A stretch of 64,000 nucleotides of DNA, from positions 124,001 to 188,000 of the forward strand of contig CANLVP010000003.1 in the NCBI GenBank assembly GCA_947494675.1. Direction: 5' to 3'. The position numbers were made by a program, and so were the translations under genes. Each line of letters begins with the position of its first letter. Positions within the stretch are counted from its first letter, which is position 1. The stretch comes from an uncultured Paracoccaceae bacterium. Lineage in GTDB: Bacteria; Pseudomonadota; Alphaproteobacteria; Rhodobacterales; Rhodobacteraceae. The notes under the pieces are model-generated. The model had not been told where the DNA came from and made no database searches. It saw only the letters and a program-made list of their open reading frames with translations. Shown here piece after piece: positions 1-64,000 of this stretch.

Positions 1-1170
1 ATCACCACCGTGACCGCGCGGTCCAAAGACAAGGACCGCGGCGTTGATCTGTCGGGCTACGCTTGGGAAGACGACGCCGTTGCGGTTGCGACGCGCGACG
101 ATGTGGACGTCTTTGTCGAATTGATCGGCGGCGATGAAGGCCCCGCCAAAGACGCCACAGAGGCCGCCTTGAAGGCAGGCAAGGACGTCGTGACCGCCAA
201 CAAAGCGATGCTCGCCATCCATGGTCAGGCGCTGGCAGAACTGGCTGAGGGCGAAGGCCGCTTGATCCGGTATGAGGCCGCTGTAGCAGGCGGCATCCCG
301 GTTGTGAAGGCGCTGACCGAGGGCCTTGCGGGCAATGAAATCACCCGGATCATGGGCGTGATGAACGGCAGTTGTAACTACATCCTGACGCGGATGCAGG
401 ATGCGGGGCTCAGCTATCAAGAGGTCTTTGACGAGGCCAACGCCTTGGGCTTTCTTGAGGCCGACCCAGAGCTGGACGTAGGCGGGATTGATGCCGGTCA
501 CAAGCTGGCCATCCTGTCGTCGATTGCCTTTGGCAGTCAGGTCGATTTCGCCTCAATCGCGCTGGAAGGGATCGGGTCTGTGACGATTGAGGACATCAAT
601 CGGGCCGCCGATATGGGCTATAAGATCAAGCTTTTGGGTGTGGCGCAGATGACGGGGCGCGGGCTGGAACAGCGCATGTCGCCCTGTCTGGTGCCTGCCA
701 GTTCGCCGCTTGGGCAGTTGCAAGGCGGCACCAATATGGTTGTGCTCGAAGGTGACGCCGTCAGCCAGATCGTGCTACGCGGTCCCGGCGCGGGCGAAGG
801 TCCAACGGCCAGTGCGGTAATGGGCGATGTCATGGATATCGCGCGCGGAACGCGTGGGACAGTCTTTGGCCAGCCCGCCGCCGGTTTGCGCAAAGTGCGT
901 GCGGCCCAAGGATCGGTCGCTGCACCCTATTATCTGCGCCTGCAATTGATCGACAAACCCGGTGCCTTGGCCAAGATCGCGACGGTGCTGGGCGATGCGG
1001 GCATATCCATCGACCGGATGCGCCAATACGATCACCCGGATGCCGCCGCTCCGGTGTTGATCGTCACCCATAAAACGACGCGTGCTGCACTGGATGAGGC
1101 GATTGCCGCCTTTGGTGGCACGGGCGTTGTAGCCAGCGATCCCGTCGCCATACGAATCGAAGCGGTCTAG
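1..1170 (+). CDS. hom: Homoserine dehydrogenase (5' partial)
   Basis: NADP-dependent oxidoreductase converting aspartate semialdehyde to homoserine in the threonine/methionine branch. The reading frame is open from base 1, so the first ~40 residues (nucleotide-binding Rossmann start) lie outside the window; an internal GTG at 10 is not the true start. Visible family signatures are AAVAGGIPVVKAL, GVMNGSCNYILTRM and DPELDVGGIDAGHKLA in the catalytic domain. A C-terminal ACT domain (about the last 75 residues, from YYLRLQLIDKPGALAKI) suggests allosteric control by threonine. lysC, earlier in the same pathway, lies about 10 kb downstream and thrC is at 44-45 kb, so the threonine genes are dispersed rather than in one operon. 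Confidence 0.96.
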   Translation: MTTVTARSKDKDRGVDLSGYAWEDDAVAVATRDDVDVFVELIGGDEGPAKDATEAALKAGKDVVTANKAMLAIHGQALAELAEGEGRLIRYEAAVAGGIPVVKALTEGLAGNEITRIMGVMNGSCNYILTRMQDAGLSYQEVFDEANALGFLEADPELDVGGIDAGHKLAILSSIAFGSQVDFASIALEGIGSVTIEDINRAADMGYKIKLLGVAQMTGRGLEQRMSPCLVPASSPLGQLQGGTNMVVLEGDAVSQIVLRGPGAGEGPTASAVMGDVMDIARGTRGTVFGQPAAGLRKVRAAQGSVAAPYYLRLQLIDKPGALAKIATVLGDAGISIDRMRQYDHPDAAAPVLIVTHKTTRAALDEAIAAFGGTGVVASDPVAIRIEAV

Positions 1171-1191
1171 GCCGAGCGCTCTTTTTGCGGC

Positions 1192-1219
1192 CTAAACCGG
1201 GTCCTTTGGCCGGGTTTAG
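1192..1219 (+). terminator. Possible hairpin after hom
   Basis: CTAAACCGG and CCGGGTTTAG form an imperfect stem (one bulged base) around a loop of about 9 nt, between hom and glpX. There is no T-run, so this is weak as a Rho-independent terminator. It could be an RNA structure in the glpX leader. Confidence 0.3.
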
Positions 1220-1287
1220 CGCAAACAGGCTTGAGCTTCCGACCGTGGGAAGGTTTAGGTCAGGCAACTTTTCCAAGGAGCCTGATG

Positions 1288-2253
1288 ATGGCCAAAGCCC
1301 CCGATTTTAATGACCGCAACCTTTCGCTGGGCCTCGCCCGCGTTTCCGAAGCTGCCGCAATTGCCTGTGCGTCCCTGATCGGGCGCGGCGATGAAAAGGC
1401 CGCCGATCAAGCCGCTGTGGATGCCATGCGCACCCAGCTGAACCGGCTTGATATCGCAGGCGTCGTGGTCATCGGCGAAGGCGAGCGTGACGAGGCCCCG
1501 ATGCTGTTCATCGGCGAAGAGGTTGGCACCGGCAAAGGCCCCGGTGTGGACATCGCGCTTGATCCGCTAGAAGGCACCACGCTCACAGCGAAAGACATGC
1601 CCAACGCTTTGGCCGTGATCGCGATGGGCCCGCGCGGATCGATGCTGCACGCGCCCGACGTTTACATGGACAAGCTTGCGATTGGTCCGGGCTTTAAGAC
1701 CGGCGTTGTGACGCTGTCGATGTCCCCTGCTGAACGCGTCAGCGCATTGGCCGCGGCAAAGGGATGTTCGACCGAAGATATCACCGTCTGCGTGCTGGAA
1801 CGCCCCCGGCATGAGGACATGATTGCGGAGCTGCGCAGCACGGGTGCCGCGATCCGTTTGATCACCGACGGCGATGTGGCTGGCGTGATGCACTGCGCGG
1901 AACCTGCCAAGACCGGCATCGACATGTACATGGGTTCTGGTGGGGCGCCCGAAGGCGTGCTTGCGGCAGCGGCGCTCAAGTGCATGGGTGGTCAGATTTT
2001 TGGCAAGCTCTTGTTCCGCAATGATGATGAGCGGGGCCGCGCGTCAAAAGCCGGGATCACCAATTTTGACCGGGTCTATACCCGCGACGATATGGTGACA
2101 GGCGATGTGATCTTTGCAGCCACGGGCGTAACCGATGGGTCACTCCTGCCCGGTATCAAGCGCGAGGTTGGATTTGTGACCGCTGAGACGATTCTCATGC
2201 GCTCCAAAACCGGGTCGGTGCGGCACATGATCTATCGCAATCCTACCGCCTGA
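1288..2253 (+). CDS. glpX: Fructose-1,6-bisphosphatase class II
   Basis: Metal-dependent class II fructose-1,6-bisphosphatase (in some bacteria also sedoheptulose-bisphosphatase), acting in gluconeogenesis and the Calvin-type sugar phosphate pool in the cytosol. The 321-residue length is normal for GlpX. The family metal/substrate loops are visible: GEGERDEAPMLFIGEEVG near residue 60 and DPLEGTTLTAKD near residue 95. ATG at 1288 is chosen because AAGGAG at 1275-1280 sits 7 nt upstream; an adjacent ATG at 1285 and a longer upstream frame are less well placed. It follows hom by about 115 bp and may be co-transcribed with it. Confidence 0.95.
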   Translation: MAKAPDFNDRNLSLGLARVSEAAAIACASLIGRGDEKAADQAAVDAMRTQLNRLDIAGVVVIGEGERDEAPMLFIGEEVGTGKGPGVDIALDPLEGTTLTAKDMPNALAVIAMGPRGSMLHAPDVYMDKLAIGPGFKTGVVTLSMSPAERVSALAAAKGCSTEDITVCVLERPRHEDMIAELRSTGAAIRLITDGDVAGVMHCAEPAKTGIDMYMGSGGAPEGVLAAAALKCMGGQIFGKLLFRNDDERGRASKAGITNFDRVYTRDDMVTGDVIFAATGVTDGSLLPGIKREVGFVTAETILMRSKTGSVRHMIYRNPTA

Positions 2254-2322
2254 TCGCGGACATATTGAGCCAACGAAAGAGCGGGTAGCCTGCGGCGCTT
2301 ACACCGGATATGGTGGCGGTAT

Positions 2323-4086
2323 ATGAAAGATATGCCAGATATGCCCAGTTTCCTAAATGTCGACAGCTCTGCCACAGGGCGGCGTTGGGTTGGACCCAGC
2401 GGCGAAGAAGACCGGCTGTCCGAAGCCATGGCGCAAGAGACGGGCCTGCCCGCACCGCTTTGCCGCACGCTGGTGCGGCGTGGTGTTGCGCCATCCGAGG
2501 CGGACGCTTTTCTTGCCCCGACGCTGCGTGATTTGCTGCCCGACCCCTTGGTTCTGCGCGATATGGGCAAAGCCGCAGAGCGGTTTCTACTGGCGGTGGC
2601 GCGGTCCGAAAAGATCGCGATATTCGCCGATTACGACGTGGATGGTGGCACCTCAGCGGCGCTGCTGATCTCTTGGCTCCGCGATATGGGGCGGCGGGCG
2701 ACGCTTTACGTGCCCGACCGCATTGACGAAGGCTATGGCCCCAATGATGAGGCGATGGCGGCGCTCGCGCGTGACCATGATCTGATCGTTTGCGTCGATT
2801 GCGGCACACTGTCTCACGGGCCAATAGCGGCGGCGGTTGGTGCGGATGTAATCGTGCTCGACCACCATTTGGGGGGCGAAACGCTGCCTGATGCGCATGC
2901 GATTGTGAACCCAAACCGACAGGACGAAAGCGGTGATCTGGCGCATCTTTGCGCGGCGGCTGTGGTCTTTCTGATGCTGGTTGAGGCGAACCGCCAGTTG
3001 AAGACAGAGGGCCAAAAGGGCCCGGACCTGATCGCGCTGCTGGACCTCGTTGCCCTTGCCACCGTGGCCGACGTTGCCCCCTTGGTTGGGGTGAACCGTG
3101 CACTGGTCCGGCAGGGCCTGTCGGTGATGGCGCGGCGCGACCGGATTGGCCTGCGCGCTTTGGCTGATGTTGCGGGCCTTGATACCGCGCCTTCATCCTA
3201 TCACCTTGGGTTTCTACTCGGGCCGCGCGTCAACGCAGGCGGGCGGATCGGCAAAGCGGACCTTGGCGCGCGGCTTTTGGCCACGGACAACCCGCAAGAG
3301 GCAAGCGATCTGGCCGACAAGCTGGATCAGCTCAACACCGAACGGCGCGAGGTTGAGGCCGAGGTGCGCGCATTGGCGCTGGAACAAGCCGAAGAACGCG
3401 GCACAGATGCTGCCCTTGTCTGGGCGGCGGCGGATGGCTGGCATCCGGGCGTTGTGGGCATCGTCGCCTCGCGCTTGAAAGAACAGACGAACAGACCCGC
3501 AATTGTCATCGGCTTTGACGGTGATATCGGCAAAGGGTCGGGTCGCTCTGTGGCAGGCATTGATCTGGGTGCCGCGATCCAGCGGCTGGCAGCCGAGGGG
3601 CTGCTGGAAAAAGGTGGTGGGCATAAGATGGCCGCAGGGCTGACGGTGCTGCGCGACAAGCTTGAGCCCGCGATGGTGCGGCTGGAAGAACTGCTTTCAA
3701 AACAGGGGGCTGACACGCTGGGTCCTGCAGATTTGCGGCTTGATGGCGTGCTGATGCCCGGTGCGGCCACGGTGGAACTGATCGAGATGATCGAGGGCGC
3801 GGGCCCCTTTGGTGCCGGTGCGCCCGCGCCGCGATTTGCCTTCCCCGATTGCCAGATCCTTTTTGCCAAAGAGGTCGGCACTGGCCACCTGAAAGTCACC
3901 TATGGCGACGGTCTGGGAGCACGAATCGATGCGATTGCATTTGGCGCGATGGATGGCCCACTGGGGCCCATGCTGATCAACCACAAGGGCGCGCGGTTTC
4001 ATCTGGCCGGGCGGCTAGAGGTCAACACTTGGCGTGGTCGCCAAAGCCCGCAACTGCGGCTCGAGGATGCTGCACCGGCCCATTAG
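2323..4086 (+). CDS. recJ: Single-stranded-DNA-specific exonuclease RecJ
   Basis: 5'-3' single-strand DNA exonuclease of the DHH phosphoesterase superfamily, used in recombination repair and mismatch repair. In the 587-residue protein motif I is DYDVDG (103-108), motif II lies around DCGT (159-162), motif III is the DHH triad (180-182), and the DHHA1 motif GGGHKMAAG is at 431-439; the GWHPGVVGIVASRL stretch (372-385) is also typical of RecJ. Length is as expected. The start is uncertain: ATG 2323 gives an odd MKDMPDMP leader, and in-frame ATG 2335 or 2341 are alternatives. It lies 69 bp after glpX on the same strand. Confidence 0.95.
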   Translation: MKDMPDMPSFLNVDSSATGRRWVGPSGEEDRLSEAMAQETGLPAPLCRTLVRRGVAPSEADAFLAPTLRDLLPDPLVLRDMGKAAERFLLAVARSEKIAIFADYDVDGGTSAALLISWLRDMGRRATLYVPDRIDEGYGPNDEAMAALARDHDLIVCVDCGTLSHGPIAAAVGADVIVLDHHLGGETLPDAHAIVNPNRQDESGDLAHLCAAAVVFLMLVEANRQLKTEGQKGPDLIALLDLVALATVADVAPLVGVNRALVRQGLSVMARRDRIGLRALADVAGLDTAPSSYHLGFLLGPRVNAGGRIGKADLGARLLATDNPQEASDLADKLDQLNTERREVEAEVRALALEQAEERGTDAALVWAAADGWHPGVVGIVASRLKEQTNRPAIVIGFDGDIGKGSGRSVAGIDLGAAIQRLAAEGLLEKGGGHKMAAGLTVLRDKLEPAMVRLEELLSKQGADTLGPADLRLDGVLMPGAATVELIEMIEGAGPFGAGAPAPRFAFPDCQILFAKEVGTGHLKVTYGDGLGARIDAIAFGAMDGPLGPMLINHKGARFHLAGRLEVNTWRGRQSPQLRLEDAAPAH

Positions 4087-4125
4087 GCCCCCAAAATTTT
4101 GTGCAAAAAACCCGCAAGAATCCTC

Positions 4126-4154
4126 TTGCCCTTGGTGAAAGCTTTGCCTAAATA
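4126..4154 (+). promoter_or_regulatory. Likely sigma-70 promoter of tRNA-Glu
   Basis: TTGCCC (4126-4131), a 17-bp spacer and TAAATA (4149-4154) form a good -35/-10 pair. Predicted initiation is near 4161, just before the mature tRNA 5' end at 4170. Confidence 0.5.
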
Positions 4155-4169
4155 CGCCCCACCAAGTGC

Positions 4170-4244
4170 GGTCCCTTCGTCTATCGGTTAGGACGCCAGG
4201 TTTTCAACCTGGAAAGAGGGGTTCGATTCCCCTAGGGACTGCCA
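4170..4244 (+). tRNA. tRNA-Glu (UUC)
   Basis: A 75-nt cloverleaf. The acceptor GGTCCCT pairs with AGGGACT (first pair G-U) followed by discriminator G and an encoded CCA (4242-4244). The anticodon stem CCAGG/CCTGG encloses loop TTTTCAA with anticodon TTC at 4203-4205. The T-arm AGGGG-TTCGATT-CCCCT is intact. Confidence 0.97.
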
Positions 4245-4265
4245 TGGTACCCCTTCCCCAAATTG

Positions 4266-4775
4266 TTATGACGTCAGCCGCTTGAACCAGCCCCTTTTGG
4301 GTGCGTCATCGTCGGCCTCCGCGTCATCCCCGCCCGGTCCTTCCACGGCGTCCTTGAAGTTGGAAAAGAATTCTTCCGCCATGCGCTTGGCGAATCCGTC
4401 GATGATGCGGCTGCCCAGTTGCGCGAGCTTGCCGCCGACCTTCGCCTCAACTGCATAGTGCAGCACAGTGGATTCCCCGTCGGGTTCCAGCCGCACGTCA
4501 GCCCCGCCTTTGGCAAATCCCGCAGGTCCGCCTTTGCCCTCGCCCGTGATGGTCAGCGACGTGGGTTCCACACGGTCGGACAGGGTGACGATCCCCTTGA
4601 ACGTCGCCTTCACCGGGCCGACCTTTTGCACCACCGTCGCGGTAAAGCCGTCGTCAGCATTGCCGGCCATTTCGGTGCAGCCGGGCACGCAAGCCTTGAG
4701 GACATCCGGGTCCAAGAGAGCCGCCCAAACGGTGGCGGCATCGACATTAATTGTCTGGCTTTCGCTGAGTTTCAT
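4266..4775 (-). CDS. CoxG-like SRPBCC family protein
   Basis: 169-residue protein of the CoxG / carbon monoxide dehydrogenase subunit G family (START-like SRPBCC fold). CoxG proteins help anchor or mature Mo-hydroxylases, but many homologues are merely predicted lipid or ligand binders. The N-terminal pattern INVDAATVWAALLDPDVLKACVPGC is characteristic, and an acidic then basic C-tail ends in GWFKRLTS. No CO dehydrogenase genes are in the window. The gene lies 64 bp downstream of modC on the same strand, so molybdate import and a Mo-enzyme accessory role may be linked (inference). Confidence 0.85.
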   Translation of the reverse strand: MKLSESQTINVDAATVWAALLDPDVLKACVPGCTEMAGNADDGFTATVVQKVGPVKATFKGIVTLSDRVEPTSLTITGEGKGGPAGFAKGGADVRLEPDGESTVLHYAVEAKVGGKLAQLGSRIIDGFAKRMAEEFFSNFKDAVEGPGGDDAEADDDAPKRGWFKRLTS

Positions 4776-4839
4776 GGTCGCGTCCTTTGTGGTCTTTGGT
4801 CAGCTTATCTGTGCCCGCCCGATTGGCAATCGCTTTGGA

Positions 4840-5868
4840 TCAGCGGTTGACAGCGGTAGCTTTGATGATCGCAAAGATGCCCTGCACCGGTTTGAGGTCC
4901 ATCTGCCGCGCGGACCGGCGGGTGATCCGGGCCAGCAATGGATCGCCAGCGGCATCAAGTGCCACATCGACATAGCCATCATGGGTGTCAGTCAGGCTTT
5001 GGATCGTTACGGCCAAGCTATTGAGCGCGCTCAGCCTCGTCGGCGCCACATCTGACAAGATCACATCGCGGGCGGGAATGCGCAGGCGAAGCGTTTCCCC
5101 GACCGTCCCGATCTGACCGGGGATCATCAGCCTGCCCGCCTTGGCCTGCACGTTTGTCATGTGGTCGGCAGGGTCAAAGTCCGTGACCTGAACGGGTAAA
5201 ACCGCGCCCGCGACGGATGCACCAAGTTCAGGGATCAGTGCAGGCGTGCTCAGCAAGGTTTCCAGCGGTCCGGCCTGCACAAGCCGCCCATCCCGCACCA
5301 ACACAAGCGTTGTCGCAAGGCGCGCCACCTCGGCCATGTCGTGACTGACGTAAAGGATCGGTACTTTGGCGGTGTCGCGCAGGCGTTCCAGATAGGGCAT
5401 GACCTCTGCCTTGCGCGCCGCATCGAGGCTGGCGAGCGGTTCGTCCAACAGCAGGAGCTGCGGTGCGCGCATCAGGGCGCGTCCGATGGCGACACGTTGC
5501 GCCTCGCCGCCTGACAGGTTGGCTGGGCGACGGTTGAGCAAATTGCCAAGGCCGAGCATTTCAATGATGCGGTCGCGGTCGTGGCTGCCGCCATAGGCGA
5601 GGTTCTGCTCCACAGTCATATGCGGGAAAAGACGTGCATCTTGAAAGACATAGCCGATCTTGCGGGCTTGCGGCGGCAGGTGGGAAAGCTCCTGCCCATC
5701 CAGCCTCACATGACCCGATTGCAGCGACGTCAGGCCAGCAATGGCGCGCAGAATGCTGGTCTTGCCCGCACCAGACGGGCCAAAGATCGCGGTCAACCCG
5801 GCGGGCGCCTCAAACGCCACATCAAGTGTCAAATCGCCAAGGCGTTGGTGCAAAGCCACATCAATCAT
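4840..5868 (-). CDS. modC: Molybdate ABC transporter ATP-binding protein ModC
   Basis: ATPase of the molybdate/tungstate importer. Numbered from MIDVALHQ (342 residues): Walker A GPSGAGKTS 30-38, signature LSGGE 118-122, Walker B LLLLDEP 138-144. The C-terminal ~140 residues fit the TOBE/Mop molybdate-sensing domain found in ModC. The start at 5868 overlaps the modB stop by 4 bp (ATGA), which favours it over an upstream in-frame ATG at 5895. Last gene of modA-modB-modC, transcribed leftward. Confidence 0.95.
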   Translation of the reverse strand: MIDVALHQRLGDLTLDVAFEAPAGLTAIFGPSGAGKTSILRAIAGLTSLQSGHVRLDGQELSHLPPQARKIGYVFQDARLFPHMTVEQNLAYGGSHDRDRIIEMLGLGNLLNRRPANLSGGEAQRVAIGRALMRAPQLLLLDEPLASLDAARKAEVMPYLERLRDTAKVPILYVSHDMAEVARLATTLVLVRDGRLVQAGPLETLLSTPALIPELGASVAGAVLPVQVTDFDPADHMTNVQAKAGRLMIPGQIGTVGETLRLRIPARDVILSDVAPTRLSALNSLAVTIQSLTDTHDGYVDVALDAAGDPLLARITRRSARQMDLKPVQGIFAIIKATAVNR

Positions 5869-6551
5869 CGTGCACGCACCCGCCGGGCGAGCCATTCGCT
5901 CGCGATCAAAGCGCCCATCGCCAGCACGATTGAGACGATCACAAGGGCCACAACCGCGCCCTCTTGCCCCGGCACCTGCAACAACCCGTAGATCGCAGAG
6001 GGGATCGTTTGGGTCTGGCCGGGGATCGCGGCGACAAAGGTGATCGTGGCGCCGAATTCGCCCAACGCCTTGGCAAAGCCCAGAACCGCGCCTGCCAGCA
6101 CGCCGGGTGCGATCAGCGGCAGCGTGACGGTGGCAAAAATGCGCATGCGGGACGCGCCAAGGGTCGCGGCGGCCTCTTCCAATCCGGGATCGACCGCCTC
6201 AATCCCAAGGCGGACGGCCCGGACCATCAGCGGAAACGCCATGATCGCCGCGGCCAATGCGGCCCCGGTCCAACGAAACGCCAGTGTGATGCCAAAGGTT
6301 TGCGCCAGCCAGCCGCCGATGACACCGTTGCCGCCAAAAACGACGAGCAACAAATAACCGGTGACGACGGGCGGCAAGACGAGCGGCAAATGCACCAGAC
6401 CGTTGAGGACCTGCTTGCCCCAGAACTCACGTCGCGCCAGCACATGCGCCACCCAGATCGCCAGCGGAAGAGCACAGAGTGTGGCCACCAACGCAACGCG
6501 TAGCGATAAGAGGACAGCCGTCCAAGCGGCGGCATCAAGGCCCAGCGTCAT
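5865..6551 (-). CDS. modB: Molybdate ABC transporter permease ModB
   Basis: 228-residue inner-membrane permease with five to six hydrophobic segments. It carries the EAA-type cytoplasmic loop (LEEAAATLGASRMRIFATVTL) that docks on ModC, and the ModB-typical EFGATITFVAAIPGQTQT stretch. Four-base overlaps with modA upstream and modC downstream show translational coupling. Length is normal for ModB. Confidence 0.95.
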   Translation of the reverse strand: MTLGLDAAAWTAVLLSLRVALVATLCALPLAIWVAHVLARREFWGKQVLNGLVHLPLVLPPVVTGYLLLVVFGGNGVIGGWLAQTFGITLAFRWTGAALAAAIMAFPLMVRAVRLGIEAVDPGLEEAAATLGASRMRIFATVTLPLIAPGVLAGAVLGFAKALGEFGATITFVAAIPGQTQTIPSAIYGLLQVPGQEGAVVALVIVSIVLAMGALIASEWLARRVRAR

Positions 6552-7267
6552 GGGGCGTTCAGGGCGATAAACCCTGCCGTTTCAAAGACTTCCCGCCCGA
6601 TTGGCCCGGTTAACAGGGCCAGAAAGTCAGCGGCCCGTGGCGCATCGCTGAGCCGAGCCGCGGGATAGATGATGGGGGCATGGCTCGTTGCGGGAAATTC
6701 CGCCCGGATGGCCACGTTCGGGTCCGCGTGCGCGTCGGTGGCATAGGTGATACCAAGCGGAGCCTCCCCCCGCGCGACCAGCACCAAGGCCGCGCGCACG
6801 CTATCAACCTCGGCCAGTTGGTCGGCCACGCCATCCCAAAGGTCCAGGTTTCGCAAGGCTTCGGCCCCGTATTGCCCTGCAGGCACGGCCTGCGTCAGGC
6901 CCATGGCCAAGCGCCCCTCGCCCAATGCGGCGGCGATCCCTTCTGGCGTCAGGGGCACGGGCGGCCCCTCTGCCCCGATCAACACCAACCTGTTGCCCAA
7001 AAGATCAACGCGGTCCTGCGCCCGGTCGCCCAGCGCATCCATCCATTGCGGGTGGGCCAGCACGATCACATCTGCCGGTGCGCCTGCCATCGCTTGCCGC
7101 GCCAGAACGCCGCTGCCGCCATAGGACACCACGGCGTCACCAAATTCAGCGGCGAGCGCATCCATCGGCTCTTTCAAACTGGCGGCGGCAAAAACGACCA
7201 AAGGCTCTGCCCGCGCTGGGCCCGCCGCAAGCAGCAATGCCGCACAGATGATCGCCTTGAACCTCAT
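6548..7267 (-). CDS. modA: Molybdate-binding periplasmic protein ModA
   Basis: 239-residue substrate-binding protein. The start at 7267 gives a classical signal peptide (MRFKAIICAALLLAAGPARA, cleavage before EPLVVFAAASL). The AAASL motif near the mature N-terminus contributes the oxyanion-binding serine in ModA. A longer frame starting at 7288 would put charged residues ahead of the signal peptide. First gene of modABC. No ModE-type palindrome was found in the 85-bp divergent spacer to the Kdo transferase gene. Confidence 0.93.
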   Translation of the reverse strand: MRFKAIICAALLLAAGPARAEPLVVFAAASLKEPMDALAAEFGDAVVSYGGSGVLARQAMAGAPADVIVLAHPQWMDALGDRAQDRVDLLGNRLVLIGAEGPPVPLTPEGIAAALGEGRLAMGLTQAVPAGQYGAEALRNLDLWDGVADQLAEVDSVRAALVLVARGEAPLGITYATDAHADPNVAIRAEFPATSHAPIIYPAARLSDAPRAADFLALLTGPIGREVFETAGFIALNAP

Positions 7268-7352
7268 GGCGCGACTATTTCGCGCCACCCTGCGCTTGGC
7301 AAGACCGCGCGGGGCCTGTTAGGTCAGTCGCGGAATAAATGGGGACGCCCCT

Positions 7353-8564
7353 TTGCTGCTTCTGCGCCTGATCTATGTGATTTTATTGCCGCTTTTGGTG
7401 TTGGGCCGGGTGTGGGCAGTGCTGCGCGGGCGCGAAAGCTGGGGCGACTTGTGGACCCGACTGCGCGGCCCTGCTGTTCCGGCGGGTGCGGTCTGGGTTC
7501 ACGGTGCAAGCGTGGGGGAAGTGGCCTCTGCCAAGCCGATCATTGAAGCCCTTTCGGACCGGCCCTTGCTGGTGACTGTCAACACGACAACCGGGCGGGA
7601 CCGCGTCGCAAGTTGGGGCATGGCGCATGTGACAGCGACCCTTGCGCCGTTGGATTTTGCCCATGTGGCGCGGCGCATGGCGGCGCAGACCAGCGCCCTA
7701 GTCGTGCTGGAAAATGAGCTTTGGCCGATGCGGATGCGCGCCGCACATGCCGCGAAAGTGCCTGTGGTGATGCTGGGCGCGCGTATGTCGGACCGGTCCG
7801 CGCGGGCATGGGGCCGATTTGCTGGCGTTGCGGCGGATATGTTGGGACCTGTGGGTTTGGTCGTGCCGCAAGATACAGGTTCGGCGCGCAATCTGGTCGC
7901 GCTTGGCGTGTCGTCTGACAGGATGCTGGCCCCTGTTGCGCTCAAGGCAGCTTATGTGGCCGAAACGCGGGAACTGCCTGCGGAGGCAGAGGGATTTGAC
8001 CGCGCGCGAACCGTGCTTGCCGCTGCGACCCATGTCGGCGAGGAAGAGATCGTCTTGGACGCTTTCCGTACGGCACTTGAAACCCAACCTGATCTGCGCC
8101 TGATCCTCGCGCCCCGCCATCCCGAACGCGGCGCTGCGCTGTGTGATCTGATCACCGCCAAAGGGTTTGCCCCGACGCAGCGCAGTGCGGGCCAAGAACC
8201 GGGGCAAATCTATCTGGCAGATACGCTTGGCGAGATGCCGTTCTGGTATCGCGTGGCGGGTGTCGTCTTTGTCGGCGGGTCGCTGGTGGACAAAGGCGGC
8301 CATACCCCGTTTGAACCGATCGCCTATGGCTGCCCCCTGCTGCATGGCCCATCGGTGCGCAACTTTGCGGATATCTATGGGGCCCTGGATGCAGGCAACG
8401 GGGCCGTGGCTGTCGCTGGGTCAGACGATTTGGCCTCAGCGATGGTTGCGCATCTGGGGGACGATGCCATGGCCAATCGCGCCAGCGAGATTGCAGCACC
8501 TGTCGACCTTGCCCCGCTGATCGCACAGATCAAAGCGACGCTACCCGCCCCGCCAACACGCTAA
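7353..8564 (+). CDS. waaA: 3-deoxy-D-manno-octulosonic acid (Kdo) transferase
   Basis: CMP-Kdo:lipid A glycosyltransferase for the inner LPS core, anchored at the inner membrane. The 403 residues begin with an N-terminal membrane anchor (about residues 2-22), then an N-terminal GT30 domain with WVHGASVGEV (48-57), then a nucleotide-sugar domain with FVGGSLVDKGGHTPFEPIAYG near the C-terminus. The start is probably TTG at 7353: the frame is closed by a stop at 7320 and has no ATG or GTG before it. The 3' end overlaps the convergent deacetylase gene by 35 bp. Slightly shorter than enterobacterial WaaA. Confidence 0.9.
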   Translation: MLLLRLIYVILLPLLVLGRVWAVLRGRESWGDLWTRLRGPAVPAGAVWVHGASVGEVASAKPIIEALSDRPLLVTVNTTTGRDRVASWGMAHVTATLAPLDFAHVARRMAAQTSALVVLENELWPMRMRAAHAAKVPVVMLGARMSDRSARAWGRFAGVAADMLGPVGLVVPQDTGSARNLVALGVSSDRMLAPVALKAAYVAETRELPAEAEGFDRARTVLAAATHVGEEEIVLDAFRTALETQPDLRLILAPRHPERGAALCDLITAKGFAPTQRSAGQEPGQIYLADTLGEMPFWYRVAGVVFVGGSLVDKGGHTPFEPIAYGCPLLHGPSVRNFADIYGALDAGNGAVAVAGSDDLASAMVAHLGDDAMANRASEIAAPVDLAPLIAQIKATLPAPPTR

Positions 8565-9648
8565 CCCGCTCCCGCAGGTCGGGGTGGATTGTGCCACTGC
8601 GCGGCGCATCGCGCAGCGTAGTGATCCAGTGGTCGGGCGGTGTCTTGACGCGGCGCTGCGAGTCCCAGCGCAAATCGCGAAGGACTGCTTGGGCGGGTCC
8701 GGGCAGCACGTCAGGAATGTCATGCCCGTTCAACGTCGCCCAAACGCCGGTCCAGCAGCGGCCAACAGACCACGGATTGTAGCCGCCCCCGCCCAAGACC
8801 ATCAGGCGCGGGGCCATGTTCATCAAAGCCGCGACGGTCGCAAAATGGGCATTGTTGGACAGAGCCAGCCGCGATTGCGGGTCTTCCTCAACCCCGTCGG
8901 CCCCGCATTGCAGCACAATGGCATCGGGAGCAAAGGCCTGCACGGCGGGCAAGATCACCGCATCGCGGGCCAACGCCATATCGTCATCATGCGCGCCTTT
9001 GGGCAGCGGCAGGTTGAACACCTGCCCCACGCCCACATCATTCAATGCGCCGGTGCGCGGCCAACGGTTTTCTTCATGGGGTGAGACCAGCAAGGTGTCG
9101 GGGTCATGCGCAAAGGCATGTTCGACACCATCAGGGTGGTGCGCATCGATATCGACATAGGCCACCCGCTGCGCGCCGTTGCGGCGCAGGGATTGGATCG
9201 CCAGCACCGGATCATTCAGATAGCAAAATCCGCCTGCCCTGTCGGGAAACCCGTGGTGCGTGCCGCCCGCGGGCGTATAGATCACACCGCCATCTTTCAG
9301 CAGCTCCCCCGCCAGCATCGCAGCCCCGGCAGAGGTGGCGGGGCGGCGATACATCTCGGGGAAGACCGGGTTGTCATGGGTGCCCAGCCCGTGCCGCGCA
9401 CGCACCGCATCGCTGACGGTTTGGGACGCTTCGGCCTGTTGCAGCGCCTTTACATAGGCAGGCGTATGATAGCTGTGCAGTGCGGCAGGCTTAGCACGCG
9501 GGCTGTTGAGATATTGCCCATCCGGCAACCAGCCCATCGCCCGGGACAGGTCCATCACCGTGCTGACACGTGGCACCCGCAAAGGGTGGCGCGGGCCATA
9601 GCTGGAATGGCGATAGATCTCAGACCCGATGAAACGGGGGATGGTCAT
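8530..9648 (-). CDS. AcuC/HDAC-family (histone deacetylase-like) amidohydrolase
   Basis: 372-residue Zn-dependent deacetylase of the arginase/deacetylase superfamily; bacterial members deacetylate acetyl-CoA synthetase or act on acetylpolyamines. The catalytic histidine pair is in GGTHHG (131-132). The metal site is DIDAHHPDG (D168, H170), with the third ligand region GADGVEED. Two positions depart from the usual DxDxHHGDG: P172 replaces Gly and T130 sits before HH. ATG 9648 is chosen because the upstream extension has no family similarity. It is divergent from the Nudix gene and convergent with waaA. Confidence 0.9.
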   Translation of the reverse strand: MTIPRFIGSEIYRHSSYGPRHPLRVPRVSTVMDLSRAMGWLPDGQYLNSPRAKPAALHSYHTPAYVKALQQAEASQTVSDAVRARHGLGTHDNPVFPEMYRRPATSAGAAMLAGELLKDGGVIYTPAGGTHHGFPDRAGGFCYLNDPVLAIQSLRRNGAQRVAYVDIDAHHPDGVEHAFAHDPDTLLVSPHEENRWPRTGALNDVGVGQVFNLPLPKGAHDDDMALARDAVILPAVQAFAPDAIVLQCGADGVEEDPQSRLALSNNAHFATVAALMNMAPRLMVLGGGGYNPWSVGRCWTGVWATLNGHDIPDVLPGPAQAVLRDLRWDSQRRVKTPPDHWITTLRDAPRSGTIHPDLRERVSVLAGRVASL

Positions 9649-9692
9649 AGGCAGCGCCTTAGCGATATGAAAGCAGTTGAAATAAGGAATGA

Positions 9693-10193
9693 GTGCATTT
9701 GAAACCGCCCGCAACACTGAAATCGGCAAAGACCAAAAAGGGGCAATTGCCGCTGAAATTGCAGGCGGGCGGCAAGACGGACGTGCGCACGCAGTTTGCG
9801 GCACTTTGCTACCGCTATAAGGGCGGTGAATTGCAAATCTGTCTTGTAACCTCGCGCCGGTCCAAGCGCTGGATTCTGCCCAAGGGATGGCCGATGCACA
9901 AGGAAACCCCCGCCAATGCCGCCGCAACAGAGGCTTGGGAAGAGGCCGGGCTGACCGGTCGCCCGATTGATCGCTGTCTGGGGGTCTATGCCTATGTCAA
10001 AACCACGTCCAAATTGCTCGCCCCGGTGATCGTCATGGTCTACCCGCTTGAGGTGGCGGAAGAGCATGACAAATGGCCCGAACGCAAACAACGCAAGCGC
10101 AAATGGCTATCCCCGAAAAAAGCTGCGAAACGTCTGGCGGAGCCTGAGTTGCGGCGGATCGTGTCGCGCTTTGACCCTCGCACCTTGCCGTGA
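9693..10193 (+). CDS. Nudix hydrolase
   Basis: 166-residue Nudix-fold pyrophosphohydrolase, similar to the diphosphoinositol-polyphosphate/diadenosine-type subgroup seen in Rhodobacterales. The Nudix box runs from G65 to L87 (G-x5-E71-x7-T79-E80-A-W-E83-E84-A-G86-L). The canonical Arg of REUxEE is Thr79, while the metal-binding glutamates are kept. The GTG start at 9693 is supported by AAGGA at 9684-9688. The C-terminus is rich in Lys/Arg. Substrate cannot be told from sequence. Confidence 0.88.
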   Translation: MHLKPPATLKSAKTKKGQLPLKLQAGGKTDVRTQFAALCYRYKGGELQICLVTSRRSKRWILPKGWPMHKETPANAAATEAWEEAGLTGRPIDRCLGVYAYVKTTSKLLAPVIVMVYPLEVAEEHDKWPERKQRKRKWLSPKKAAKRLAEPELRRIVSRFDPRTLP

Positions 10194-10251
10194 ACGGCCT
10201 TGCAGGTGCAGCGCGTGACGCTCACTATAGGGCAGAACAGCGGACAAGCAG

Positions 10252-10647
10252 ATGATCAAATACACCCTGCAATGTGACAAGGCGCACCAGTTCGACAGCT
10301 GGTTCCAGAATGCTGCGGCCTTTGACAAGCTCGCTGGCGCAGGCATGGTGCAATGTGCCGCATGCGGGTCCACCGAGGTCAGCAAATCGCTGATGGCCCC
10401 GGCGCTGCCGACCAAGGGCAATGTCACCATCCCCAAGGCCCCGCTTGGAAAGATCAAAGAAGAGGTCGAGGCGAATTCAGACTATGTCGGCCTGTCGTTC
10501 GCAAAAGAGGCGCGGGATATGCACGAAGGGATCATCCCCGAACGCGCAATCTATGGCGAGGCCAACGCGAAAGAGGCCAAAAAGCTGATTGATGACGGCG
10601 TACCTGTCCTGCCCCTGCCCTTTATCCCCAGCAAGAAAGCGAACTGA
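10252..10647 (+). CDS. DUF1178 family protein
   Basis: 131-residue conserved alphaproteobacterial protein of unknown function. It opens with MIKYTLQCDKAHQFDSWF, typical of DUF1178, and has CxxC at CAACG after VQ, plus Cys8; together these could bind zinc (inference). Its TGA overlaps the ATG of the following SDR gene (TGATG), so the two are translationally coupled. Confidence 0.85.
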   Translation: MIKYTLQCDKAHQFDSWFQNAAAFDKLAGAGMVQCAACGSTEVSKSLMAPALPTKGNVTIPKAPLGKIKEEVEANSDYVGLSFAKEARDMHEGIIPERAIYGEANAKEAKKLIDDGVPVLPLPFIPSKKAN

Positions 10648-11291
10648 TGAGCGTTGTTATTACAGGGGCAAATCGGGGCATCGGGCGCGGGCTATACGAT
10701 CTATATGCCGCGCGCGGGCCGGTTCTGGGTACCCATCGCGCGCCTGCGACCGATGGCTTTGCACAATTGGATGTGACGGACCCCGACAGTCATGCAGCCC
10801 TTGCCAAAGGCTTTGGTGACGCGCCGGTTGATCTGCTGATCTGCAATGCCGGGGTGTTTCTGGACCGCGACCAAAGCGTCCGCGACACCTATTCCGCTGA
10901 CCAATGGGCCGGATCGTTTGCAGCGAACGTGGCAGGCGTCTTTTGGACGGTGCAATCGCTCTTGCCCAACCTGCACAAGGCGCGTGGCAAGGTCGCCATC
11001 ATCTCAAGTCAGATGGGATCGCATGCGCGCGCGTCGGGGCGCAGCTATGCCTACCGCGCGTCAAAGGCGGCGGCAGTCTCTGTAGGGCGCAATCTGGCGC
11101 TGGATTTGGCCGAAGACGGTGTGGCCGTCGGCATATACCACCCCGGCTGGGTGCAAACGGATATGGGCACCGATGCCGCGGCGATCACCGTTGCGCAATC
11201 GGTGCAGGGATTGGCGCAACGCTTTGATGCGCTCAGCCTCGCGACTTCGGGCAGTTTTGAGGCCTACGACGGCTCCCCCATGCCCGACTGA
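10647..11291 (+). CDS. Short-chain dehydrogenase/reductase
   Basis: 214-residue classical SDR. The nucleotide-binding motif TGANRGIG is at the N-terminus, the NAG motif is in LICNAGVF, the catalytic Ser lies in ISSQMGS and the YxxxK pair in YAYRASK. Rather short for a classical SDR; the CsgA-like or C-signal family is a reasonable comparison. Coupled to the DUF1178 gene by a 1-bp overlap. The substrate is unknown. Confidence 0.88.
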   Translation: MSVVITGANRGIGRGLYDLYAARGPVLGTHRAPATDGFAQLDVTDPDSHAALAKGFGDAPVDLLICNAGVFLDRDQSVRDTYSADQWAGSFAANVAGVFWTVQSLLPNLHKARGKVAIISSQMGSHARASGRSYAYRASKAAAVSVGRNLALDLAEDGVAVGIYHPGWVQTDMGTDAAAITVAQSVQGLAQRFDALSLATSGSFEAYDGSPMPD

Positions 11292-11388
11292 ACTGGACCA
11301 GCTGGTTTTTGCAGGCAAACCGCATTGCCCTTAGGAAGCGGTGCCGCTAAAGGGGCGTGAACGCAAAATACGCCACCAAGGGGCAGTT

Positions 11389-12627
11389 ATGCCGACACTT
11401 GTGATGAAATTCGGCGGCACTTCTGTCGCCAACCTTGACCGGATCGCCCGCGCCGCCAAGCGCGTCGCGCTTGAGGTGTCCAAGGGCTATGACGTGATCG
11501 TCATTGTCTCGGCCATGTCCGGCAAAACCAATGAGCTTGTGGGCTGGGTCAACGAAACCTCACCGCTTTATGATGCGCGCGAGTATGATGCGGTTGTGTC
11601 CTCGGGTGAAAACGTGACCGCAGGCCTGATGGCGCTGCGGTTGCAGGAAATGGATATCCCCGCGCGGTCATGGCAGGGTTGGCAGGTGCCGGTGCAGACG
11701 ACAAGTGCCCATTCCAGCGCCCGGATCGAAGACATTCCGCCAGAAAACATCCGCGCCAAATTTGCCGAAGGCATGCGCGTGGCCGTGGTCGCGGGTTTCC
11801 AAGGCATCAGCCCAGAGGGGCGGATTACAACGCTTGGGCGCGGCGGATCCGACACCACAGCCGTGGCCTTTGCCGCCGCGTTTGAGGCGGAACGCTGTGA
11901 CATCTACACGGACGTCGATGGCGTCTACACGACCGATCCGCGCATCACCGACAAGGCCCGCAAACTCGACAAGATCGCGTTTGAGGAAATGTTGGAACTG
12001 GCGTCGCTGGGGGCCAAGGTCCTGCAGACCCGGTCCGTTGAATTGGCCATGCGCTTTAAGGTCCGCTTGCGCGTGTTGAGTAGTTTTGAAGAACCGTCAG
12101 ATGACGCAGGCACGCTTGTCTGCGCAGAGGAGGAAATCATGGAAAGCAATGTCGTGGCCGGTGTGGCCTATTCCCGTGATGAAGCGAAAATGACCCTGAT
12201 TTCTGTGGCCGACCGGCCCGGTATCGCGGCGGCAATCTTTAGCCCGCTGGCCGAGGCGGGCGTCAACGTCGATATGATCGTGCAAAACATCTCGGAAGAT
12301 GGGCGCACCGATATGACGTTCTCTTGCCCTATCGATCAGGTTGCCCGCGCGAAGGTCGCGCTAGAGGCCGCCAAGACCAGTGGTGAGATCAACTTTCACG
12401 ATCTGGTGGCCGATACTGACGTCGCCAAGGTCAGCATTGTCGGTATCGGGATGCGGTCCCATGCCGGTGTCGCCGCCAAGATGTTTGAGACCCTGCGCGA
12501 CGAAGGCGTGAACATCAAAGTCATCGCCACGTCCGAGATCAAGGTCAGCGTGTTGATCGACCGCAAATACATGGAATTGGCCGTGCAAGCCCTGCACGAT
12601 GCCTTTGATCTGGATAAAGCGGCTTAG
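11389..12627 (+). CDS. lysC: Aspartate kinase
   Basis: 412-residue aspartokinase, first step of Lys/Thr/Met biosynthesis. The kinase domain starts with the LVMKFGGTSV phosphate loop; GRGGSDTTAVA is also typical. Two ACT-type regulatory segments follow (for example ISVADRPGIAAAIFSPLAEAG and VSIVGIGMRSHAGVAAKMF), so feedback by lysine and/or threonine is expected. ATG 11389 is chosen over an upstream GTG at 11341 because MPTLVMKFGG is the family start and a purine-rich AAGGGG precedes it. Confidence 0.96.
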   Translation: MPTLVMKFGGTSVANLDRIARAAKRVALEVSKGYDVIVIVSAMSGKTNELVGWVNETSPLYDAREYDAVVSSGENVTAGLMALRLQEMDIPARSWQGWQVPVQTTSAHSSARIEDIPPENIRAKFAEGMRVAVVAGFQGISPEGRITTLGRGGSDTTAVAFAAAFEAERCDIYTDVDGVYTTDPRITDKARKLDKIAFEEMLELASLGAKVLQTRSVELAMRFKVRLRVLSSFEEPSDDAGTLVCAEEEIMESNVVAGVAYSRDEAKMTLISVADRPGIAAAIFSPLAEAGVNVDMIVQNISEDGRTDMTFSCPIDQVARAKVALEAAKTSGEINFHDLVADTDVAKVSIVGIGMRSHAGVAAKMFETLRDEGVNIKVIATSEIKVSVLIDRKYMELAVQALHDAFDLDKAA

Positions 12628-12628
12628 G

Positions 12629-13519
12629 CTACGCCATCGCGACGTTGTTGCGGCCGCTTTCCTTGACCTGATAAAGCGCGCGGTCTGCGCGCAACAGGAC
12701 GGTATCCAGCGTCTCAGATTGGGCGATGGCCCCGCCGACGCTGACCGTCACTGGCACTTCCGCGCCGTTCACCTGCATCGGTTTAGCAGCAAGCGCTTTG
12801 CAAATCGCAGCACCTTTTGCCTTGAGCGCGGCAGGTTCCGTGTCCGGGACATAAATCACGAATTCTTCGCCGCCCAAGCGCGCAAAGAAATCATCCGGCC
12901 CGATAAGGTCGTTCACGATCTGCGCAAATTGCACCAAGACGGCATCCCCGACGCCGTGTCCGAACTGATCATTGACCATCTTGAAATGATCAAGATCAAG
13001 GATCAGGACACCCGCCGCATTTTCGCTGTCTTCCAGCTTGCCGACCCGCTCAAACAGGGCACGACGGTTGAAACAGCCCGTCAGGCCATCGGTATTGGCA
13101 AGGGCCTCCATCGCGATGGATTGCTTCTTCAGGCGGCTGTTGGCTTCTGTGATCTCTGTCAAATCATGCATCACGCCGACCAGAAACGTGGCACCCGACG
13201 GCAGTGTCAGCCTGCTTTTTCGCGTCAGGGTTTCGCGCGCAGCACCTTCGGCCGTAAAGACCGTTTCATGGGCTTCATCAATCACGCCATCGGCCAAAAC
13301 GCGTCGATCGCCGCCGTTGCATTGTGAGGACTGCCGGTCCGGAAACACCTCAATATCCAGCTTGCCGATCAGTGCATCACGCGAGACGCTGAACAGATTT
13401 TCAAAGGCGTCATTCACCCAGACATATTGCAGATCACTGTTTTTGACCAAGACAGGATTGGGGATCACGTCGAGCACGGCGAGCGGCAAATCAACGGCAA
13501 AAACTGAGGTATGACGCAT
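12629..13519 (-). CDS. PAS-domain diguanylate cyclase (GGDEF)
   Basis: 296-residue cytosolic protein. A PAS-like sensor occupies residues ~12-125 (PNPVLVKNSDLQYVWVNDAF start) and a GGDEF domain residues ~140-296 with DGLTGCFNRRA, the metal-binding LDLDHFK and an intact active-site GGEEF (216-220). No RxxD inhibitory site is found upstream of GGEEF, so product feedback is probably absent. It has no transmembrane segment. ATG 13519 (MRHTSVFAV) is preferred to an upstream frame start at 13567. Convergent with lysC, with a 1-bp gap between stops. Confidence 0.9.
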   Translation of the reverse strand: MRHTSVFAVDLPLAVLDVIPNPVLVKNSDLQYVWVNDAFENLFSVSRDALIGKLDIEVFPDRQSSQCNGGDRRVLADGVIDEAHETVFTAEGAARETLTRKSRLTLPSGATFLVGVMHDLTEITEANSRLKKQSIAMEALANTDGLTGCFNRRALFERVGKLEDSENAAGVLILDLDHFKMVNDQFGHGVGDAVLVQFAQIVNDLIGPDDFFARLGGEEFVIYVPDTEPAALKAKGAAICKALAAKPMQVNGAEVPVTVSVGGAIAQSETLDTVLLRADRALYQVKESGRNNVAMA

Positions 13520-13687
13520 GACGACACTCCAAAAAACACAACGCGATGACCTGGGTTTCCATGACAAGATTGTCTTTACAAAAGGTTAACGGCGCCTGAA
13601 TTCCGGGCACTGAAAGGGGGTTGTTTTCACTCCCCTTCTGTCGCGAACTCGCCTATAGGTTTCTTAAGTGATGGCGTGGGGAGCAGA

Positions 13688-15967
13688 ATGCCCGAACGGA
13701 TCGAGACAGAAAGCCGCAAGCTTTTGGGGCGGTTACGCCGCGCGCTGGCCGAGGACGGCGCGGGGCAGGAACGGCTCGACAAGATCGTCGAACTGATTGC
13801 TTCGTCGATGCGCACAGAAGTGTGCTCAATCTATCTTTTCCGCGACGAAGAAACGCTGGAACTTTGCGCCACCGAAGGTCTCAAGGCGGAATCGGTGCAC
13901 CAAACCCGGATGCGGCTGGGCGAAGGCCTTGTGGGTCGCGTCGCCAGAACCCGGCGCGTTGTGAACACAGCCGACGCCCCCAACGCTAAAGGCTTTCGCT
14001 ATATGCCCGAGACGGGAGAGGAACGGTATTCGTCGTTCTGCGGCGTCCCGGTGCAGCGGTTGGGCGAAACCATGGGGGTCTTGGTCGTCCAGTCCAAAGA
14101 GGCCCGCGAATTCACCGCAGATGAGGTCTATGCCCTTGAGGTCGTGGCCATGGTGCTGGCGGAAATGACCGAATTGGGGGTTTTTGTCGGCGAAGGTGCG
14201 GCCTTGTCAGCCCGCCACCAGAACCCGGTTCTGTTTCGCGGATCAATCGCGCAGGAAGGGGCCAGCGCAGGCCAAGTCTACCTGCATGAACCCCGCGTCG
14301 TCGTCACCAATCCCATCGCCGAAGACCCCGAGGCGGAAATGGTCCGCCTGCGCGCCGCTGTCGATCAATTGCGGATGAGCGTTGATGAAATGCTGTCCGA
14401 TCAAACAGCCGTCGCCACCGACCAAAAACAGGTGTTTGAAGCCTACCGGATGTTCGCCAATTCCAAATCCTGGATGCGCCGGATGGAGGCTGACGTTGAA
14501 AACGGATTGTCGGCAGAGGCCTCTGTCGAAAAGGAACAATCGCTGGCCCGCACCCGGCTTGGGCAATCCTCTGACGCCTATATGCGTGAGCGGCTGCATG
14601 ATCTGGATGACCTGTCGAACCGGCTGCTGCGTATTCTGACGGGGCAAGGCGGCGACACAGGTGCGGAAGTGCCTGAACGCCCGATCCTCGTGGCGCGTAA
14701 CATCGGCCCTGGCGAATTGCTGGAATATGGCAAGACGCTCAAGGGCATTGTGCTGGAAGAAGGCTCTGTCGGGAGCCATGCAACAATCGTCGCCCGGGCC
14801 TGGGCGATCCCGCTGGTGATCAATGCCAAGGGCATCACGACCGAGGCGCTGAATGGCGATCAGATCCTTGTGGATGGCGAACAGGGCATTGTGCACCTGC
14901 GCCCGGATGAACAGGTGCAAGCCGCCTTTTCCGACAAGATCGCGATGCACACCCGCGCGCAGGAACGATATGCCAGCATCCGTGATTTGCCGGCAGAGAC
15001 CAAATGCGGGCGCGTGATAAGTCTACATATGAATGCAGGCCTTATGGCTGATCTGCCCTCTCTCGAAGGGTCCGGTGCCGAAGGCGTTGGGCTTTTCCGG
15101 ACGGAGCTGCAATTCCTGATCCGCAGCCAGATGCCCAAACGTGCGGAACTTTCCGCCCTTTATGCCCGGGTGATGGATGCTGCAGGTGGGCGGCGCGTGG
15201 CGTTTCGCACGCTGGACATCGGGTCGGACAAGGTCCTGCCCTACATGAAGCCCAATGACGAACCCAACCCGGCCATGGGCTGGCGTGCGATCCGCGTGGG
15301 CCTTGATAAGCCCGGCATCCTGCGGATGCAGCTTCAGGCGCTGGTGCGCGCAGCAAATGGCGGTCCGTTGACGGTGATGTTCCCCTTCATCACCCTGCGC
15401 AGCGAATTCCGCGAAGCCAAGGCAGAGCTGGACAAGGTCATCGCCCGCGAGGCGCGCTTGGGCAATCCCCTGCCTTCAAAGCTTGAACTCGGCGCGATGC
15501 TGGAAACCCCATCGCTCGGTTTCGCGGCACAGGGCTTTTTCGAAGAGGTCGATTTCCTGTCCGTAGGCGGCAACGATCTGAAGCAATTCTTCTACGCCGC
15601 CGACCGCGAGAATGAGCGTGTGCGAAGGCGGTATGACACATTGAACGTGAGCTTTCTGTCCTTCCTTGAACAGGTCGTCAGCCGTTGCCGCGAAGCGGGC
15701 ACACCGATCTCATTTTGCGGAGAGGATGCAGGCCGCCCGATTGAGGCGCTCTGTCTGGCCGCCATCGGCTTTGAGTCCTTGTCGATGCGCCCGGCATCTG
15801 TGGGGCCGGTCAAGCACCTGCTGCGGCAGGTCAATCTGGAAGAGCTTAAAGTCGTGATCGACGAGGCCCGCGACAACGGAGCGCAATCCGTACGGCGTGC
15901 GGTGTCTGACTTTCTGGTGGAAAATGCGCGCTTGAACGGCAGCATGTCCGGCGGGCGCATCACCTAG
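13688..15967 (+). CDS. ptsP: PTS-Ntr enzyme I (phosphoenolpyruvate-protein phosphotransferase PtsP)
   Basis: 759-residue nitrogen-type PTS enzyme I that takes phosphate from PEP and passes it to NPr. An N-terminal GAF domain (~20-165) senses small ligands, commonly glutamine in studied homologues. It is followed by the EI N-domain with phosphorylated His364 in EGSVGSHATIVAR and a C-terminal TIM-barrel with FRTELQFL and the active-site Cys in FCGEDAGRP. ATG 13688 follows GGGGAG at 13677-13682. It lies head-on past the diguanylate cyclase and about 1 kb from lysC, an order I associate with related genomes. Confidence 0.94.
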   Translation: MPERIETESRKLLGRLRRALAEDGAGQERLDKIVELIASSMRTEVCSIYLFRDEETLELCATEGLKAESVHQTRMRLGEGLVGRVARTRRVVNTADAPNAKGFRYMPETGEERYSSFCGVPVQRLGETMGVLVVQSKEAREFTADEVYALEVVAMVLAEMTELGVFVGEGAALSARHQNPVLFRGSIAQEGASAGQVYLHEPRVVVTNPIAEDPEAEMVRLRAAVDQLRMSVDEMLSDQTAVATDQKQVFEAYRMFANSKSWMRRMEADVENGLSAEASVEKEQSLARTRLGQSSDAYMRERLHDLDDLSNRLLRILTGQGGDTGAEVPERPILVARNIGPGELLEYGKTLKGIVLEEGSVGSHATIVARAWAIPLVINAKGITTEALNGDQILVDGEQGIVHLRPDEQVQAAFSDKIAMHTRAQERYASIRDLPAETKCGRVISLHMNAGLMADLPSLEGSGAEGVGLFRTELQFLIRSQMPKRAELSALYARVMDAAGGRRVAFRTLDIGSDKVLPYMKPNDEPNPAMGWRAIRVGLDKPGILRMQLQALVRAANGGPLTVMFPFITLRSEFREAKAELDKVIAREARLGNPLPSKLELGAMLETPSLGFAAQGFFEEVDFLSVGGNDLKQFFYAADRENERVRRRYDTLNVSFLSFLEQVVSRCREAGTPISFCGEDAGRPIEALCLAAIGFESLSMRPASVGPVKHLLRQVNLEELKVVIDEARDNGAQSVRRAVSDFLVENARLNGSMSGGRIT

Positions 15968-15979
15968 GCACTTTGTGCT

Positions 15980-16738
15980 CTAGCGCCGGGTCAACCGGGT
16001 GATGGGGCCATAGACGGTTGCCTCGTGCGTGTCTTGGAACATGTCGGTCGCCAAAGGGCCCTCAATCAGGAACAGCTTCACCTTGCTGACCGTGTCGGGC
16101 GTAAGGCTGCGCAGGATATCCTCTTCCAGGCTTTCGATATCGAGCTTGACCACGTCAATGTCGCCCGTGTCTGCAATAATACCCGCAAGCACACGCTCTG
16201 CCGCCTCAACGGCGATGCTTTGCTTGTCCGGAAAGTCCAAGCCTGCCCCGCCATAGCGGCCAGAGGGTTCAAACCCAAACTCCAGCACGCCATCTTCAGG
16301 GGCAACACCCACAGGGTTCAGAACCACGCGGTCTTCGAACGGGGCGACCTGCGCACGCAGCTTTTCCACATTCGCGGGGTTGGGTTCATAAAGCCAGACC
16401 TTTGCGGAGGCGTTTCGGCTCAGGAAATAGAGCGCCGAAATCCCGATGTTCGACCCAAAATCAACGATCGTTTGCGCGGTCCGCGGCACCTCGTAGTCGC
16501 CACGGCAGAAAATCTCGTTCACCGTCAGGCGGTCGTCGGGGTGGTGCAATTGCGCGGTAATCTTGCCGGTGGGAGTGCGGATATCGACCGCCTTGGGAAA
16601 CCCCGCCTGACTGCGTGTCACATATTCCTGCAAATGGGCAATCGGACGCGGCAGCAACCGAAAGGTGTTGATGACTGCACGCCAATGTCGCGCCTGAAAT
16701 GGTGCTGTGACAATCGCCCCGATGGACCGCTTGAACAT
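15980..16738 (-). CDS. FkbM family methyltransferase
   Basis: 252-residue SAM-dependent methyltransferase of the FkbM type, usually O-methylating sugars or polyketides. Motif I is VDFGSNIGIS (92-101), followed by an acidic position in WLYEPNP. VVKLDIESLEEDIL is the family-specific later motif. No glycan genes sit next to it. Convergent with ptsP (12-bp gap); its 5' side faces the EcsC gene. Substrate unknown. Confidence 0.87.
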   Translation of the reverse strand: MFKRSIGAIVTAPFQARHWRAVINTFRLLPRPIAHLQEYVTRSQAGFPKAVDIRTPTGKITAQLHHPDDRLTVNEIFCRGDYEVPRTAQTIVDFGSNIGISALYFLSRNASAKVWLYEPNPANVEKLRAQVAPFEDRVVLNPVGVAPEDGVLEFGFEPSGRYGGAGLDFPDKQSIAVEAAERVLAGIIADTGDIDVVKLDIESLEEDILRSLTPDTVSKVKLFLIEGPLATDMFQDTHEATVYGPITRLTRR

Positions 16739-16815
16739 CTGGAAAATCCTCTGCCCGCCAATTTTTCGCGACGCTAGAGGAGCGTTGGTAGGGTTGCAAG
16801 ACAGGCGCTTCCCGA

Positions 16816-17625
16816 TCAGTCGTCCGCTGTGGCCTTGGCCTCTGCCCGTTTGACGGGTGGCGATATCAAAGCCGCATGGAAGGCATCCAGCACCTGATCT
16901 TCGCCGTGCTCGCGCGCCATCTGCCGGAGCCCGAAGTGCACATGGGCCATCTCAACGTAGTATTGCGTGAAGGCGTAATTCGTCCCTGCCCCTGCCGCTG
17001 CGCCCAAAACCGGCACCGCTTGGCTGGCAAGCTTCTGGCTGAGAACGGTCGCAAAGCGTGGGGCGACTTTGCTGAGCAGCCCATGGACCGCGGCCCCGGT
17101 CAGCCCCAGCCGCGCCCCGATGAAAGAGGTATCGACGCCGTCGTCCTCTTCCCCTGGACCGCCTGCACCAAAGACCGCGAGGCATTCCAGCCGGGTCTCT
17201 TCGGTGTTGGGGTCTTCACCATATTGCGCAGCCACGCCCTGGACAGCGCGAAAGATCATCGTGGTGGCGACAGGCAGTTCTGCCAGCGCCGTAGGCAAGC
17301 CCCCAAGGCCACCCAATGCGCCGGAAATCGTCGCCATAACCTTGTGCCCGGCATCCGTCTGGACGGTAGTGGCAAAACGCCCACTGCGCGTGCCAGCGGC
17401 CAGGTCATAGCTTTTCTGCAAGGCACTCCGCGCGGCATTGTCGATCTGGTCACGCGCACCCGCTGGGAGCATTTTCAGCGTGTCTTCAACCTGACCACCC
17501 ACAAAGTTCACCGCCTTCATCAAGACCCCATTGGCCCGTTTTTGCCGCTGGGCAAGGGCCGTCACTTGGCCCTGCGCCTCTGCGGACAAGGGCGGATATG
17601 TGGTGTCTGGATTGATGACTTTCAT
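16816..17625 (-). CDS. EcsC family protein
   Basis: 269-residue protein of the EcsC family, whose role is poorly defined (named after a gene next to the B. subtilis Ecs transporter). It contains long Ala/Gly-rich, moderately hydrophobic helices, for example VMATISGALGGLGGLPTALA and a GAAAGAGTNYAFTQYYVEMA stretch that probably associate with the membrane. The start at 17625 is preceded by an AGGAG ribosome site. An in-frame ATG at 17676 would add 17 unsupported residues. Confidence 0.85.
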   Translation of the reverse strand: MKVINPDTTYPPLSAEAQGQVTALAQRQKRANGVLMKAVNFVGGQVEDTLKMLPAGARDQIDNAARSALQKSYDLAAGTRSGRFATTVQTDAGHKVMATISGALGGLGGLPTALAELPVATTMIFRAVQGVAAQYGEDPNTEETRLECLAVFGAGGPGEEDDGVDTSFIGARLGLTGAAVHGLLSKVAPRFATVLSQKLASQAVPVLGAAAGAGTNYAFTQYYVEMAHVHFGLRQMAREHGEDQVLDAFHAALISPPVKRAEAKATADD

Positions 17626-17677
17626 CAGCGGCTCCTGCGTGTCGTCCCCTTTGCAGATATGTGCAAACGGGCGCAAT

Positions 17678-18178
17678 TCAATCGCAGGCGCGTGTCACCT
17701 CGCCGGTCACCGCATCCCACGCGCCCGGTGTCAGGCTGATTCCCAGCACCCGATCCGGGTTGGTGGGGGGGGGCATTTGCACCCCCGTCAGTCGGGTAAA
17801 CCCAAAGCGGCCATAGTAGGGCGCGTCGCCCACCAGCATCACCCGGTCCCAGCCTTGATCGCGTGCCATCTCAATCGCGCGCCACATCAGCAGCGCTGCG
17901 ATGCCTTCGCCTTGCCGGGTCGGGTGCACAGCGACAGGGCCCAAAAGGATCGCCGCATCGCCGCCAACAGACACAGGCCAATTGCGGATCGCGCCAGCCA
18001 AAATGCCATCGCCATCGCGTGCGGTCAGGCATAGCGTCGCAATCGGGTCCACGTCATCGCGCAGCCGATAAGACGAGAGCGCCGTGCGCCCCGGCGCAAA
18101 GGTGAGGTCGTAAAGCGCCTCAACCTCCCAATGGTCTGCTGGTGTTTCCTGCGCCAGTGCGATCTGCTCTGCGGGCAT
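17678..18178 (-). CDS. GNAT family N-acetyltransferase
   Basis: About 166 residues with GNAT motif A at GPVAVHPTRQGEGIAALLM (acetyl-CoA pyrophosphate loop RQGEGI) and a later PYYGRFGFTRL motif B-like strand. Resembles the YhbS type of predicted acyltransferases. ATG 18178 (MPAEQIAL) is preferred, with 18211 a less likely alternative. The stop lies about 50 bp upstream of the EcsC start, so the two may share a transcript. Confidence 0.87.
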   Translation of the reverse strand: MPAEQIALAQETPADHWEVEALYDLTFAPGRTALSSYRLRDDVDPIATLCLTARDGDGILAGAIRNWPVSVGGDAAILLGPVAVHPTRQGEGIAALLMWRAIEMARDQGWDRVMLVGDAPYYGRFGFTRLTGVQMPPPTNPDRVLGISLTPGAWDAVTGEVTRACD

Positions 18179-18252
18179 GGTTCTTTCAACTGGCCTCTTG
18201 TCTGGTGGCACGCTACCTAAAGCGCGCGCATTGTCAAAGAAAGACCTGATCC

Positions 18253-18858
18253 ATGTTCTATCGCCCTCAAGATGGTCACGGGCTGCCCCATAACCCGTTC
18301 AACGCCATCGTGACCCCGCGCCCCATCGCTTGGATCGCGACACGCGGCGCGGATGGCGCAGATAATTTGGCGCCCTATTCGTTCTTCAACGCCTGCGCCT
18401 ATGAACCACCGCAGGTCATGTTCGCCTCAACCAGTGCCAAGCCCGACCGCGACGGGACAAAGGACAGTGTGGCGAACATCCGTGACACGGGCGTCTTTGC
18501 CATCAACATTGTGGAATATGCGGCCCGTGACGTCATGAACAAAACCTCTGGCCCTTGGGACAAGGACACCGATGAATTCACGCTGGCAGGCATTGAAAAG
18601 GCCCAATGCGAAACCATCAACTGCCCGCGCGTGGCAAACGCACCGGCCACGCTGGAGTGTAAGCTGACCCAGATCGTGCAACTGCCCGGTGCCGCAAATT
18701 TCACCGTCTTCGGAGAGGTCGTGGGCATCCATATGCGTGACAATTGTCTGGTGGACGGCATGTTTGACGTGACCACATTCAACCCGCTGACCCGCCTTGG
18801 CTATCGCGACTATTCGGTGGTGCGCGAGGTCTTTAGTCTGACTCGCCCCGGCGAATAG
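18253..18858 (+). CDS. Flavin reductase family protein (FMN-binding split barrel)
   Basis: 201-residue protein with the flavin-reductase/DIM6 fold: NPFNAIVTPRPIAWIATRG at the N-terminus and NLAPYSFFNACAYEPPQVMF, the FMN-binding signature of this group. Such proteins reduce FMN with NAD(P)H or bind FMN for an unknown oxidoreductase reaction. It is transcribed divergently from the GNAT gene and carries no partner monooxygenase nearby. Confidence 0.87.
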   Translation: MFYRPQDGHGLPHNPFNAIVTPRPIAWIATRGADGADNLAPYSFFNACAYEPPQVMFASTSAKPDRDGTKDSVANIRDTGVFAINIVEYAARDVMNKTSGPWDKDTDEFTLAGIEKAQCETINCPRVANAPATLECKLTQIVQLPGAANFTVFGEVVGIHMRDNCLVDGMFDVTTFNPLTRLGYRDYSVVREVFSLTRPGE

Positions 18859-18945
18859 GCCAAAAACGGCAGGGATATGGGCGGAAACTGACAAGTCCTG
18901 ACATCACAGACCTGTTACCGCGAGGTATGGGTAACGGAAACTAAC

Positions 18946-19881
18946 ATGCGGGACTGGCCTACGCTGGCATTGATTGTCCTGTGCTATGCAGGCTGGGCGG
19001 CAGCAACGCTGTGGTTGCCGGTCACCTCGCTCACCCTTGCTATCATCGTCACCGCCTTGCTGGTGGCGCTGCAATCCTCGCTGCAGCACGAGGTGCTGCA
19101 TGGCCACCCGTTCCGCAATCAGCGCCTGAACGAAGCGCTTGTGTTTCTGACGCTCAACCTTGCCATCCCCTATGAGCGGTTCCGCGATACGCATCTGGAA
19201 CACCACCGCGATGCGATGCTGACCGACCCCTATGACGACCCCGAAACGAACTATATCGATCCGGTGATCTGGGAACGGATGCCGCAGGCGCTGCGGGCGG
19301 TGATGCAGTGGAACAATACGCTGCTGGGCCGGATGGTGCTGGGGCCGCTGATTGGGCAGATCAGGTTCATGTCCGACGAATGGCAGTTGATCCGCGAAGG
19401 CGACCGCGATGTGCAACGGGCGTGGGCGCTCCATGTCTTCGCAATCGCGCTGGTCATAGCGTGGGTGACTTGGTTCAGTGCCATGCCGCTTTGGGCCTAT
19501 GGGCTGGCGGCCTATGGCGGTCTGTCGCTGTTGCGCCTGCGGACCTTTCTGGAACACCAAGCCCATGACAGCGCCCGTGGCCGCACCGTGGTGATTGAGG
19601 ATCGCGGGCTTTTTGCGCTGCTTTTCCTCAACAATAACTACCACGTCGTGCACCACATGCACCCGCGCGTTGCGTGGTTCAAACTGCCCAGGCTCTTCCG
19701 CTCAAACCGCGCCAAATATCTGCGACGCAATCACGGCTATTATTACCGGTCCTACCGCGATGTTCTGGCGCGGCACCTGTTTCGCGCAAAAGACCCTGTG
19801 GCCCATCCGCTTTGGCGCGGTGATCAACGCCAAAGCCCGTTTCCCGAACGCATTGCCCGCCGGATCAGTGCCCGCCGATAA
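18946..19881 (+). CDS. Fatty acid desaturase family membrane protein
   Basis: 311-residue di-iron membrane desaturase/hydroxylase. The three histidine boxes are HEVLHGH (48-54), HLEHH (83-87) and HVVHHMH (233-239), with HQAHD (204-208) as a possible further ligand set. Hydrophobic stretches lie near 5-45, 63-75 and 165-200. Could act on a fatty acyl chain or a carotenoid ring; the sequence does not decide. The 3' end overlaps the convergent SulP gene by 17 bp. Confidence 0.9.
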   Translation: MRDWPTLALIVLCYAGWAAATLWLPVTSLTLAIIVTALLVALQSSLQHEVLHGHPFRNQRLNEALVFLTLNLAIPYERFRDTHLEHHRDAMLTDPYDDPETNYIDPVIWERMPQALRAVMQWNNTLLGRMVLGPLIGQIRFMSDEWQLIREGDRDVQRAWALHVFAIALVIAWVTWFSAMPLWAYGLAAYGGLSLLRLRTFLEHQAHDSARGRTVVIEDRGLFALLFLNNNYHVVHHMHPRVAWFKLPRLFRSNRAKYLRRNHGYYYRSYRDVLARHLFRAKDPVAHPLWRGDQRQSPFPERIARRISARR

Positions 19882-21490
19882 TGCCGGTGCGCACGCCGTA
19901 ATCAACCGCAAGCTCATAGTCCGGATCATCATCGCTATCGACGATCAGGTGGCCCGCATTGGTCAGCAAAGTATGGCAATCGCGGCTGAGGTGGCGCAGC
20001 TGGATGCGCTTGCCCGCGTCCTCGTATTTGCCAGCCAAAGCCTCAATCGCTTGTAGCGCGGATTGATCAGCCACACGGCTTGCAGCAAAGTCGACGATCA
20101 CAACCTCGGGGTCGCTGTCGATGTCAAAGATTTCCATGAACCCGTCGGCAGAACCAAAGAATAGCGGCCCTTGGATTTCATAAACCTGCGCGCCCTCTTC
20201 GGTGCGGCTTTCGCGCTTGATGGCATGGATGCGGGTGGCGTTCTGCCAGGCATAAGCCAGCGCGCTCACGATCACGCCAACAACCACGGCCGTGGCAAGG
20301 TCCGTCATCACGGTAACGATGGTCACCAAAATAGTCACAAAGGCGTCCGTGCGTGGCACTTTGCGCAAGATCGTCAGGCTGTTCCAGGCAAAGGTGCCGA
20401 TCACGACCATGAACATCACGCCCACCAATGCGGCCAATGGGATTTGCTCGATCAACCCGCTCGCAAACAGGATAAAGGCCAGCAGGAACAGGGCCGCCGC
20501 GATGCCCGCCACGCGGGTCCGGCCACCGGATTTGACGTTGATCATCGACTGACCAATCATCGCACAGCCACCCATGCCACCAAAGAAACCGGTCACAGTA
20601 TTGGACACGCCTTGGGCGATACATTCCTGGCTCGCCCCGCCGCGCTGGTTGGTCATCTCACCTACAAGGTTCAGCGTCAAAAGGCTCTCGATCAGGCCAA
20701 TGGCCGCAAGGATCAGCGCATAGGGCAGAATGATCTCAAACGTGTCCCAGTTGAGCGGCACCATCGGGATATGAAGCGACGGCAAACCGCCCTCAATGCT
20801 GGCCAGATCGCCAACACGCGGCACATCCAATCCAAAGCCGATCACAATCGCCGCAACAATCGCGATGCCTGCAAGGGGGGCCGGAAAGGCCGTTGTGACC
20901 CGTGGCATCACCCAGATGATCGCCATTGTCACCGCCGTCAGCGACAGCATCAGCGCCAGCGGCAGGCCGGACAGCCATTCGCCGCTCGCCATACCATGGC
21001 CGCCGCCACCCTCTGCGGTTCCGGGGACCTGAAACTGACCCAATTGCGCCAGAAAAATCACGATCGCCAACCCGTTTACAAAGCCCAGCATCACCGGATG
21101 CGGCACTAGCCGGATGAATTTCCCCCAGCGCATAATGCCCACGAAAATCTGGATCAGCCCCATCAAAACAACAGTGGCAAAGAGGTATTCAACCCCGTGC
21201 TGTGCCACGAGGCTGACCATCACAACCGCCAAAGCGCCCGTCGCGCCCGAGATCATGCCAGGACGCCCGCCCATCACTGCCGTGATCAGCCCCACGATAA
21301 AGGCCGCATAAAGCCCCACCAAAGGATGCACCCCTGCGACAAAGGCAAAGGCCACCGCTTCGGGCACCAGCGCCAAGGCCACCGTCAATCCCGACAGGAT
21401 TTCGATACGCCATTGCGACGGGGTGAGCGGCGCATTGGGATTGGTCAATGCAAGACTGTCGGCGAAACTCGCCAGAAGGGCGCGGGCCAT
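19865..21490 (-). CDS. SulP family inorganic anion transporter
   Basis: 541-residue SLC26/SulP transporter. The N-terminal membrane part has roughly 10-14 helices with the family motif SGLTVALALVPEAVAFAFVAG and GATGALAVV. A C-terminal STAS domain covers the last ~110 residues (from VYEIQGPLFFGSADGF). It probably moves sulfate, bicarbonate or a dicarboxylate. ATG 21490 (MARALLASFADSL) is preferred over a start at 21526. Divergent neighbours give no substrate clue. Confidence 0.92.
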   Translation of the reverse strand: MARALLASFADSLALTNPNAPLTPSQWRIEILSGLTVALALVPEAVAFAFVAGVHPLVGLYAAFIVGLITAVMGGRPGMISGATGALAVVMVSLVAQHGVEYLFATVVLMGLIQIFVGIMRWGKFIRLVPHPVMLGFVNGLAIVIFLAQLGQFQVPGTAEGGGGHGMASGEWLSGLPLALMLSLTAVTMAIIWVMPRVTTAFPAPLAGIAIVAAIVIGFGLDVPRVGDLASIEGGLPSLHIPMVPLNWDTFEIILPYALILAAIGLIESLLTLNLVGEMTNQRGGASQECIAQGVSNTVTGFFGGMGGCAMIGQSMINVKSGGRTRVAGIAAALFLLAFILFASGLIEQIPLAALVGVMFMVVIGTFAWNSLTILRKVPRTDAFVTILVTIVTVMTDLATAVVVGVIVSALAYAWQNATRIHAIKRESRTEEGAQVYEIQGPLFFGSADGFMEIFDIDSDPEVVIVDFAASRVADQSALQAIEALAGKYEDAGKRIQLRHLSRDCHTLLTNAGHLIVDSDDDPDYELAVDYGVRTGIIGGH

Positions 21491-21583
21491 GGGAAAACTC
21501 GTGTGGATTGCTGCGTTTGGGGGCACCTAGCGCGACAGGGTTAAGATGTCACCCCATCACGCACACTTTGTGCGCCGACCGCG

Positions 21584-22252
21584 TTATGGCAGCAGCGAAA
21601 TCTGGTCGACGACGTAGACCAACCCGTTGCGCCGCCCGGTGATCACCGCAGGGACAGGGGTGCTATAGGACGAACCATAGGACAAGACGGTCAGCCCCAT
21701 CGGATCAGGGGCAGAGATCCGGTCATAGGTCCCGAAACCTACCAGCGTCACCTCGTAGGGCAGATAGGCCTGCCCGGCAAAGTCCAGCAGAACCTGCTGC
21801 ACGCCATCTTCAGCCTGGCCACCACCGCGCACCGCATCAATCCCCACCGGCATCTCAAACGGTGACTGTGCCGTAAATTTCAGCGCAGCGGGCAATGTCA
21901 CCTGAAGGTGCATCCACCCGGCCAACCCTGCGGCGAAGGCCAGAAACAGCCACATGACGTGCGGTCCCCAAAACTCTCCCCATTGGGCGATGCGCCATGT
22001 CTCTAACCGATGGCCCGCTGATGCCGTGATTGCACCATAGACGGCGGCCACGACGATGAATGGCCATTTCATCAGGGCTGCCACCCCCGGCGCGAAAATC
22101 ACATTACTAGGGAAGGCCGCCACGATCAAAAGCGCCAAAAGGCCCAAAACAAAGGCAAAAAGCCAAAGCGCGGCCCACCACCACGGCACAGCGCAGCGTT
22201 GTTGCGGGTGTGGGCTTGTCAGCCCCGGCAAGCTCTGGTTGTGTGTCTCCAT
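21584..22252 (-). CDS. Hypothetical membrane protein
   Basis: 222 residues, not assigned to a family. Three hydrophobic segments in the N-terminal half (around AALWLFAFVLGLLALLIVAAF, MKWPFIVVAAVYGAI and HVMWLFLAFAAGLAGW) precede a soluble C-terminal half ending in YVVDQISLLP. The start at 22252 (METHNQSLPGL) avoids overlap with the divergent mtnP; a longer frame to 22342 overlaps it and is less likely. Function unknown. Confidence 0.6.
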   Translation of the reverse strand: METHNQSLPGLTSPHPQQRCAVPWWWAALWLFAFVLGLLALLIVAAFPSNVIFAPGVAALMKWPFIVVAAVYGAITASAGHRLETWRIAQWGEFWGPHVMWLFLAFAAGLAGWMHLQVTLPAALKFTAQSPFEMPVGIDAVRGGGQAEDGVQQVLLDFAGQAYLPYEVTLVGFGTYDRISAPDPMGLTVLSYGSSYSTPVPAVITGRRNGLVYVVDQISLLP

Positions 22253-22285
22253 CACGCTGGGGTAACAGGGGCACCGGGCAAAACT

Positions 22286-23149
22286 ATGACAAAGCTTGGC
22301 ATTATTGGCGGCTCTGGCCTCTATGACATCCCCGGACTGCAAGATGCAGAGTGGGTTGAGGTCGCGAGTCCTTGGGGTGCGCCGTCTGACGCTGTGCTGA
22401 CGGGCGTGTTGTCAGGCATCCCCGTGGTCTTTTTGCCCCGCCACGGACGCGGCCATGTCCACAGCCCAACCACGGTGCCGTACCGCGCCAATATCGACGC
22501 GCTCAAGCGGTTGGGTGTCACGGATGTGGTTAGCATCAGCGCCTGCGGGTCATTCCGCGAAAACCTTGCTCCAGGCGATTTTGTCGTTGTAGATCAGTTC
22601 ATTGACCGCACTTTCGCGCGCGAAAAATCCTTCTTTGGAACAGGCTGCGTCGCCCATGTGAGCGTCGCCCATCCCACCTGCCCGCGCCTGTCAGCTACCT
22701 GCCTTGCAGCGGGCCAATCGGCAGGCGTGACCATGCACGACGGCGGCACTTACCTTGCGATGGAAGGCCCCCAGTTTTCATCCCGCGCCGAAAGCCTGAT
22801 GTACCGCGACTGGGGCTGCGATGTGATCGGCATGACCAATATGCCCGAGGCAAAATTGGCCCGCGAGGCAGAGCTTTGCTACGCCTCCGTCGCAATGATC
22901 ACCGATTATGACAGCTGGCACCCCGACCACGACGCAGTGGACGTGGCCGACGTCATCGCAACATTGCAAGGCAATGGAACCAAAGCCCGCGATCTGGTGT
23001 TGGCTCTGGCCGTCGCCCTTGACCCAACCCGGACCCCCTGCCCGCATGGCTGCGACCGCGCGTTGGACAATGCGATCATGACCGCCCCAGCCAAGCGCGA
23101 CCCGGCGCTGATCCAAAAACTCGACGCCATCGCAGGCCGCGTCCTTTAA
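22286..23149 (+). CDS. mtnP: S-methyl-5'-thioadenosine phosphorylase
   Basis: 287-residue purine nucleoside phosphorylase-family enzyme that splits methylthioadenosine to adenine and methylthioribose-1-phosphate. Family marks are [12 protein letters not shown] at the N-terminus, [31 protein letters not shown] and [21 protein letters not shown] 22286 (MTKLGIIGG) fits the family start. It lies 13 bp before apt, which uses the released adenine, so the pair forms a salvage operon. Confidence 0.95.
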
Positions 23150-23162
23150 CGAAAGCACATTG

Positions 23163-23693
23163 ATGAAAACCGTTTCCGACTACATTCGTACGATCCCTGA
23201 TTTCCCCAAGCCCGGCATCATGTTCCGCGATGTCACAACGCTGTTTGCCGATCCACGCGGATTTCGCATTGCGATTGACCAACTGCTGCACCCCTATGCG
23301 GGCCAACCCATCGACCGTGTTGTGGGGCTTGAGGCACGCGGCTTCATCCTCGGCGGGGCCATCGCCCATCAACTCTCCGTCGGCTTTGTGCCGATCCGCA
23401 AAAAGGGCAAGCTGCCGGGCAAGACCATCGAACAAGCCTATACGCTGGAATACGGCGAGGCAGTGATGGAGGTCCACCACGACGCCCTGCAAGCCGGTGA
23501 AAAGGTGCTGATGGTCGATGATCTGCTGGCAACCGGCGGCACCGCTGAGGCCGGAATCAAGCTCATCGAACGCATGGGCGCCGAGGTGATGGGATGCGCC
23601 TTTGTCATCGACCTCCCCGATCTGGGCGGTCGGCAAAAGCTTGAAGGGTTGGGCATGGATGTCCACGCGCTATGCGCGTTTGAGGGCGACTAG
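23163..23693 (+). CDS. apt: Adenine phosphoribosyltransferase
   Basis: 176-residue type I phosphoribosyltransferase converting adenine and PRPP to AMP. The PRPP-binding loop [15 protein letters not shown] is at 115-129, with the Apt-type [14 protein letters not shown] near the N-terminus and [11 protein letters not shown] at 55-65. ATG at 23163 is chosen over a TTG one codon earlier. Coupled to mtnP upstream. Confidence 0.96.
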
Positions 23694-23752
23694 GGGGCCA
23701 GCCCCCGTCCGCGCAAGCGCGTCCCCTCCGAGATATTTTCATTCCAAAGAAA
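23693..23752 (+). terminator. Terminator-like conserved element after apt (copy 1)
   Basis: It contains GGGGG-CCAG-CCCCC (23693-23706), then GCGC-AA-GCGC-type pairing, then CCTCCGAGATATTTTCATTCC followed by AAAGAAA. A diverged copy, inverted, follows the convergent gene at 23884-23945. The 23694-24015 spacer otherwise has no gene I can support. Confidence 0.45.
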
Positions 23753-23883
23753 ACAGATTCATCACCTGTTAAGCCTGTTTTGGCAACTAATGCTGGCGGT
23801 ACAGGCAGAAATGCCGATGAACGCTGATGAAGAAAGCCGCCGCCGCGCCCGGCGCACCTGGTGACAAAGGGCCGGCGGCGCAC

Positions 23884-23945
23884 TTTCTTTGGAATAAAAA
23901 TTTCTCCGCCGGAGGCATCCGCACGCGCAAAAAGCGCCTTGATCG
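23884..23945 (-). terminator. Terminator-like conserved element (copy 2, inverted)
   Basis: On the minus strand it reads GGCGC-TTTTT-GCGC, then GCCTCCGGCGGAGAAATTTT followed by TATTCCAAAGAAA. The CCTCCG...ATTCCAAAGAAA end matches copy 1. It follows the FAD-linked oxidase gene in that gene's direction of transcription. Confidence 0.4.
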
Positions 23946-24015
23946 ATTGCCGTTCCACCCCCCGGACAAATGGCACAGCCAAAAACATGTCGTGCGACGC
24001 AGCCGCGCAATGTGG

Positions 24016-25425
24016 TCAGACCGGCAGAACCGCGCCGGGGTTCATAATGCCTTCGGGATCAAGTGCCGCTTTGATTGCGCGCATCATCGCAAGTTTCTGA
24101 GGGTCCCCATAGGTTTGCAGATCACCCACCTTCAATCGTCCGATCCCATGTTCCGCGCTGACCGATCCGCCCATTTTATGGGTAAGATCATGCACTGCCA
24201 TCTTGACCGCCTCACGATCCGCCTCGTGGTCTGCGCGACTGCGCCCATGCATCGGAAAGACGTTATAATGCAGGTTTCCGTCGCCCAAGTGCCCAAAGCA
24301 ATTGATCCGAAATCCTCCAATCTTTGCAATGGCCTCGCCGCCCTGTGCAATGAAGTCAGGCACCGCCCCTAGCGGCAGCGCAATATCATGGCTGCTCACC
24401 GAACCGATCCGGCGGTTCGCCTCGGGAATGCTCTCGCGGATGTGCCAAAACGCCTGGCGGTCACCTAGCGATTGGGCAATCACGCCGTCTTGGACCAGAT
24501 CAGCCTCCAACGCCGCTTCAAACAAGGCCTCAAGAGCCGTATCCGCCGCAATCCCGGTAGGCAGTCCCAGATCGATCAAGACCATCCAGTCAGGCTGTAC
24601 GGCAAAGGGCGGTTTCACTTCCGGTCCGACCTCAGCCAGAAAATCCAGCCCCTGACGGTGGATCAGCTCAAACGCCGACACCGCATCGCCCAGTTGTGCC
24701 TGCGCCAGTGCCAAAAGCTGTAACGCAGCGGCGGGCGATCGCACGGCCATCATCGCGGCGCCCAACGTGGCGGGCTGCGGGACGAGGCGCAGTGCGGCAC
24801 CGGTGATCACGCCCAAACTGCCCTCGGCCCCGATCATCAGGTTGCGCAGATCATAGCCGGTGTTGTCTTTGCGCAGCCGCGTCAGACCATGCCAGATGCT
24901 GCCATCCGGGCGCACCACTTCCAGCCCCAGACATTGCGCACGGGCGTTGCCGTAGCGCAGCACATTGACCCCTCCTGCGTTGGTCGACAAAAGCCCGCCA
25001 ATCCGCGCCGACCCTTCGGAGGCGAGCGAGAGCGGGAACAGCCGATCAACATTTTCAGCCGCCGCCTGCACATCCGCCAGGATCACACCGGCATCAACAA
25101 TCATCGTGTTTTCAAGCGGATAGACATCGCGGACTTTGTTCATCCGTTCCAGCGACAGAATGACAGGTGCAGGCCCATCGGGCATGATCTGCCCCCCGAC
25201 CAGCCCCGTGCCACCGCTATAGGGCACCACCCCGACGCGGGCTGTGTGGCAGGCGGCAACAAGGGCAGAGACTTCCTCCACCGACCCAGGTGCCACCACG
25301 ACCCCCTGCCCCTGCCAACGGCCGCGCGGCTCTGTCAGATAGGAGGCCGCGTCATCCTTGAAGGCGGCGGGCGGCAACAGATTTCGCAGGGTCGCGACAA
25401 AGGTATCATCGGCGGCATTGAGCAT
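24016..25425 (-). CDS. FAD-linked oxidase (GlcD / D-2-hydroxyacid dehydrogenase type)
   Basis: 469-residue flavoprotein of the vanillyl-alcohol-oxidase fold that oxidises D-2-hydroxy acids (glycolate, D-lactate or D-2-hydroxyglutarate type). The FAD-binding loops are VVPYSGGTGLVGGQI, STNAGGVNVLRYGNAR and GAEGSLGVITGA. The C-terminal cap has GHLGDGNLHYNVF and SAEHGIGRLK. Last gene of a leftward four-gene operon, 53 bp after the RraA-like gene. The true substrate is unknown; its neighbours suggest the product of an aldolase/hydrolase pathway. Confidence 0.9.
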   Translation of the reverse strand: MLNAADDTFVATLRNLLPPAAFKDDAASYLTEPRGRWQGQGVVVAPGSVEEVSALVAACHTARVGVVPYSGGTGLVGGQIMPDGPAPVILSLERMNKVRDVYPLENTMIVDAGVILADVQAAAENVDRLFPLSLASEGSARIGGLLSTNAGGVNVLRYGNARAQCLGLEVVRPDGSIWHGLTRLRKDNTGYDLRNLMIGAEGSLGVITGAALRLVPQPATLGAAMMAVRSPAAALQLLALAQAQLGDAVSAFELIHRQGLDFLAEVGPEVKPPFAVQPDWMVLIDLGLPTGIAADTALEALFEAALEADLVQDGVIAQSLGDRQAFWHIRESIPEANRRIGSVSSHDIALPLGAVPDFIAQGGEAIAKIGGFRINCFGHLGDGNLHYNVFPMHGRSRADHEADREAVKMAVHDLTHKMGGSVSAEHGIGRLKVGDLQTYGDPQKLAMMRAIKAALDPEGIMNPGAVLPV

Positions 25426-25478
25426 CGGGCACTCCTTTTCGCCTTAGATACAGACCCAGGCTCAAAGGGCAATCGCGA

Positions 25479-26171
25479 TCAGGTGCGCGCCTTTTCAAAG
25501 GCGGCCCATGCAGCCTCAAACGCGGCAAAATCAAAGCCTTCCTCGCGGGCGGGTCCCAGCACAAGGTGTTCTGTGTCCTGCATTTTCTTGATCGCCGCCG
25601 CCAGGCGGCCGATCACGTCAGGCGGCACAACAACCGCACCATGGCGGTCGGCATGGACCAGATCGCCGGGGCGCACTGTGAGGCCAAAGACCGTCACCGG
25701 GCAATCCAGATCGGTCACATGCACAAAGCCGTGGCTGGGCCCAATCGAGCCTGCCACAACGGGGTAATCGGGGGCCATGTCGCCCAGATCACGCATTACC
25801 CCGTTGGTCAACGTGCCGCCCATGCCAAAGCCCTTGTGGATGGTCGTGTTTACCTCCCCCCAATAGGCACCGATGGCATTTGGAACGTCCTCATCCTCAA
25901 TCACGCAGATTGATGGTTTCGGGGCTTCGGCCATCAGCTTGTAATAGGCCATGCGCCGGGCGCGGATCACCTCGGGGGCCTCGGTCGGCGGGTTAAGGGC
26001 CGCGATTTTTGCGGTCGCGGCATAGCCGACAACGACGCCTTTGGGCTCGTTGATTAGCATCGTGCCACGGGTAAAGTCGGCAAAGCCGCGCTTGCCTTGC
26101 GCCACCTCAATCGCGTTGCAAACGGTGGGGGTGTCGACGCTTTTCAGCAGGGTCAAAAGTGCGGGGGTCAT
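25479..26171 (-). CDS. RraA / HMG-aldolase family protein
   Basis: 230-residue member of the RraA-like family, which includes class II pyruvate aldolases (4-hydroxy-4-methyl-2-oxoglutarate and 4-carboxy-4-hydroxy-2-oxoadipate aldolase) and RNase E regulators. The aldolase residues look kept: R127-D128 in NGVMRDLGDM and acidic D170/D175 in PGDLVHADRHG. This and the catabolic setting favour an aldolase or decarboxylase over an RNase regulator. Overlaps the hydrolase gene upstream by 4 bp. Confidence 0.85.
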   Translation of the reverse strand: MTPALLTLLKSVDTPTVCNAIEVAQGKRGFADFTRGTMLINEPKGVVVGYAATAKIAALNPPTEAPEVIRARRMAYYKLMAEAPKPSICVIEDEDVPNAIGAYWGEVNTTIHKGFGMGGTLTNGVMRDLGDMAPDYPVVAGSIGPSHGFVHVTDLDCPVTVFGLTVRPGDLVHADRHGAVVVPPDVIGRLAAAIKKMQDTEHLVLGPAREEGFDFAAFEAAWAAFEKART

Positions 26172-26854
26172 GCGGCCTCTAACCAGCGGGCCAGGGCCGC
26201 TGTGGTTTCTGTGGGTTGCTCCAAAGTTGGCAAATGCCCTGCGTTTTCAATGATATGCAGGGTGCTGCCCGCGATCAGCTCGTGCATCAGCACGTGACGG
26301 TGCACCGGGCAAAGCGCGTCATCGCGACCGCAGAGAATCAGGGCCGGGACATTGCAATTGCGCAGCGTATCCTGCTGGTCGGGGCGGGTTTGCAACGCGC
26401 GGGATTGGCGGATGAAAACCGCAGGTCCAAGATCGCCTGCCATCTCCATGCAGAGGTCCAAGATCGCAGCGCGATTGGGACCATCGGTGAGGTAGTTCGG
26501 CTTCATCTCATCGCGCATCACGGGGATCAGATCGCCCCGTTGCACCTTGGCGATTTGCGGTTCGCGGGCCGCAGCGATTTTGGGGTGTTCGGCCTTTGGG
26601 TTGGTGTCCAAGAGCGCGATTTTGACAACGCGGTCAGGGGCTTGGCGCAAAACCTCCATCGCGACGATGCCGCCCATAGACAGGCCTGCAAGTGCAAAGC
26701 GTGCCGGGGCCTGTGCGATGATATCCGCCGCCAATGCCGCCACTGTGTCGTGGTCTGTGATGGGCAACACTCGCGCGCCCGGCAAAGCCTTGATTTGCGG
26801 AGCAAAAAGCCGGGCATCACACATCATGCCGGGGAGCAGGATCAGCGGCGTCAT
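26168..26854 (-). CDS. Alpha/beta hydrolase
   Basis: 228-residue alpha/beta-hydrolase fold esterase or lactonase. The nucleophile elbow is GLSMGG (Ser59), the acid is probably the Asp in LCGRDDALCP, and the His is in NAGHLPTLEQP. It overlaps the RraA-like gene and the MetE-core gene by 4 bp each, so it is translationally coupled in the same operon. Substrate unknown. Confidence 0.9.
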   Translation of the reverse strand: MTPLILLPGMMCDARLFAPQIKALPGARVLPITDHDTVAALAADIIAQAPARFALAGLSMGGIVAMEVLRQAPDRVVKIALLDTNPKAEHPKIAAAREPQIAKVQRGDLIPVMRDEMKPNYLTDGPNRAAILDLCMEMAGDLGPAVFIRQSRALQTRPDQQDTLRNCNVPALILCGRDDALCPVHRHVLMHELIAGSTLHIIENAGHLPTLEQPTETTAALARWLEAA

Positions 26855-27978
26855 GCGCTTGCCAACTTGGCCCCTTCGGCGAGCGTACCAAGCTTGGCAT
26901 AGGCGATTTCAGGGTCCACCGCGCCGAAGCCTGCAAAGGTGCCAAAGCCGCAGTCTGAGCCCGCAATCACGCGGTCCGACCCAACAATTTCCTTAAATCT
27001 TTCAATACGTTGCGCGACAAGTTCCGGATGTTCGACAAAGTTTGTCGTTGTATCCACGACCCCAGGCACCAGCACCTTTTCGTCCGGAATGTCCGCCTTG
27101 CGATCCCGGAAAACCGACCATTCGTGGCCGTGGCGAGGGTTGGAGGTTTCGAACAGCACATAGCGGGACTTGGTGCTCATCAGCGTGTCGAACATCTTGG
27201 ACATGGGGATGTCGCAGACGTGCGGACCTTCGTAGTTGCCCCAGCAGATATGCACACGGACTTTTTCGGCGGGAACATCCGAAAGGGCGTGATTGAGCGC
27301 CTCAACATGGCTTGCCGCGATCTTGAGGAATTCATCATCGGACAAATCGTTAAACAACATATGACGCGACAGTGCGAGGTCGGGGCAGTCGAGTTGCAGA
27401 TCAAGGCCAGAGGCGACGATGGTCTCATACTCCGCCTTCATCGCGTCGGCCAATGCGGCCAGATAAGCCTCGCGCGTTTTGTAGTAATCGTTCTGCAAAA
27501 ACAAAGAGATAACGCCGGGCGAGGCCGCATTCATAAAGCCCCGGTCAACCCCGTGATTGGCCATGGCGGCCTTGAGATTTGCGATATCCTTTTCCAGCTC
27601 GCCCTGCCCCTTGGACTTCACCTCGCCCACGCACATTGGTCTGGCGTATTGCGGGGTGCCGCCATCATCGGCCAAGCGTTTGAGAAAGCTGGGAAATTCC
27701 TTGAGGTCGGCTGGCGCGTTGCGTGGGCTGTCGCCATCAAATCCGGTGTAGCGATCCTTGACGTAGGTGGCATAGCTGATCTTGGAAGTTTCCCCGTCCG
27801 AGACGATATCAACACCCGCAAGCTTTTGTTTTCGCACGGTTTCATCGACCGCTGCGGTCATCGCAGCATCAAATGCGCTGACCTCATAGGGTTTGCCGTG
27901 CTCGCGGGCAAAGATGTAATCCACGACCTCTTGCGTTCGGGGCAGTGATCCGACGTGGCTGGTCAAAATCTTGGGCAT
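26851..27978 (-). CDS. MetE C-terminal-domain-like (cobalamin-independent methionine synthase II family) protein
   Basis: 375 residues matching only the catalytic barrel of MetE, without its N-terminal half. The zinc ligands look intact: H243 and C245 in VHICWGNYEGPH, Glu277 in FETSNPRHGHE, and C343 in AGSDCGFGTF. Proteins of this size include alkyl-transfer enzymes such as epoxyalkane:CoM transferase; a thiol-alkylating or demethylating reaction is possible. First gene of a coupled operon with hydrolase, RraA-like aldolase and FAD oxidase, so it probably acts in catabolism rather than methionine synthesis (inference). Confidence 0.88.
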   Translation of the reverse strand: MPKILTSHVGSLPRTQEVVDYIFAREHGKPYEVSAFDAAMTAAVDETVRKQKLAGVDIVSDGETSKISYATYVKDRYTGFDGDSPRNAPADLKEFPSFLKRLADDGGTPQYARPMCVGEVKSKGQGELEKDIANLKAAMANHGVDRGFMNAASPGVISLFLQNDYYKTREAYLAALADAMKAEYETIVASGLDLQLDCPDLALSRHMLFNDLSDDEFLKIAASHVEALNHALSDVPAEKVRVHICWGNYEGPHVCDIPMSKMFDTLMSTKSRYVLFETSNPRHGHEWSVFRDRKADIPDEKVLVPGVVDTTTNFVEHPELVAQRIERFKEIVGSDRVIAGSDCGFGTFAGFGAVDPEIAYAKLGTLAEGAKLASA

Positions 27979-28007
27979 CGCACGGTCCTTTTTGGCAATG
28001 TGGAAAC

Positions 28008-28046
28008 CATACAGAACCTATGCACAACCCATGCAGAACCTGTATG
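28008..28046 (-). promoter_or_regulatory. Tandem 11-bp repeats in the MetE-core operon promoter region
   Basis: CAGAACC (28012-28018), CACAACC (28023-28029) and CAGAACC (28034-28040) recur with exact 11-bp spacing. They are framed by an outer inverted repeat CATACAG (28008-28014) / CTGTATG (28040-28046). The array lies 30-68 bp upstream of the MetE-core start and is a likely regulator site. It does not match the LacI-type operators at 36.8-37.0 kb. Confidence 0.45.
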
Positions 28047-28066
28047 TCTCAAAGTCCTAAGCGTCA

Positions 28067-29041
28067 TTAACCCCGCCATGTGGCCCCCGCCGGATCGCCG
28101 GTGGCGACGACATGGTAAAGCGACGCCTCACCGGTCATTGAGGGCACGGCGTTGTGCATCAGCCCTTCTGGAACCGACATCGTGTCGCCGGGGGCGAGCG
28201 TGGCGGCACCGCCGTCCCAGGTCACGCGCCAATGGCCGCGCATGGGCATCAGGACGGAAGGGTATGGGTGGCTGTGCATCGCATCACTGGCAGAGCCGCG
28301 GGTGATCAGGCTGACCTCAAACCCCGGCTTGTCGCGCAGCACGCCGTTCTCACCGATCACCGTCACTGGGTCGCGGTCAGCAAGGGCCGTCAGGTCAAGG
28401 TAGCGGGCCACGTGATTGGGCAGCACGTCGCGGGTTGTCAGTTCGGGCCGTTTGGCAAGCTCGGCCTCGGTCATCACTGGCATCGGCTTCACGCCGTTGG
28501 TCAACGCCTCGCCCTTTTTGGTGTCATAAAGCTTGCCGTTATCGCCAAGGATCAGGCCGTGGTCGGCGGCATCCTCGATCACCTGGGGTGCCCACATGAC
28601 GCCGCCACCTGCATCGTCGCCGCCCAGCACCGCCATGATCATCCCATAGTCGGTGCCGATATTTTCAAACCCGCGAAAGATGCCCGTGGGGATGTTGAAG
28701 ATGTCGCCCTCTTCCAGCGTCACTTCGCCTGCCGTGCCCCAGCGGCCCCAGAAGAACCGCCAGCGACCTTTGAGGACAAAGAACACCTCTGCCGTGTGAT
28801 GGTCATGCAGCGAATTCCGGCAATGTGGCGGCTGACCGGCGGCCCCAATGTTGAAGCCATGCGGGATGCCGATATGGACGTGTTGATCAGGGCTTTCGCT
28901 GACGCCGCCGCCGATGATGGTGAAGTTTTCCTTTTGGTCAGACCCCGGCGTATGGGCGTCGATAAAGGCGGTCTTGCAAGGCACCAGATCGCCATAACGG
29001 ACGATGCGGGCTTCCATGTCGGCGGGGGTCATATCGGTCAT
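28067..29041 (-). CDS. Two-domain cupin protein
   Basis: 324-residue bicupin. The first cupin carries a metal site in HDHHTAEVFFVLKG (H79, H81, H82, E85) and a PGD-like DIFNIPTGIFRGFEN turn. The second has MHSHPYPSVLMPMRGHWRV and a PGDTMSVPEGLMHN turn. Such proteins are dioxygenases, isomerases or sugar-binding enzymes; gentisate-dioxygenase-like annotation is possible but unproven. Last gene of the nine-gene LacI-regulated operon, overlapping the SnoaL-like gene upstream by 4 bp. Confidence 0.85.
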   Translation of the reverse strand: MTDMTPADMEARIVRYGDLVPCKTAFIDAHTPGSDQKENFTIIGGGVSESPDQHVHIGIPHGFNIGAAGQPPHCRNSLHDHHTAEVFFVLKGRWRFFWGRWGTAGEVTLEEGDIFNIPTGIFRGFENIGTDYGMIMAVLGGDDAGGGVMWAPQVIEDAADHGLILGDNGKLYDTKKGEALTNGVKPMPVMTEAELAKRPELTTRDVLPNHVARYLDLTALADRDPVTVIGENGVLRDKPGFEVSLITRGSASDAMHSHPYPSVLMPMRGHWRVTWDGGAATLAPGDTMSVPEGLMHNAVPSMTGEASLYHVVATGDPAGATWRG

Positions 29042-30018
29042 CCTTGGTGCAGCAGGATCTGTTTCCAGATCGCGATTTCATCATAAAGGGCGAATTCGCG
29101 GCGCAACCCGATGCCGTCGGGGCCATAGGGGCCAAATTCGGCGTGGCACATGCCCATGACGTGAACCCGCGCGCCGGTGGGGCGGCCAAATGTGCCCCAG
29201 CCATCGTGGGTGCCATCAAGCGACCAGCGGATCGCCGCGCGGGGTGAGAGCATGTCGGCATCCATGCCGATCTGGTGGTGGATTTTGAACGTCGCTGAGG
29301 GGAAGGATGACCGCAAGCCGACCCAGAATTTCGTGCATTCCTCAGCGCTGGTCAGCATTTGACCGCCCGCATATTCGCCGATCACAGCCCGGTCATAGCT
29401 TTCGCGGATGTGGTTGAAATCGTGGTTCATGATCCGGGTCAGCGTGTCGGCGTAGCGCTGCCCCCATGCGTTTTCGTTGCCGGTGCCCTTGTAGTCCCCT
29501 GCGATGTCGTTCTCGGGCAGGAAGGGCATCGCGGCCTTCTCTGGCCCGCCTTCATCGGCGATGAGTTGCGCGGTGAATTCACGTGGGTCCTTGCCGATCT
29601 GACGGACGATGCCGCCGTAGTCGCGGATCAGCCATTCGTCAAAAATCGTGTCCTCTTTGGCGGCGCAATCGGCGATGACGCGGATGTTCCACGTCTTGCC
29701 CGTCGCCGGGCCAAAGGCCCCGTCTTGGGCATGGGTCGCCACGGTGTTGAGGCGGTGCGAGGACAGCAAACCGGTTTCATGCTCTGACCAGATCACGTCC
29801 TCGCCAAACAACTGCCGGTCGGGAAATTCGTTGATCGTGGCCATGGTCGCGGCGATGACCGCCTTGTTGCCGCGCTGGATGCCCATGGGCGAGCGGACGG
29901 GGATGTCTTCGCTGTAGTAATGGTTAAGCGTGCCGACGCCGCGGTCTTCCCAAATCTCTTTGGTGATGCCGATGATGTAGTCGGGGAAATCCTTCCACCG
30001 GTTTGAAAAGCCCTTCAT
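29038..30018 (-). CDS. SnoaL-like (NTF2 fold) protein, two-domain, subgroup D
   Basis: 326 residues that read as two NTF2/SnoaL-like halves: YIIGITKEIWEDRGVGTLNHYY at about 14-35 and a second beginning YADTLTRIMNHDFNHIRESY near 190. SnoaL relatives are aldol-type cyclases, isomerases or hydratases that need no cofactor. It lacks the PGPxTxDGL and W-x-GP-x-GIG motifs of the other long SnoaL genes of this locus and is a separate subgroup. A good AAGGA site precedes the start inside lacI, which it overlaps by 4 bp. Confidence 0.8.
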   Translation of the reverse strand: MKGFSNRWKDFPDYIIGITKEIWEDRGVGTLNHYYSEDIPVRSPMGIQRGNKAVIAATMATINEFPDRQLFGEDVIWSEHETGLLSSHRLNTVATHAQDGAFGPATGKTWNIRVIADCAAKEDTIFDEWLIRDYGGIVRQIGKDPREFTAQLIADEGGPEKAAMPFLPENDIAGDYKGTGNENAWGQRYADTLTRIMNHDFNHIRESYDRAVIGEYAGGQMLTSAEECTKFWVGLRSSFPSATFKIHHQIGMDADMLSPRAAIRWSLDGTHDGWGTFGRPTGARVHVMGMCHAEFGPYGPDGIGLRREFALYDEIAIWKQILLHQG

Positions 30019-31037
30019 GGGGTGGTCCTTTGATTAGCCGGGGCAGAGCCGCGGGGGATTAGCGGGCCGTCGATTTCCACCCGGCGGGCGGGGGCATCCG
30101 GGTCGGTGATATTGGCAATGAGCAGGTCCACGGTGGCCTGCACCATCTGATTGACGGGCTGGCGCACGGTGGTCAGGTCATAGGCGGCCCATGCGGCGGT
30201 GGGCACGTCGTCATAACCGACAATGGCCACATCATTTGGGACATCAAGGCCCAGCTCGCCGCGCAGCGTGTCGATTACGGCAAAGGCCATGTGGTCGTTG
30301 CCCACAAAGATCGCATCGGGCGGCGTGTCCGATTGCATCAGCGTCACAGCGGCGGCCGCCGCGGTATCGCGGTCGTATTTGCCGTCGATGATCTGTGGTG
30401 CGGGTTGGCCCAGTTCGGCCAGCCGCTCGGTAAAGCCGCGCTGCCGGTCGCGGCCCGTCGATGACCCCTGCCAGCCCGAGATATGGGCGATGGTCTTGTG
30501 CCCTGCGGCCACCAGAAAGTCCGCGATCTTGCGCCCGCCCGTGACATTGGCAGAGGTCACGGCAGAGAGGTCCACGCCAGCCTGGCCACGGTTGAACATC
30601 ACCACGGGAATGCCCGCCGCGGCGCATTTCGCGGTCAGATCGCCGGACATGGAGACGGAGGCAGTGATGATCCCGTCGACCTGATAATCCATCAGTTCCT
30701 CGACGATCTGATCAACCCGGTCCTGCGCGTTTGAAGAGGTGAAAACAAGGATATGGTAGCCCTGCGCCTGCAGCGCGTTCGACAGCCGTTCCAGCGCCAG
30801 CGGGTAGAACATGTTGTCCAGATAGGCGACGATCAACCCGATGATGCGGCTTTTGCCGGTGATCATCGCGCTGGCCATGCGATTGGGGCGATAGCCCAGT
30901 TCTTGTGCCGCGCGTTTGACCTTTTCCACCGTTTTGGCACTGGCCGAGGCACCGGGCGTGAACACGCGGCTCACGGCGGATTGGCTGACCCCTGCCCGCT
31001 TGGCGACTTCGAGTGATGTGACCTTGTCCTGTGCCAT
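30015..31037 (-). CDS. LacI family transcriptional regulator
   Basis: 340-residue repressor. The N-terminal HTH is TSLEVAKRAGVSQSAVSRVF (7-26), then the hinge LGYRPNRMASAMITGKS, then a periplasmic-binding-type ligand domain (IIGLIVAYLDNMFYPLAL onward). It is encoded as the seventh gene of the operon it presumably controls. Two LacI-type palindromes lie in the divergent promoter region 6 kb upstream. The inducer is expected to be the imported substrate or an intermediate. Coupled by 1-bp and 4-bp overlaps to its neighbours. Confidence 0.93.
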   Translation of the reverse strand: MAQDKVTSLEVAKRAGVSQSAVSRVFTPGASASAKTVEKVKRAAQELGYRPNRMASAMITGKSRIIGLIVAYLDNMFYPLALERLSNALQAQGYHILVFTSSNAQDRVDQIVEELMDYQVDGIITASVSMSGDLTAKCAAAGIPVVMFNRGQAGVDLSAVTSANVTGGRKIADFLVAAGHKTIAHISGWQGSSTGRDRQRGFTERLAELGQPAPQIIDGKYDRDTAAAAAVTLMQSDTPPDAIFVGNDHMAFAVIDTLRGELGLDVPNDVAIVGYDDVPTAAWAAYDLTTVRQPVNQMVQATVDLLIANITDPDAPARRVEIDGPLIPRGSAPANQRTTP

Positions 31038-31801
31038 CAGCCTGCGGTCCAGCCTCCGTCGATCAGAAGGTGGGTGCCGGTCATCATCGCGCCGGCGTCC
31101 GAGGCGAGGTAGACGACCGGCCCCATGATGTCGGTGACTTCGCCGACGCGGTCGAGCTTAATCTTGTCCATGATCCACGCCACCCGGTCGGGATTGTTGA
31201 ATGTCACTTCGGTCAGCGGCGTGCGGATGAAGGTGGGGCAGATGGTGTTCACGCGGATGCCCGCCTTGCCCCATTCGATGGCCATAGCTTTGGTAAACCC
31301 TTCGACCGCGTGTTTGGTGCCGCAATAGACCGCGCGATCGATGCCGCCGACAAAGGCCATCTGGCTGGTGATATTAATCAGGCTGCCGGGTTTGCCTGCG
31401 TCCAGCAGCCCCTTGGCGACGGCGGTGGTCAGGAAATAAGCCCCTTTGAAGTTGAGGTCGGAGACGGCAGCGAAATCCGCCTCTGTCGTGTCTACCGCGG
31501 GGCTGTGGATCGCGAGGCCTGCGGAGTTCAGCAAGATGTCAAACGGCCCTGCCTGCTCCACGGCGGCCTGCGTCGCGGCGATGTCAGCAACGTCCAGCGT
31601 CATGGCCGTCGCATCAAACCCGGCAGCGGTGAGTGCCGCGACTGCTGCACCCAGTTTGTCCGCACTGCGGGCCGCCAGCGTCACGGCGGCCCCGGCCTGC
31701 GCCAGCGCCACAGCGCAGCCCAACCCGATGCCAGACGAGGCCCCGGCGACCAGCGCGCGTTTGCCATCAAGGCGGAAGGACGGGGTGTTTGGCAGGTCCA
31801 T
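31037..31801 (-). CDS. SDR family NAD(P)-dependent oxidoreductase
   Basis: 254-residue classical SDR. The cofactor motif is GASSGIGLG, NSAG marks strand beta-4, the catalytic Ser is in ITSQMAF, and Y-x-x-x-K is YCGTK. The C-terminal IDGGWTAG is typical of polyol/sugar/3-oxoacyl dehydrogenases. Overlaps of 1 bp with both neighbours place it in the LacI-regulated operon. Likely oxidises a hydroxyl of the imported compound (inference). Confidence 0.92.
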   Translation of the reverse strand: MDLPNTPSFRLDGKRALVAGASSGIGLGCAVALAQAGAAVTLAARSADKLGAAVAALTAAGFDATAMTLDVADIAATQAAVEQAGPFDILLNSAGLAIHSPAVDTTEADFAAVSDLNFKGAYFLTTAVAKGLLDAGKPGSLINITSQMAFVGGIDRAVYCGTKHAVEGFTKAMAIEWGKAGIRVNTICPTFIRTPLTEVTFNNPDRVAWIMDKIKLDRVGEVTDIMGPVVYLASDAGAMMTGTHLLIDGGWTAG

Positions 31802-32844
31802 CAGATATACTCCTGTGCAATTCTCGACGGCCCCGAGGGCCTTGCCACAAGAGATGCACGCATCCGCGCCAAAACGTCCACACCCAACTGGCGGTAAAGG
31901 TCCAGAAGGTCGATCATCACCCAGTTTTCGCGGATTTTGCCGCCTGCGATGCGCCAGAAATCAAGACTGCATAGCGTCACCTCTTTTCCCGCAGGGGCGA
32001 TGCCAAGCCAGCCGTCATCCGTCAGGGTCTGCCGCATATTGGGCCAGCCGGTGACGGCGACATAAGCGCCATCGGCAAAGAAGTGATGGCCCACCGTATC
32101 GCTATATTTGCCACGGTCGGGCATGGCGGCGAGGAATGGCCTTTGGTGCCAATGGCGAAACCCCGGAATGCCGCGCGCAGTGCCGATCCCGGCGGGGCCA
32201 TACCACATCATGCGGGCGTCCCAAAAGCGGGGCATCTCCATCGCCTCTGGCGGCTCTTCGGGGTGGCGGCCCATGGCGGCGAGCATTGCAAGGATGTGAA
32301 CCTTGGACGCGGCACTCGCGGCTGCATCGTGGGGGCCGGTGCGCAACCCGTCCTGGGTTGCCGGTCCGGGCACAATGACCTCACGCCCCATTGAGGGTGC
32401 CATAGGCCAGACCCCCGCCTGCATCATGAGTTCGGGGATGTCCCAGATCGCCTGCACCTCGACCACCTGCCCGTCTTGGACGCGATAAAATTCGTGGAAC
32501 CGGATATGGGCCAGATGGCCGGTGGGCGGAATATCAAGAAAGGGATGCAGGAAAGTGCCGACGTAGTGACCGCCGCAGCCGACCCAGTCGGCCCCGTCGT
32601 CGTCCGCGCCTGCCATGACGATCCAGTCGCGGCGTTCAAGATCGGGGAAGGCCGCAGCCAGCGGTTCATAAGCCGACAGAAGGCCCTGTGGCCCCGACAG
32701 ATCGCCAAAGGGATGGCACAGATGGATCACCGCATTGGGGGCCATGACAGCGCCCAAGGCCTGCGCCACCCGGTCCTTATCCCAATCGCGCTGCGCGGCC
32801 CGCAGCGGGTGAAGCAGAGTTCTATGGGCGGCGTGATCGCTCAC
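31801..32844 (-). CDS. SnoaL-like (NTF2 fold) protein, two-domain, subgroup A
   Basis: 347 residues forming two SnoaL/NTF2-like halves joined by a linker carrying PGPATQDGL (159-167); the second half begins with [10 protein letters not shown] (212-221). Domain 1 has CHPFGDLSG (43-51). The same marks occur in the proteins encoded at 34188-35204 and 40294-41304, so the three are paralogues. The GTG start at 32844 overlaps the HisD-like stop (GTGA). Probable isomerase, hydratase or cyclase; no catalytic residue can be assigned with certainty. Confidence 0.82.
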
Positions 32845-34172
32845 TCAGCAGCGTCCTTGTAGGGGGCACCTTCGCCGTAGGGGACATTGATGCCGCCGTA
32901 ACGGCGGACGCGGACGTTGCATTGTTCGGCGTGCCCCACGAAGCCTTCGAGCATGCAGAGCCGACTGCCATAGGCACCGATCTCGGCGGCGGCCTCATCC
33001 GTTGTGATCTTTTGATAGCTGTGAGTTTTCAGATACTTACCAACCCATAGACCACCAGTATAACGCCCGGCCTTTTTGGTCGGCAGGGTGTGGTTGGTGC
33101 CGATGACTTTGTCGCCGTTTGACACATTGGTGCGCGCGCCAAGGAATAGCGCGCCATAGCAAGTCATATGCTCAAGGAACCAATCGTCGCGGTCGGTCAT
33201 GACCTGCACATGCTCTGACGCGATGTCATCGGCGACCTGCAACATCTCTTCGTAGGTGTCGCAAATGATGATCTCACCGTAGTCTTCCCAACTGGTGCGG
33301 GCGGTGTCGGCCGTGGGAAGGATTTGCAGCAGCCGGTCGATTTCCTGCGCGGTGCCATGGGCAAGCTTTTCGGAATTCGTCAGCAGAACCGCAGGCGAGT
33401 TGTAGCCGTGTTCGGCCTGCCCCAGCAGGTCGGTTGCGCATAGCTCTGCGTCGGCCCCAACCTCATCTGCGATCACCATGGTTTCGGTCGGGCCTGCAAA
33501 AAGATCGATGCCCACACGGCCAAACAGCTGGCGCTTGGCCTCGGCCACGAACGCATTGCCGGGGCCGACGAGCATGTGGACAGGCTCAATCGTTTCGGTG
33601 CCAATCGCCATGGCCCCGACCGCCTGAATGCCGCCAAGGACGTAGATTTCATGTGCGCCGCCCAAGTGCATCGCTGCAATCACCGCCGGGTTTGGTTCGC
33701 CCTTGAAGGGCGGCGTGCAGGCGATGATGCGCGGCACTTTCGCGACAGTGGCGGTGGCGACGGACATATGGGCGCTGGCCACCATGGGGAATTTCCCGCC
33801 CGGCACGTAGCAGCCCACGGATTGCACGGGGATGTTTTTGTGGCCCAGAATGACGCCTGGCATCGGTTCAACCTCGATGTCCAACATGCTGTCCCTTTGC
33901 GCTTGGGCGAAATTGCGCACCTGTTCCTGTGCGAATTTGATGTCGGCCATGTCGCGGTCGCTGACCTTGGCGATGATGGATTGGATTTCAGCGTCGGACA
34001 AACGATAGCTCGTCCGGTCATAGCCATCGAATTTCACCGCCAGATCGTGGACGGCTGCATCGCCGCGCGCCTCAATATCGGCGAGCGTCGCCTCGACCAC
34101 GGCGCGGGTCTTGGCGTCGTCTTCGGCGCGGGCCTCGGCAGAGCGGGCGGTTTTGAGGTGTCGGATAGCCAT
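32841..34172 (-). CDS. Histidinol dehydrogenase-family alcohol dehydrogenase (HpsN-like)
   Basis: 443-residue HisD homologue. HisD-type enzymes perform two NAD-linked oxidations, alcohol to aldehyde to acid, at a zinc site. Family marks are [32 protein letters not shown] and [17 protein letters not shown]. No other histidine gene is nearby and it sits in a catabolic operon, so it is more likely a paralogue like sulfopropanediol dehydrogenase HpsN, converting a primary alcohol to a carboxylate. The usual hps partners are absent, so the substrate is open. AAGGA precedes its ATG. Confidence 0.9.
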
Positions 34173-34187
34173 CGCGGCGTCCTTTCG

Positions 34188-35204
34188 TCAGGTTATACGG
34201 GGGCCGGGGGCGACGCTATGCCGCCCAGGAAAGAGATCGACGCCCATCTGCAAAAGGACGTCGGGAATATCGACCATGACCCAGTTTTCGATCAACAGAT
34301 CTTCGGTGCGCCGGTACCAGTCACTCACCCGCAAGAGCAGTGTCTCGCCTTTGCTGGACTGACCAAGGAAGTCGTCCTTGCGCACGGCCATCAAGGAAGG
34401 CCACCCGCCAAGGGCGGCGTAGTCGCCGTCACCAAATCGCGCGAAATGCTTGGTGACGCCGTTATTCGAAGACCCGCCGCCCCAGAACGAAAATGTGCTT
34501 TCAAATGGCACCTGAAAGGCTGCGAAGTCATCGATGCCCACAAAGCTGCCAAAGGCCGCAGGGCCGTACCACATCATGTTGTCGTGCCAATAGGGGCGCC
34601 ATGCCTCATCCTCTGTGGCGAGGCCCGCCAGCATATCCGTCACGACGGCATAGGTCTTGTCGCTGCGTGCGGGGTCATTTTCGGACAATTGCAGCCCGTC
34701 CTGCGTGGCGGGGCCGGGAATAAACCCGGTATAGCCTTTCTGGGTCGCAGGGCTGGGGTAGCGGTCTGGCCACTGGTCCGTCGCGATCATCAATTGTGGC
34801 AGATCAAGGTAGACATAGGTTTCCACCACTTTGCCGTTCTCGAAGCGGTGAAATTCGCCAAAGCGCAGGTATTCCAGACGGTTACTGGGTGCGAGGCCCA
34901 TCAGCGGATCGCCATAATAGCCAACGTAGTTGCCGTGGGTTGCGACCCAGTCGCCCCCCTCGAACGTGCCTCCAATCAAGATGTCATCACGCCGGTGCAG
35001 CCCGCGAAAGGCCTCTGCGAGCGATGAGATGAACTGGTCCAGATAGGCGTCCACGCCCGTCAGATCGTTCCACGGATGAACGACGTGAAACACAGCGTCC
35101 TGTGCAATAAGGTCAAGCGTCGCCTGTCGCCAAGCGCCCTGATCGGGGGTGGCAAAGGCCGTGACCCATTGGTGGATTGCGGTTTTCCGGTCAAGATGGG
35201 TCAT
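34188..35204 (-). CDS. SnoaL-like (NTF2 fold) protein, two-domain, subgroup B
   Basis: 338 residues; paralogue of the products of 31801-32844 and 40294-41304. Domain 1 has HVVHPWNDLTG (40-50), the linker PGPATQDGL (163-171), and domain 2 MMWYGPAAFG (210-219). ATG 35204 overlaps the upstream gene's stop (ATGA), so a much longer frame reaching 35444 is rejected. It lies 15 bp before the HisD-like gene. Function unknown; possible isomerase or hydratase. Confidence 0.82.
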   Translation of the reverse strand: MTHLDRKTAIHQWVTAFATPDQGAWRQATLDLIAQDAVFHVVHPWNDLTGVDAYLDQFISSLAEAFRGLHRRDDILIGGTFEGGDWVATHGNYVGYYGDPLMGLAPSNRLEYLRFGEFHRFENGKVVETYVYLDLPQLMIATDQWPDRYPSPATQKGYTGFIPGPATQDGLQLSENDPARSDKTYAVVTDMLAGLATEDEAWRPYWHDNMMWYGPAAFGSFVGIDDFAAFQVPFESTFSFWGGGSSNNGVTKHFARFGDGDYAALGGWPSLMAVRKDDFLGQSSKGETLLLRVSDWYRRTEDLLIENWVMVDIPDVLLQMGVDLFPGRHSVAPGPRIT

Positions 35205-35725
35205 GGCGTCGGTGGCTCCGCTTCGCCGCGGTCGTATTTTTCCCAGCCCTCGCCGCCAAAGACGTCGACGCCAAGCTGGGCGAGCACATGGGGGAAATCG
35301 ACCATCACATAGTTGTCGGTGATGCGGCCGTCTTCGACCTTCCAGAAGTCCATGTAGCGGATTTCGATCCGTTTGCCGGAGGCAGGCACGCCCATGAAGT
35401 CGCCGCCGTGGGTCGCCTCTTGCCGGCCAAATGCGGCGGCCCATTCACCCATGTAAAGCCGCGCCTCATCCACGCAGACCTTGTCGTGGAAGGCGGCCTG
35501 AAATGGTTTTTGCCAATTGGATTGGAATTCCTGCAGGCCATTTTTGGTGCCACAACCGGTGTTGCCCATCCAGCGAAAGGTTTCGGCGAAAAACTCGCCA
35601 ATGTCGCCGATGCGGTGGTCGTTCAGGCCGTCAACCATGCCTTCGATCACGGCACGGGTGGCCTCTGTGTTGGACATGTCGGTGTCGCGGGTCAGGACCG
35701 CTTGTTCAGGACGGGACCCCTTCAT
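35201..35725 (-). CDS. SnoaL-like (NTF2 fold) protein, single domain
   Basis: 174-residue single SnoaL/polyketide-cyclase-like domain: an N-terminal helix VIEGMVDGLNDHRIGDIGEFF, then the cone-shaped barrel with GGDFMGVPASGKRIEIRYMDFWKVEDGRI, very typical of ester-cyclase/SnoaL annotations. Second gene of the leftward operon, 53 bp after the ABC ATPase stop and overlapping the next SnoaL gene by 4 bp. The start at 35725 has AAAGGG upstream; an in-frame ATG at 35677 is possible. Confidence 0.85.
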   Translation of the reverse strand: MKGSRPEQAVLTRDTDMSNTEATRAVIEGMVDGLNDHRIGDIGEFFAETFRWMGNTGCGTKNGLQEFQSNWQKPFQAAFHDKVCVDEARLYMGEWAAAFGRQEATHGGDFMGVPASGKRIEIRYMDFWKVEDGRITDNYVMVDFPHVLAQLGVDVFGGEGWEKYDRGEAEPPTP

Positions 35726-35778
35726 CCGGTGGCCCTTTCGCCTGCGAACAGGTCATATGTGGCGACAGGGGCCATGGG

Positions 35779-36822
35779 TCAAAGACGCTCCCCACTGGCG
35801 TGGTCAAAGAGGTGACAGATGTCGGCGGGGATATTGACGCTGACCGGATCGCCGATGTCGACGCGGTAGTCCTTGCCGGATTTGACCGACAGGATCGTGC
35901 CGCCCGCGCGCATGGTGACCATGGTCGCCTCGCCCAGCAATTCAAGCGAGTAAACGTTTGAATTTGCGTTGCTTTCGCCCGGTGCCACGCTGGCATCCTC
36001 GGCCCGGAAGCCAAGGGTGATCGGGCCGCTGTGGGTGCTGTCCAACCCGGTGATCTGCACCTTGTCGGCCGTGAATGTGCCGTTTTCCAACGTGCCATCG
36101 ATCAGGTTCATCGCAGGCGATCCGATGAATCCCGCCACAAAGGTATTGGCGGGATTGTCGTAAATATCCGTCGGGCTGCCGACCTGCTGCACCTTGCCCT
36201 TGTTCATCACCACGACGCGATCCGCGAGGGTCATCGCCTCAATCTGGTCGTGGGTCACATAGATCGTGGTGGTCTTAAGCTCGTGGCTGAGGTTCTTGAT
36301 TTGCGCACGGGTTGAGACGCGGAGTTTAGCGTCAAGGTTCGACAGCGGTTCATCCATCAAGAACACATTGGGTTCGCGCACCACAGCACGGGCCAGCGCG
36401 ACGCGCTGGCGCTGGCCGCCCGACAGTTCCGCCGGTTTGCGGTGTAGGAAATCATCAAGCTCAACCATCGCGCTGGCGCGTTTAACCAGCGCATCGTGGT
36501 CCCCCGCCACTTTGCGCACCTTCAGCGGAAAGCGGATGTTTTCGTAGACGTTCATGTTGGGGTAAAGCGCGTAGCTTTGAAACACCATCGCCACGTCGCG
36601 GTCCTTGGGATCAAGGTCATTGATCCGCTTGCCATCGACCAGAATATCGCCGCCGCTGGCATCTTCGAGGCCCGCGATCATCCGCATGGTCGTCGTCTTG
36701 CCACAGCCCGATGGGCCCAGCAGCACCAGAAATTCTTGATCCGCAATGGTCAGGTTGAAATCATGGACGCCAATAAAGCTGCCCCAGCGTTTCGACACAT
36801 TGCGCAGCTCGATTTGTGCCAT
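35779..36822 (-). CDS. ABC transporter ATP-binding protein (CUT1 sugar type, UgpC/MsmK-like)
   Basis: 347-residue importer ATPase. Walker A GPSGCGKTT 36-44, signature LSGGQ 133-137, Walker B VFLMDEP 153-159, then the TOBE/OB regulatory domain of MalK-type ATPases (from about residue 235). ATG 36822 (MAQIELRNVS) is the family start. First gene of the leftward operon and divergent from its binding protein and permeases. A LacI-type operator begins 15 bp upstream of the start codon. Confidence 0.95.
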   Translation of the reverse strand: MAQIELRNVSKRWGSFIGVHDFNLTIADQEFLVLLGPSGCGKTTTMRMIAGLEDASGGDILVDGKRINDLDPKDRDVAMVFQSYALYPNMNVYENIRFPLKVRKVAGDHDALVKRASAMVELDDFLHRKPAELSGGQRQRVALARAVVREPNVFLMDEPLSNLDAKLRVSTRAQIKNLSHELKTTTIYVTHDQIEAMTLADRVVVMNKGKVQQVGSPTDIYDNPANTFVAGFIGSPAMNLIDGTLENGTFTADKVQITGLDSTHSGPITLGFRAEDASVAPGESNANSNVYSLELLGEATMVTMRAGGTILSVKSGKDYRVDIGDPVSVNIPADICHLFDHASGERL

Positions 36823-36836
36823 CACGGCCCCCAAAC

Positions 36837-36852
36837 TTGCATACGTTTGCAA
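36837..36852. promoter_or_regulatory. LacI-type operator O1
   Basis: TTGCATACGTTTGCAA, a 16-bp near-palindrome with a central CG (7 of 8 positions symmetric), as expected for a LacI/GalR-family site. It lies 15-30 bp upstream of the ABC ATPase start. Read on the other strand it matches O2 at 15 of 16 bases. Confidence 0.8.
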
Positions 36853-36899
36853 ATCCTGCCGCGAGTCGCTGATTGGATCAAGCCCTAAAGTAATATGAT

Positions 36900-36929
36900 G
36901 AAAAATTCCCGCCGAAGGCCGAATTTTTC
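36900..36929. repeat. AT-rich hairpin between the divergent promoters
   Basis: GAAAAATTC (36900-36908) and GAATTTTTC (36921-36929) are perfect inverted repeats, with an inner GCC-GAA-GGC. The plus strand ends in a T-run, so it can act as a terminator-like stem. It sits between the two LacI-type operators. Confidence 0.5.
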
Positions 36930-36958
36930 TTGCGCGCAGGGCACCTGAGGCGGTTAAC

Positions 36959-36974
36959 TTGCAAGCGTATGCAA
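36959..36974. promoter_or_regulatory. LacI-type operator O2
   Basis: TTGCAAGCGTATGCAA with a central CG; 15 of 16 bases equal O1 read on the opposite strand. It lies about 105 bp before the binding-protein start. Its centre is about 122 bp from that of O1, which would allow repressor looping. Confidence 0.8.
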
Positions 36975-37079
36975 ATGGCATGGCGATTCGCCGTTGTCAT
37001 GTCGTATGTCTTGCGGCCGCGCGGTCGCGCCGAATGAACCCGCACCAAAGCGGGCATGACAGAAACCGGGAGTTTTGAA

Positions 37080-38327
37080 ATGAACATGATGAAAACCGCC
37101 CTGCTGGGCACGGCCATGGCCGTACTAAGCGGCACAAGCGCGCTGGCTGCGGGTCACGGCTGTGACGTCACTGATGGCCGGATCAACATTATCGGGAACG
37201 AGTTTCCTGCGATCCAATCCGTAGCTGCCGCAGCGCTTGCTTGTGCCAATGGCATTGAAGCGGAAAGCAACCTGACCGCAGATCACCAGACGCTGAACGT
37301 CGCTGGCATGACCGGCAACCCGGCGGAATACACCAGCGCGATCATCGCGAACTCTTCCATCGTGGCGCTGATCAACGAAGACGTCATCCGCCCACTGGAT
37401 GATCTTGTCGCTGCCTATGGCCAGGACATCCCTGCCCGCCAGTTGATCACCATCGATGGTCAGGTCATGGCCGTGGCTTTTATGGCGAACGCGCAGCACC
37501 TTGTATATCGCAAGGACGTGCTTGAGCAGATCGGCATGGACGTGCCCACATCCTACGAAGAGGTGCTGGCAGCGGCTGAAAAGATCCGCGCCGAGGGCAT
37601 CATGGAAAACCCCGTGGGTGGTGCCTATGCCGCTGGCTGGAACCTCGCCGAGGAATTCGTGAACATGTATCTGGGCACCGGTGGCGCATTCTTTGAGCCC
37701 GGCACAGCCAATGTCAGCATCAACAACGCCCAAGGCGTTGAAGCGCTTGAGATGATGAAGGCGCTGACCGCATATATGAACCCCGACTATCTGACCCACG
37801 ACAGCAACGCGACAAGCGCCGAGTGGGAAGCAGGCAACGTGGCTCTGATGAACATGTGGGGCAGCCGGACCGGCGTTCTGATGGACGAAGAAGGTGCCGC
37901 GATGGAGGTTTATTCCAACACGGTTGCCGGTGGTCCATTGACCGTTGGTGACAGCGGCGTAGCTGCTTCTACCCTGTGGTGGGACGGCTGGACCGTGGCC
38001 AAGAACATCAGCGACGCAGAAGCCGAAGCGACCTTTCAGGCGCTGGCACATGCCACATCTCCAGCACTGCTGAACGATGAGACGATGTCTCAGGCGGTGT
38101 GGCTGATGGACGGCTTCCAAGCGCAGCCAGTGAACGAAGGCGTCTTGGCCACCGTGGCCGCGGGTGCGAACCCCTATCCAATGCTGCCATTCATGGGCCT
38201 GTTGCACAGCGCGCTGGGTGACAACCTTGCCGATTACCTGCAGGGCAATGAAAGCGCCGAACAAGCGCTGGCAGACGTTGAAGCGGCCTATACCGCTGCT
38301 GCCAAAGAGCAGGGTTACCTGCAATAA
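37080..38327 (+). CDS. Extracellular solute-binding protein, CUT1 family
   Basis: 415-residue periplasmic binding protein of a carbohydrate-type ABC importer. The signal peptide MNMMKTALLGTAMAVLSG...SALA is cleaved before AGHGCDVT. Family-1 binding fold marks are RKDVLEQIGMDVPTSYEEVLAAAEKIRAEG and WEAGNVALMNMWGSRT. ATG 37080 is chosen for the GGGAG at 37068-37072 and the signal peptide; the frame upstream to 37056 is not needed. First gene of the rightward arm of the regulon. Confidence 0.94.
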   Translation: MNMMKTALLGTAMAVLSGTSALAAGHGCDVTDGRINIIGNEFPAIQSVAAAALACANGIEAESNLTADHQTLNVAGMTGNPAEYTSAIIANSSIVALINEDVIRPLDDLVAAYGQDIPARQLITIDGQVMAVAFMANAQHLVYRKDVLEQIGMDVPTSYEEVLAAAEKIRAEGIMENPVGGAYAAGWNLAEEFVNMYLGTGGAFFEPGTANVSINNAQGVEALEMMKALTAYMNPDYLTHDSNATSAEWEAGNVALMNMWGSRTGVLMDEEGAAMEVYSNTVAGGPLTVGDSGVAASTLWWDGWTVAKNISDAEAEATFQALAHATSPALLNDETMSQAVWLMDGFQAQPVNEGVLATVAAGANPYPMLPFMGLLHSALGDNLADYLQGNESAEQALADVEAAYTAAAKEQGYLQ

Positions 38328-38381
38328 TCGCGATACGAGAGGGGCGATCCCGCCCCTCTCAATCCACCTTGGGGCATTGTC

Positions 38382-39407
38382 ATGAAGCACAGCACGTTCT
38401 TTTGGTTCGTTTTGCCATCAGCGGTCTTGATGCTGCTTTTCATCGCATTGCCCATCGTCTCGGTTGTCACGCAATCGATGTATGCCGCCCACGAACAAGT
38501 GGTCGTGACGGTTGAAAACTGCGGGCCCTTCGGCTGCACCGAAACCACCGCAGTTGATCAGGAGGCGACGCAGGCGCTGAAAGAAGCAGAGCCGCTGGGG
38601 CGCTATGTCGGCACCGGCATTTATACGGACCGCAACCATCTGGCCCTGAACGAAGTTACAGCGGCCTGGTTTAATGCGGATGGTCTGCCCGACTTTGGCA
38701 GCAGCCTGATGAACCTGCCGTTTTACCGGGCGCTGGCCTTTACGCTGACCTATACGTTTATCGTGACACCGCTGACGATCATCGTGGGCTTTTTCATCGC
38801 TCTGGCCGTCAATACGGTCGCCGGTTGGCTCAAGGGGCCGACGATCTTTCTGTCGCTCTTACCGATGGTGGTGACGCCGATTGTGGGTGGTTTGATCCTG
38901 TTCTGGATGGTCGATGCCCGCGGCGTGCTGGGCGGTGCGCTGCAATGGCTGGCGAATGATCCGACGCTTTCGGTCAAGGCCAGCACGGGGCTCACGTGGA
39001 TCATGTTGATGATCTATGGCGTCTGGCACTCTGCCCCGTTCGCCTTTGTCGTCTATTACGCGGGCCTGCAAACGGTCAATCAGGACACGATTGAAGCGGC
39101 ACTGATTGACGGGGCCAGCCGGTGGGAGCGGATCCGCTACGTCGTCATCCCGCACCTTTTCCCGCTGACCACCTTTGTGGCGCTCATTCAGCTAATGGAC
39201 AACTTCCGCGTCTTTGAGCCGCTGGTCAGTTTTCAGGCACAGGCCCATGCGCAATCGCTGTCCTATTTCATCTTCAACGATCTGGGCGGCGAAACACGGC
39301 TGTTGTCGTCTGCCGCCGCGACATCGGTCTTGACGATTATCGGCGTCGCCATCCTGCTGTCGCCCGTGCTGATCCGCACCTATCGCGACTTTACCCCGAG
39401 GACATGA
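38382..39407 (+). CDS. Sugar-type ABC transporter permease 1 (UgpA/MalF-like)
   Basis: 341-residue permease. TM1 (about 6-30) is followed by an unusually long extracytoplasmic insert (31-113) bearing Cys47 and Cys52 in ENCGPFGCTE, which could form a disulfide. The remaining membrane helices and the EAA loop (EAALIDGASRWERIRYVVIPH) are standard. The insert is reminiscent of the MalF P2 loop that contacts the binding protein, though shorter. A 54-bp gap separates it from the binding-protein gene. Confidence 0.92.
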   Translation: MKHSTFFWFVLPSAVLMLLFIALPIVSVVTQSMYAAHEQVVVTVENCGPFGCTETTAVDQEATQALKEAEPLGRYVGTGIYTDRNHLALNEVTAAWFNADGLPDFGSSLMNLPFYRALAFTLTYTFIVTPLTIIVGFFIALAVNTVAGWLKGPTIFLSLLPMVVTPIVGGLILFWMVDARGVLGGALQWLANDPTLSVKASTGLTWIMLMIYGVWHSAPFAFVVYYAGLQTVNQDTIEAALIDGASRWERIRYVVIPHLFPLTTFVALIQLMDNFRVFEPLVSFQAQAHAQSLSYFIFNDLGGETRLLSSAAATSVLTIIGVAILLSPVLIRTYRDFTPRT

Positions 39408-39408
39408 G

Positions 39409-40290
39409 ATGAGTAGCAAAGCCACATCACGTCCCTTGCCCGTCATGGTGATCGCCACGGTGTTTCTGCTGGTGTGGCTGGTCATTGCTGCCTTCCCGTT
39501 CCTGTGGACCACCTGGGGCAGCTTCAAGGTTGAAGGCGACTTCTTTTCCAAGGCGGATTGGCTCAACGCCATTCTGGGCCCCTTGACCACGGCAGAGACA
39601 GGCGGGTCCCTCACGGGGGCGGGTTATTATGGGGCGTGGATTCAGGAAGAGTTCTGGCGCGCGGCCATGAACACGGCGATCGTCTGCGTCTGCGTCGTCT
39701 CGATCTCGCTGACCTGCGGCACGCTTGGCGGCTACGCGCTGGCGCGATCAGGCTTTCGCTATGCGTTCTGGTTCTTGTTCTTTGCGCTGATCTTCCGCGC
39801 GATGCCGCCGATTACGCTGGTGTCCGGCTATCTGCTGCCGTTCTTTGAATGGAATCTTTGGGGGCATCTGTCGACGACGATCATTGTCCTTGTGGCGATC
39901 AACCAGCCCTTTACGCTGTGGATGCTGCATTCGTTCTTCAAGAACATCCCTGCTGATCTGGATGAAAGTGCGATGGTCGATGGCTGCACGCGTTTTCAGG
40001 CGTTCCGGCACGTGATTATTCCGGTGATGTGGCCGGGTGTGATCACCACCGGCCTGTTCAGTTTCCTGCTGGCCTACAACGATTTTGCGGTGACGACGCT
40101 GCTGCTGACCAAGGAAAATCAGACCATGGTGCCCAAGATCGTCAGCTTCCTTGGCACCACCCAGACCAAGGGCAATGTGATGTTTGCGGTGGCTGCTGCT
40201 GTGTCGATTACCGCACCGCTTTTTGTGATGATCATGTTCTTCCAGCGCCAGATCGTCAGCGGCCTGACCGCGGGCGCAGTCAAGGGCTAG
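39409..40290 (+). CDS. Sugar-type ABC transporter permease 2 (UgpE/MalG-like)
   Basis: 293-residue permease with about six helices and the EAA loop DESAMVDGCTRFQAFRHVIIP. A C-terminal QRQIVSGLTAGAVKG tail matches MalG-type partners that insert into the ATPase. It begins one base after the permease 1 stop and is 3 bp before the next gene. Its ATPase is encoded on the opposite strand at 35779-36822. Confidence 0.94.
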   Translation: MSSKATSRPLPVMVIATVFLLVWLVIAAFPFLWTTWGSFKVEGDFFSKADWLNAILGPLTTAETGGSLTGAGYYGAWIQEEFWRAAMNTAIVCVCVVSISLTCGTLGGYALARSGFRYAFWFLFFALIFRAMPPITLVSGYLLPFFEWNLWGHLSTTIIVLVAINQPFTLWMLHSFFKNIPADLDESAMVDGCTRFQAFRHVIIPVMWPGVITTGLFSFLLAYNDFAVTTLLLTKENQTMVPKIVSFLGTTQTKGNVMFAVAAAVSITAPLFVMIMFFQRQIVSGLTAGAVKG

Positions 40291-40293
40291 ACC

Positions 40294-41304
40294 ATGGATT
40301 TCCAAGACGCAAAGGCCGTCGTGCTGGCGCACTATGAGGCGCTCGCCGGGGCGACGCCGGACACGGTGGCCGAGGTTTTGGCCGCGCGGACCGCGCCGGA
40401 TTGGCATTGGCGGGGGATGCATCCGTTTTATGAACAACACGGGGCTGCGGCTGTGGCGGAGAGCTTTTGGGCGCCGTTTCTGACCGCCATGTCACGGGTG
40501 CAAAGGCGGCCCGACATCTTTTTCGCCGGCACCAATGTGGCGGGCGGACGCCCAGGCACATGGGTGGTGTCGATGGGTCATCTGATGGGGCTCTTTGATG
40601 CGCCGTTTCTGGGCATCCCGCCAACCGGCAAGATCACCATGCTGCGCTATGCAGAGTTCAACTGCGTCGCGGATGGCAAGATCGTGGAAACCGCGCTCTT
40701 TTGCGATCTGGTGCATTTCATGCATCAGGCGGGGCTGTCGCCTCTGCCGCCGCAAACGGGCCAGCATCTGATCCAGCCGGGGCCGCTGACCCATGATGGG
40801 CTGCTCTATGATCCGACCCCCGGCGGGGAAGAGACGCTGGCGCTTATCGACCGGATGATCGGGGACATCGCCGCCAATTCCAACACTGGGCCGGGGGCCA
40901 CACCGCGTGAGACCCCGCAAGAGGAACTGGCGCGCTGCTGGCATGACGACATGCTGTGGTGGGGGCCGGACGGGATTGGCGCGACCTATACGATTGACCG
41001 CTACATCACCCAGCATCAAAGGCCGTTTCGTAAGCACCTTACCAACCGCGTTTTCCACGGCCATCAGGCCAAGCTGGCCGAGGGCAACTATGGCGGGTTC
41101 TTTGGCTGGGCGAACCTGACGGTGACGCCGCTTGGAGGCTACATGGGACTGCCCAAGGGGGAACCTGCGGATATGCGCGTGGTCGATATCTACCGGCGCG
41201 ATGGGGACAAGCTGGCAGAGAACTGGATCTTCATCGACATCCTGCATTTTCTGGACATGCAGGGGCTGAATGTGCTGAACCGCTTGAAAGACATGCACAT
41301 TTAG
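40294..41304 (+). CDS. SnoaL-like (NTF2 fold) protein, two-domain, subgroup C
   Basis: 336 residues, third paralogue of the products of 31801-32844 and 34188-35204. Domain 1 has GMHPFYEQHG (41-50), the linker PGPLTHDGL (162-170) and domain 2 MLWWGPDGIG (220-229). It lies 3 bp after permease 2 and so is co-expressed with the importer. Function unknown; SnoaL-type isomerase, hydratase or cyclase is the best guess. Confidence 0.83.
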   Translation: MDFQDAKAVVLAHYEALAGATPDTVAEVLAARTAPDWHWRGMHPFYEQHGAAAVAESFWAPFLTAMSRVQRRPDIFFAGTNVAGGRPGTWVVSMGHLMGLFDAPFLGIPPTGKITMLRYAEFNCVADGKIVETALFCDLVHFMHQAGLSPLPPQTGQHLIQPGPLTHDGLLYDPTPGGEETLALIDRMIGDIAANSNTGPGATPRETPQEELARCWHDDMLWWGPDGIGATYTIDRYITQHQRPFRKHLTNRVFHGHQAKLAEGNYGGFFGWANLTVTPLGGYMGLPKGEPADMRVVDIYRRDGDKLAENWIFIDILHFLDMQGLNVLNRLKDMHI

Positions 41305-41403
41305 ACCGCGATTTTTCGGCCATTTTGTGCTATGGTTCTTGTTAGAGGCTTGTCTGCCAGACTTCACAGACTGGATGATATTTACATGCCGAGCCTGCGC
41401 ATG

Positions 41404-41451
41404 AGATGCCTCAAAAGACCGCCCAGTTCGCTTGGCGGTCTTTGCGCATCT
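41404..41451. terminator. Bidirectional terminator of the transporter operon
   Basis: A perfect 10-bp stem AAAGACCGCC (41414-41423) / GGCGGTCTTT (41434-41443), extended outward by AGATGC (41404-41409) / GCATCT (41446-41451). It lies between the SnoaL gene and the convergent lipoprotein hydrolase and touches that gene's stop codon. Confidence 0.75.
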
Positions 41452-42349
41452 AGGGGTCCAGCGGGTCCTGACCTTGTGCAAATTGCAGCATATCGCGGTA
41501 GACGTCAGGCCGGGTGAAGAACAGCAGATGCCCCTGCCCCGGATAGCCGTAGACCGGCACCCCGCCGATTTGGGCGGCAAAGGTTGTGGTCTGCCGGATC
41601 GAAAAGACCGGATCGTTCAGCCCCACAAAAAATGCTGTTGTCACGCCCGTCAGGTCCAGATCACGGGGCAATTCCCACCCCGGCAGCGCCAACGCATGAG
41701 CCAGCGCGATCTGCGGGTCGAGCTTGACATAGATCTTTTCGCCCTCGGTGATCTTTTGCGCCAAAGGGGCGGCCAATGCCGGATCATCCAGCGCGTCTGG
41801 CCCAAACAACAGCCCCGACCAATAGCGTTTCCAGATGTCAGCTTTGCGCAGGGATTTGGTCGCGACCGCGGCCCGCACAATATCGCGTGCGCCGCGTGCA
41901 GCGGTGCCAATCCCGCCGCCATATTCAACCGCCGTCGACATGGCGGCCACATGCACCGTCCGCCCCTTGGTAATATCGGCAGCCGCCTCGAGCGCGATCA
42001 ATCCGCCGGTGGAATAGCCCACAAGCGCGATGTCCTTGTCCGGGTAGCGGTTGGCAAAAGCTGCGATCCGGGCGGCAGCGGTCGAGGGGTCAACGTGGTG
42101 GTCAATCGCCATGCCATCAAGGCCGGGATAGCGATAGAACGCGCGGGCATATCCCGCCTCCTGCCAATTGCGCGTCCCTTCGAACACATCGATGGACGAC
42201 AGCGCACCGGGGATAAAAACGGCGATCTTGTCGGCGCGTTCCACGGCTGCCGCCTCAAACAACAGCGGGTCATCAGCGCCGACCTTGGCCACAGGAATGT
42301 AGCCGCACGCGGTCAGGGCCAGAGCGGCGATGAGGTGAAGAATGCGCAT
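41450..42349 (-). CDS. Alpha/beta hydrolase lipoprotein
   Basis: 299 residues beginning with a lipoprotein signal peptide (MRILHLIAALALTAC, lipobox LTAC, Cys15), so it is membrane-anchored outside the cytosol. The nucleophile elbow is GYSTGG (Ser113) and PGALSSIDVFEG is the oxyanion-region loop; a late GYPGQGHLLFF carries the His. Probable esterase or lipase. ATG 42349 is chosen for the signal peptide; the frame extends to 42754 without support. It is 64 bp after the GNAT gene. Confidence 0.85.
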   Translation of the reverse strand: MRILHLIAALALTACGYIPVAKVGADDPLLFEAAAVERADKIAVFIPGALSSIDVFEGTRNWQEAGYARAFYRYPGLDGMAIDHHVDPSTAAARIAAFANRYPDKDIALVGYSTGGLIALEAAADITKGRTVHVAAMSTAVEYGGGIGTAARGARDIVRAAVATKSLRKADIWKRYWSGLLFGPDALDDPALAAPLAQKITEGEKIYVKLDPQIALAHALALPGWELPRDLDLTGVTTAFFVGLNDPVFSIRQTTTFAAQIGGVPVYGYPGQGHLLFFTRPDVYRDMLQFAQGQDPLDP

Positions 42350-42413
42350 GGGCGAGAGGTGGCCTCTGCCTTGTGGATCGTCAAGCGTGGTTTTCTGCCG
42401 TCGGCGGAAAACG

Positions 42414-42998
42414 CTAACCTGCATCCGTCTTGCCGCGGCGGTCGTGGCGCAGATTGGCGTAAAGCACATGGTTACGCCAGCGGCCGTTAATTTGCAGATA
42501 ACTTTGCGCCACGCCTTCGTATTTATAGCCGCAAAGCTCCAGCAGGCGGCGGCTGGCGGTGTTTTCAGGCAGGCAGCCCGCCTCAATCCGGCTGAGGTCC
42601 AGCACCTCAAACGCGTAGTGCACAACGGCCTGTATCGCCTCGCGCATATAGCCCTGCCGCGCGTGGGCCGATCCGACCCAATAGCCGGTCGTGCCCGCCT
42701 GCGCGGGGCCACGGCGGATGTTGTCGAGGGTGATCGCACCCAGCAGCACATCATCGCTGCGGCGCACCAGAAACAGCGGCACGGCAGAGCCGTTGTTGAT
42801 GGATCGCTGCGCCCAATAGACCCGGTTGGTAAACGCCTTCCGGCTCAGGTGATCGGGGGCCCAGGTCGGCTCCCACGGGCAGAGAAAATCGCGGCTGGTA
42901 TCGCGCAGGGCGGCCCATGCGCGAAAGTCGCTGTGCACCGGCGGGCGCAGGGTCATACGCTCCGTCTCGAGCCGCAGTTTGCGTGCCCGACCCAGCAT
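42414..42998 (-). CDS. RimJ/RimL-type GNAT acetyltransferase
   Basis: 194 residues typical of ribosomal-protein N-acetyltransferase (RimJ-like) proteins: RLETERMTLRPPVHSDFRAW at the start, then GYWVGSAHARQGYMREAIQAV (motif A, RQGYMRE) and EAGCLPENTASRRLLELCGY (motif B). The start ATG shares one base with the M16 peptidase stop (TGATG), so the two are translationally coupled. Confidence 0.9.
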   Translation of the reverse strand: MLGRARKLRLETERMTLRPPVHSDFRAWAALRDTSRDFLCPWEPTWAPDHLSRKAFTNRVYWAQRSINNGSAVPLFLVRRSDDVLLGAITLDNIRRGPAQAGTTGYWVGSAHARQGYMREAIQAVVHYAFEVLDLSRIEAGCLPENTASRRLLELCGYKYEGVAQSYLQINGRWRNHVLYANLRHDRRGKTDAG

Positions 42999-44263
42999 CA
43001 GGCGGCGAGCCGTCCGCGCAGGCTGTCCAGCGTCGGTGCGCCATCCGCCGGACCATAAAGCGCCATGGCCGCGCCGGTTTCGGCCATCTGGCCCGCAAAG
43101 GCGCGCACGTCGCCGGTGGTCACAGCGTCCACATGTTCGACGGTCTCAGCGATACTGGGGATACGGTCCCAAATCGACAAAAGCCGCGCCAGACGCTCGG
43201 CCCGGTTCGACGGGCTTTCCAGCCCCATCAGCAGCCCGGCTTTCATCTGCGCACGGGCGCGGGCGACCTCGGCTGCGGTCATATCATCGGCGGCGCGCTT
43301 CATCTCATCCACTGTGACCTCGGCCAGTTCATTGATCTGTTCGGCGCTGGTGCCCGCGTAGATCGTGGCAAGGCCGGTATCCTCGTAAGCGCCCGCTTGG
43401 GCAAAGACGGTGTAGCAAAGGCCCCGCTTTTCGCGGATTTCCTGGAACAGGCGCGAGGACACGCCTCCGCCCATGACAGAGGCGTAAATCTGCGCCGTAT
43501 AGATCGCCGGATCGCGGTAGTTCGGCCCCTCAAGCGCCAGTGCGAAATGCACCTGCTCAAGGTCTTTATTCCGGCGTATCTCGCCGCCGGCAAAGGCGGC
43601 AGGTTGCAACAGGTTGGCGGGACGCGTGAGCGCGGGCAGATGCCCAAAGAGCGCCTCTGCCTGTGCGACAATCGTGTCGTGGTCGATACCACCGGCGGCG
43701 GCCAGGATCATCTGACCGGGGCCATAGTGTTCGCCCATAAAGCCGCGCAGATCGTCACCGCCAAAGGCCTGCACACGCTCCTGCGGGCCAAGGATGCTGC
43801 GGCCAAGGGCCTGATCGGGATAAGCAACCTCTTGCAGCCAATCAAAGATGATGTCGTCGGGTGTATCCAGCGTCATGCCGATCTCTTGCAGGATCACGCC
43901 GCGCTCAATCTCGACATCTGCATCCGACATGACCGGGTTCAGCAGGATGTCCGCCAACACGTTCAGCGCCAGCGGCACATCGTTTTCCAGCACCCGCGCA
44001 TAATAGGCCGTCGCCTCGCGGCTGGTGTAGGCGTTGATATAGCCGCCCACATCCTCAATCGCCTCGGCGATCTGCAGCGCGCTGCGGGACTTTGTGCCCT
44101 TGAACGCCATGTGCTCGAGGAAATGCGCGATGCCGTTTTGCTCAATCCGTTCGTGCCGTCCGCCTGCCTGCACCCAGATGCCAATACTGGCCGAATGCAG
44201 TCCCGGCATATGTTCTGTCACGATGCGCAGGCCGTTCGACAGGGTGTGCAGTTCAATGGTCAA
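42998..44263 (-). CDS. M16 family zinc peptidase (processing-peptidase-like)
   Basis: 421-residue insulinase-fold metallopeptidase, related to mitochondrial processing peptidase beta. The inverted zinc motif HFLEH is at 47-51 with the third ligand probably Glu127 in ERGVILQE. A C-terminal half follows with the typical Arg/Tyr region SSRLFQEIREKRGLCYTVF. No signal peptide is visible, so it is probably cytosolic. Overlaps thrC by 4 bp and GNAT by 1 bp. Confidence 0.93.
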   Translation of the reverse strand: MTIELHTLSNGLRIVTEHMPGLHSASIGIWVQAGGRHERIEQNGIAHFLEHMAFKGTKSRSALQIAEAIEDVGGYINAYTSREATAYYARVLENDVPLALNVLADILLNPVMSDADVEIERGVILQEIGMTLDTPDDIIFDWLQEVAYPDQALGRSILGPQERVQAFGGDDLRGFMGEHYGPGQMILAAAGGIDHDTIVAQAEALFGHLPALTRPANLLQPAAFAGGEIRRNKDLEQVHFALALEGPNYRDPAIYTAQIYASVMGGGVSSRLFQEIREKRGLCYTVFAQAGAYEDTGLATIYAGTSAEQINELAEVTVDEMKRAADDMTAAEVARARAQMKAGLLMGLESPSNRAERLARLLSIWDRIPSIAETVEHVDAVTTGDVRAFAGQMAETGAAMALYGPADGAPTLDSLRGRLAA

Positions 44264-45645
44264 CGCGCGATCCGTTCTTTGATGATGGCCTGAATGGCAG
44301 AGAGGTCATTGGCGGCGCGTGTCACACGCTCTGGCCGCTCATACAGGTCCGCCATACGCGGCGGCAAGGGGGGGTGAACGCCTGTTGCCTCTTCCACTGC
44401 GGCGGGGAATTTGGCGGGATGCGCGGTGGCCAGCGTGACCATGGGTGTGGGGCCTTGGTGCGCTTCGGCGACGTGGACACCGACGGCGGAATGGGGGCAA
44501 AGCAGCTCGCCATGTTGGGCACGGTAACGTTTGATCGCGGCTTTTGTTTCACCCTCGGACGCGCGGCCAGATTTGTAAGTGTCTTGCAGCGCCTGATAGG
44601 CCCCTTGGCTAATCTGGAAGCCGCCCGCTTTGAGGTCATCCATCTGGCTCGCCACGGCGGACCCGTCGCGGTCATAGGCATCAAAAAGCGCGCGTTCAAA
44701 GTTGGACGATACCTGGATATCCATCGAGGGGCTGATGGTCGGGGTCACGCCTTCTTTGGTATAAGCGCCGGTTTCCAGCGTCCGGTGCAGGATGTCGTTG
44801 GTGTTGGTCGCCACCACTAGATCGGCAATCGGCAGCCCCATGCGCTTGGCGATGTAGCCCGCGAAAATGTCACCAAAGTTGCCGGTGGGCACGGTAAAAC
44901 TGACGTCGCGGTGCGGCGCGCCAAGGCTGACGGCAGAGGTGAAGTAATAAACCACCTGCGCCAGCACCCGGCCCCAGTTGATCGAGTTCACGCCCGCCAG
45001 CGACACCGCCTCGCGAAAGTCAAAGTCGTTGAACATGTCTTTGACCATGGCTTGGCAATCGTCAAAGTCGCCATCAACGGCCAGCGCGTGCACATTCGCC
45101 TCTGTCGGGGTGGTCATCTGGCGGCGCTGCACTTCGCTGACGCGGCCATGGGGGTAAAGGATAAAGACGTCGACGGCGTCCAAGCCTCGGAACGCCTCAA
45201 TCGCGGCAGAACCGGTGTCGCCAGAGGTGGCACCGACGATGGTGACGCGTTTGCCCGAGCGGCCCAACGCCTTTTGGAACATCTGGCCGATGAGCTGCAT
45301 GGCAAAGTCTTTGAACGCCAATGTGGGGCCGTGGAACAGCTCCAACAGGAAATGGTTCGGGGCCAGCTGCACCAGTGGGGCGCGGGCGGCATGGCCGAAA
45401 CCGGCATAGGCCTTGGCGATCAGGTCTTTGAATTCGGCGTCGGTGAATGTCTCGCCAATAAAGGGGCGCATCACGGCAAAGGCGACCTCTTCATAGGTTT
45501 GCCCGGCCATGGCAGCAATCTGGGCATGAGACAGCTGCGGCACCGTTTCCGGCACATAAAGCCCGCCGTCACGTGCAAGGCCGGTCAGCATCGCCTCTTC
45601 GAATGTCAGGTCGGGCGCTTGGCCACGGGTCGAGATGTAACGCAT
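44260..45645 (-). CDS. thrC: Threonine synthase
   Basis: 461-residue PLP enzyme making threonine from O-phosphohomoserine. The PLP lysine is K112 in HGPTLAFKDFAMQ. MRYISTRGQAPDLTFEEAML is the classic start and ATSGDTGSAAIEAF forms the phosphate-binding loop. Length fits the longer (fungal/proteobacterial) ThrC type. It lies 4 bp after SURF1 and overlaps the M16 gene, an arrangement common in Rhodobacteraceae cox regions. Confidence 0.96.
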   Translation of the reverse strand: MRYISTRGQAPDLTFEEAMLTGLARDGGLYVPETVPQLSHAQIAAMAGQTYEEVAFAVMRPFIGETFTDAEFKDLIAKAYAGFGHAARAPLVQLAPNHFLLELFHGPTLAFKDFAMQLIGQMFQKALGRSGKRVTIVGATSGDTGSAAIEAFRGLDAVDVFILYPHGRVSEVQRRQMTTPTEANVHALAVDGDFDDCQAMVKDMFNDFDFREAVSLAGVNSINWGRVLAQVVYYFTSAVSLGAPHRDVSFTVPTGNFGDIFAGYIAKRMGLPIADLVVATNTNDILHRTLETGAYTKEGVTPTISPSMDIQVSSNFERALFDAYDRDGSAVASQMDDLKAGGFQISQGAYQALQDTYKSGRASEGETKAAIKRYRAQHGELLCPHSAVGVHVAEAHQGPTPMVTLATAHPAKFPAAVEEATGVHPPLPPRMADLYERPERVTRAANDLSAIQAIIKERIAR

Positions 45646-45649
45646 CGCG

Positions 45650-46318
45650 TCAGTCCTTTTGCAGGGTGCGGCGGATCAGGAAAACGCCCATGACCGCCCA
45701 GACGGCGGCAAGGCCAAACCAGGTGATCGCATATTCCAAATGATCGTTCTTGATGCCGCCGGTGTCGATGGGCAGCAGCGTCGTGCGGGGGTCGGCAGGC
45801 GACATCTCGGCGGCGACGATCAGCAGACGCTCTGTCGCCAAAGCGTCCGCCATGGCGTCAACGTCGCGGCCAAACCAGATGTTTTCGCGCAGGTCGGGCT
45901 CGGGTGTCGATGAATTCACATCATCAGGCCACAGCAGGTTGCCTGTCACAGTGACAGCCTCTTGCAGCGGCGGGCTGTCTTTCGCCTCAAGCGGCAGCAG
46001 GCCTTTGTCCAGCAGCACGACCCGTCCACCCAGATCAAGCGCCGTGATCACCCGGTAGCCGGTGCCAGCGGCCGTGCCAGACGTCAGCACGTGCAGCTCT
46101 GTCGGGCCAGTCATGCCAAGGGCGGTGACGGCGCGGTATTCATCACTGGCTTCTGTTGGCGCATCCGGCAGGGCGACAGGATCGCCCGCCATACGCGCGT
46201 CGATGTCGGCCAAGACATCCTCTTTCCACGTCAGACGGTCCAGCTGCCAGAAGCCCAGCCACAACAGGACCGCGCAGCCCGCCAGCGTCAGCAGCAATGG
46301 AAAGATGATCTTGCGCAA
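45650..46318 (-). CDS. SURF1 family cytochrome oxidase assembly protein
   Basis: 222-residue inner-membrane assembly factor for heme-copper oxidase (heme a insertion). TM1 is at about 4-24 with the family motif LGFWQLDRLTWKEDVL, and TM2 near the C-terminus (YAITWFGLAAVWAVMGVFL). The periplasmic middle part contains the expected VVLLDKGLLP. Downstream of ctaE after a terminator-like hairpin, and directly before thrC. Confidence 0.92.
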   Translation of the reverse strand: MRKIIFPLLLTLAGCAVLLWLGFWQLDRLTWKEDVLADIDARMAGDPVALPDAPTEASDEYRAVTALGMTGPTELHVLTSGTAAGTGYRVITALDLGGRVVLLDKGLLPLEAKDSPPLQEAVTVTGNLLWPDDVNSSTPEPDLRENIWFGRDVDAMADALATERLLIVAAEMSPADPRTTLLPIDTGGIKNDHLEYAITWFGLAAVWAVMGVFLIRRTLQKD

Positions 46319-46397
46319 GGTCCGCCCCTTTGTTCGCCCGCGTCTATAGCCGCGATGACGGGCGGGGTGAACCCCGCCTGCCCCCGCTAAAGCACAT

Positions 46398-46459
46398 AAA
46401 AAGGGCGGCCCTGATGGACCGCCCTCAAATCTTTTGGGTAGGCCGGGGTTTACCCCGGC
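46398..46459 (-). terminator. Double hairpin after ctaE
   Basis: Reading leftward: GCCGGGG-TAAA-CCCCGGC-type stem (46443-46459), then GGGCGGTCC-ATCA-GGGCCGCCC followed by a T-run (46398-46425). It is placed just after the ctaE stop and before SURF1, so it should reduce read-through from the oxidase genes. Confidence 0.7.
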
Positions 46460-46465
46460 GCGGCC

Positions 46466-47266
46466 TTAGCCGCCCCAGATGTAGACCGCCAGGAACAGGA
46501 ACAGCCAGACCACATCCACGAAGTGCCAGTACCATGCAGCGGCCTCAAAACCGACGTGCTTTTCTGGGGTAAAGTGGCCCTTGTAGACGCGGATCAGGCA
46601 GACCAGCAAAAAGATCGTGCCGATCACCACGTGGAAACCGTGGAAGCCTGTCGCCATGAAGAAGTTTGCGCCATAGATATTGCCCGCAAACCCAAAGGCG
46701 GCGTGGCTGTATTCATAGACCTGGAACACAGTGAAGAGCACACCCAGAGCCACGGCGAGGATCAGACCCCACTTCATGTCTTCGCGGTTGTTCTCATGCA
46801 CCAGCGCGTGGTGTGCCCATGTGGCGGCTGCACCCGAACACAGCAGGATCAGCGTGTTGATCAGCGGCAGGTGCCACGGGTCAAACGTCTCAATCCCGGC
46901 GGGTGGCCAGACGCCATCAACCGCAGGGCTTTGCGGGCCCATGGGATACATGGCGTGCTTGAAGAAGCTCCAGAACCATGCGGCAAAGAACATCACTTCG
47001 GACATGATGAAGAAGATAAAGCCGTAGCGCAGACCGATCCGCACGACGGGTGTGTGATCACCCACCTGGCTTTCAGTCACAACCTCGGACCACCATGCGA
47101 ACATCGTATAAAGCACACCTGCCAGACCGATCAGGAACAGGTAAGGGCCGCTACCGTGCATCCAGAGCACAGCGCCAAAGAGCATTGCAAACCCGCCCAG
47201 CGCGCCAATCAGCGGCCAGATAGAGGGGTTCAGAATGTGATAATCGTGGTTCTTTTCGTGGGCCAT
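46466..47266 (-). CDS. ctaE: Cytochrome c oxidase subunit III
   Basis: 266-residue integral membrane subunit of aa3-type oxidase with seven predicted helices. Family marks are [50 protein letters not shown] and the C-terminal [14 protein letters not shown]. Lies 31 bp after ctaG. Subunit I (ctaD) is not in the window. Confidence 0.97.
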
Positions 47267-47297
47267 TGGCTTTGTTCCCTGCGGCTTGGTCTTCGGT

Positions 47298-47894
47298 TCA
47301 GTCTATGGCGACTGGCGTTTCGTTTGTCAAAGTCACCTGCGCGATTTCGTCTTCGGGCAGGTCGATTTCGTAGAATGTGTAGGACAGCGTGATGGTGTGA
47401 ACATATTGCCCTTCGCGGTCGTCAACGATCGCGGGATCGATGAAAAAGCTGACCGGCATCATCACGGTTTCACCCGGTTGCAGCACCTGTTCGGTGAAGC
47501 AAAAACAGGCGATCTTGTCAAAGAACGCGCCCGCCTCGTAGGGGGTCACATTGTAAGAAGCCTGCCCTGCGACCGGGCGGTCGGTGGGGTTATGCGCCTC
47601 GTAAAAGGCAAGGCCCGTGGCACCGATCTGGATCTCCATCTCGCGCACTTCGGGGGTAAAGGTCCACGGCATCCCGCGCTCAAGCGAGGCGTCAAAGCGG
47701 ACCTTGATCGTTTGATCCAACACCACGTCCGACCCGGCCTCGGCCACATTGGTGGCACCACCAAAGCCGGTCACACGGCAGAACCAGTCATAAAACGGCA
47801 CCGACGCCCAAGCGAGGCCACCCATCAGCACCACAACGGTGATGGTCTGCGCCAGCGTGCGCTTGGGGCCTTGCAGATTGGGGAACAGCGTCAT
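47298..47894 (-). CDS. ctaG: Cytochrome c oxidase assembly protein CtaG (Cox11)
   Basis: 198-residue copper chaperone for the CuB site of subunit I. One N-terminal helix (about 15-33) anchors a periplasmic domain. The copper ligands C130 and C132 are in ACFCFTEQ, and [13 protein letters not shown] follows the membrane helix, with a third Cys (C39). Its start overlaps the small ORF upstream by 4 bp. Length is normal. Confidence 0.96.
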
Positions 47895-48091
47895 TGATCG
47901 CCCTCTTGCGGGATCAATGCAGGGCGGGCGACATGGTCGAATTTTTCAAACTGCTGCGCCTCGCCCAATTGCAGCACCTTGACCACGGTCAGGCCAAAGA
48001 CGATGGCGACAAAACCGATCAGCAAAAGGCCCACGCCAGAATTCCGGCCGCGGCGGCGTTCATGCAGTTCGTGTTCCACCTTGATCGCCAT
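47891..48091 (-). CDS. Small single-TM protein of the cox cluster
   Basis: 66 residues: a charged N-terminus (HELHERRRGRNSG), one helix (VGLLLIGFVAIVFGLTVVKVL) and a short periplasmic tail. It sits between ctaB and ctaG, where a small CoxF-like protein of unknown role is found in relatives. Start ATG 48091 overlaps the ctaB stop (TGATG); a GTG one codon earlier is possible. Probably an oxidase assembly factor by position only. Confidence 0.75.
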   Translation of the reverse strand: MAIKVEHELHERRRGRNSGVGLLLIGFVAIVFGLTVVKVLQLGEAQQFEKFDHVARPALIPQEGDQ

Positions 48092-49017
48092 CACAGCACC
48101 CCGCCCGTACGCAGCACCGCGTCGATCAGCAGGGCGACAAAATGGGCAAAGAGGTAATAGAGCGAGACCTTGAAGGTCTTTATTTCAACCTTGTGGCTGT
48201 CGGCTGTGCTGGCCGCATCGTCCCGCTTCCAGATGTCATAGGCCCCTTTGAGGAACCAGGCGTTCATCACCACGGCGGTGGCCAGATAGACCGGCCCGCC
48301 GATGGAGGTAAAGCCAAGGCCAAGTGCCACGGGCACCAGCAGCAGCGTGTAGATCAGGATGTGGTTGCGGGTGCTGCGGCGACCGTGGGTTTCGGTCAGC
48401 ATCGGCACGCCTGCATCGCCGTAATCGGTTTTCACAAAAAGCGCGAGCGCCCAGAAGTGCGGCGGCGTCCACATGAAGATCAGCGCAAACATCAGCACGC
48501 TTTCGACCGATACGCCGCCCGTGGCCACGGCCCAGCCCACCATCGGGGGGAAGGCACCAGCCGCACCGCCGATGACGATGTTTTGCGGCGTGCTCCGCTT
48601 GAGCCACATGGAATAGACAACGGCGTAGAAAAAGATCGTAAAGGCCAGCAGGCCAGCAGCGACCCAATTGGTGGCAAGCGCCAGCAACACTACCGAAAAG
48701 CCAGACAGAGCGAGGCCGATGCCCAAGGCTTCACCCGGTTGCACGCGGCCATCGGGGATCGGGCGCTTGGCGGTGCGCTTCATCTTGGCGTCGATATCGG
48801 CGTCCCACCACATGTTCAGCGCGCCAGAGGCCCCTGCCCCGACCGCAATGCACAGGATGCCGACAAAGCCGATGAAGGGATGCACGGGCACCGGGGCGAC
48901 CAGCAGGCCCACAAGCGCCGTGAACACCACCAGCGACATCACGCGCGGCTTCAGCAGGGCAAAGTAATCGCCCATGCCAGCCTCGTGTGGTGTGTCGTGC
49001 AAGGTTGCGTCGGTCAT
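48091..49017 (-). CDS. ctaB: Protoheme IX farnesyltransferase (heme O synthase)
   Basis: 308-residue UbiA-family prenyltransferase with about nine helices that farnesylates heme b to heme O. The prenyl-diphosphate motif is [19 protein letters not shown], and [19 protein letters not shown] is the family start. ATG 49017 (MTDATLHDT) is preferred over 49050. Middle gene of the cox cluster, 39 bp after ctaC. Confidence 0.96.
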
Positions 49018-49032
49018 GATGCCTCTGGGTGT

Positions 49033-49051
49033 GGTGGGCAGATTGCCCACC
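49033..49051. repeat. Small palindrome between ctaC and ctaB
   Basis: GGTGGGCA-GAT-TGCCCACC, a perfect 8-bp stem. It resembles the short GGTGGGCA-type palindromes dispersed in many proteobacterial genomes. It could serve as an mRNA-processing or stability site. Confidence 0.5.
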
Positions 49052-49056
49052 CTACG

Positions 49057-49884
49057 TTAGACGGGGTTTTCGATTTTCGCCGCTTCCAGCCACTCGTCGT
49101 AAACCTCTTGGCTGACGACTTTGACGGTGATCGGCATATAGGCGTGATCTTTGCCGCAAAGCTCTGAACACTGGCCAAAGTAGATGCCTTCTTTGTCAGC
49201 CTCAAACCACAGCTGCGCCAGACGACCGGGCACAGCGTCCTGCTTTACGCCAAAGGCCGGGATGGTCCAGGAGTGGATCACATCGCCGCCGGTCACGGTC
49301 ATCACAACGGTTTTGCCAACGGGCACGACAACTGCCGTATCAGTGGCCAAACGGTAGAGCGATTCATCGTAACCGAAGTCTTCCAGCTCGCCTTCACCGA
49401 TCATGAAGCTTTCGAATGCCACACCATCATCGACATATTCATAGCCCCAGTACCATTGGTAGCCGGTAACCTTGATGTTGATGTCGCCTTCGGGAATTTC
49501 TTGCTGATCAAACAGGATCGGCAGCGACACCGCGCCGATAAAGACAAGGATCACCACAGGCACGATGGTCCATGCCACTTCCAAGGTGGAATGGTGGGTG
49601 AAGGTCGCAGGCGTCGGGTTGGCCTTGCGGTTGAACTTCAGCATCACCCAGACCAGCAGGCCGGTCACAAACAGCGTGATCGCGGTGATGATCGCCAGCA
49701 GCAGGTTGTCCAGCCAGATGATGTCGCGCATCAAATCCGTCGCAGGTTCCTGAAAACCGGTCAGGCCGGGGATCGGCGCGCCGTGCACCTCAAGTTCCTG
49801 ATTAACCTCTTGGGCAGAGGCGGCACCTGCCAGCATCATCCCGGCCGAAGCCCAAATAGCAGTCGCAAAAGAGGTCAGTCGCAT
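49057..49884 (-). CDS. ctaC: Cytochrome c oxidase subunit II
   Basis: 275 residues. Signal peptide (MRLTSFATAIWASAG...ASA), two membrane helices, then a cupredoxin domain with the CuA site: His in DVIHSWTIPAFG and the cluster GQCSELCGKDHAYMP (two Cys, Glu, His, Met). Receives electrons from cytochrome c. ATG 49884 is chosen for the signal peptide over 49974. First gene of the leftward cox cluster, divergent from tldD. Confidence 0.96.
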   Translation of the reverse strand: MRLTSFATAIWASAGMMLAGAASAQEVNQELEVHGAPIPGLTGFQEPATDLMRDIIWLDNLLLAIITAITLFVTGLLVWVMLKFNRKANPTPATFTHHSTLEVAWTIVPVVILVFIGAVSLPILFDQQEIPEGDINIKVTGYQWYWGYEYVDDGVAFESFMIGEGELEDFGYDESLYRLATDTAVVVPVGKTVVMTVTGGDVIHSWTIPAFGVKQDAVPGRLAQLWFEADKEGIYFGQCSELCGKDHAYMPITVKVVSQEVYDEWLEAAKIENPV

Positions 49885-50058
49885 GGTTTTTCCTGTCTGT
49901 CTTGTCGCGCGAAGCCGCGCAGTCCCGGGCACCGTCAAACGGAATCCCGTTGTATCCTGTCCGGTCTGTCCCATATCCTGATGAACAACTCAAGAACCGC
50001 AATTGCGGCAAAGGGCCGCTTTTTGCGCTTTTGCCCGTATTAATCTTAAGGAACCGTG

Positions 50059-51476
<1,418 letters not shown>

Positions 51477-51480
<4 letters not shown>

Positions 51481-51932
51481 TCCGCACGGTGCCGGTTGGT
51501 GACAGCAAGCTGCGGGACCGCGCCTTGATTTGCGGTTCTATCGTGGCAATCGTCGGCCCCTTTCTGATCGGCTTGCCCATCGCGATGTTCGGGGCTGAGA
51601 GGTCCTCATCATTTGCAAACTTTGTCGGCTTTGCCTTGGTGCTTTCCCCCATTTTCAGCATTCCTACTGTGCTGGTGGCAGGTCTATGGGCCGAACGGGC
51701 ACTGCGGAGCGGATTTACCGGTCCCGTGGTCGCAGTTGTCAGCGGCTGTGCCGTTGGTGCATGTTTTGGTGCGGCGGGCACGACGTTATTGAGCTTCGGT
51801 TCACCTAACTATCCGAAAGCGATTGTCGGTTTCGCGCAATTTTTTGGCGCCGCAGGGGCTCTCTGGGGTCTGGCCCATTGGCTCGGCGTCCGGGTCTTTG
51901 TGCCAGAGGCCGTCGAGAGGCCGACATCATGA
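51477..51932 (+). CDS. Hypothetical membrane protein
   Basis: About 151 residues with four hydrophobic segments (near ALICGSIVAIVGPFLIGLPI, FANFVGFALVLSPIFSIPTVL, GPVVAVVSGCAVGACFGAAG and FAQFFGAAGALWGLAHWL). No family recognised. The start is uncertain: TTG 51477 overlaps the tldD TGA, and GTG 51489 is an alternative. Its TGA overlaps the next ATG (ATGA), supporting a real gene in the tldD-GNAT transcript. Confidence 0.6.
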
Positions 51933-52420
51933 CACCGCGCCTGTTCACCACTGATGAAATCCCCGCCCTCGCCCGTCTTTGGCACGACGGCTGGCACGAT
52001 GCGCATGCCGCCCACGTTCCGGCTGCGCTGGTTGCGGATCGCACATTGGACAGTTTCGCAGCACGCCTTCCCGACATGATCGACCGGACCCGGGTGGTGG
52101 GTCCCACAGGCGCGCCGTTGGGGATTTGTGCGATCCATGGCGAAGAGATTGATCAGCTCTTTGTGGCCCCGGCTGCCCAGGGCACAGGAGCAGCCGCGAC
52201 TTTGCTGGCAGATGCGGAAGCGCGGGTTGCGACGAGCGGTACAAAGCGGGCGCATCTGTTCTGCATACCCCAGAACGCGCGCGCCATCGCATTCTACACC
52301 CGGCAAGGCTGGATCGATTCTGGGCTGCATGATGTGCCTTTGCCCGCGACCGCCGCGATTCCGGCTTTGACAGTCATTCGATTCGAAAAACCCCTAGGCG
52401 GTCCTGGGCGGCTGAAATAA
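51929..52420 (+). CDS. GNAT family N-acetyltransferase
   Basis: 163 residues. Motif A is FVAPAAQGTGAAATLLADAEA (AQGTGA) and motif B PQNARAIAFYTRQGWIDSG, both typical of small-molecule GNATs. The start at 51929 overlaps the membrane-protein stop by 4 bp; a longer frame is not needed. Substrate unknown. Confidence 0.88.
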   Translation: MTPRLFTTDEIPALARLWHDGWHDAHAAHVPAALVADRTLDSFAARLPDMIDRTRVVGPTGAPLGICAIHGEEIDQLFVAPAAQGTGAAATLLADAEARVATSGTKRAHLFCIPQNARAIAFYTRQGWIDSGLHDVPLPATAAIPALTVIRFEKPLGGPGRLK

Positions 52421-52540
52421 TCTCCCTCAGGTTGCAACCCCGCAATCTGACCCCCCCAAAATAGCGGGGGACCGATTTACGCCTCATTAACCACTTCACT
52501 TCTAATCTGAACCAAGCAACAGGACGAGGACGAGGTTAAC

Positions 52541-53665
52541 GTGGCGCCAGAGACTTCCGCTCACCCCACCCTCACCCCCCCCCAGGAGGACGATGGCTTT
52601 GACCGTCTTCGCCTGTTGCGTTCACGCCGGGTTGGCCCTGCGACGTTTCGCAGGCTGATCGCCGAACATGGCACGGCGCGCGCTGCACTGGCCGCGCTGC
52701 CGGAGGTCGCAAAAGCGGCCGGCGTGACAGATTACAAGATCTGCCCTGAAGGGGTGATCACCGCCGAATTGAACGCTGGCCGTGCTGCAGGCGCGCGGCT
52801 GCTCCACGACACAGACCCGGCCTATCCAGCCGATTTGCGTAAGATTGACGATCGTCCTCCGATGCTTTGGTGCCTTGGCAAGTCCTCCCTCTTGTCGCGA
52901 CACATGATTGCTTTGGTAGGTGCGCGAAATGCGTCCTCGCTTGGCACACGTATGACCAAGCAACTGGCCAATGAGCTGGCCGAGGCCGGGTTTGTCGTGG
53001 TCTCTGGCCTCGCCCGTGGGGTTGATGCGGCTGCGCACACAGCGGCACTGACCGGCGGCACAATTGCTGTCCAAGCGGGCGGGGTCGACGTTATCTACCC
53101 CGCCGAAAACACCGATCTGGCCCATGACATCGCCAAGACCGGGCTGCGCCTGACCGAAATGCCGATGGGGCTGCAACCGCAGGCCCGGCATTTTCCCGCG
53201 CGCAACCGGATCATCGCGGGCCTGTCGCGCGCGGTGGTGGTGGTTGAGGCGGCGGCAAAATCCGGCAGTCTGATCACCGCGCGCAATGCGCTGGATATGC
53301 ACCGCGATGTGCTGGCCGTGCCAGGCCATCCCTTTGATGCACGCGCGGGCGGCTGCAACATGTTGATCCGCGATGGCGCATTGCTGGTGCGGTCCGCCGC
53401 TGACGTGATCGAGGCTTTGGGCGATCCGGTGGCCCCGGAACTGCCGCTGGCCGAACCTGCAAAACCCGCGCCGCGCCCCTTGCGCGATGTCGCGGCCCTA
53501 CATGACAAGATCCTGTCGCGGCTTGGCCCCTCGCCCATGGCAGAGGAACAGTTGATCCGCGATCTGTCCGTCGCGCCCACACATGTGGCCCCGGCGCTGG
53601 TTGATCTGGAGCTTCAGGGCAAGATCGCGCGCCAGGCTGGCGGGCTCTTGGCGCGGGTTGTGTGA
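52541..53665 (+). CDS. dprA: DNA processing protein DprA
   Basis: 374-residue RecA-loading protein of natural transformation. It has an N-terminal SAM-like extension (RLRLLRSRRVGPATFRRL), then the Rossmann domain with ALVGARNASSLGTRMTKQLA, VVSGLARGVDAAAH and the family signature FPARNRIIAGLS. A C-terminal winged-helix tail covers about 310-374. GTG 52541 follows AGGACGAGG. Upstream is the membrane protein/GNAT pair; topA follows by about 160 bp. Confidence 0.95.
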   Translation: MAPETSAHPTLTPPQEDDGFDRLRLLRSRRVGPATFRRLIAEHGTARAALAALPEVAKAAGVTDYKICPEGVITAELNAGRAAGARLLHDTDPAYPADLRKIDDRPPMLWCLGKSSLLSRHMIALVGARNASSLGTRMTKQLANELAEAGFVVVSGLARGVDAAAHTAALTGGTIAVQAGGVDVIYPAENTDLAHDIAKTGLRLTEMPMGLQPQARHFPARNRIIAGLSRAVVVVEAAAKSGSLITARNALDMHRDVLAVPGHPFDARAGGCNMLIRDGALLVRSAADVIEALGDPVAPELPLAEPAKPAPRPLRDVAALHDKILSRLGPSPMAEEQLIRDLSVAPTHVAPALVDLELQGKIARQAGGLLARVV

Positions 53666-53827
53666 CCCAAAGGCACAATTCTGCGACCGCACCGCCTATT
53701 TTTCCCCGCGAATTCGGACTTGTGATCAGGTTTCTGGCGCAAGACAGAATGCCTCCATTGACAAGCCCGCAACCGACCCCACATGTTGCGCGGCCTAAGA
53801 CCAACCCGTTTCCAACGAAAGATTCTC

Positions 53828-56419
53828 ATGCCCGTTGTCGTCGTCGAATCCCCAGCTAAGGCTAAGACAATCAACAAATATTTGGGGTCCGACTATACGG
53901 TTTTGGCATCCTACGGTCACGTCCGCGACCTGCCCCCGAAAGACGGATCCGTGCAGCCCGACGACGATTTCGCCATGACATGGCAGGTCGCCAGCGACAG
54001 CAAAAAGCACATCAAGGCGATCGTTGACGCGCTCAAAGAGGACCCCGAACTGATCCTCGCGACCGACCCCGACCGCGAAGGTGAGGCGATCAGCTGGCAC
54101 CTGTGGGAAGAATTGTCCAACAAGCGCGGGCTGAAGATCACCAAGGCCGACCGCGTGGTGTTCAACGCGATCACCAAGTCCGCCGTGACCGAGGCGATGA
54201 AGAACCCGCGTCAGGTCGATCAGCCCTTGGTTGACGCCTATCTGGCCCGTCGCGCGCTGGATTATCTGGTGGGCTTTAACCTCTCGCCTGTGCTTTGGCG
54301 CAAGCTGCCCGGTTCCCGCTCTGCTGGCCGCGTGCAATCTGTGACGCTCCGCCTGATCGTTGAGCGCGAGATGGAGATTGAGGCGTTCCGCGCGCAGGAA
54401 TACTGGTCTGTAAAGGCGCAGCTAAACTCCGCCCGTGGGCAAGCGTTTGAGGCGCGGCTGACCGTGCTCGCAGGCGAAAAGCTCGACAAGTTCAGCCTTG
54501 AGAACGAAACGCAGGCCGAATTGGCCGTGCAAGCCATCACCAGCCGCGATCTGACCGTGCAGCGGGTTGAGGCGAAACCCGGCACGCGCAACCCTTCCCC
54601 ACCCTTCATGACCTCGACCCTGCAGCAAGAGGCGAGCCGCAAGTTCGGCTTTGGCGCGCGACAGACCATGTCCGTGGCCCAGCGCCTCTATGAGGCCGGG
54701 CTGATCACCTACATGCGGACCGACGGCATCGACATGGCGCCCGAGGCCGTAACCGCCGCCCGCGACGCCATTGGCACGCGCTATGGCAAGGATTACGTGC
54801 CGGCCGAGGCGCGGGTTTACAAAAACAAAGCCAAGAACGCGCAAGAGGCGCACGAATGTGTGCGCCCCACCGACATGGCTGTCAGCGCCGAAGAGGCCAA
54901 GATCGCCGATGCAGATCAGCGCAAGCTTTATGATCTGATCTGGAAACGCACACTGGCCAGCCAAATGGCCGCCGCCCGTCTGGAACGCACCACCGCCGAC
55001 ATCGGCAGCGCCGATGGGCAGGTCATGCTCCGCGCCACCGGTCAGGTGATGATGTTCGACGGCTTCCTGCGCGTCTATGAAGAAGGCCGCGACGATGATG
55101 TGGTTGATGACGACGACAAGCGTCTGCCGCAACTGGCCGAAGGTGAGAAAGCCGAGAAGAAAGGTGTCACGCCCGAACAGCACTTTACCCAGCCCCCGCC
55201 CCGCTACACCGAGGCCACGCTGGTCAAGAAGATGGAAGAGCTGGGCATCGGGCGGCCATCCACCTACGCCAGCATCGTCACCACCATTCAGGATCGTGGC
55301 TATGTGGAAAAGGAAAAGAACCGCCTGATCCCGCAGGACAAGGGCCGTCTCGTCACGGTGTTCCTGATCAACTACTTCCGCAAATACGTGGGCTATGACT
55401 TTACGGCGGGGCTTGAGGATCAGCTTGATCAGGTCAGCGCGGGTGATGCGGACTATAAGAAGGTGTTGCACCAATTCTGGTCGGATTTCTCCGCCGCGAT
55501 TGCCGAAACCGCTGATCTGCGCATCGGTGAGGTGCTGGACAAGATCAACGAGGTGCTTGAGCCGCATCTCTTCCCACCGCTCGAAGACGGCGGCGATCCG
55601 CGCCTTTGCCCCAACTGCAATATCGGGCGGCTGTCGATGCGCACTGCACGCTCTGGCGGGGCCTTCATCGGCTGCTCGAACTACCCCGAGTGCCGCTATA
55701 CCCGTCCCTTTGGCCCGCCCGATCCTGAGGCCGAAGCCTCTGCCATCCCGCCCGAAGGCAAATTGCTGGGGCAAGATGCAGGCGACGACATCCGCGTCTT
55801 CAAGGGCCGCTTTGGCCCCTATGTGCAGCGCGGTGAGGTCACAGAGGACAACAAGAAACCACCCCGCCAAGGTGTGCCCAAGGAATGGGAGCCCGAAGAG
55901 ATCGGCCTGCCCCAGGCGCTTCGCCTACTGGAACTGCCGCGTCTTCTTGGCCCCCACCCCGAGGATGGCATCAACGTCTGGGCCAATATCGGGCGTTATG
56001 GCCCCTACCTTAAACATGCGGACACCACCTCTGACAGGGGCGGCACCAATGCCAACCTCGAAGGGATCGAGGATGTCTGGACCGTGGGCATGAACCACGC
56101 CGTGCAGCTTTTGGCGGAAAAAGTCGCGAGCCGCGGTGGCCGTGGCCGTGCCGCCAAACCGATCCGCGAGCTGGGCGAACACCCAGAGGCAGGCGGCCCG
56201 GTCGCGATCTATGACGGCAAATACGGGCCCTATGTAAAGTGGGAAAAGATCAACGCCACGATCCCCGATACGATTGAACATGCCGATCTGACCATGGCAC
56301 AGGCGGTCGACCTGATTGATGAGCGCGCGGCGAAGTCCGGCAAGAAGGTCACCAAAAAGAAAAAGCCTGCGGCGAAAAAGAAGGCACCGGCCAAAAAGAA
56401 AGCGGCGGCGAAGAAATAA
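53828..56419 (+). CDS. topA: DNA topoisomerase I
   Basis: 863-residue type IA topoisomerase relaxing negative supercoils. The Toprim metal site includes E7 in VVVVESPAKAKT and D80-P-D82-R-E84 in the DPDREGEA motif. The nicking tyrosine is Y295 in ITYMRTDG. A C-terminal zinc ribbon (CPNCNIGRL...GCSNYPECRY) and repeated RYGPY-type domains follow, then a Lys/Ala-rich DNA-binding tail of about 30 residues. ATG 53828 matches the family start MPVVVVES; the frame continues upstream without support. Confidence 0.97.
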   Translation: MPVVVVESPAKAKTINKYLGSDYTVLASYGHVRDLPPKDGSVQPDDDFAMTWQVASDSKKHIKAIVDALKEDPELILATDPDREGEAISWHLWEELSNKRGLKITKADRVVFNAITKSAVTEAMKNPRQVDQPLVDAYLARRALDYLVGFNLSPVLWRKLPGSRSAGRVQSVTLRLIVEREMEIEAFRAQEYWSVKAQLNSARGQAFEARLTVLAGEKLDKFSLENETQAELAVQAITSRDLTVQRVEAKPGTRNPSPPFMTSTLQQEASRKFGFGARQTMSVAQRLYEAGLITYMRTDGIDMAPEAVTAARDAIGTRYGKDYVPAEARVYKNKAKNAQEAHECVRPTDMAVSAEEAKIADADQRKLYDLIWKRTLASQMAAARLERTTADIGSADGQVMLRATGQVMMFDGFLRVYEEGRDDDVVDDDDKRLPQLAEGEKAEKKGVTPEQHFTQPPPRYTEATLVKKMEELGIGRPSTYASIVTTIQDRGYVEKEKNRLIPQDKGRLVTVFLINYFRKYVGYDFTAGLEDQLDQVSAGDADYKKVLHQFWSDFSAAIAETADLRIGEVLDKINEVLEPHLFPPLEDGGDPRLCPNCNIGRLSMRTARSGGAFIGCSNYPECRYTRPFGPPDPEAEASAIPPEGKLLGQDAGDDIRVFKGRFGPYVQRGEVTEDNKKPPRQGVPKEWEPEEIGLPQALRLLELPRLLGPHPEDGINVWANIGRYGPYLKHADTTSDRGGTNANLEGIEDVWTVGMNHAVQLLAEKVASRGGRGRAAKPIRELGEHPEAGGPVAIYDGKYGPYVKWEKINATIPDTIEHADLTMAQAVDLIDERAAKSGKKVTKKKKPAAKKKAPAKKKAAAKK

Positions 56420-56552
56420 TCGCCGCATTTGCACCGCATCGCGGGTCCTTTTGTGCTTGCAGCATTGGTGCGTGCCGCAGCGCGGCAAAAACGTTGACTT
56501 CCCATAGGTCATTCGTCAGACATTGACGCGTTATGACTTGGGGGAGATCGCA

Positions 56553-57269
56553 ATGAAGAAAATCTATCCATCCGCAGCTGCGGCGCTTGATGGTCTGCTG
56601 CATGACGGCATGTTCATCGCCGCTGGCGGTTTTGGCCTTTGCGGCATTCCAGAGCTTTTGCTCGACGCCATCAAGGAGGCAGGCACCAAAGACCTGACCT
56701 TCGCGTCCAACAACGCAGGCGTCGACGACTTTGGCATCGGCATCCTGTTGCAAACCCGGCAGGTCAAAAAGATGATCAGCTCTTACGTGGGTGAAAACGC
56801 GGAATTCATGCGTCAGTATCTTTCGGGCGAGCTTGAGCTTGAGTTCAACCCCCAAGGCACGTTGGCCGAGCGTATGCGCGCGGGCGGCTGCGGCATCCCC
56901 GGCTTTTACACCAAGACAGGCGTGGGCACCGTGATTGCCGAGGGCAAGGAACACAAAGACTTCCCCACCGGCAAAGACGGCGCGCCCGAGACCTACATCA
57001 TGGAGAACGGCATCTTTGCCGATCTGGCCATCGTAAAGGCGTGGAAGGCGGACGAGAGCGGTAACCTCGTGTTCCGCAAAACCGCGCGGAACTTTAACCC
57101 CCCTGCGGCCATGTGCGGCAAGACCTGTGTGGTTGAGGTCGAAGAGATCGTGCCGCTAGGCAGTCTGGAGCCTGATAATATCCACTTGCCCGGCATTTAC
57201 GTGCACCGGATCATTCAGGGCGAGCACGAGAAACGCATCGAACAACGCACCGTCCGGGAGAAAGCATAA
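56553..57269 (+). CDS. scoA: 3-oxoacid CoA-transferase subunit A
   Basis: 238-residue alpha subunit of a family I CoA-transferase that moves CoA from succinyl-CoA (or acyl-CoA) to acetoacetate or a related 3-oxoacid. [16 protein letters not shown] and [14 protein letters not shown] are family marks. ATG 56553 follows GGGGAG. The stop overlaps subunit B by one base (TAATG). Exact CoA acceptor (acetoacetate or 3-oxoadipate) is not decided by sequence. Confidence 0.92.
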
Positions 57270-57889
57270 TGTGGGATCGTAACCAGATGGCCGAACGGGC
57301 CGCGCAGGAACTCGAAGACGGCATGTATGTGAACCTTGGCATCGGCATCCCGACGCTGGTGGCCAACTATGTTGGTGACAAGGACATTACCCTTCAGTCC
57401 GAGAACGGCATGTTGGGCATGGGCCCCTTCCCGTTTGAAGGGGAAGAAGACGCGGACCTGATTAATGCAGGCAAGCAGACGATCACCGAGCTGCGCCGGA
57501 CCTCTTACTTTGACAGTGCCACCAGCTTTGGCATGATCCGCGGCGGCAAGATCGCAGCGGCGATCCTTGGCGCGATGGAAGTTGATGAAAAGGGCGATCT
57601 GGCGAACTGGATGATCCCCGGCAAGCTGGTCAAGGGCATGGGCGGCGCGATGGATCTGGTCGCAGGCGTGGGCCGCGTGATCGTTGTGATGGACCACACC
57701 AACAAGCACGGCGACAGCAAACTGCTCAAGGCCTGCACCCTGCCCCTGACGGGTCAAGGCGTCGTGGACCGGATCATCACCAACCTTGGTGTGCTGGATG
57801 TGGTGCCCGGCGGGTTGAAAATCGTGGAAACCGCCGACGGCGTCACGGAAGAAGGGCTGCGCGCGGCAACCGAGGCGACAATCGTCTAA
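57269..57889 (+). CDS. scoB: 3-oxoacid CoA-transferase subunit B
   Basis: 206-residue beta subunit. The catalytic glutamate that forms the CoA thioester is E45 in TLQSENGMLGMGP, with GIGIPTLVANYV near the N-terminus and GLRAATEATIV at the end. Coupled to subunit A. A strong terminator follows. Confidence 0.94.
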   Translation: MWDRNQMAERAAQELEDGMYVNLGIGIPTLVANYVGDKDITLQSENGMLGMGPFPFEGEEDADLINAGKQTITELRRTSYFDSATSFGMIRGGKIAAAILGAMEVDEKGDLANWMIPGKLVKGMGGAMDLVAGVGRVIVVMDHTNKHGDSKLLKACTLPLTGQGVVDRIITNLGVLDVVPGGLKIVETADGVTEEGLRAATEATIV

Positions 57890-57911
57890 GCCCCTTCTCT
57901 ATGAGCAAAGC

Positions 57912-57945
57912 AAAAGGCGCAGCGATTGATCGCTGCGCCTTTTTT
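57912..57945. terminator. Rho-independent terminator after scoB
   Basis: AAAAGGCGCAGCGAT (57912-57926) pairs with ATCGCTGCGCCTTTT (57929-57943), followed by more T. Being A- and T-flanked, it can serve both the CoA-transferase operon and the convergent lytic transglycosylase gene. Confidence 0.9.
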
Positions 57946-57961
57946 GCATTTCAGGGTGTGT

Positions 57962-58771
57962 CTACTGGCTGTTGACCGCAAAGACGCAGCCATCGCTGAC
58001 CAATTGCGGCGGTGTGCGGCAAAGCCCCTTGGCCACGTTGAACGCCGCCAGCACCTTTGGCACGTAGGCGCGGGTTTCAGGGAATGGCGGCACGCCTTCA
58101 TGGTCGCGCACCGATCCTTCGCCTGCATTATATCCGGCCAGCACCAGTATGGGGTCGCCGTCAAAGTGCTTCATCAACCAGGACAGATAGGCGACGCCGC
58201 CTTTGATGTTCTGGCTGGGGTCGCTGCGGTCGGTCACGCCAAAGCGTTCGGCGGTCGCAGGCATCAATTGCATCAGACCATGCGCGCCTGCGGTGCTTGT
58301 GGCATCCGATTTGCCCGCACTTTCAATTGCGATGAGCGCCAGCACCAATGCGGGCGAGACATCTTTGCCCACAGTCTCGCGCAGGATATCCATCCCATGG
58401 GCCTGTGCGATGCCTTGTAAGGTCTGTAGCCGCGGCGCGGGCACACCTTTGCCCGCAGGGGCCGCGTTCATCGCCAAGAGCGCTTGTTCCAGCCGCCCCG
58501 GCCCGCTGTCATTGAGATCGGGTGAGACATCTTGCCAGAACCATTCCAGCCCTGTCAGCTTTGGCGCGGCTGCCACGGGCGGCACCGGGGCCAATGTCGC
58601 GGGCGCGGCCGTTGGATCAACCTGCACGGTGATCCGATTGCCTGCATTGCCTGACGGCACTGTCACGCGCTTAAAGGTAAAGTCCGGTTGGAGCCGCGTA
58701 TCTTCCGCGAATACGGGATTCGCGCACATTAAAAGGGCCAAAGCCCTAACGCTTCGTTTAATCGCCTGCAT
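57962..58771 (-). CDS. Lytic transglycosylase domain protein
   Basis: 269-residue secreted murein lyase. The signal peptide MQAIKRSVRALALLMCANPVFA is followed by a Pro/Ala-rich linker (about 55-75) and an SLT-like domain with catalytic Glu150 in LIAIESAGKSDATST and GLMQLMPATAERFGV. GYNAGEGSVRDHEGVPPFPETRAY is the typical C-terminal part. Divergent from the Flp pilus locus. A role in passing the pilus through the wall is possible but only positional. An upstream ATG (58786) adds five residues. Confidence 0.88.
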   Translation of the reverse strand: MQAIKRSVRALALLMCANPVFAEDTRLQPDFTFKRVTVPSGNAGNRITVQVDPTAAPATLAPVPPVAAAPKLTGLEWFWQDVSPDLNDSGPGRLEQALLAMNAAPAGKGVPAPRLQTLQGIAQAHGMDILRETVGKDVSPALVLALIAIESAGKSDATSTAGAHGLMQLMPATAERFGVTDRSDPSQNIKGGVAYLSWLMKHFDGDPILVLAGYNAGEGSVRDHEGVPPFPETRAYVPKVLAAFNVAKGLCRTPPQLVSDGCVFAVNSQ

Positions 58772-59122
58772 TTTTGTCCGCCTCAACGGTTTTTATTGCC
58801 CACAGACTCGCAGATTCAGATCGTATAAACCACGAATTGTGAAACAATGGGCCAAATCAGGCGCCATTCGCAGCAAACCGGCAACGCCCAAACCCCACCA
58901 TTCAGAAATTATTCATTTTTATTCCGTTTAATTTCAGTGACTTATGGTTTTTTATCGGTTTTTCAGCCAACCGCCCAAAATTGCACGAAACCAGCCCAAA
59001 TCATGCCCCAATCAGAGGGCTATATGTCCTCATCCAAGACGGGGATCGGGCCAACAAGAGGCCGGTTCGAGATGATCCGCCGCGGTAAACTGAAACGAGT
59101 AATACCCTGAGGAGGGAATAAC
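58772..59122. other. AT-rich intergenic region before flp1
   Basis: 351 bp between the divergent transglycosylase and first pilin genes, with several A/T runs (for example AATTATTCATTTTTATTCCG). No gene is supported in it. It should hold both promoters, but no convincing -35/-10 pair or CtrA-type TTAA-N7-TTAA site was found. Confidence 0.5.
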
Positions 59123-59302
59123 ATGCTTAACTTTATCAAGAACTTCCGCAACGACGAAGACGGCGCAGTCACAGTTGACTGGGTTGTGCTGACAGCTGCA
59201 ATCGTGGCCCTGGGCCTGGTTGTGGGTACATCCGTTAAGGGTGGCGCAACTACTCTGGCTGCCGACGTTGGCGCTGACTTGACCGCACAGGTCACACCAT
59301 AA
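59123..59302 (+). CDS. flp1: Flp family type IVb pilin 1
   Basis: 59-residue prepilin. A short leader MLNFIKNFRNDEDG ends in Gly and the mature hydrophobic helix begins AVTVDWVVLTAAIVALGLVV. Normal Flp pilins have Glu then Tyr at +5/+6; here these are Asp-Trp. A strong GGAGGG Shine-Dalgarno (59110-59115) is followed by ATG. A terminator stem directly after suggests it is the most abundant transcript. Too short for many annotation cut-offs. Confidence 0.92.
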   Translation: MLNFIKNFRNDEDGAVTVDWVVLTAAIVALGLVVGTSVKGGATTLAADVGADLTAQVTP

Positions 59303-59325
59303 TCTTCGTCTTCTGACGATGATTG

Positions 59326-59358
59326 GGCCGCACCATTATGTGGTGCGGCCTTTTTTTT
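59326..59358 (+). terminator. Terminator/attenuator after flp1
   Basis: GGCCGCACCA-TTATG-TGGTGCGGCC with a run of eight T (59351-59358). A strong intrinsic terminator, probably leaky if pilin 2 is read through, giving graded pilin expression. Confidence 0.9.
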
Positions 59359-59465
59359 GGCCTGACGCTGCTGTCAGGCGCGCCCCTGCCCGGACGTCTG
59401 CCAATTATCCAGACAAAGTTCCTGCGCTTGTGGCGTTACACGATACGCAAAAAAGGAGCTCTGTC

Positions 59466-59645
59466 ATGCGGCAGTTTTTCAAAACCTTTCGGAACGACGA
59501 AGACGGCGCAGTCACAGTTGACTGGGTTGTTCTGACCGCGGCCATCGTGGCGCTGGGTCTTGTCGTCGGCACATCCGTGCGCGGCGGTACAACAACCCTC
59601 GCTGCTGACCTTGGTGCAGATATGACGGCAATGGTCACACCCTAA
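59466..59645 (+). CDS. flp2: Flp family type IVb pilin 2
   Basis: 59 residues, nearly the same as pilin 1 from residue 9 on (FRNDEDGAVTVDWVVLTAAI), with small changes at the start (MRQFFKT) and end (LGADMTAMVTP). Gly-Ala processing site and Asp-Trp at +5/+6. AAGGAG at about 59452 precedes ATG. Recent tandem duplicate of flp1. Confidence 0.9.
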   Translation: MRQFFKTFRNDEDGAVTVDWVVLTAAIVALGLVVGTSVRGGTTTLAADLGADMTAMVTP

Positions 59646-59662
59646 TCCGTCCTGAACGACGT

Positions 59663-59691
59663 AAAAGCCGCGCTATCACAGCGCGGCTTTT
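59663..59691 (+). terminator. Terminator after flp2
   Basis: AAAAGCCGCGCT (59663-59674) and AGCGCGGCTTTT (59680-59691) form a 12-bp stem around ATCAC, ending in T residues. It separates pilin 2 from pilin 3. Confidence 0.85.
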
Positions 59692-59807
59692 GCTATGTGC
59701 GGATCGCTAAAATCCGCTGGAAATTCGCCAAAATGCCGGGTGTGTGCCACGAACGGGCCGCATTCACCATTTACCAATACGTTGAGTGTAACCAAGTGAG
59801 GCCCGCT

Positions 59808-59987
59808 ATGTGGCAGAAATTCAAACAGTTCCGCGCTGACCAAGATGGCGCAATCTCCGTCGACTGGGTCGTGCTGACCGCTGGCATCATGTTGTTTGCC
59901 GGCGTTGTTGCCACACTCGTCAAAGACGGTGCCATCGATGGCGGTGATGACATCGGTAACCAAGTGGCGGCCATGGCGACGCCGTAA
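59808..59987 (+). CDS. flp3: Flp family type IVb pilin 3 (divergent)
   Basis: 59-residue pilin: leader MWQKFKQFRADQDG then AISVDWVVLTAGIMLFAGVV. Same length and Gly cleavage site as pilins 1 and 2 but a different tail (KDGAIDGGDDIGNQVAAMATP), so it has a separate role such as a minor pilin (inference). Weaker ribosome site (GTGAGG). Upstream of cpaB by 77 bp. Confidence 0.88.
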   Translation: MWQKFKQFRADQDGAISVDWVVLTAGIMLFAGVVATLVKDGAIDGGDDIGNQVAAMATP

Positions 59988-60064
59988 GGCTGCTGTGACC
60001 GAAAATTTAACGATTCAACACAAGCACGGGTAATCCGGCTGTATTAAAGAAACGAGGTACGACA

Positions 60065-60931
60065 ATGCGCGCAGTATTTGGACTGGTATTGGTTCTAGGC
60101 ATGGGGCTCGCGGGTTTCGCGGTCTACATGGTCAAGGGCTACATGACCGATCAGGAAGCCGCGTTGATCGCAGAGCGTCAGCGCGCGCAGGCATCCGTCG
60201 CAACCGTTGACGTCTATGCCGTCAACCGCGATGTGGCTTATGGCGAAGAGTTGACAGCCGACGATGTGACGCTGGTCAAATACGCCGCTGACTTCTTGCC
60301 CGAAGGTGTCTTCAAAACCGAAGAAGAGCTTTTCCCGCAAGGTACCGAAGTGGTTCGCGCTGCAACCCGCGCCATGATCGCAAACGAACCTGTACTTATC
60401 TCTAAGGTGACGGACCCCGGAGAGATTGCAGGCATCACCCAAAGCCTTCGGCCTGGCATGCGCGCGTTTGAAATCAACATCGGTGCAACATCTGGCGTGT
60501 CCAGCTTTGTGCGCCCCGGTGACCGCGTTGACGTCTATTGGACCGGGTCTGTTGGTGGCGGCGCTTATGGCGAACCACGCGAAATCACCCGCCGCATTCA
60601 AAACGGGGTAGAGCTGATTGCCGTGAACCAATCGACCGACCCAGAGCTTGAGAATGACGAAATCCCCCGCACCCTGACGGTGCAGGTTAGCCAGAACGAC
60701 GTGTTGGGTCTGGCCCAGCTGCAGACCACCGGGTCGCTTTCGATGTCACTTGTCGGCACCGGCGACACAACCGAAGCAAGCGTGGTTGAAGTGGATCAGG
60801 CATCGCTTTTGGGATTGCAGCAATTGGCACCAGAAGCCGCACCAATCCCGCAGGCCGCGCCGCAAACCTGCACAATCCGGACCCGTCGCGGTGCTGAAGT
60901 GGTCGAAATCCCGATCCCCTGCACCAACTAA
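60065..60931 (+). CDS. cpaB: Flp pilus assembly protein CpaB (RcpC)
   Basis: 288-residue periplasmic pilus assembly factor. An N-terminal membrane anchor (about 3-24) precedes a SAF-type domain (about 47-112: VDVYAVNRDVAYGEELTADDV) and the RcpC core with FEINIGATSGVSSFVRPGDRVDVYWTG. The C-terminal tail has Cys residues in QTCTIRTRRG and IPCTN. First assembly gene after the pilins. Confidence 0.93.
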   Translation: MRAVFGLVLVLGMGLAGFAVYMVKGYMTDQEAALIAERQRAQASVATVDVYAVNRDVAYGEELTADDVTLVKYAADFLPEGVFKTEEELFPQGTEVVRAATRAMIANEPVLISKVTDPGEIAGITQSLRPGMRAFEINIGATSGVSSFVRPGDRVDVYWTGSVGGGAYGEPREITRRIQNGVELIAVNQSTDPELENDEIPRTLTVQVSQNDVLGLAQLQTTGSLSMSLVGTGDTTEASVVEVDQASLLGLQQLAPEAAPIPQAAPQTCTIRTRRGAEVVEIPIPCTN

Positions 60932-60958
60932 CCTCGGGTTAACTTTCTCAACAATTTC

Positions 60959-60990
60959 AAGGGCGCGGCGTGGAAATACGCCGCGCCCTT
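60959..60990 (+). terminator. Terminator after cpaB
   Basis: AAGGGCGCGGCGT (60959-60971) and ACGCCGCGCCCTT (60978-60990) form a perfect 13-bp stem around GGAAAT. A short T-rich tail follows. It may limit read-through into cpaC. Confidence 0.8.
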
Positions 60991-61096
60991 TGTCTTGACG
61001 AATCGCCACCTGTTGCCAGTTGTCCACATAAAGGCCACCCCGCAAGGCATTGATTCTTGCAATAAATGCAGGTCCGGGGCATGGTCGCCTCAATGA

Positions 61097-61112
61097 TGGA
61101 GAATAATCTCCA
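61097..61112 (+). repeat. Small hairpin in the cpaC leader
   Basis: TGGAGA-ATAA-TCTCCA lies 35-50 bp before the cpaC ATG. Possible leader structure or operator; no known match. Confidence 0.35.
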
Positions 61113-61145
61113 CGTACGAGGCGTGATCGGAGAGGCAGGTCACTT

Positions 61146-62573
61146 ATGACATATGACAAATTTCTAAAGGCGGCTCTGACCGGCCTGACGTTGGCGTTGA
61201 CCACAACACCAACGTTTGCACCAGCAGAGACGTTGCGCGTAATGCGCGGGGCACCATCAGGGGCGCTTAATGTCCCGATGAACCGTGCGGTGGTCGTCGA
61301 AAGTGACGTCCCCTTCACAGAACTCAGCATCGCCAACCCCGGCATCGCTGACATTTCATCCCTGTCGGATCGCACGATTTACGTGCTCGGCAAGGAACCA
61401 GGCCGTACCACATTGACCCTTTTGGGCGCTGATGGGCGCTTGATTACCAACGTCGATGTGCACGTCACACCCGATATCGCAGAATTCAAGGAACGCCTGC
61501 AGCAAATCCTGCCCGGCGAGAACATTGAAGTGCGCACAGCAAACAACGGCATCGTGCTTTCCGGCACCGTCAGCAGCATCGCGCGGCTGGATCGGGCGCT
61601 GGAGCTGGCACAACGCTACGCCCCTGACCGGGTGTCCAACCTGATGAGCGTTGGCGGAACCCAGCAAGTGATGCTGAAAGTCCGCTTTGCAGAGATGCAG
61701 CGCAGCGTCAGCAAGTCGCTGTCGTCTTCCATCGGCATCCAAGGCACCGCGCTGAGCGGTGATCTGGGTCTGGCGGCTGGTACAAACAGCCTCAATAACT
61801 CCGGTTCGCTTACCAACACCTTTGGTGGGGCCGTCCCGGCGACAAACGATGCAAACGGCGCATTCCTCTTTGGTTTTAATGCCGGTGGGGTTGAGGTCGG
61901 GATGCTTCTCGAAGCGCTTGAAGCACGCGGTGTTGTCCGCACATTGGCGGAACCAAACCTCACTGCCCTCTCGGGCCAGGAGGCAAAGTTCCTTGCAGGT
62001 GGCGAATATCCTGTCCCTGTCAGCCAGACAGACGGCGCGATCAGCATCCAGTATAAGCCTTTCGGCGTGGAAATGATCTTTACCCCCCGCGTTGTGGATG
62101 GTGACATCATCAACCTGGAACTGGTGGCCGCCGTGTCATCGATCGATGCCACCAACGGGATCACGATCAACGGCTTTACCATCGACGCCTTCAAGCGCCG
62201 CGAGACATCGACCACGGTCGAGATGCGCGACGGTGAAAGCTTTGCGATTGCAGGCCTTTTGCAGGACGACTTTACCGATTTGAGCGGTCAAGTGCCTTGG
62301 GTTGGCGACATCCCAGTGCTTGGTTCACTCTTCCGGTCTGCGGAATACAGCCGCAACCAGACAGAATTGGTCATCATCGTCACACCGCATCTGGTCACAC
62401 CGACCCGTGGCGAGGCTTTGGCCCTGCCCACTGATCGTGTGCAGCCACCAAGCGAGAAGGATCTGTTCCTCTTTGGCCGCGTGGCCGCTGATGGTGCACC
62501 TTCGACAGGTGGTGCCGGTGAAGTAGCGCGTCAGGACTTCAGCGGGTCCTACGGCTATGTACTTGACGAATAA
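61146..62573 (+). CDS. cpaC: Flp pilus outer-membrane secretin CpaC (RcpA)
   Basis: 475-residue secretin forming the outer-membrane pore for the Flp pilus. Signal peptide ends near TFAPA. An N-terminal domain with the pilus-type VPMNRAVVVESDVPFTELSI and a BON-like strand region (about 90-160) is followed by the secretin domain with VGGTQQVMLKVRFAEMQRSV, LEALEARGVVRTLAEPNLTALSG and VPWVGDIPVLGSLFRS. A GGAGAGG site precedes ATG. Confidence 0.95.
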   Translation: MTYDKFLKAALTGLTLALTTTPTFAPAETLRVMRGAPSGALNVPMNRAVVVESDVPFTELSIANPGIADISSLSDRTIYVLGKEPGRTTLTLLGADGRLITNVDVHVTPDIAEFKERLQQILPGENIEVRTANNGIVLSGTVSSIARLDRALELAQRYAPDRVSNLMSVGGTQQVMLKVRFAEMQRSVSKSLSSSIGIQGTALSGDLGLAAGTNSLNNSGSLTNTFGGAVPATNDANGAFLFGFNAGGVEVGMLLEALEARGVVRTLAEPNLTALSGQEAKFLAGGEYPVPVSQTDGAISIQYKPFGVEMIFTPRVVDGDIINLELVAAVSSIDATNGITINGFTIDAFKRRETSTTVEMRDGESFAIAGLLQDDFTDLSGQVPWVGDIPVLGSLFRSAEYSRNQTELVIIVTPHLVTPTRGEALALPTDRVQPPSEKDLFLFGRVAADGAPSTGGAGEVARQDFSGSYGYVLDE

Positions 62574-62592
62574 GAGAAAAGGGAGCGACGCG

Positions 62593-63252
62593 ATGAAGTA
62601 TCTTCTGACAGCGGCAGCAGCCACGGCGCTTCTTGCCGGTTGCGAAGGCACAGGCACGACCTTTGCCTCTTTCAACCAGGAAGCCGGGGCACAGCTTGAT
62701 AGCGGCGACTTTGGCAACGCCTCGATGAACAACATGCTCGTGCAAACCGGGGCCGCAGGCTACACAACGGGGCTTGCACGGCGGTTTGACAGCGAAGTGA
62801 ATGCGACGATCAACTTCGCCTTCAACTCCGCCAGCTTGGACGCATCCGCGCAGAACACGCTGCGGGCGCAGGCAGCCTGGATCAAACAGTTCCCTGAGGT
62901 GCGCTTTAAGGTCTTTGGTCATACCGATCTGGTTGGCTCTGCGGCCTATAATAAGCGTCTTGGCCTTTCACGTGCCAATGCGGCCGTGAATTTCCTTGTC
63001 GGCCAAGGCATCAGCCGCAGCCGTCTGGAAGCGGTGGCCTCATTCGGTGAAACGCGCCCTGTGATCAACACAGCCGGTCAAAGCCGCGAAAACCGCCGCA
63101 CCGTGACCGAAGTGTCGGGCTTTGTGCGCAATCACCCCACGGTTCTGAACGGCAAATACGCCGAGATCATCTTCCGCGACTACGTGCAAAGCGCGGTTGA
63201 GGCCCCTGACGCCTCGACCTTGGATGGTGGCTCAGCAGGCGGCGACGGCTAA
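62593..63252 (+). CDS. OmpA-family lipoprotein of the Flp locus
   Basis: 219 residues: lipoprotein signal peptide with lipobox LLAGC (Cys17), then an OmpA/MotB peptidoglycan-binding domain (about 70-175) with NFAFNSASLDASAQNTL, VFGHTDLVGSAAYNKRLGLSRA and ENRRTVTEVSG. It stands where CpaD-like proteins stand in other Tad clusters, between cpaC and cpaE, so it may brace the pilus pore to the wall. ATG 62593 follows GGGAGCGACGCG. Confidence 0.9.
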   Translation: MKYLLTAAAATALLAGCEGTGTTFASFNQEAGAQLDSGDFGNASMNNMLVQTGAAGYTTGLARRFDSEVNATINFAFNSASLDASAQNTLRAQAAWIKQFPEVRFKVFGHTDLVGSAAYNKRLGLSRANAAVNFLVGQGISRSRLEAVASFGETRPVINTAGQSRENRRTVTEVSGFVRNHPTVLNGKYAEIIFRDYVQSAVEAPDASTLDGGSAGGDG

Positions 63253-63282
63253 CCCTTCCCCCTTTACAATTTGTTAACGTCC

Positions 63283-63309
63283 TTACGCCCGCGCCCGTCG
63301 CGGGCGTAA
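63283..63309. terminator. Stem-loop before cpaE
   Basis: TTACGCCCGCG-CCCGT-CGCGGGCGTAA, a perfect 11-bp stem but without a clear T-run on the plus strand. Possible terminator or processing site; the rest of the 63253-63528 spacer has no gene I can support. Confidence 0.5.
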
Positions 63310-63528
63310 ACATTTGTGGCCTCTGACCCATGATCGTCGCAAGATACCGCACAATTACGATCTTTTTGTCCAAATCCCGCCACGTTTCTCGGTGACAAAC
63401 GCCTCATGGGACAACTCCGCCAAGTTTTTGGGTGGGTGTTGGCAGAGGAACTGGGATCGTGACGGGGCATTAACCCTTTGGCGATAACCTCCCGCTGCTT
63501 CCCTGAGAGTTAATAAGGACGCAAGGCC

Positions 63529-64000
63529 ATGAGCAGCAACGCACAAGTAATGACAGAAGTCCCAGCAATCGTCGCCTGCACCGTCAGCAGGGATGTACAG
63601 ATCTTCGATCTTTTGATCGAAGATATGGAAACCGCGCTGGGTGAAAATTGGGGTGATCTGGGATTTGCCGACGCGGTGCCGTTTCTGGCGCAGCCCGAGG
63701 CAGATGCGCTGAAATTCCTGGCCATCGCCATGGATCACGAGGATGAAGACAACCTCGACCAGATCAGCTCTGTGATTGCCGCCGCCAAGGAAAAAGGGAT
63801 CAAGGTCATCTTGATCACCGAAGACGTCAGCCCCACCAGCCTGCACCAGCTGCTGCGCGAAGGTGGCGACGAATTCGTCCCCTACCCCCTGCCCGAGGAT
63901 GAGCTGGCCAACGCCATCGAACGCGTGCTGACCCCACCCGAAGAAGTGCCCGTTGCACCGGAACTGCAGAACAAGCTGAAGGCGACCGGCGACCACGAAG
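63529..64000 (+). CDS. cpaE: Flp pilus assembly ATPase-like protein CpaE (3' partial)
   Basis: 157 residues of the N-terminal receiver-like domain (VAIVACTVSRDVQIFDLLIEDM style start; repeated helix-strand pattern ending KVILITEDVSPTSLHQLLREGGDEFVPYP). CpaE proteins then carry a MinD/ParA-like ATPase domain that helps polar placement of the pilus machine; that part is beyond the window. ATG 63529 is preceded by AAGGACGCAAGG. Downstream cpaF etc. are expected outside. Confidence 0.85.
   Translation, partial: MSSNAQVMTEVPAIVACTVSRDVQIFDLLIEDMETALGENWGDLGFADAVPFLAQPEADALKFLAIAMDHEDEDNLDQISSVIAAAKEKGIKVILITEDVSPTSLHQLLREGGDEFVPYPLPEDELANAIERVLTPPEEVPVAPELQNKLKATGDHE

Follow-up and report, generated by a model that had tools for sequence, protein, structure and literature searches.

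Which compound is imported and degraded by the products of a LacI-associated gene cluster that combines one ABC importer with a histidinol dehydrogenase (HisD)-like enzyme and several SnoaL-fold proteins? The cluster lies in the window analyzed here, a stretch of 64,000 nucleotides from an uncultured Paracoccaceae bacterium. All genes named in an earlier note on this DNA were found where it placed them, in the families it gave (Table 1). Its claim of tight spacing in the nine-gene leftward run also held: seven of the eight junctions are either overlaps of 1-4 bp or, between HisD and SnoaL B, a gap of 15 bp, and the eighth, between the single SnoaL and the ATPase, measures 53 bp. The operon does not end at 28067 as had been assumed. 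It continues 88 bp further on with genes for a MetE-like protein, an alpha/beta hydrolase and an RraA-family aldolase down to 25479; adjacent genes in this trio overlap by 4 bp, and the three accompany the cluster in many of 20 stretches from relatives. The protein cluster of the GlcD-like oxidase that follows was present in 11 of 107 stretches. Translation of the ATPase probably starts near 36822 rather than at the longest-ORF start at 36981, since the family match begins only at residue 54. No RNA families were detected in the cluster at E 0.01.

Table 1. Features of the cluster and its promoter region, in window coordinates.
Feature	Position	Strand	Remarks
GlcD-like FAD oxidase, possible last operon gene	24016..25425	-	53 bp after RraA; glcD below cut-off
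RraA-family aldolase (4-hydroxy-2-oxo acid aldolase-like)	25479..26171	-	PF03737; syntenic in relatives
Alpha/beta hydrolase	26168..26854	-	PcaD/BioH-like, under those cut-offs; syntenic in relatives
MetE-core-like protein (possible zinc alkyltransferase)	26851..27978	-	PF01717; 44/51 GTDB stretches
Bicupin	28067..29041	-	invariant HxH, E, R123
Tandem SnoaL protein D	29038..30018	-	PF07366/PF12680; 51/51 GTDB stretches
LacI-family regulator	30015..31037	-	PF00356/PF13377
SDR dehydrogenase	31037..31801	-	PF13561; kduD best NCBIfam match, below cut-off
Tandem SnoaL protein A	31801..32844	-	Pfam family match
HisD/HpsN paralogue, motif KFPM	32841..34172	-	PF00815; nearest solved structures HpsN
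Tandem SnoaL protein B	34188..35204	-	Pfam match; shorter start taken for overlap with neighbour
Single-domain SnoaL protein S	35201..35725	-	Pfam match and match to SnoaL-type cyclases
CUT1 (UgpC/MalK-type) ATPase	35779..36822	-	PRK11650 above cut-off, 438.1 vs 432
Operator 1 TTGCATACGTTTGCAA (candidate)	36837..36852	.	motif scan
Operator 2 TTGCAAGCGTATGCAA (candidate)	36959..36974	.	motif scan
Periplasmic solute-binding protein (SBP)	37056..38327	+	SBP_bac_8; weak matches to sugar-binding proteins including SmoF
Permease 1	38382..39407	+	PF00528
Permease 2	39409..40290	+	PF00528
Tandem SnoaL protein C	40294..41304	+	Pfam family match

The 3.9 Mb genome contains eight PF07366 matches at E <= 0.001. 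Because seven of these lie in the cluster (two of them below the curated cut-off) and the gene order recurs in relatives, the cluster is not a chance assembly. That recurrence, which the earlier note had proposed to check, accompanies a promoter architecture suggestive of local control: in addition to the LacI gene within the operon, the divergent promoter between the two arms holds two conserved palindromic candidate operators, both exact copies of the motif. A LacI-type repressor may thus control the cluster via paired TTGCATNCGNATGCAA-like operators. Operator counts rest on a genome scan with a stricter exact pattern and an upstream-window scan allowing at most one mismatch. In the latter, the ATPase/SBP upstream window was complete in 59 stretches, and 35 of these carried a site, versus 1 of 1105 background windows; under this strict count 24 of the 59 had no site, in some cases because called gene starts were off. 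The stricter pattern occurred in 25 of 120 genomes of the family (37 matches versus 1 for the reversed control), and cluster genes adjoin 21 of the 23 stretches fetched around such sites, the exceptions being L173 and L176. A two-mismatch scan of any locus was discarded as too loose: 79 of 107 stretches matched, but so did shuffled sequence 58 times. Three further sites in the genome of the window do not adjoin cluster genes, and its matches elsewhere, before a PDZ-domain protease and a xanthine/uracil-type permease, are likely unrelated to the regulon.

Exact sites also precede clusters of the type MFS/HisD-SDR-hydrolase-HpcH-cupin in Pantoea (L232) and in four genomes that belong to the phylum of the window but not to its class (L241-L244). 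On a Salmonella plasmid the motif occurs twice between LacI and HisD, once exact and once with 1 mismatch, and on a Klebsiella plasmid twice at the same place, with 1 and 2 mismatches. The operator motif is found in two classes of proteobacteria. With these conserved operators and the synteny, the proposal gained support that LacI controls a catabolic regulon built around a CUT1 importer, which consists of the UgpC/MalK-type ATPase, the SBP and two permeases.

Conservation was counted in 51 full-length GTDB stretches chosen by the bicupin. LacI and SnoaL D were present in all 51, HisD in 49, the SDR in 46 and the MetE-like protein in 44, and clusters of the window's own kind carry 2 to 4 SnoaL proteins per stretch. 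Of 198 genomes sampled from the family, 81 encode the marker bicupin, as do 24 of 398 genomes of the phylum sample, 16 of the 24 belonging to the family of the window; relatives largely bear marine-type Rhodobacterales names. This frequency suggests that a common nutrient is probably consumed by enzymes annotated as histidinol dehydrogenase, ester cyclase and cupin. A reduced version, on the Klebsiella plasmid (L224), consists only of LacI-HisD-SDR-MFS-hydrolase-aldolase-cupin, with no SnoaL match within 19 kb. Across these versions the widest-shared core is made up of HisD and SDR, the bicupin, the hydrolase and an aldolase of pyruvate type.

The gene swaps in other bacteria give a hint of the kind of compound degraded. 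HpcH replaces the RraA aldolase in some versions, and in others predicted 3-oxo-tetronate enzymes stand in place of HisD/SDR. Among 25 chosen cupin stretches, HisD was present in 10, OtnK in 7, neither in 8 and both in none. Since 8 of the 25 have neither gene and four stretches (L246, L252, L253, L254) have both RraA and HpcH, these module swaps are not strict. This cupin is absent from Sulfitobacter and Agrobacterium records that have HisD and SDR, and a Rhizobium plasmid carries only HisD. OtnI, OtnK and OtnC are enzymes of tetronate catabolism, and the Otn-type clusters come from Thioclava, Vibrio, Salinivibrio and Ensifer records. From the 7 OtnK stretches, in none of which an exact operator match was found, all four OtnK proteins tested exceeded the NCBIfam equivalog cut-off of 350 (533.8, 545.1, 569.1 and 456.2). 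For OtnC (cut-off 250) two of three tested scored above it (286.5 and 297.8) and one below (240.8), and for OtnI (cut-off 325) one of two (336.8, versus 279.2). The substrate may, but need not, be carbohydrate-like as described earlier: other versions adjoin MFS, TRAP or TonB transporters, and in one the tail is exchanged for tetronate enzymes.

The HisD-like enzyme was compared with HpsN and histidinol dehydrogenase. According to a study of HpsN (PMC11382572), the HpsN motif is GRY[A/S]H, whose His binds the sulfonate, and the substrate-loop motif of histidinol dehydrogenase is G-S-A-P-L. In our alignment the window enzyme reads KFPM at 127-130, Met130 standing in the position of the sulfonate-binding His, and it has KFPM and DK rather than a HisD-type loop and DY. 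Two HisD-type relatives compared (37-39%) read LANYP and QASYP, with DY, so the published G-S-A-P-L motif is not universal. The window enzyme retains the residues that serve zinc binding and catalysis (Gln, His, Asp, His and Glu-His) as well as the anion-binding lysine of HpsN. By these alignments the window HisD is a third HisD-type subgroup without the sulfonate histidine of HpsN. A second pathway for DHPS or another organosulfonate, in which this enzyme would act as HpsN, would agree with HpsN being its closest solved structure by sequence and with the mostly marine-type relatives. We nevertheless rejected this reading, which is largely refuted, because the GRY[A/S]H motif is absent, the fetched loci reading KFPMV instead at 104 motif sites (some genes counted more than once), and because the genome encodes elsewhere two RYSH-type (HpsN-type) copies, next to one separate HisD-type copy.

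The five SnoaL/NTF2-like proteins reported before were all recovered, one single and four double. PF07366/PF12680 matches are above cut-off; in B and C PF07366 is significant over one stretch only and the second half of each follows from alignment of the halves. The cone-shaped fold was seen in the AF2 model of D only (pLDDT 95.3), whose fold matches include the polyether epoxide hydrolases Lsd19/MonB; no LdpA-like lignin-dimer lyase was named among the 50 fold matches listed for D. At the presumed position of the catalytic Asp of the cyclases, an Asp aligns in 8 of 9 half-domains, the misaligned C-terminal half of D being matched by eye. Protein S matches nogalonic acid methyl ester cyclase and IdmH, and together with the fold of D this could indicate a biosynthetic polyketide-type cluster with SnoaL cyclases. 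The context makes this very unlikely: no polyketide synthase is present among the scanned cluster genes, a SnoaL-free core exists, and a single promoter, the one with the candidate operators, serves both importer and operon. The view that several SnoaL steps form the heart of the pathway is less well supported, with D constant but the Klebsiella core devoid of SnoaL. The constancy of D and the SnoaL doubles of the Pantoea cluster argue against a peripheral role.

Cupin dioxygenases usually hold their metal with HxH, E and a further His. In the marker bicupin, H79, H81, E85 and R123 are conserved across all 12 members compared, the most distant at 29% identity, so that the further ligand is Arg123; it is a distinct cupin family. 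Its mediocre model (pLDDT 71.9, residues 20-76 below 50) gave fold matches with TM about 0.4-0.5 to dioxygenases, decarboxylases and storage proteins, quercetinases coming first. RraA scored 35.7 bits against the LigK/PcmE (ligK_PcmE) equivalog cut-off of 304.5.

We propose, with a probability of about 0.5, that the LacI regulon imports and catabolizes a compound that reaches a shared ring-opening/aldolase core, with catalytic roles and order of steps deduced from gene content. The bicupin would oxidatively open a cyclic enol or enediol-type ring and the alpha/beta hydrolase would cut the ester or lactone so formed. The HisD-like enzyme would convert a hydroxymethyl group to a carboxylate while the SDR, a weak assignment, would adjust the neighbouring hydroxyl, after which RraA (or HpcH/HpaI) aldolase could yield pyruvate and a C4 acid. 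Upstream steps that feed in related compounds are probably catalyzed by the SnoaL proteins and the MetE-like protein, joined in some strains by a GMC oxidase and an amidase. The substrate would be a cyclic, hydroxymethyl-bearing enol compound.

Gadusol and mycosporines, sunscreens of algae and fungi, are possible but doubtful substrates. With 4-deoxygadusol, the bicupin would cleave the 2-methoxy-enolone ring, which would give 4-hydroxy-4-(hydroxymethyl)-2-oxoadipate as its methyl ester; the hydrolase would release methanol, and HisD would oxidize the CH2OH group to give 4-carboxy-4-hydroxy-2-oxoadipate, which is the substrate of CHA aldolase. RraA would then form pyruvate and oxaloacetate, and SnoaL proteins and amidase could strip amino-acid substituents. 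Gadusol, with one more hydroxyl, would be cleaved without HisD to pyruvate and 3-oxo-tetronate, the substrate of OtnK, which would account for the HisD/Otn swap. This scheme is paper chemistry fitted after the fact and suits the core on paper; if true, it would reveal how bacteria can degrade a class of compounds that is abundant. A kojic acid route was dropped on paper, as it yields no tetronate.

The enediol-cleaving role of the bicupin could also fit an ascorbate-like route, which we consider improbable. Here the enediol lactone would be cleaved between C2 and C3, and the hydrolase would release oxalate together with threonate. The latter would be used by HisD/SDR or by the Otn enzymes, HisD forming tartrate. 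The quercetinase matches, the tetronate enzymes in place of HisD/SDR and the conserved lysine are in line with this, threonate presumably being a carboxylate analogue of the HpsN substrate. However, the route leaves no job for the RraA/HpcH aldolase, present in both HisD and Otn versions, and needs no SnoaL or MetE-like steps; in the stretches from Thioclava, Vibrio and Salinivibrio, no gene next to otnI is annotated as a threonate dehydrogenase. A non-phosphorylative sugar-acid pathway, likewise a tentative option with the odds against it, would have SDR and GMC enzymes oxidize a sugar, the hydrolase open the lactone, SnoaL proteins dehydrate, HisD oxidize the terminal CH2OH, the aldolase release pyruvate and an aldehyde acid, and the bicupin act as isomerase. 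The CUT1 importer and LacI agree with it, as do the resemblance of the SDR to KduD and of the Thioclava HpcH to HpaI and GarL, all below cut-offs, and the absence of any kinase from the cluster genes that were scanned in the window. The Klebsiella version, which has no SnoaL or MetE-like match and no annotated sugar-acid dehydratase, and the versions adjoining TonB and MFS or TRAP transporters argue against it.

Overall, this widely conserved regulon probably serves import and breakdown of a ring- or sugar-like compound. In agreement with the earlier note, whose author knew of no named pathway with such genes, a literature text search, covering titles and starts of abstracts with most subscription papers outside its range, returned no paper naming this gene set. 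Its defining elements are the third HisD-type subgroup, the distinct cupin family and the operator motif shared by two proteobacterial classes.

Four known systems come closest to the cluster. DHPS catabolism (HpsN, HpsO, HpsP) likewise pairs a HisD-fold zinc dehydrogenase with an SDR and shares the zinc ligands, catalytic residues and lysine, whereas the window subgroup has Met/Leu for the sulfonate His and a LacI/CUT1 setting with SnoaL and cupin genes. SnoaL cyclases and tandem polyether epoxide hydrolases (SnoaL, IdmH, Lsd19, MonB) have the same fold and Pfam families, but the context in the window, with importer and LacI, looks catabolic. The LigK-type end of protocatechuate/gallate 4,5-cleavage employs an RraA-family aldolase (CHA aldolase), which here may also follow ring opening and hydrolysis, although the LigK model score is far under its cut-off. 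In tetronate catabolism (OtnI/OtnK/OtnC) the importers are TRAP systems or CUT1 of other make-up and the window has HisD and SDR instead, yet a related bicupin, hydrolase and HpcH aldolase adjoin otnK/otnC, and mostly otnI too.

The cluster genes lie in two arms around a divergent ATPase/binding protein promoter (see table). The nine-gene leftward run has tight junctions at seven of eight places, as the earlier note had counted. That note ended the operon at the bicupin gene, but 88 bp later follow genes for a MetE-like protein, an alpha/beta hydrolase and RraA, which overlap their neighbours by 4 bp and accompany the cluster in many stretches from relatives; a GlcD-like oxidase gene 53 bp past RraA may be the final gene of the operon. 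SnoaL domains were matched eight times genome-wide at E 0.001, seven of them inside the cluster. In five of five congeners (L031-L035) a GMC oxidoreductase gene separates those of the ATPase and SnoaL S; the window lacks it and has a 53 bp gap there.

Coordinates of features in the window (SnoaL S, single-domain; SnoaL A-D, tandem)
Feature	Position	Strand	Remark
Leftward arm	36822 to 25479	minus	ATPase, SnoaL S, SnoaL B, HisD-like, SnoaL A, SDR, LacI, SnoaL D, bicupin, MetE-like, alpha/beta hydrolase, RraA
Rightward arm	37056-41304	plus	binding protein, two permeases, SnoaL C
Palindrome 1	36837-36852		exact LacI-type, divergent promoter
Palindrome 2	36959-36974		exact LacI-type, divergent promoter
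tRNA-Asn(att)	50788-50883		96 bases, ARAGORN; absent from Rfam matches at gathering threshold; probably a false call

To our search, HisD orthologues of at least 65% identity occurred in 21 of 61 genomes, own genome counted, and 20 stretches around such orthologues were set against the window genes. L036, L037, L038 and L047 carry HisD and one to three further cluster genes only, partly at low identity; in L050, too, the cluster genes are few. A bicupin scan of GTDB genomes gave at least 572 relatives, the best 80 of which were fetched as loci. Over 107 stretches (the window, 20 relatives, 6 plasmid records and the 80 GTDB loci, some places represented twice) one gene order is seen repeatedly, though incompletely: ATPase-binding protein-permeases-[GMC]-SnoaL S-HisD-SnoaL A-SDR-LacI-SnoaL D-bicupin-[methyltransferase]-MetE-hydrolase-RraA. 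Presence was counted in the 51 of 80 GTDB loci having the full ±10 kb, using identity thresholds, so that the numbers are undercounts. Besides the bicupin (51/51 by construction, since the loci were picked by it), LacI and SnoaL D were found in 51 each, HisD in 49, SDR in 46, MetE-like in 44, each permease in 44, the binding protein in 42, SnoaL A in 41, SnoaL S in 35, RraA in 34, ATPase in 32, hydrolase in 26, methyltransferase in 13, SnoaL C in 8, GMC in 7, amidase in 6 and SnoaL B in 5. The number of SnoaL proteins per stretch was 2 to 4 in these loci, where stretch edges truncate. In congener L032 SnoaL A and B were unmatched and SnoaL S was divergent (53%), a sign of turnover in the SnoaL set. 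The cupin occurred in 81 of 198 genomes of the family, 21 of 289 of the class (narrower model) and 24 of 398 of the phylum. A literature search, judged from its listings, returned no account of this gene set.

Distant versions of the cluster differ in their periphery. The Klebsiella cluster shares with the window LacI (43%), HisD (69%), SDR (50%), hydrolase (32%) and a bicupin (41% across 215 N-terminal residues); it also has an MFS transporter and an HpcH/HpaI aldolase; SnoaL, MetE-like and CUT1 proteins were unmatched in its 19 kb stretch. Pantoea adds two tandem SnoaL proteins and another HisD to the Klebsiella-type core; in Novosphingobium EMRT-2 an ester cyclase and two HisD accompany a TonB receptor, MFS, HpcH and an amidase. 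TonB receptors and HpcH occur in two further genomes. HpcH replaces RraA in several cluster versions, not strictly; both are found together in L246, L252, L253 and L254.

The window LacI presumably binds the two palindromes of the divergent promoter. A shuffled control gave a mean of 0.43 matches at ≤2 mismatches, with two or more in 6 of 100 shuffles. Sites with ≤1 mismatch were present in 35 of 59 stretches having a complete upstream window versus 1 of 1105 background windows, and the strict pattern gave 37 matches in 25 of 120 family genomes (reversed control, 1). Cluster genes adjoin the site in 21 of 23 stretches fetched from relatives around such matches; the matches in L173 and L176 have no cluster genes and stand beside a TAXI-TRAP transporter and a different sugar importer, respectively. 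Three more operator-like sites, one mismatched, lie away from cluster genes in the own genome; the exact ones precede a PDZ protease (C2:1154706, L169) and a xanthine/uracil-type permease (C3:792570, L170). Exact sites were also found upstream of MFS/HisD clusters in genomes that share the window's phylum but not its class (L241-L244) and in Pantoea (L232), and within the Novosphingobium cluster L233. The LacI-HisD gap holds one exact and one 1-mismatch site on a Salmonella plasmid and one 1-mismatch and one 2-mismatch site on a Klebsiella plasmid. A second HisD (RYPL/RFPL type) adjoins an amidase at the cluster end in six loci; in L105, L121, L128 and L049 it is preceded by operator-like sites that deviate at one or two positions, in L123 and L131, both from Paracoccus, it is not. 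Two-mismatch matches taken alone are weak. The main text of a paper on LacI regulons (PMC4052901) contains, as far as it was accessible, neither 'histidinol' nor a TGCAT string.

The solved structures closest to the window HisD are those of HpsN, whose hallmark GRY[A/S]H contributes a histidine that binds the sulfonate together with Lys353 (PMC11382572). The window HisD has KFPM at this site and retains the lysine (DK), zinc and catalytic residues, so that it belongs to a third subgroup; its substrate is probably anionic and not a sulfonate. KFPMV stands at 104 motif sites in the fetched loci, repeats counted, and distant members have KYPL/KYPM. On Novosphingobium and Blastomonas plasmids (L222, L223) a KYPL-type HisD has neighbours of the VOC and fumarylacetoacetate hydrolase families, a gene context of aromatic type. 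Elsewhere the own genome holds one true HisD-type copy and two RYSH (HpsN-type) copies at separate places on C1 (L258, L259), one of them near an apparent TRAP transporter, judged by eye.

In the bicupin, H79, H81, E85 and R123 are invariant in 12 of 12 diverse cupins. With TM values of about 0.4-0.5, its model (pLDDT 71.9) matched quercetin, 3-hydroxyanthranilate and salicylate dioxygenases, oxalate decarboxylases and seed globulins, and these matches do not fix the reaction. For SnoaL D (pLDDT 95.3) the top Foldseek matches by E-value were the tandem epoxide hydrolases Lsd19/MonB (TM 0.3-0.4); the cyclase IdmH (TM 0.78 on target) was also among the first.

HisD and the tetronate enzyme OtnK did not occur together in a chosen, non-random sample of 25 stretches, several cut short (8 named records and 17 from cupin surveys, most of these with a cupin of the long type): HisD occurred in 10, OtnK in 7, neither in 8 and both in none. 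OtnK was found in 0 of the 51 full GTDB loci. Of four more named cupin records outside this count, two have an annotated HisD (L238, L239) and two have neither enzyme (L229, L235). In two congeners both cluster types are present, apart from each other (L247/L248 and L033/L034); the otnK-type second cluster (L247 in G005, L248 in G003) comes with a separate importer and a regulator of the GntR type. Most simply, HisD/SDR and the Otn enzymes would act on equivalent C4-yielding intermediates. Taken together, the pyruvate aldolase (RraA/HpcH), the hydrolase, the putative dioxygenase and the two alternative ends, a tetronate product or a CH2OH-to-COOH enzyme depending on the version, point to a C7 skeleton bearing a hydroxymethyl carbinol. 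4-Deoxygadusol and gadusol, which we take to fit on paper at every core step but that of the SDR, are our tentative candidates, with a probability of roughly one in five for a compound of this type. A sugar-acid route has about the same probability, and an ascorbate route a somewhat lower one. With regard to the tetronate systems themselves, four of the seven OtnK stretches were tested, and in all four OtnK scored above its equivalog cut-off; OtnC did so in 2 of 3 and OtnI in 1 of 2. Next to otnK and otnC, records of Ensifer, Thioclava, Vibrio and Salinivibrio have a related cupin-hydrolase-HpcH set; otnI is present in all of them but Ensifer.
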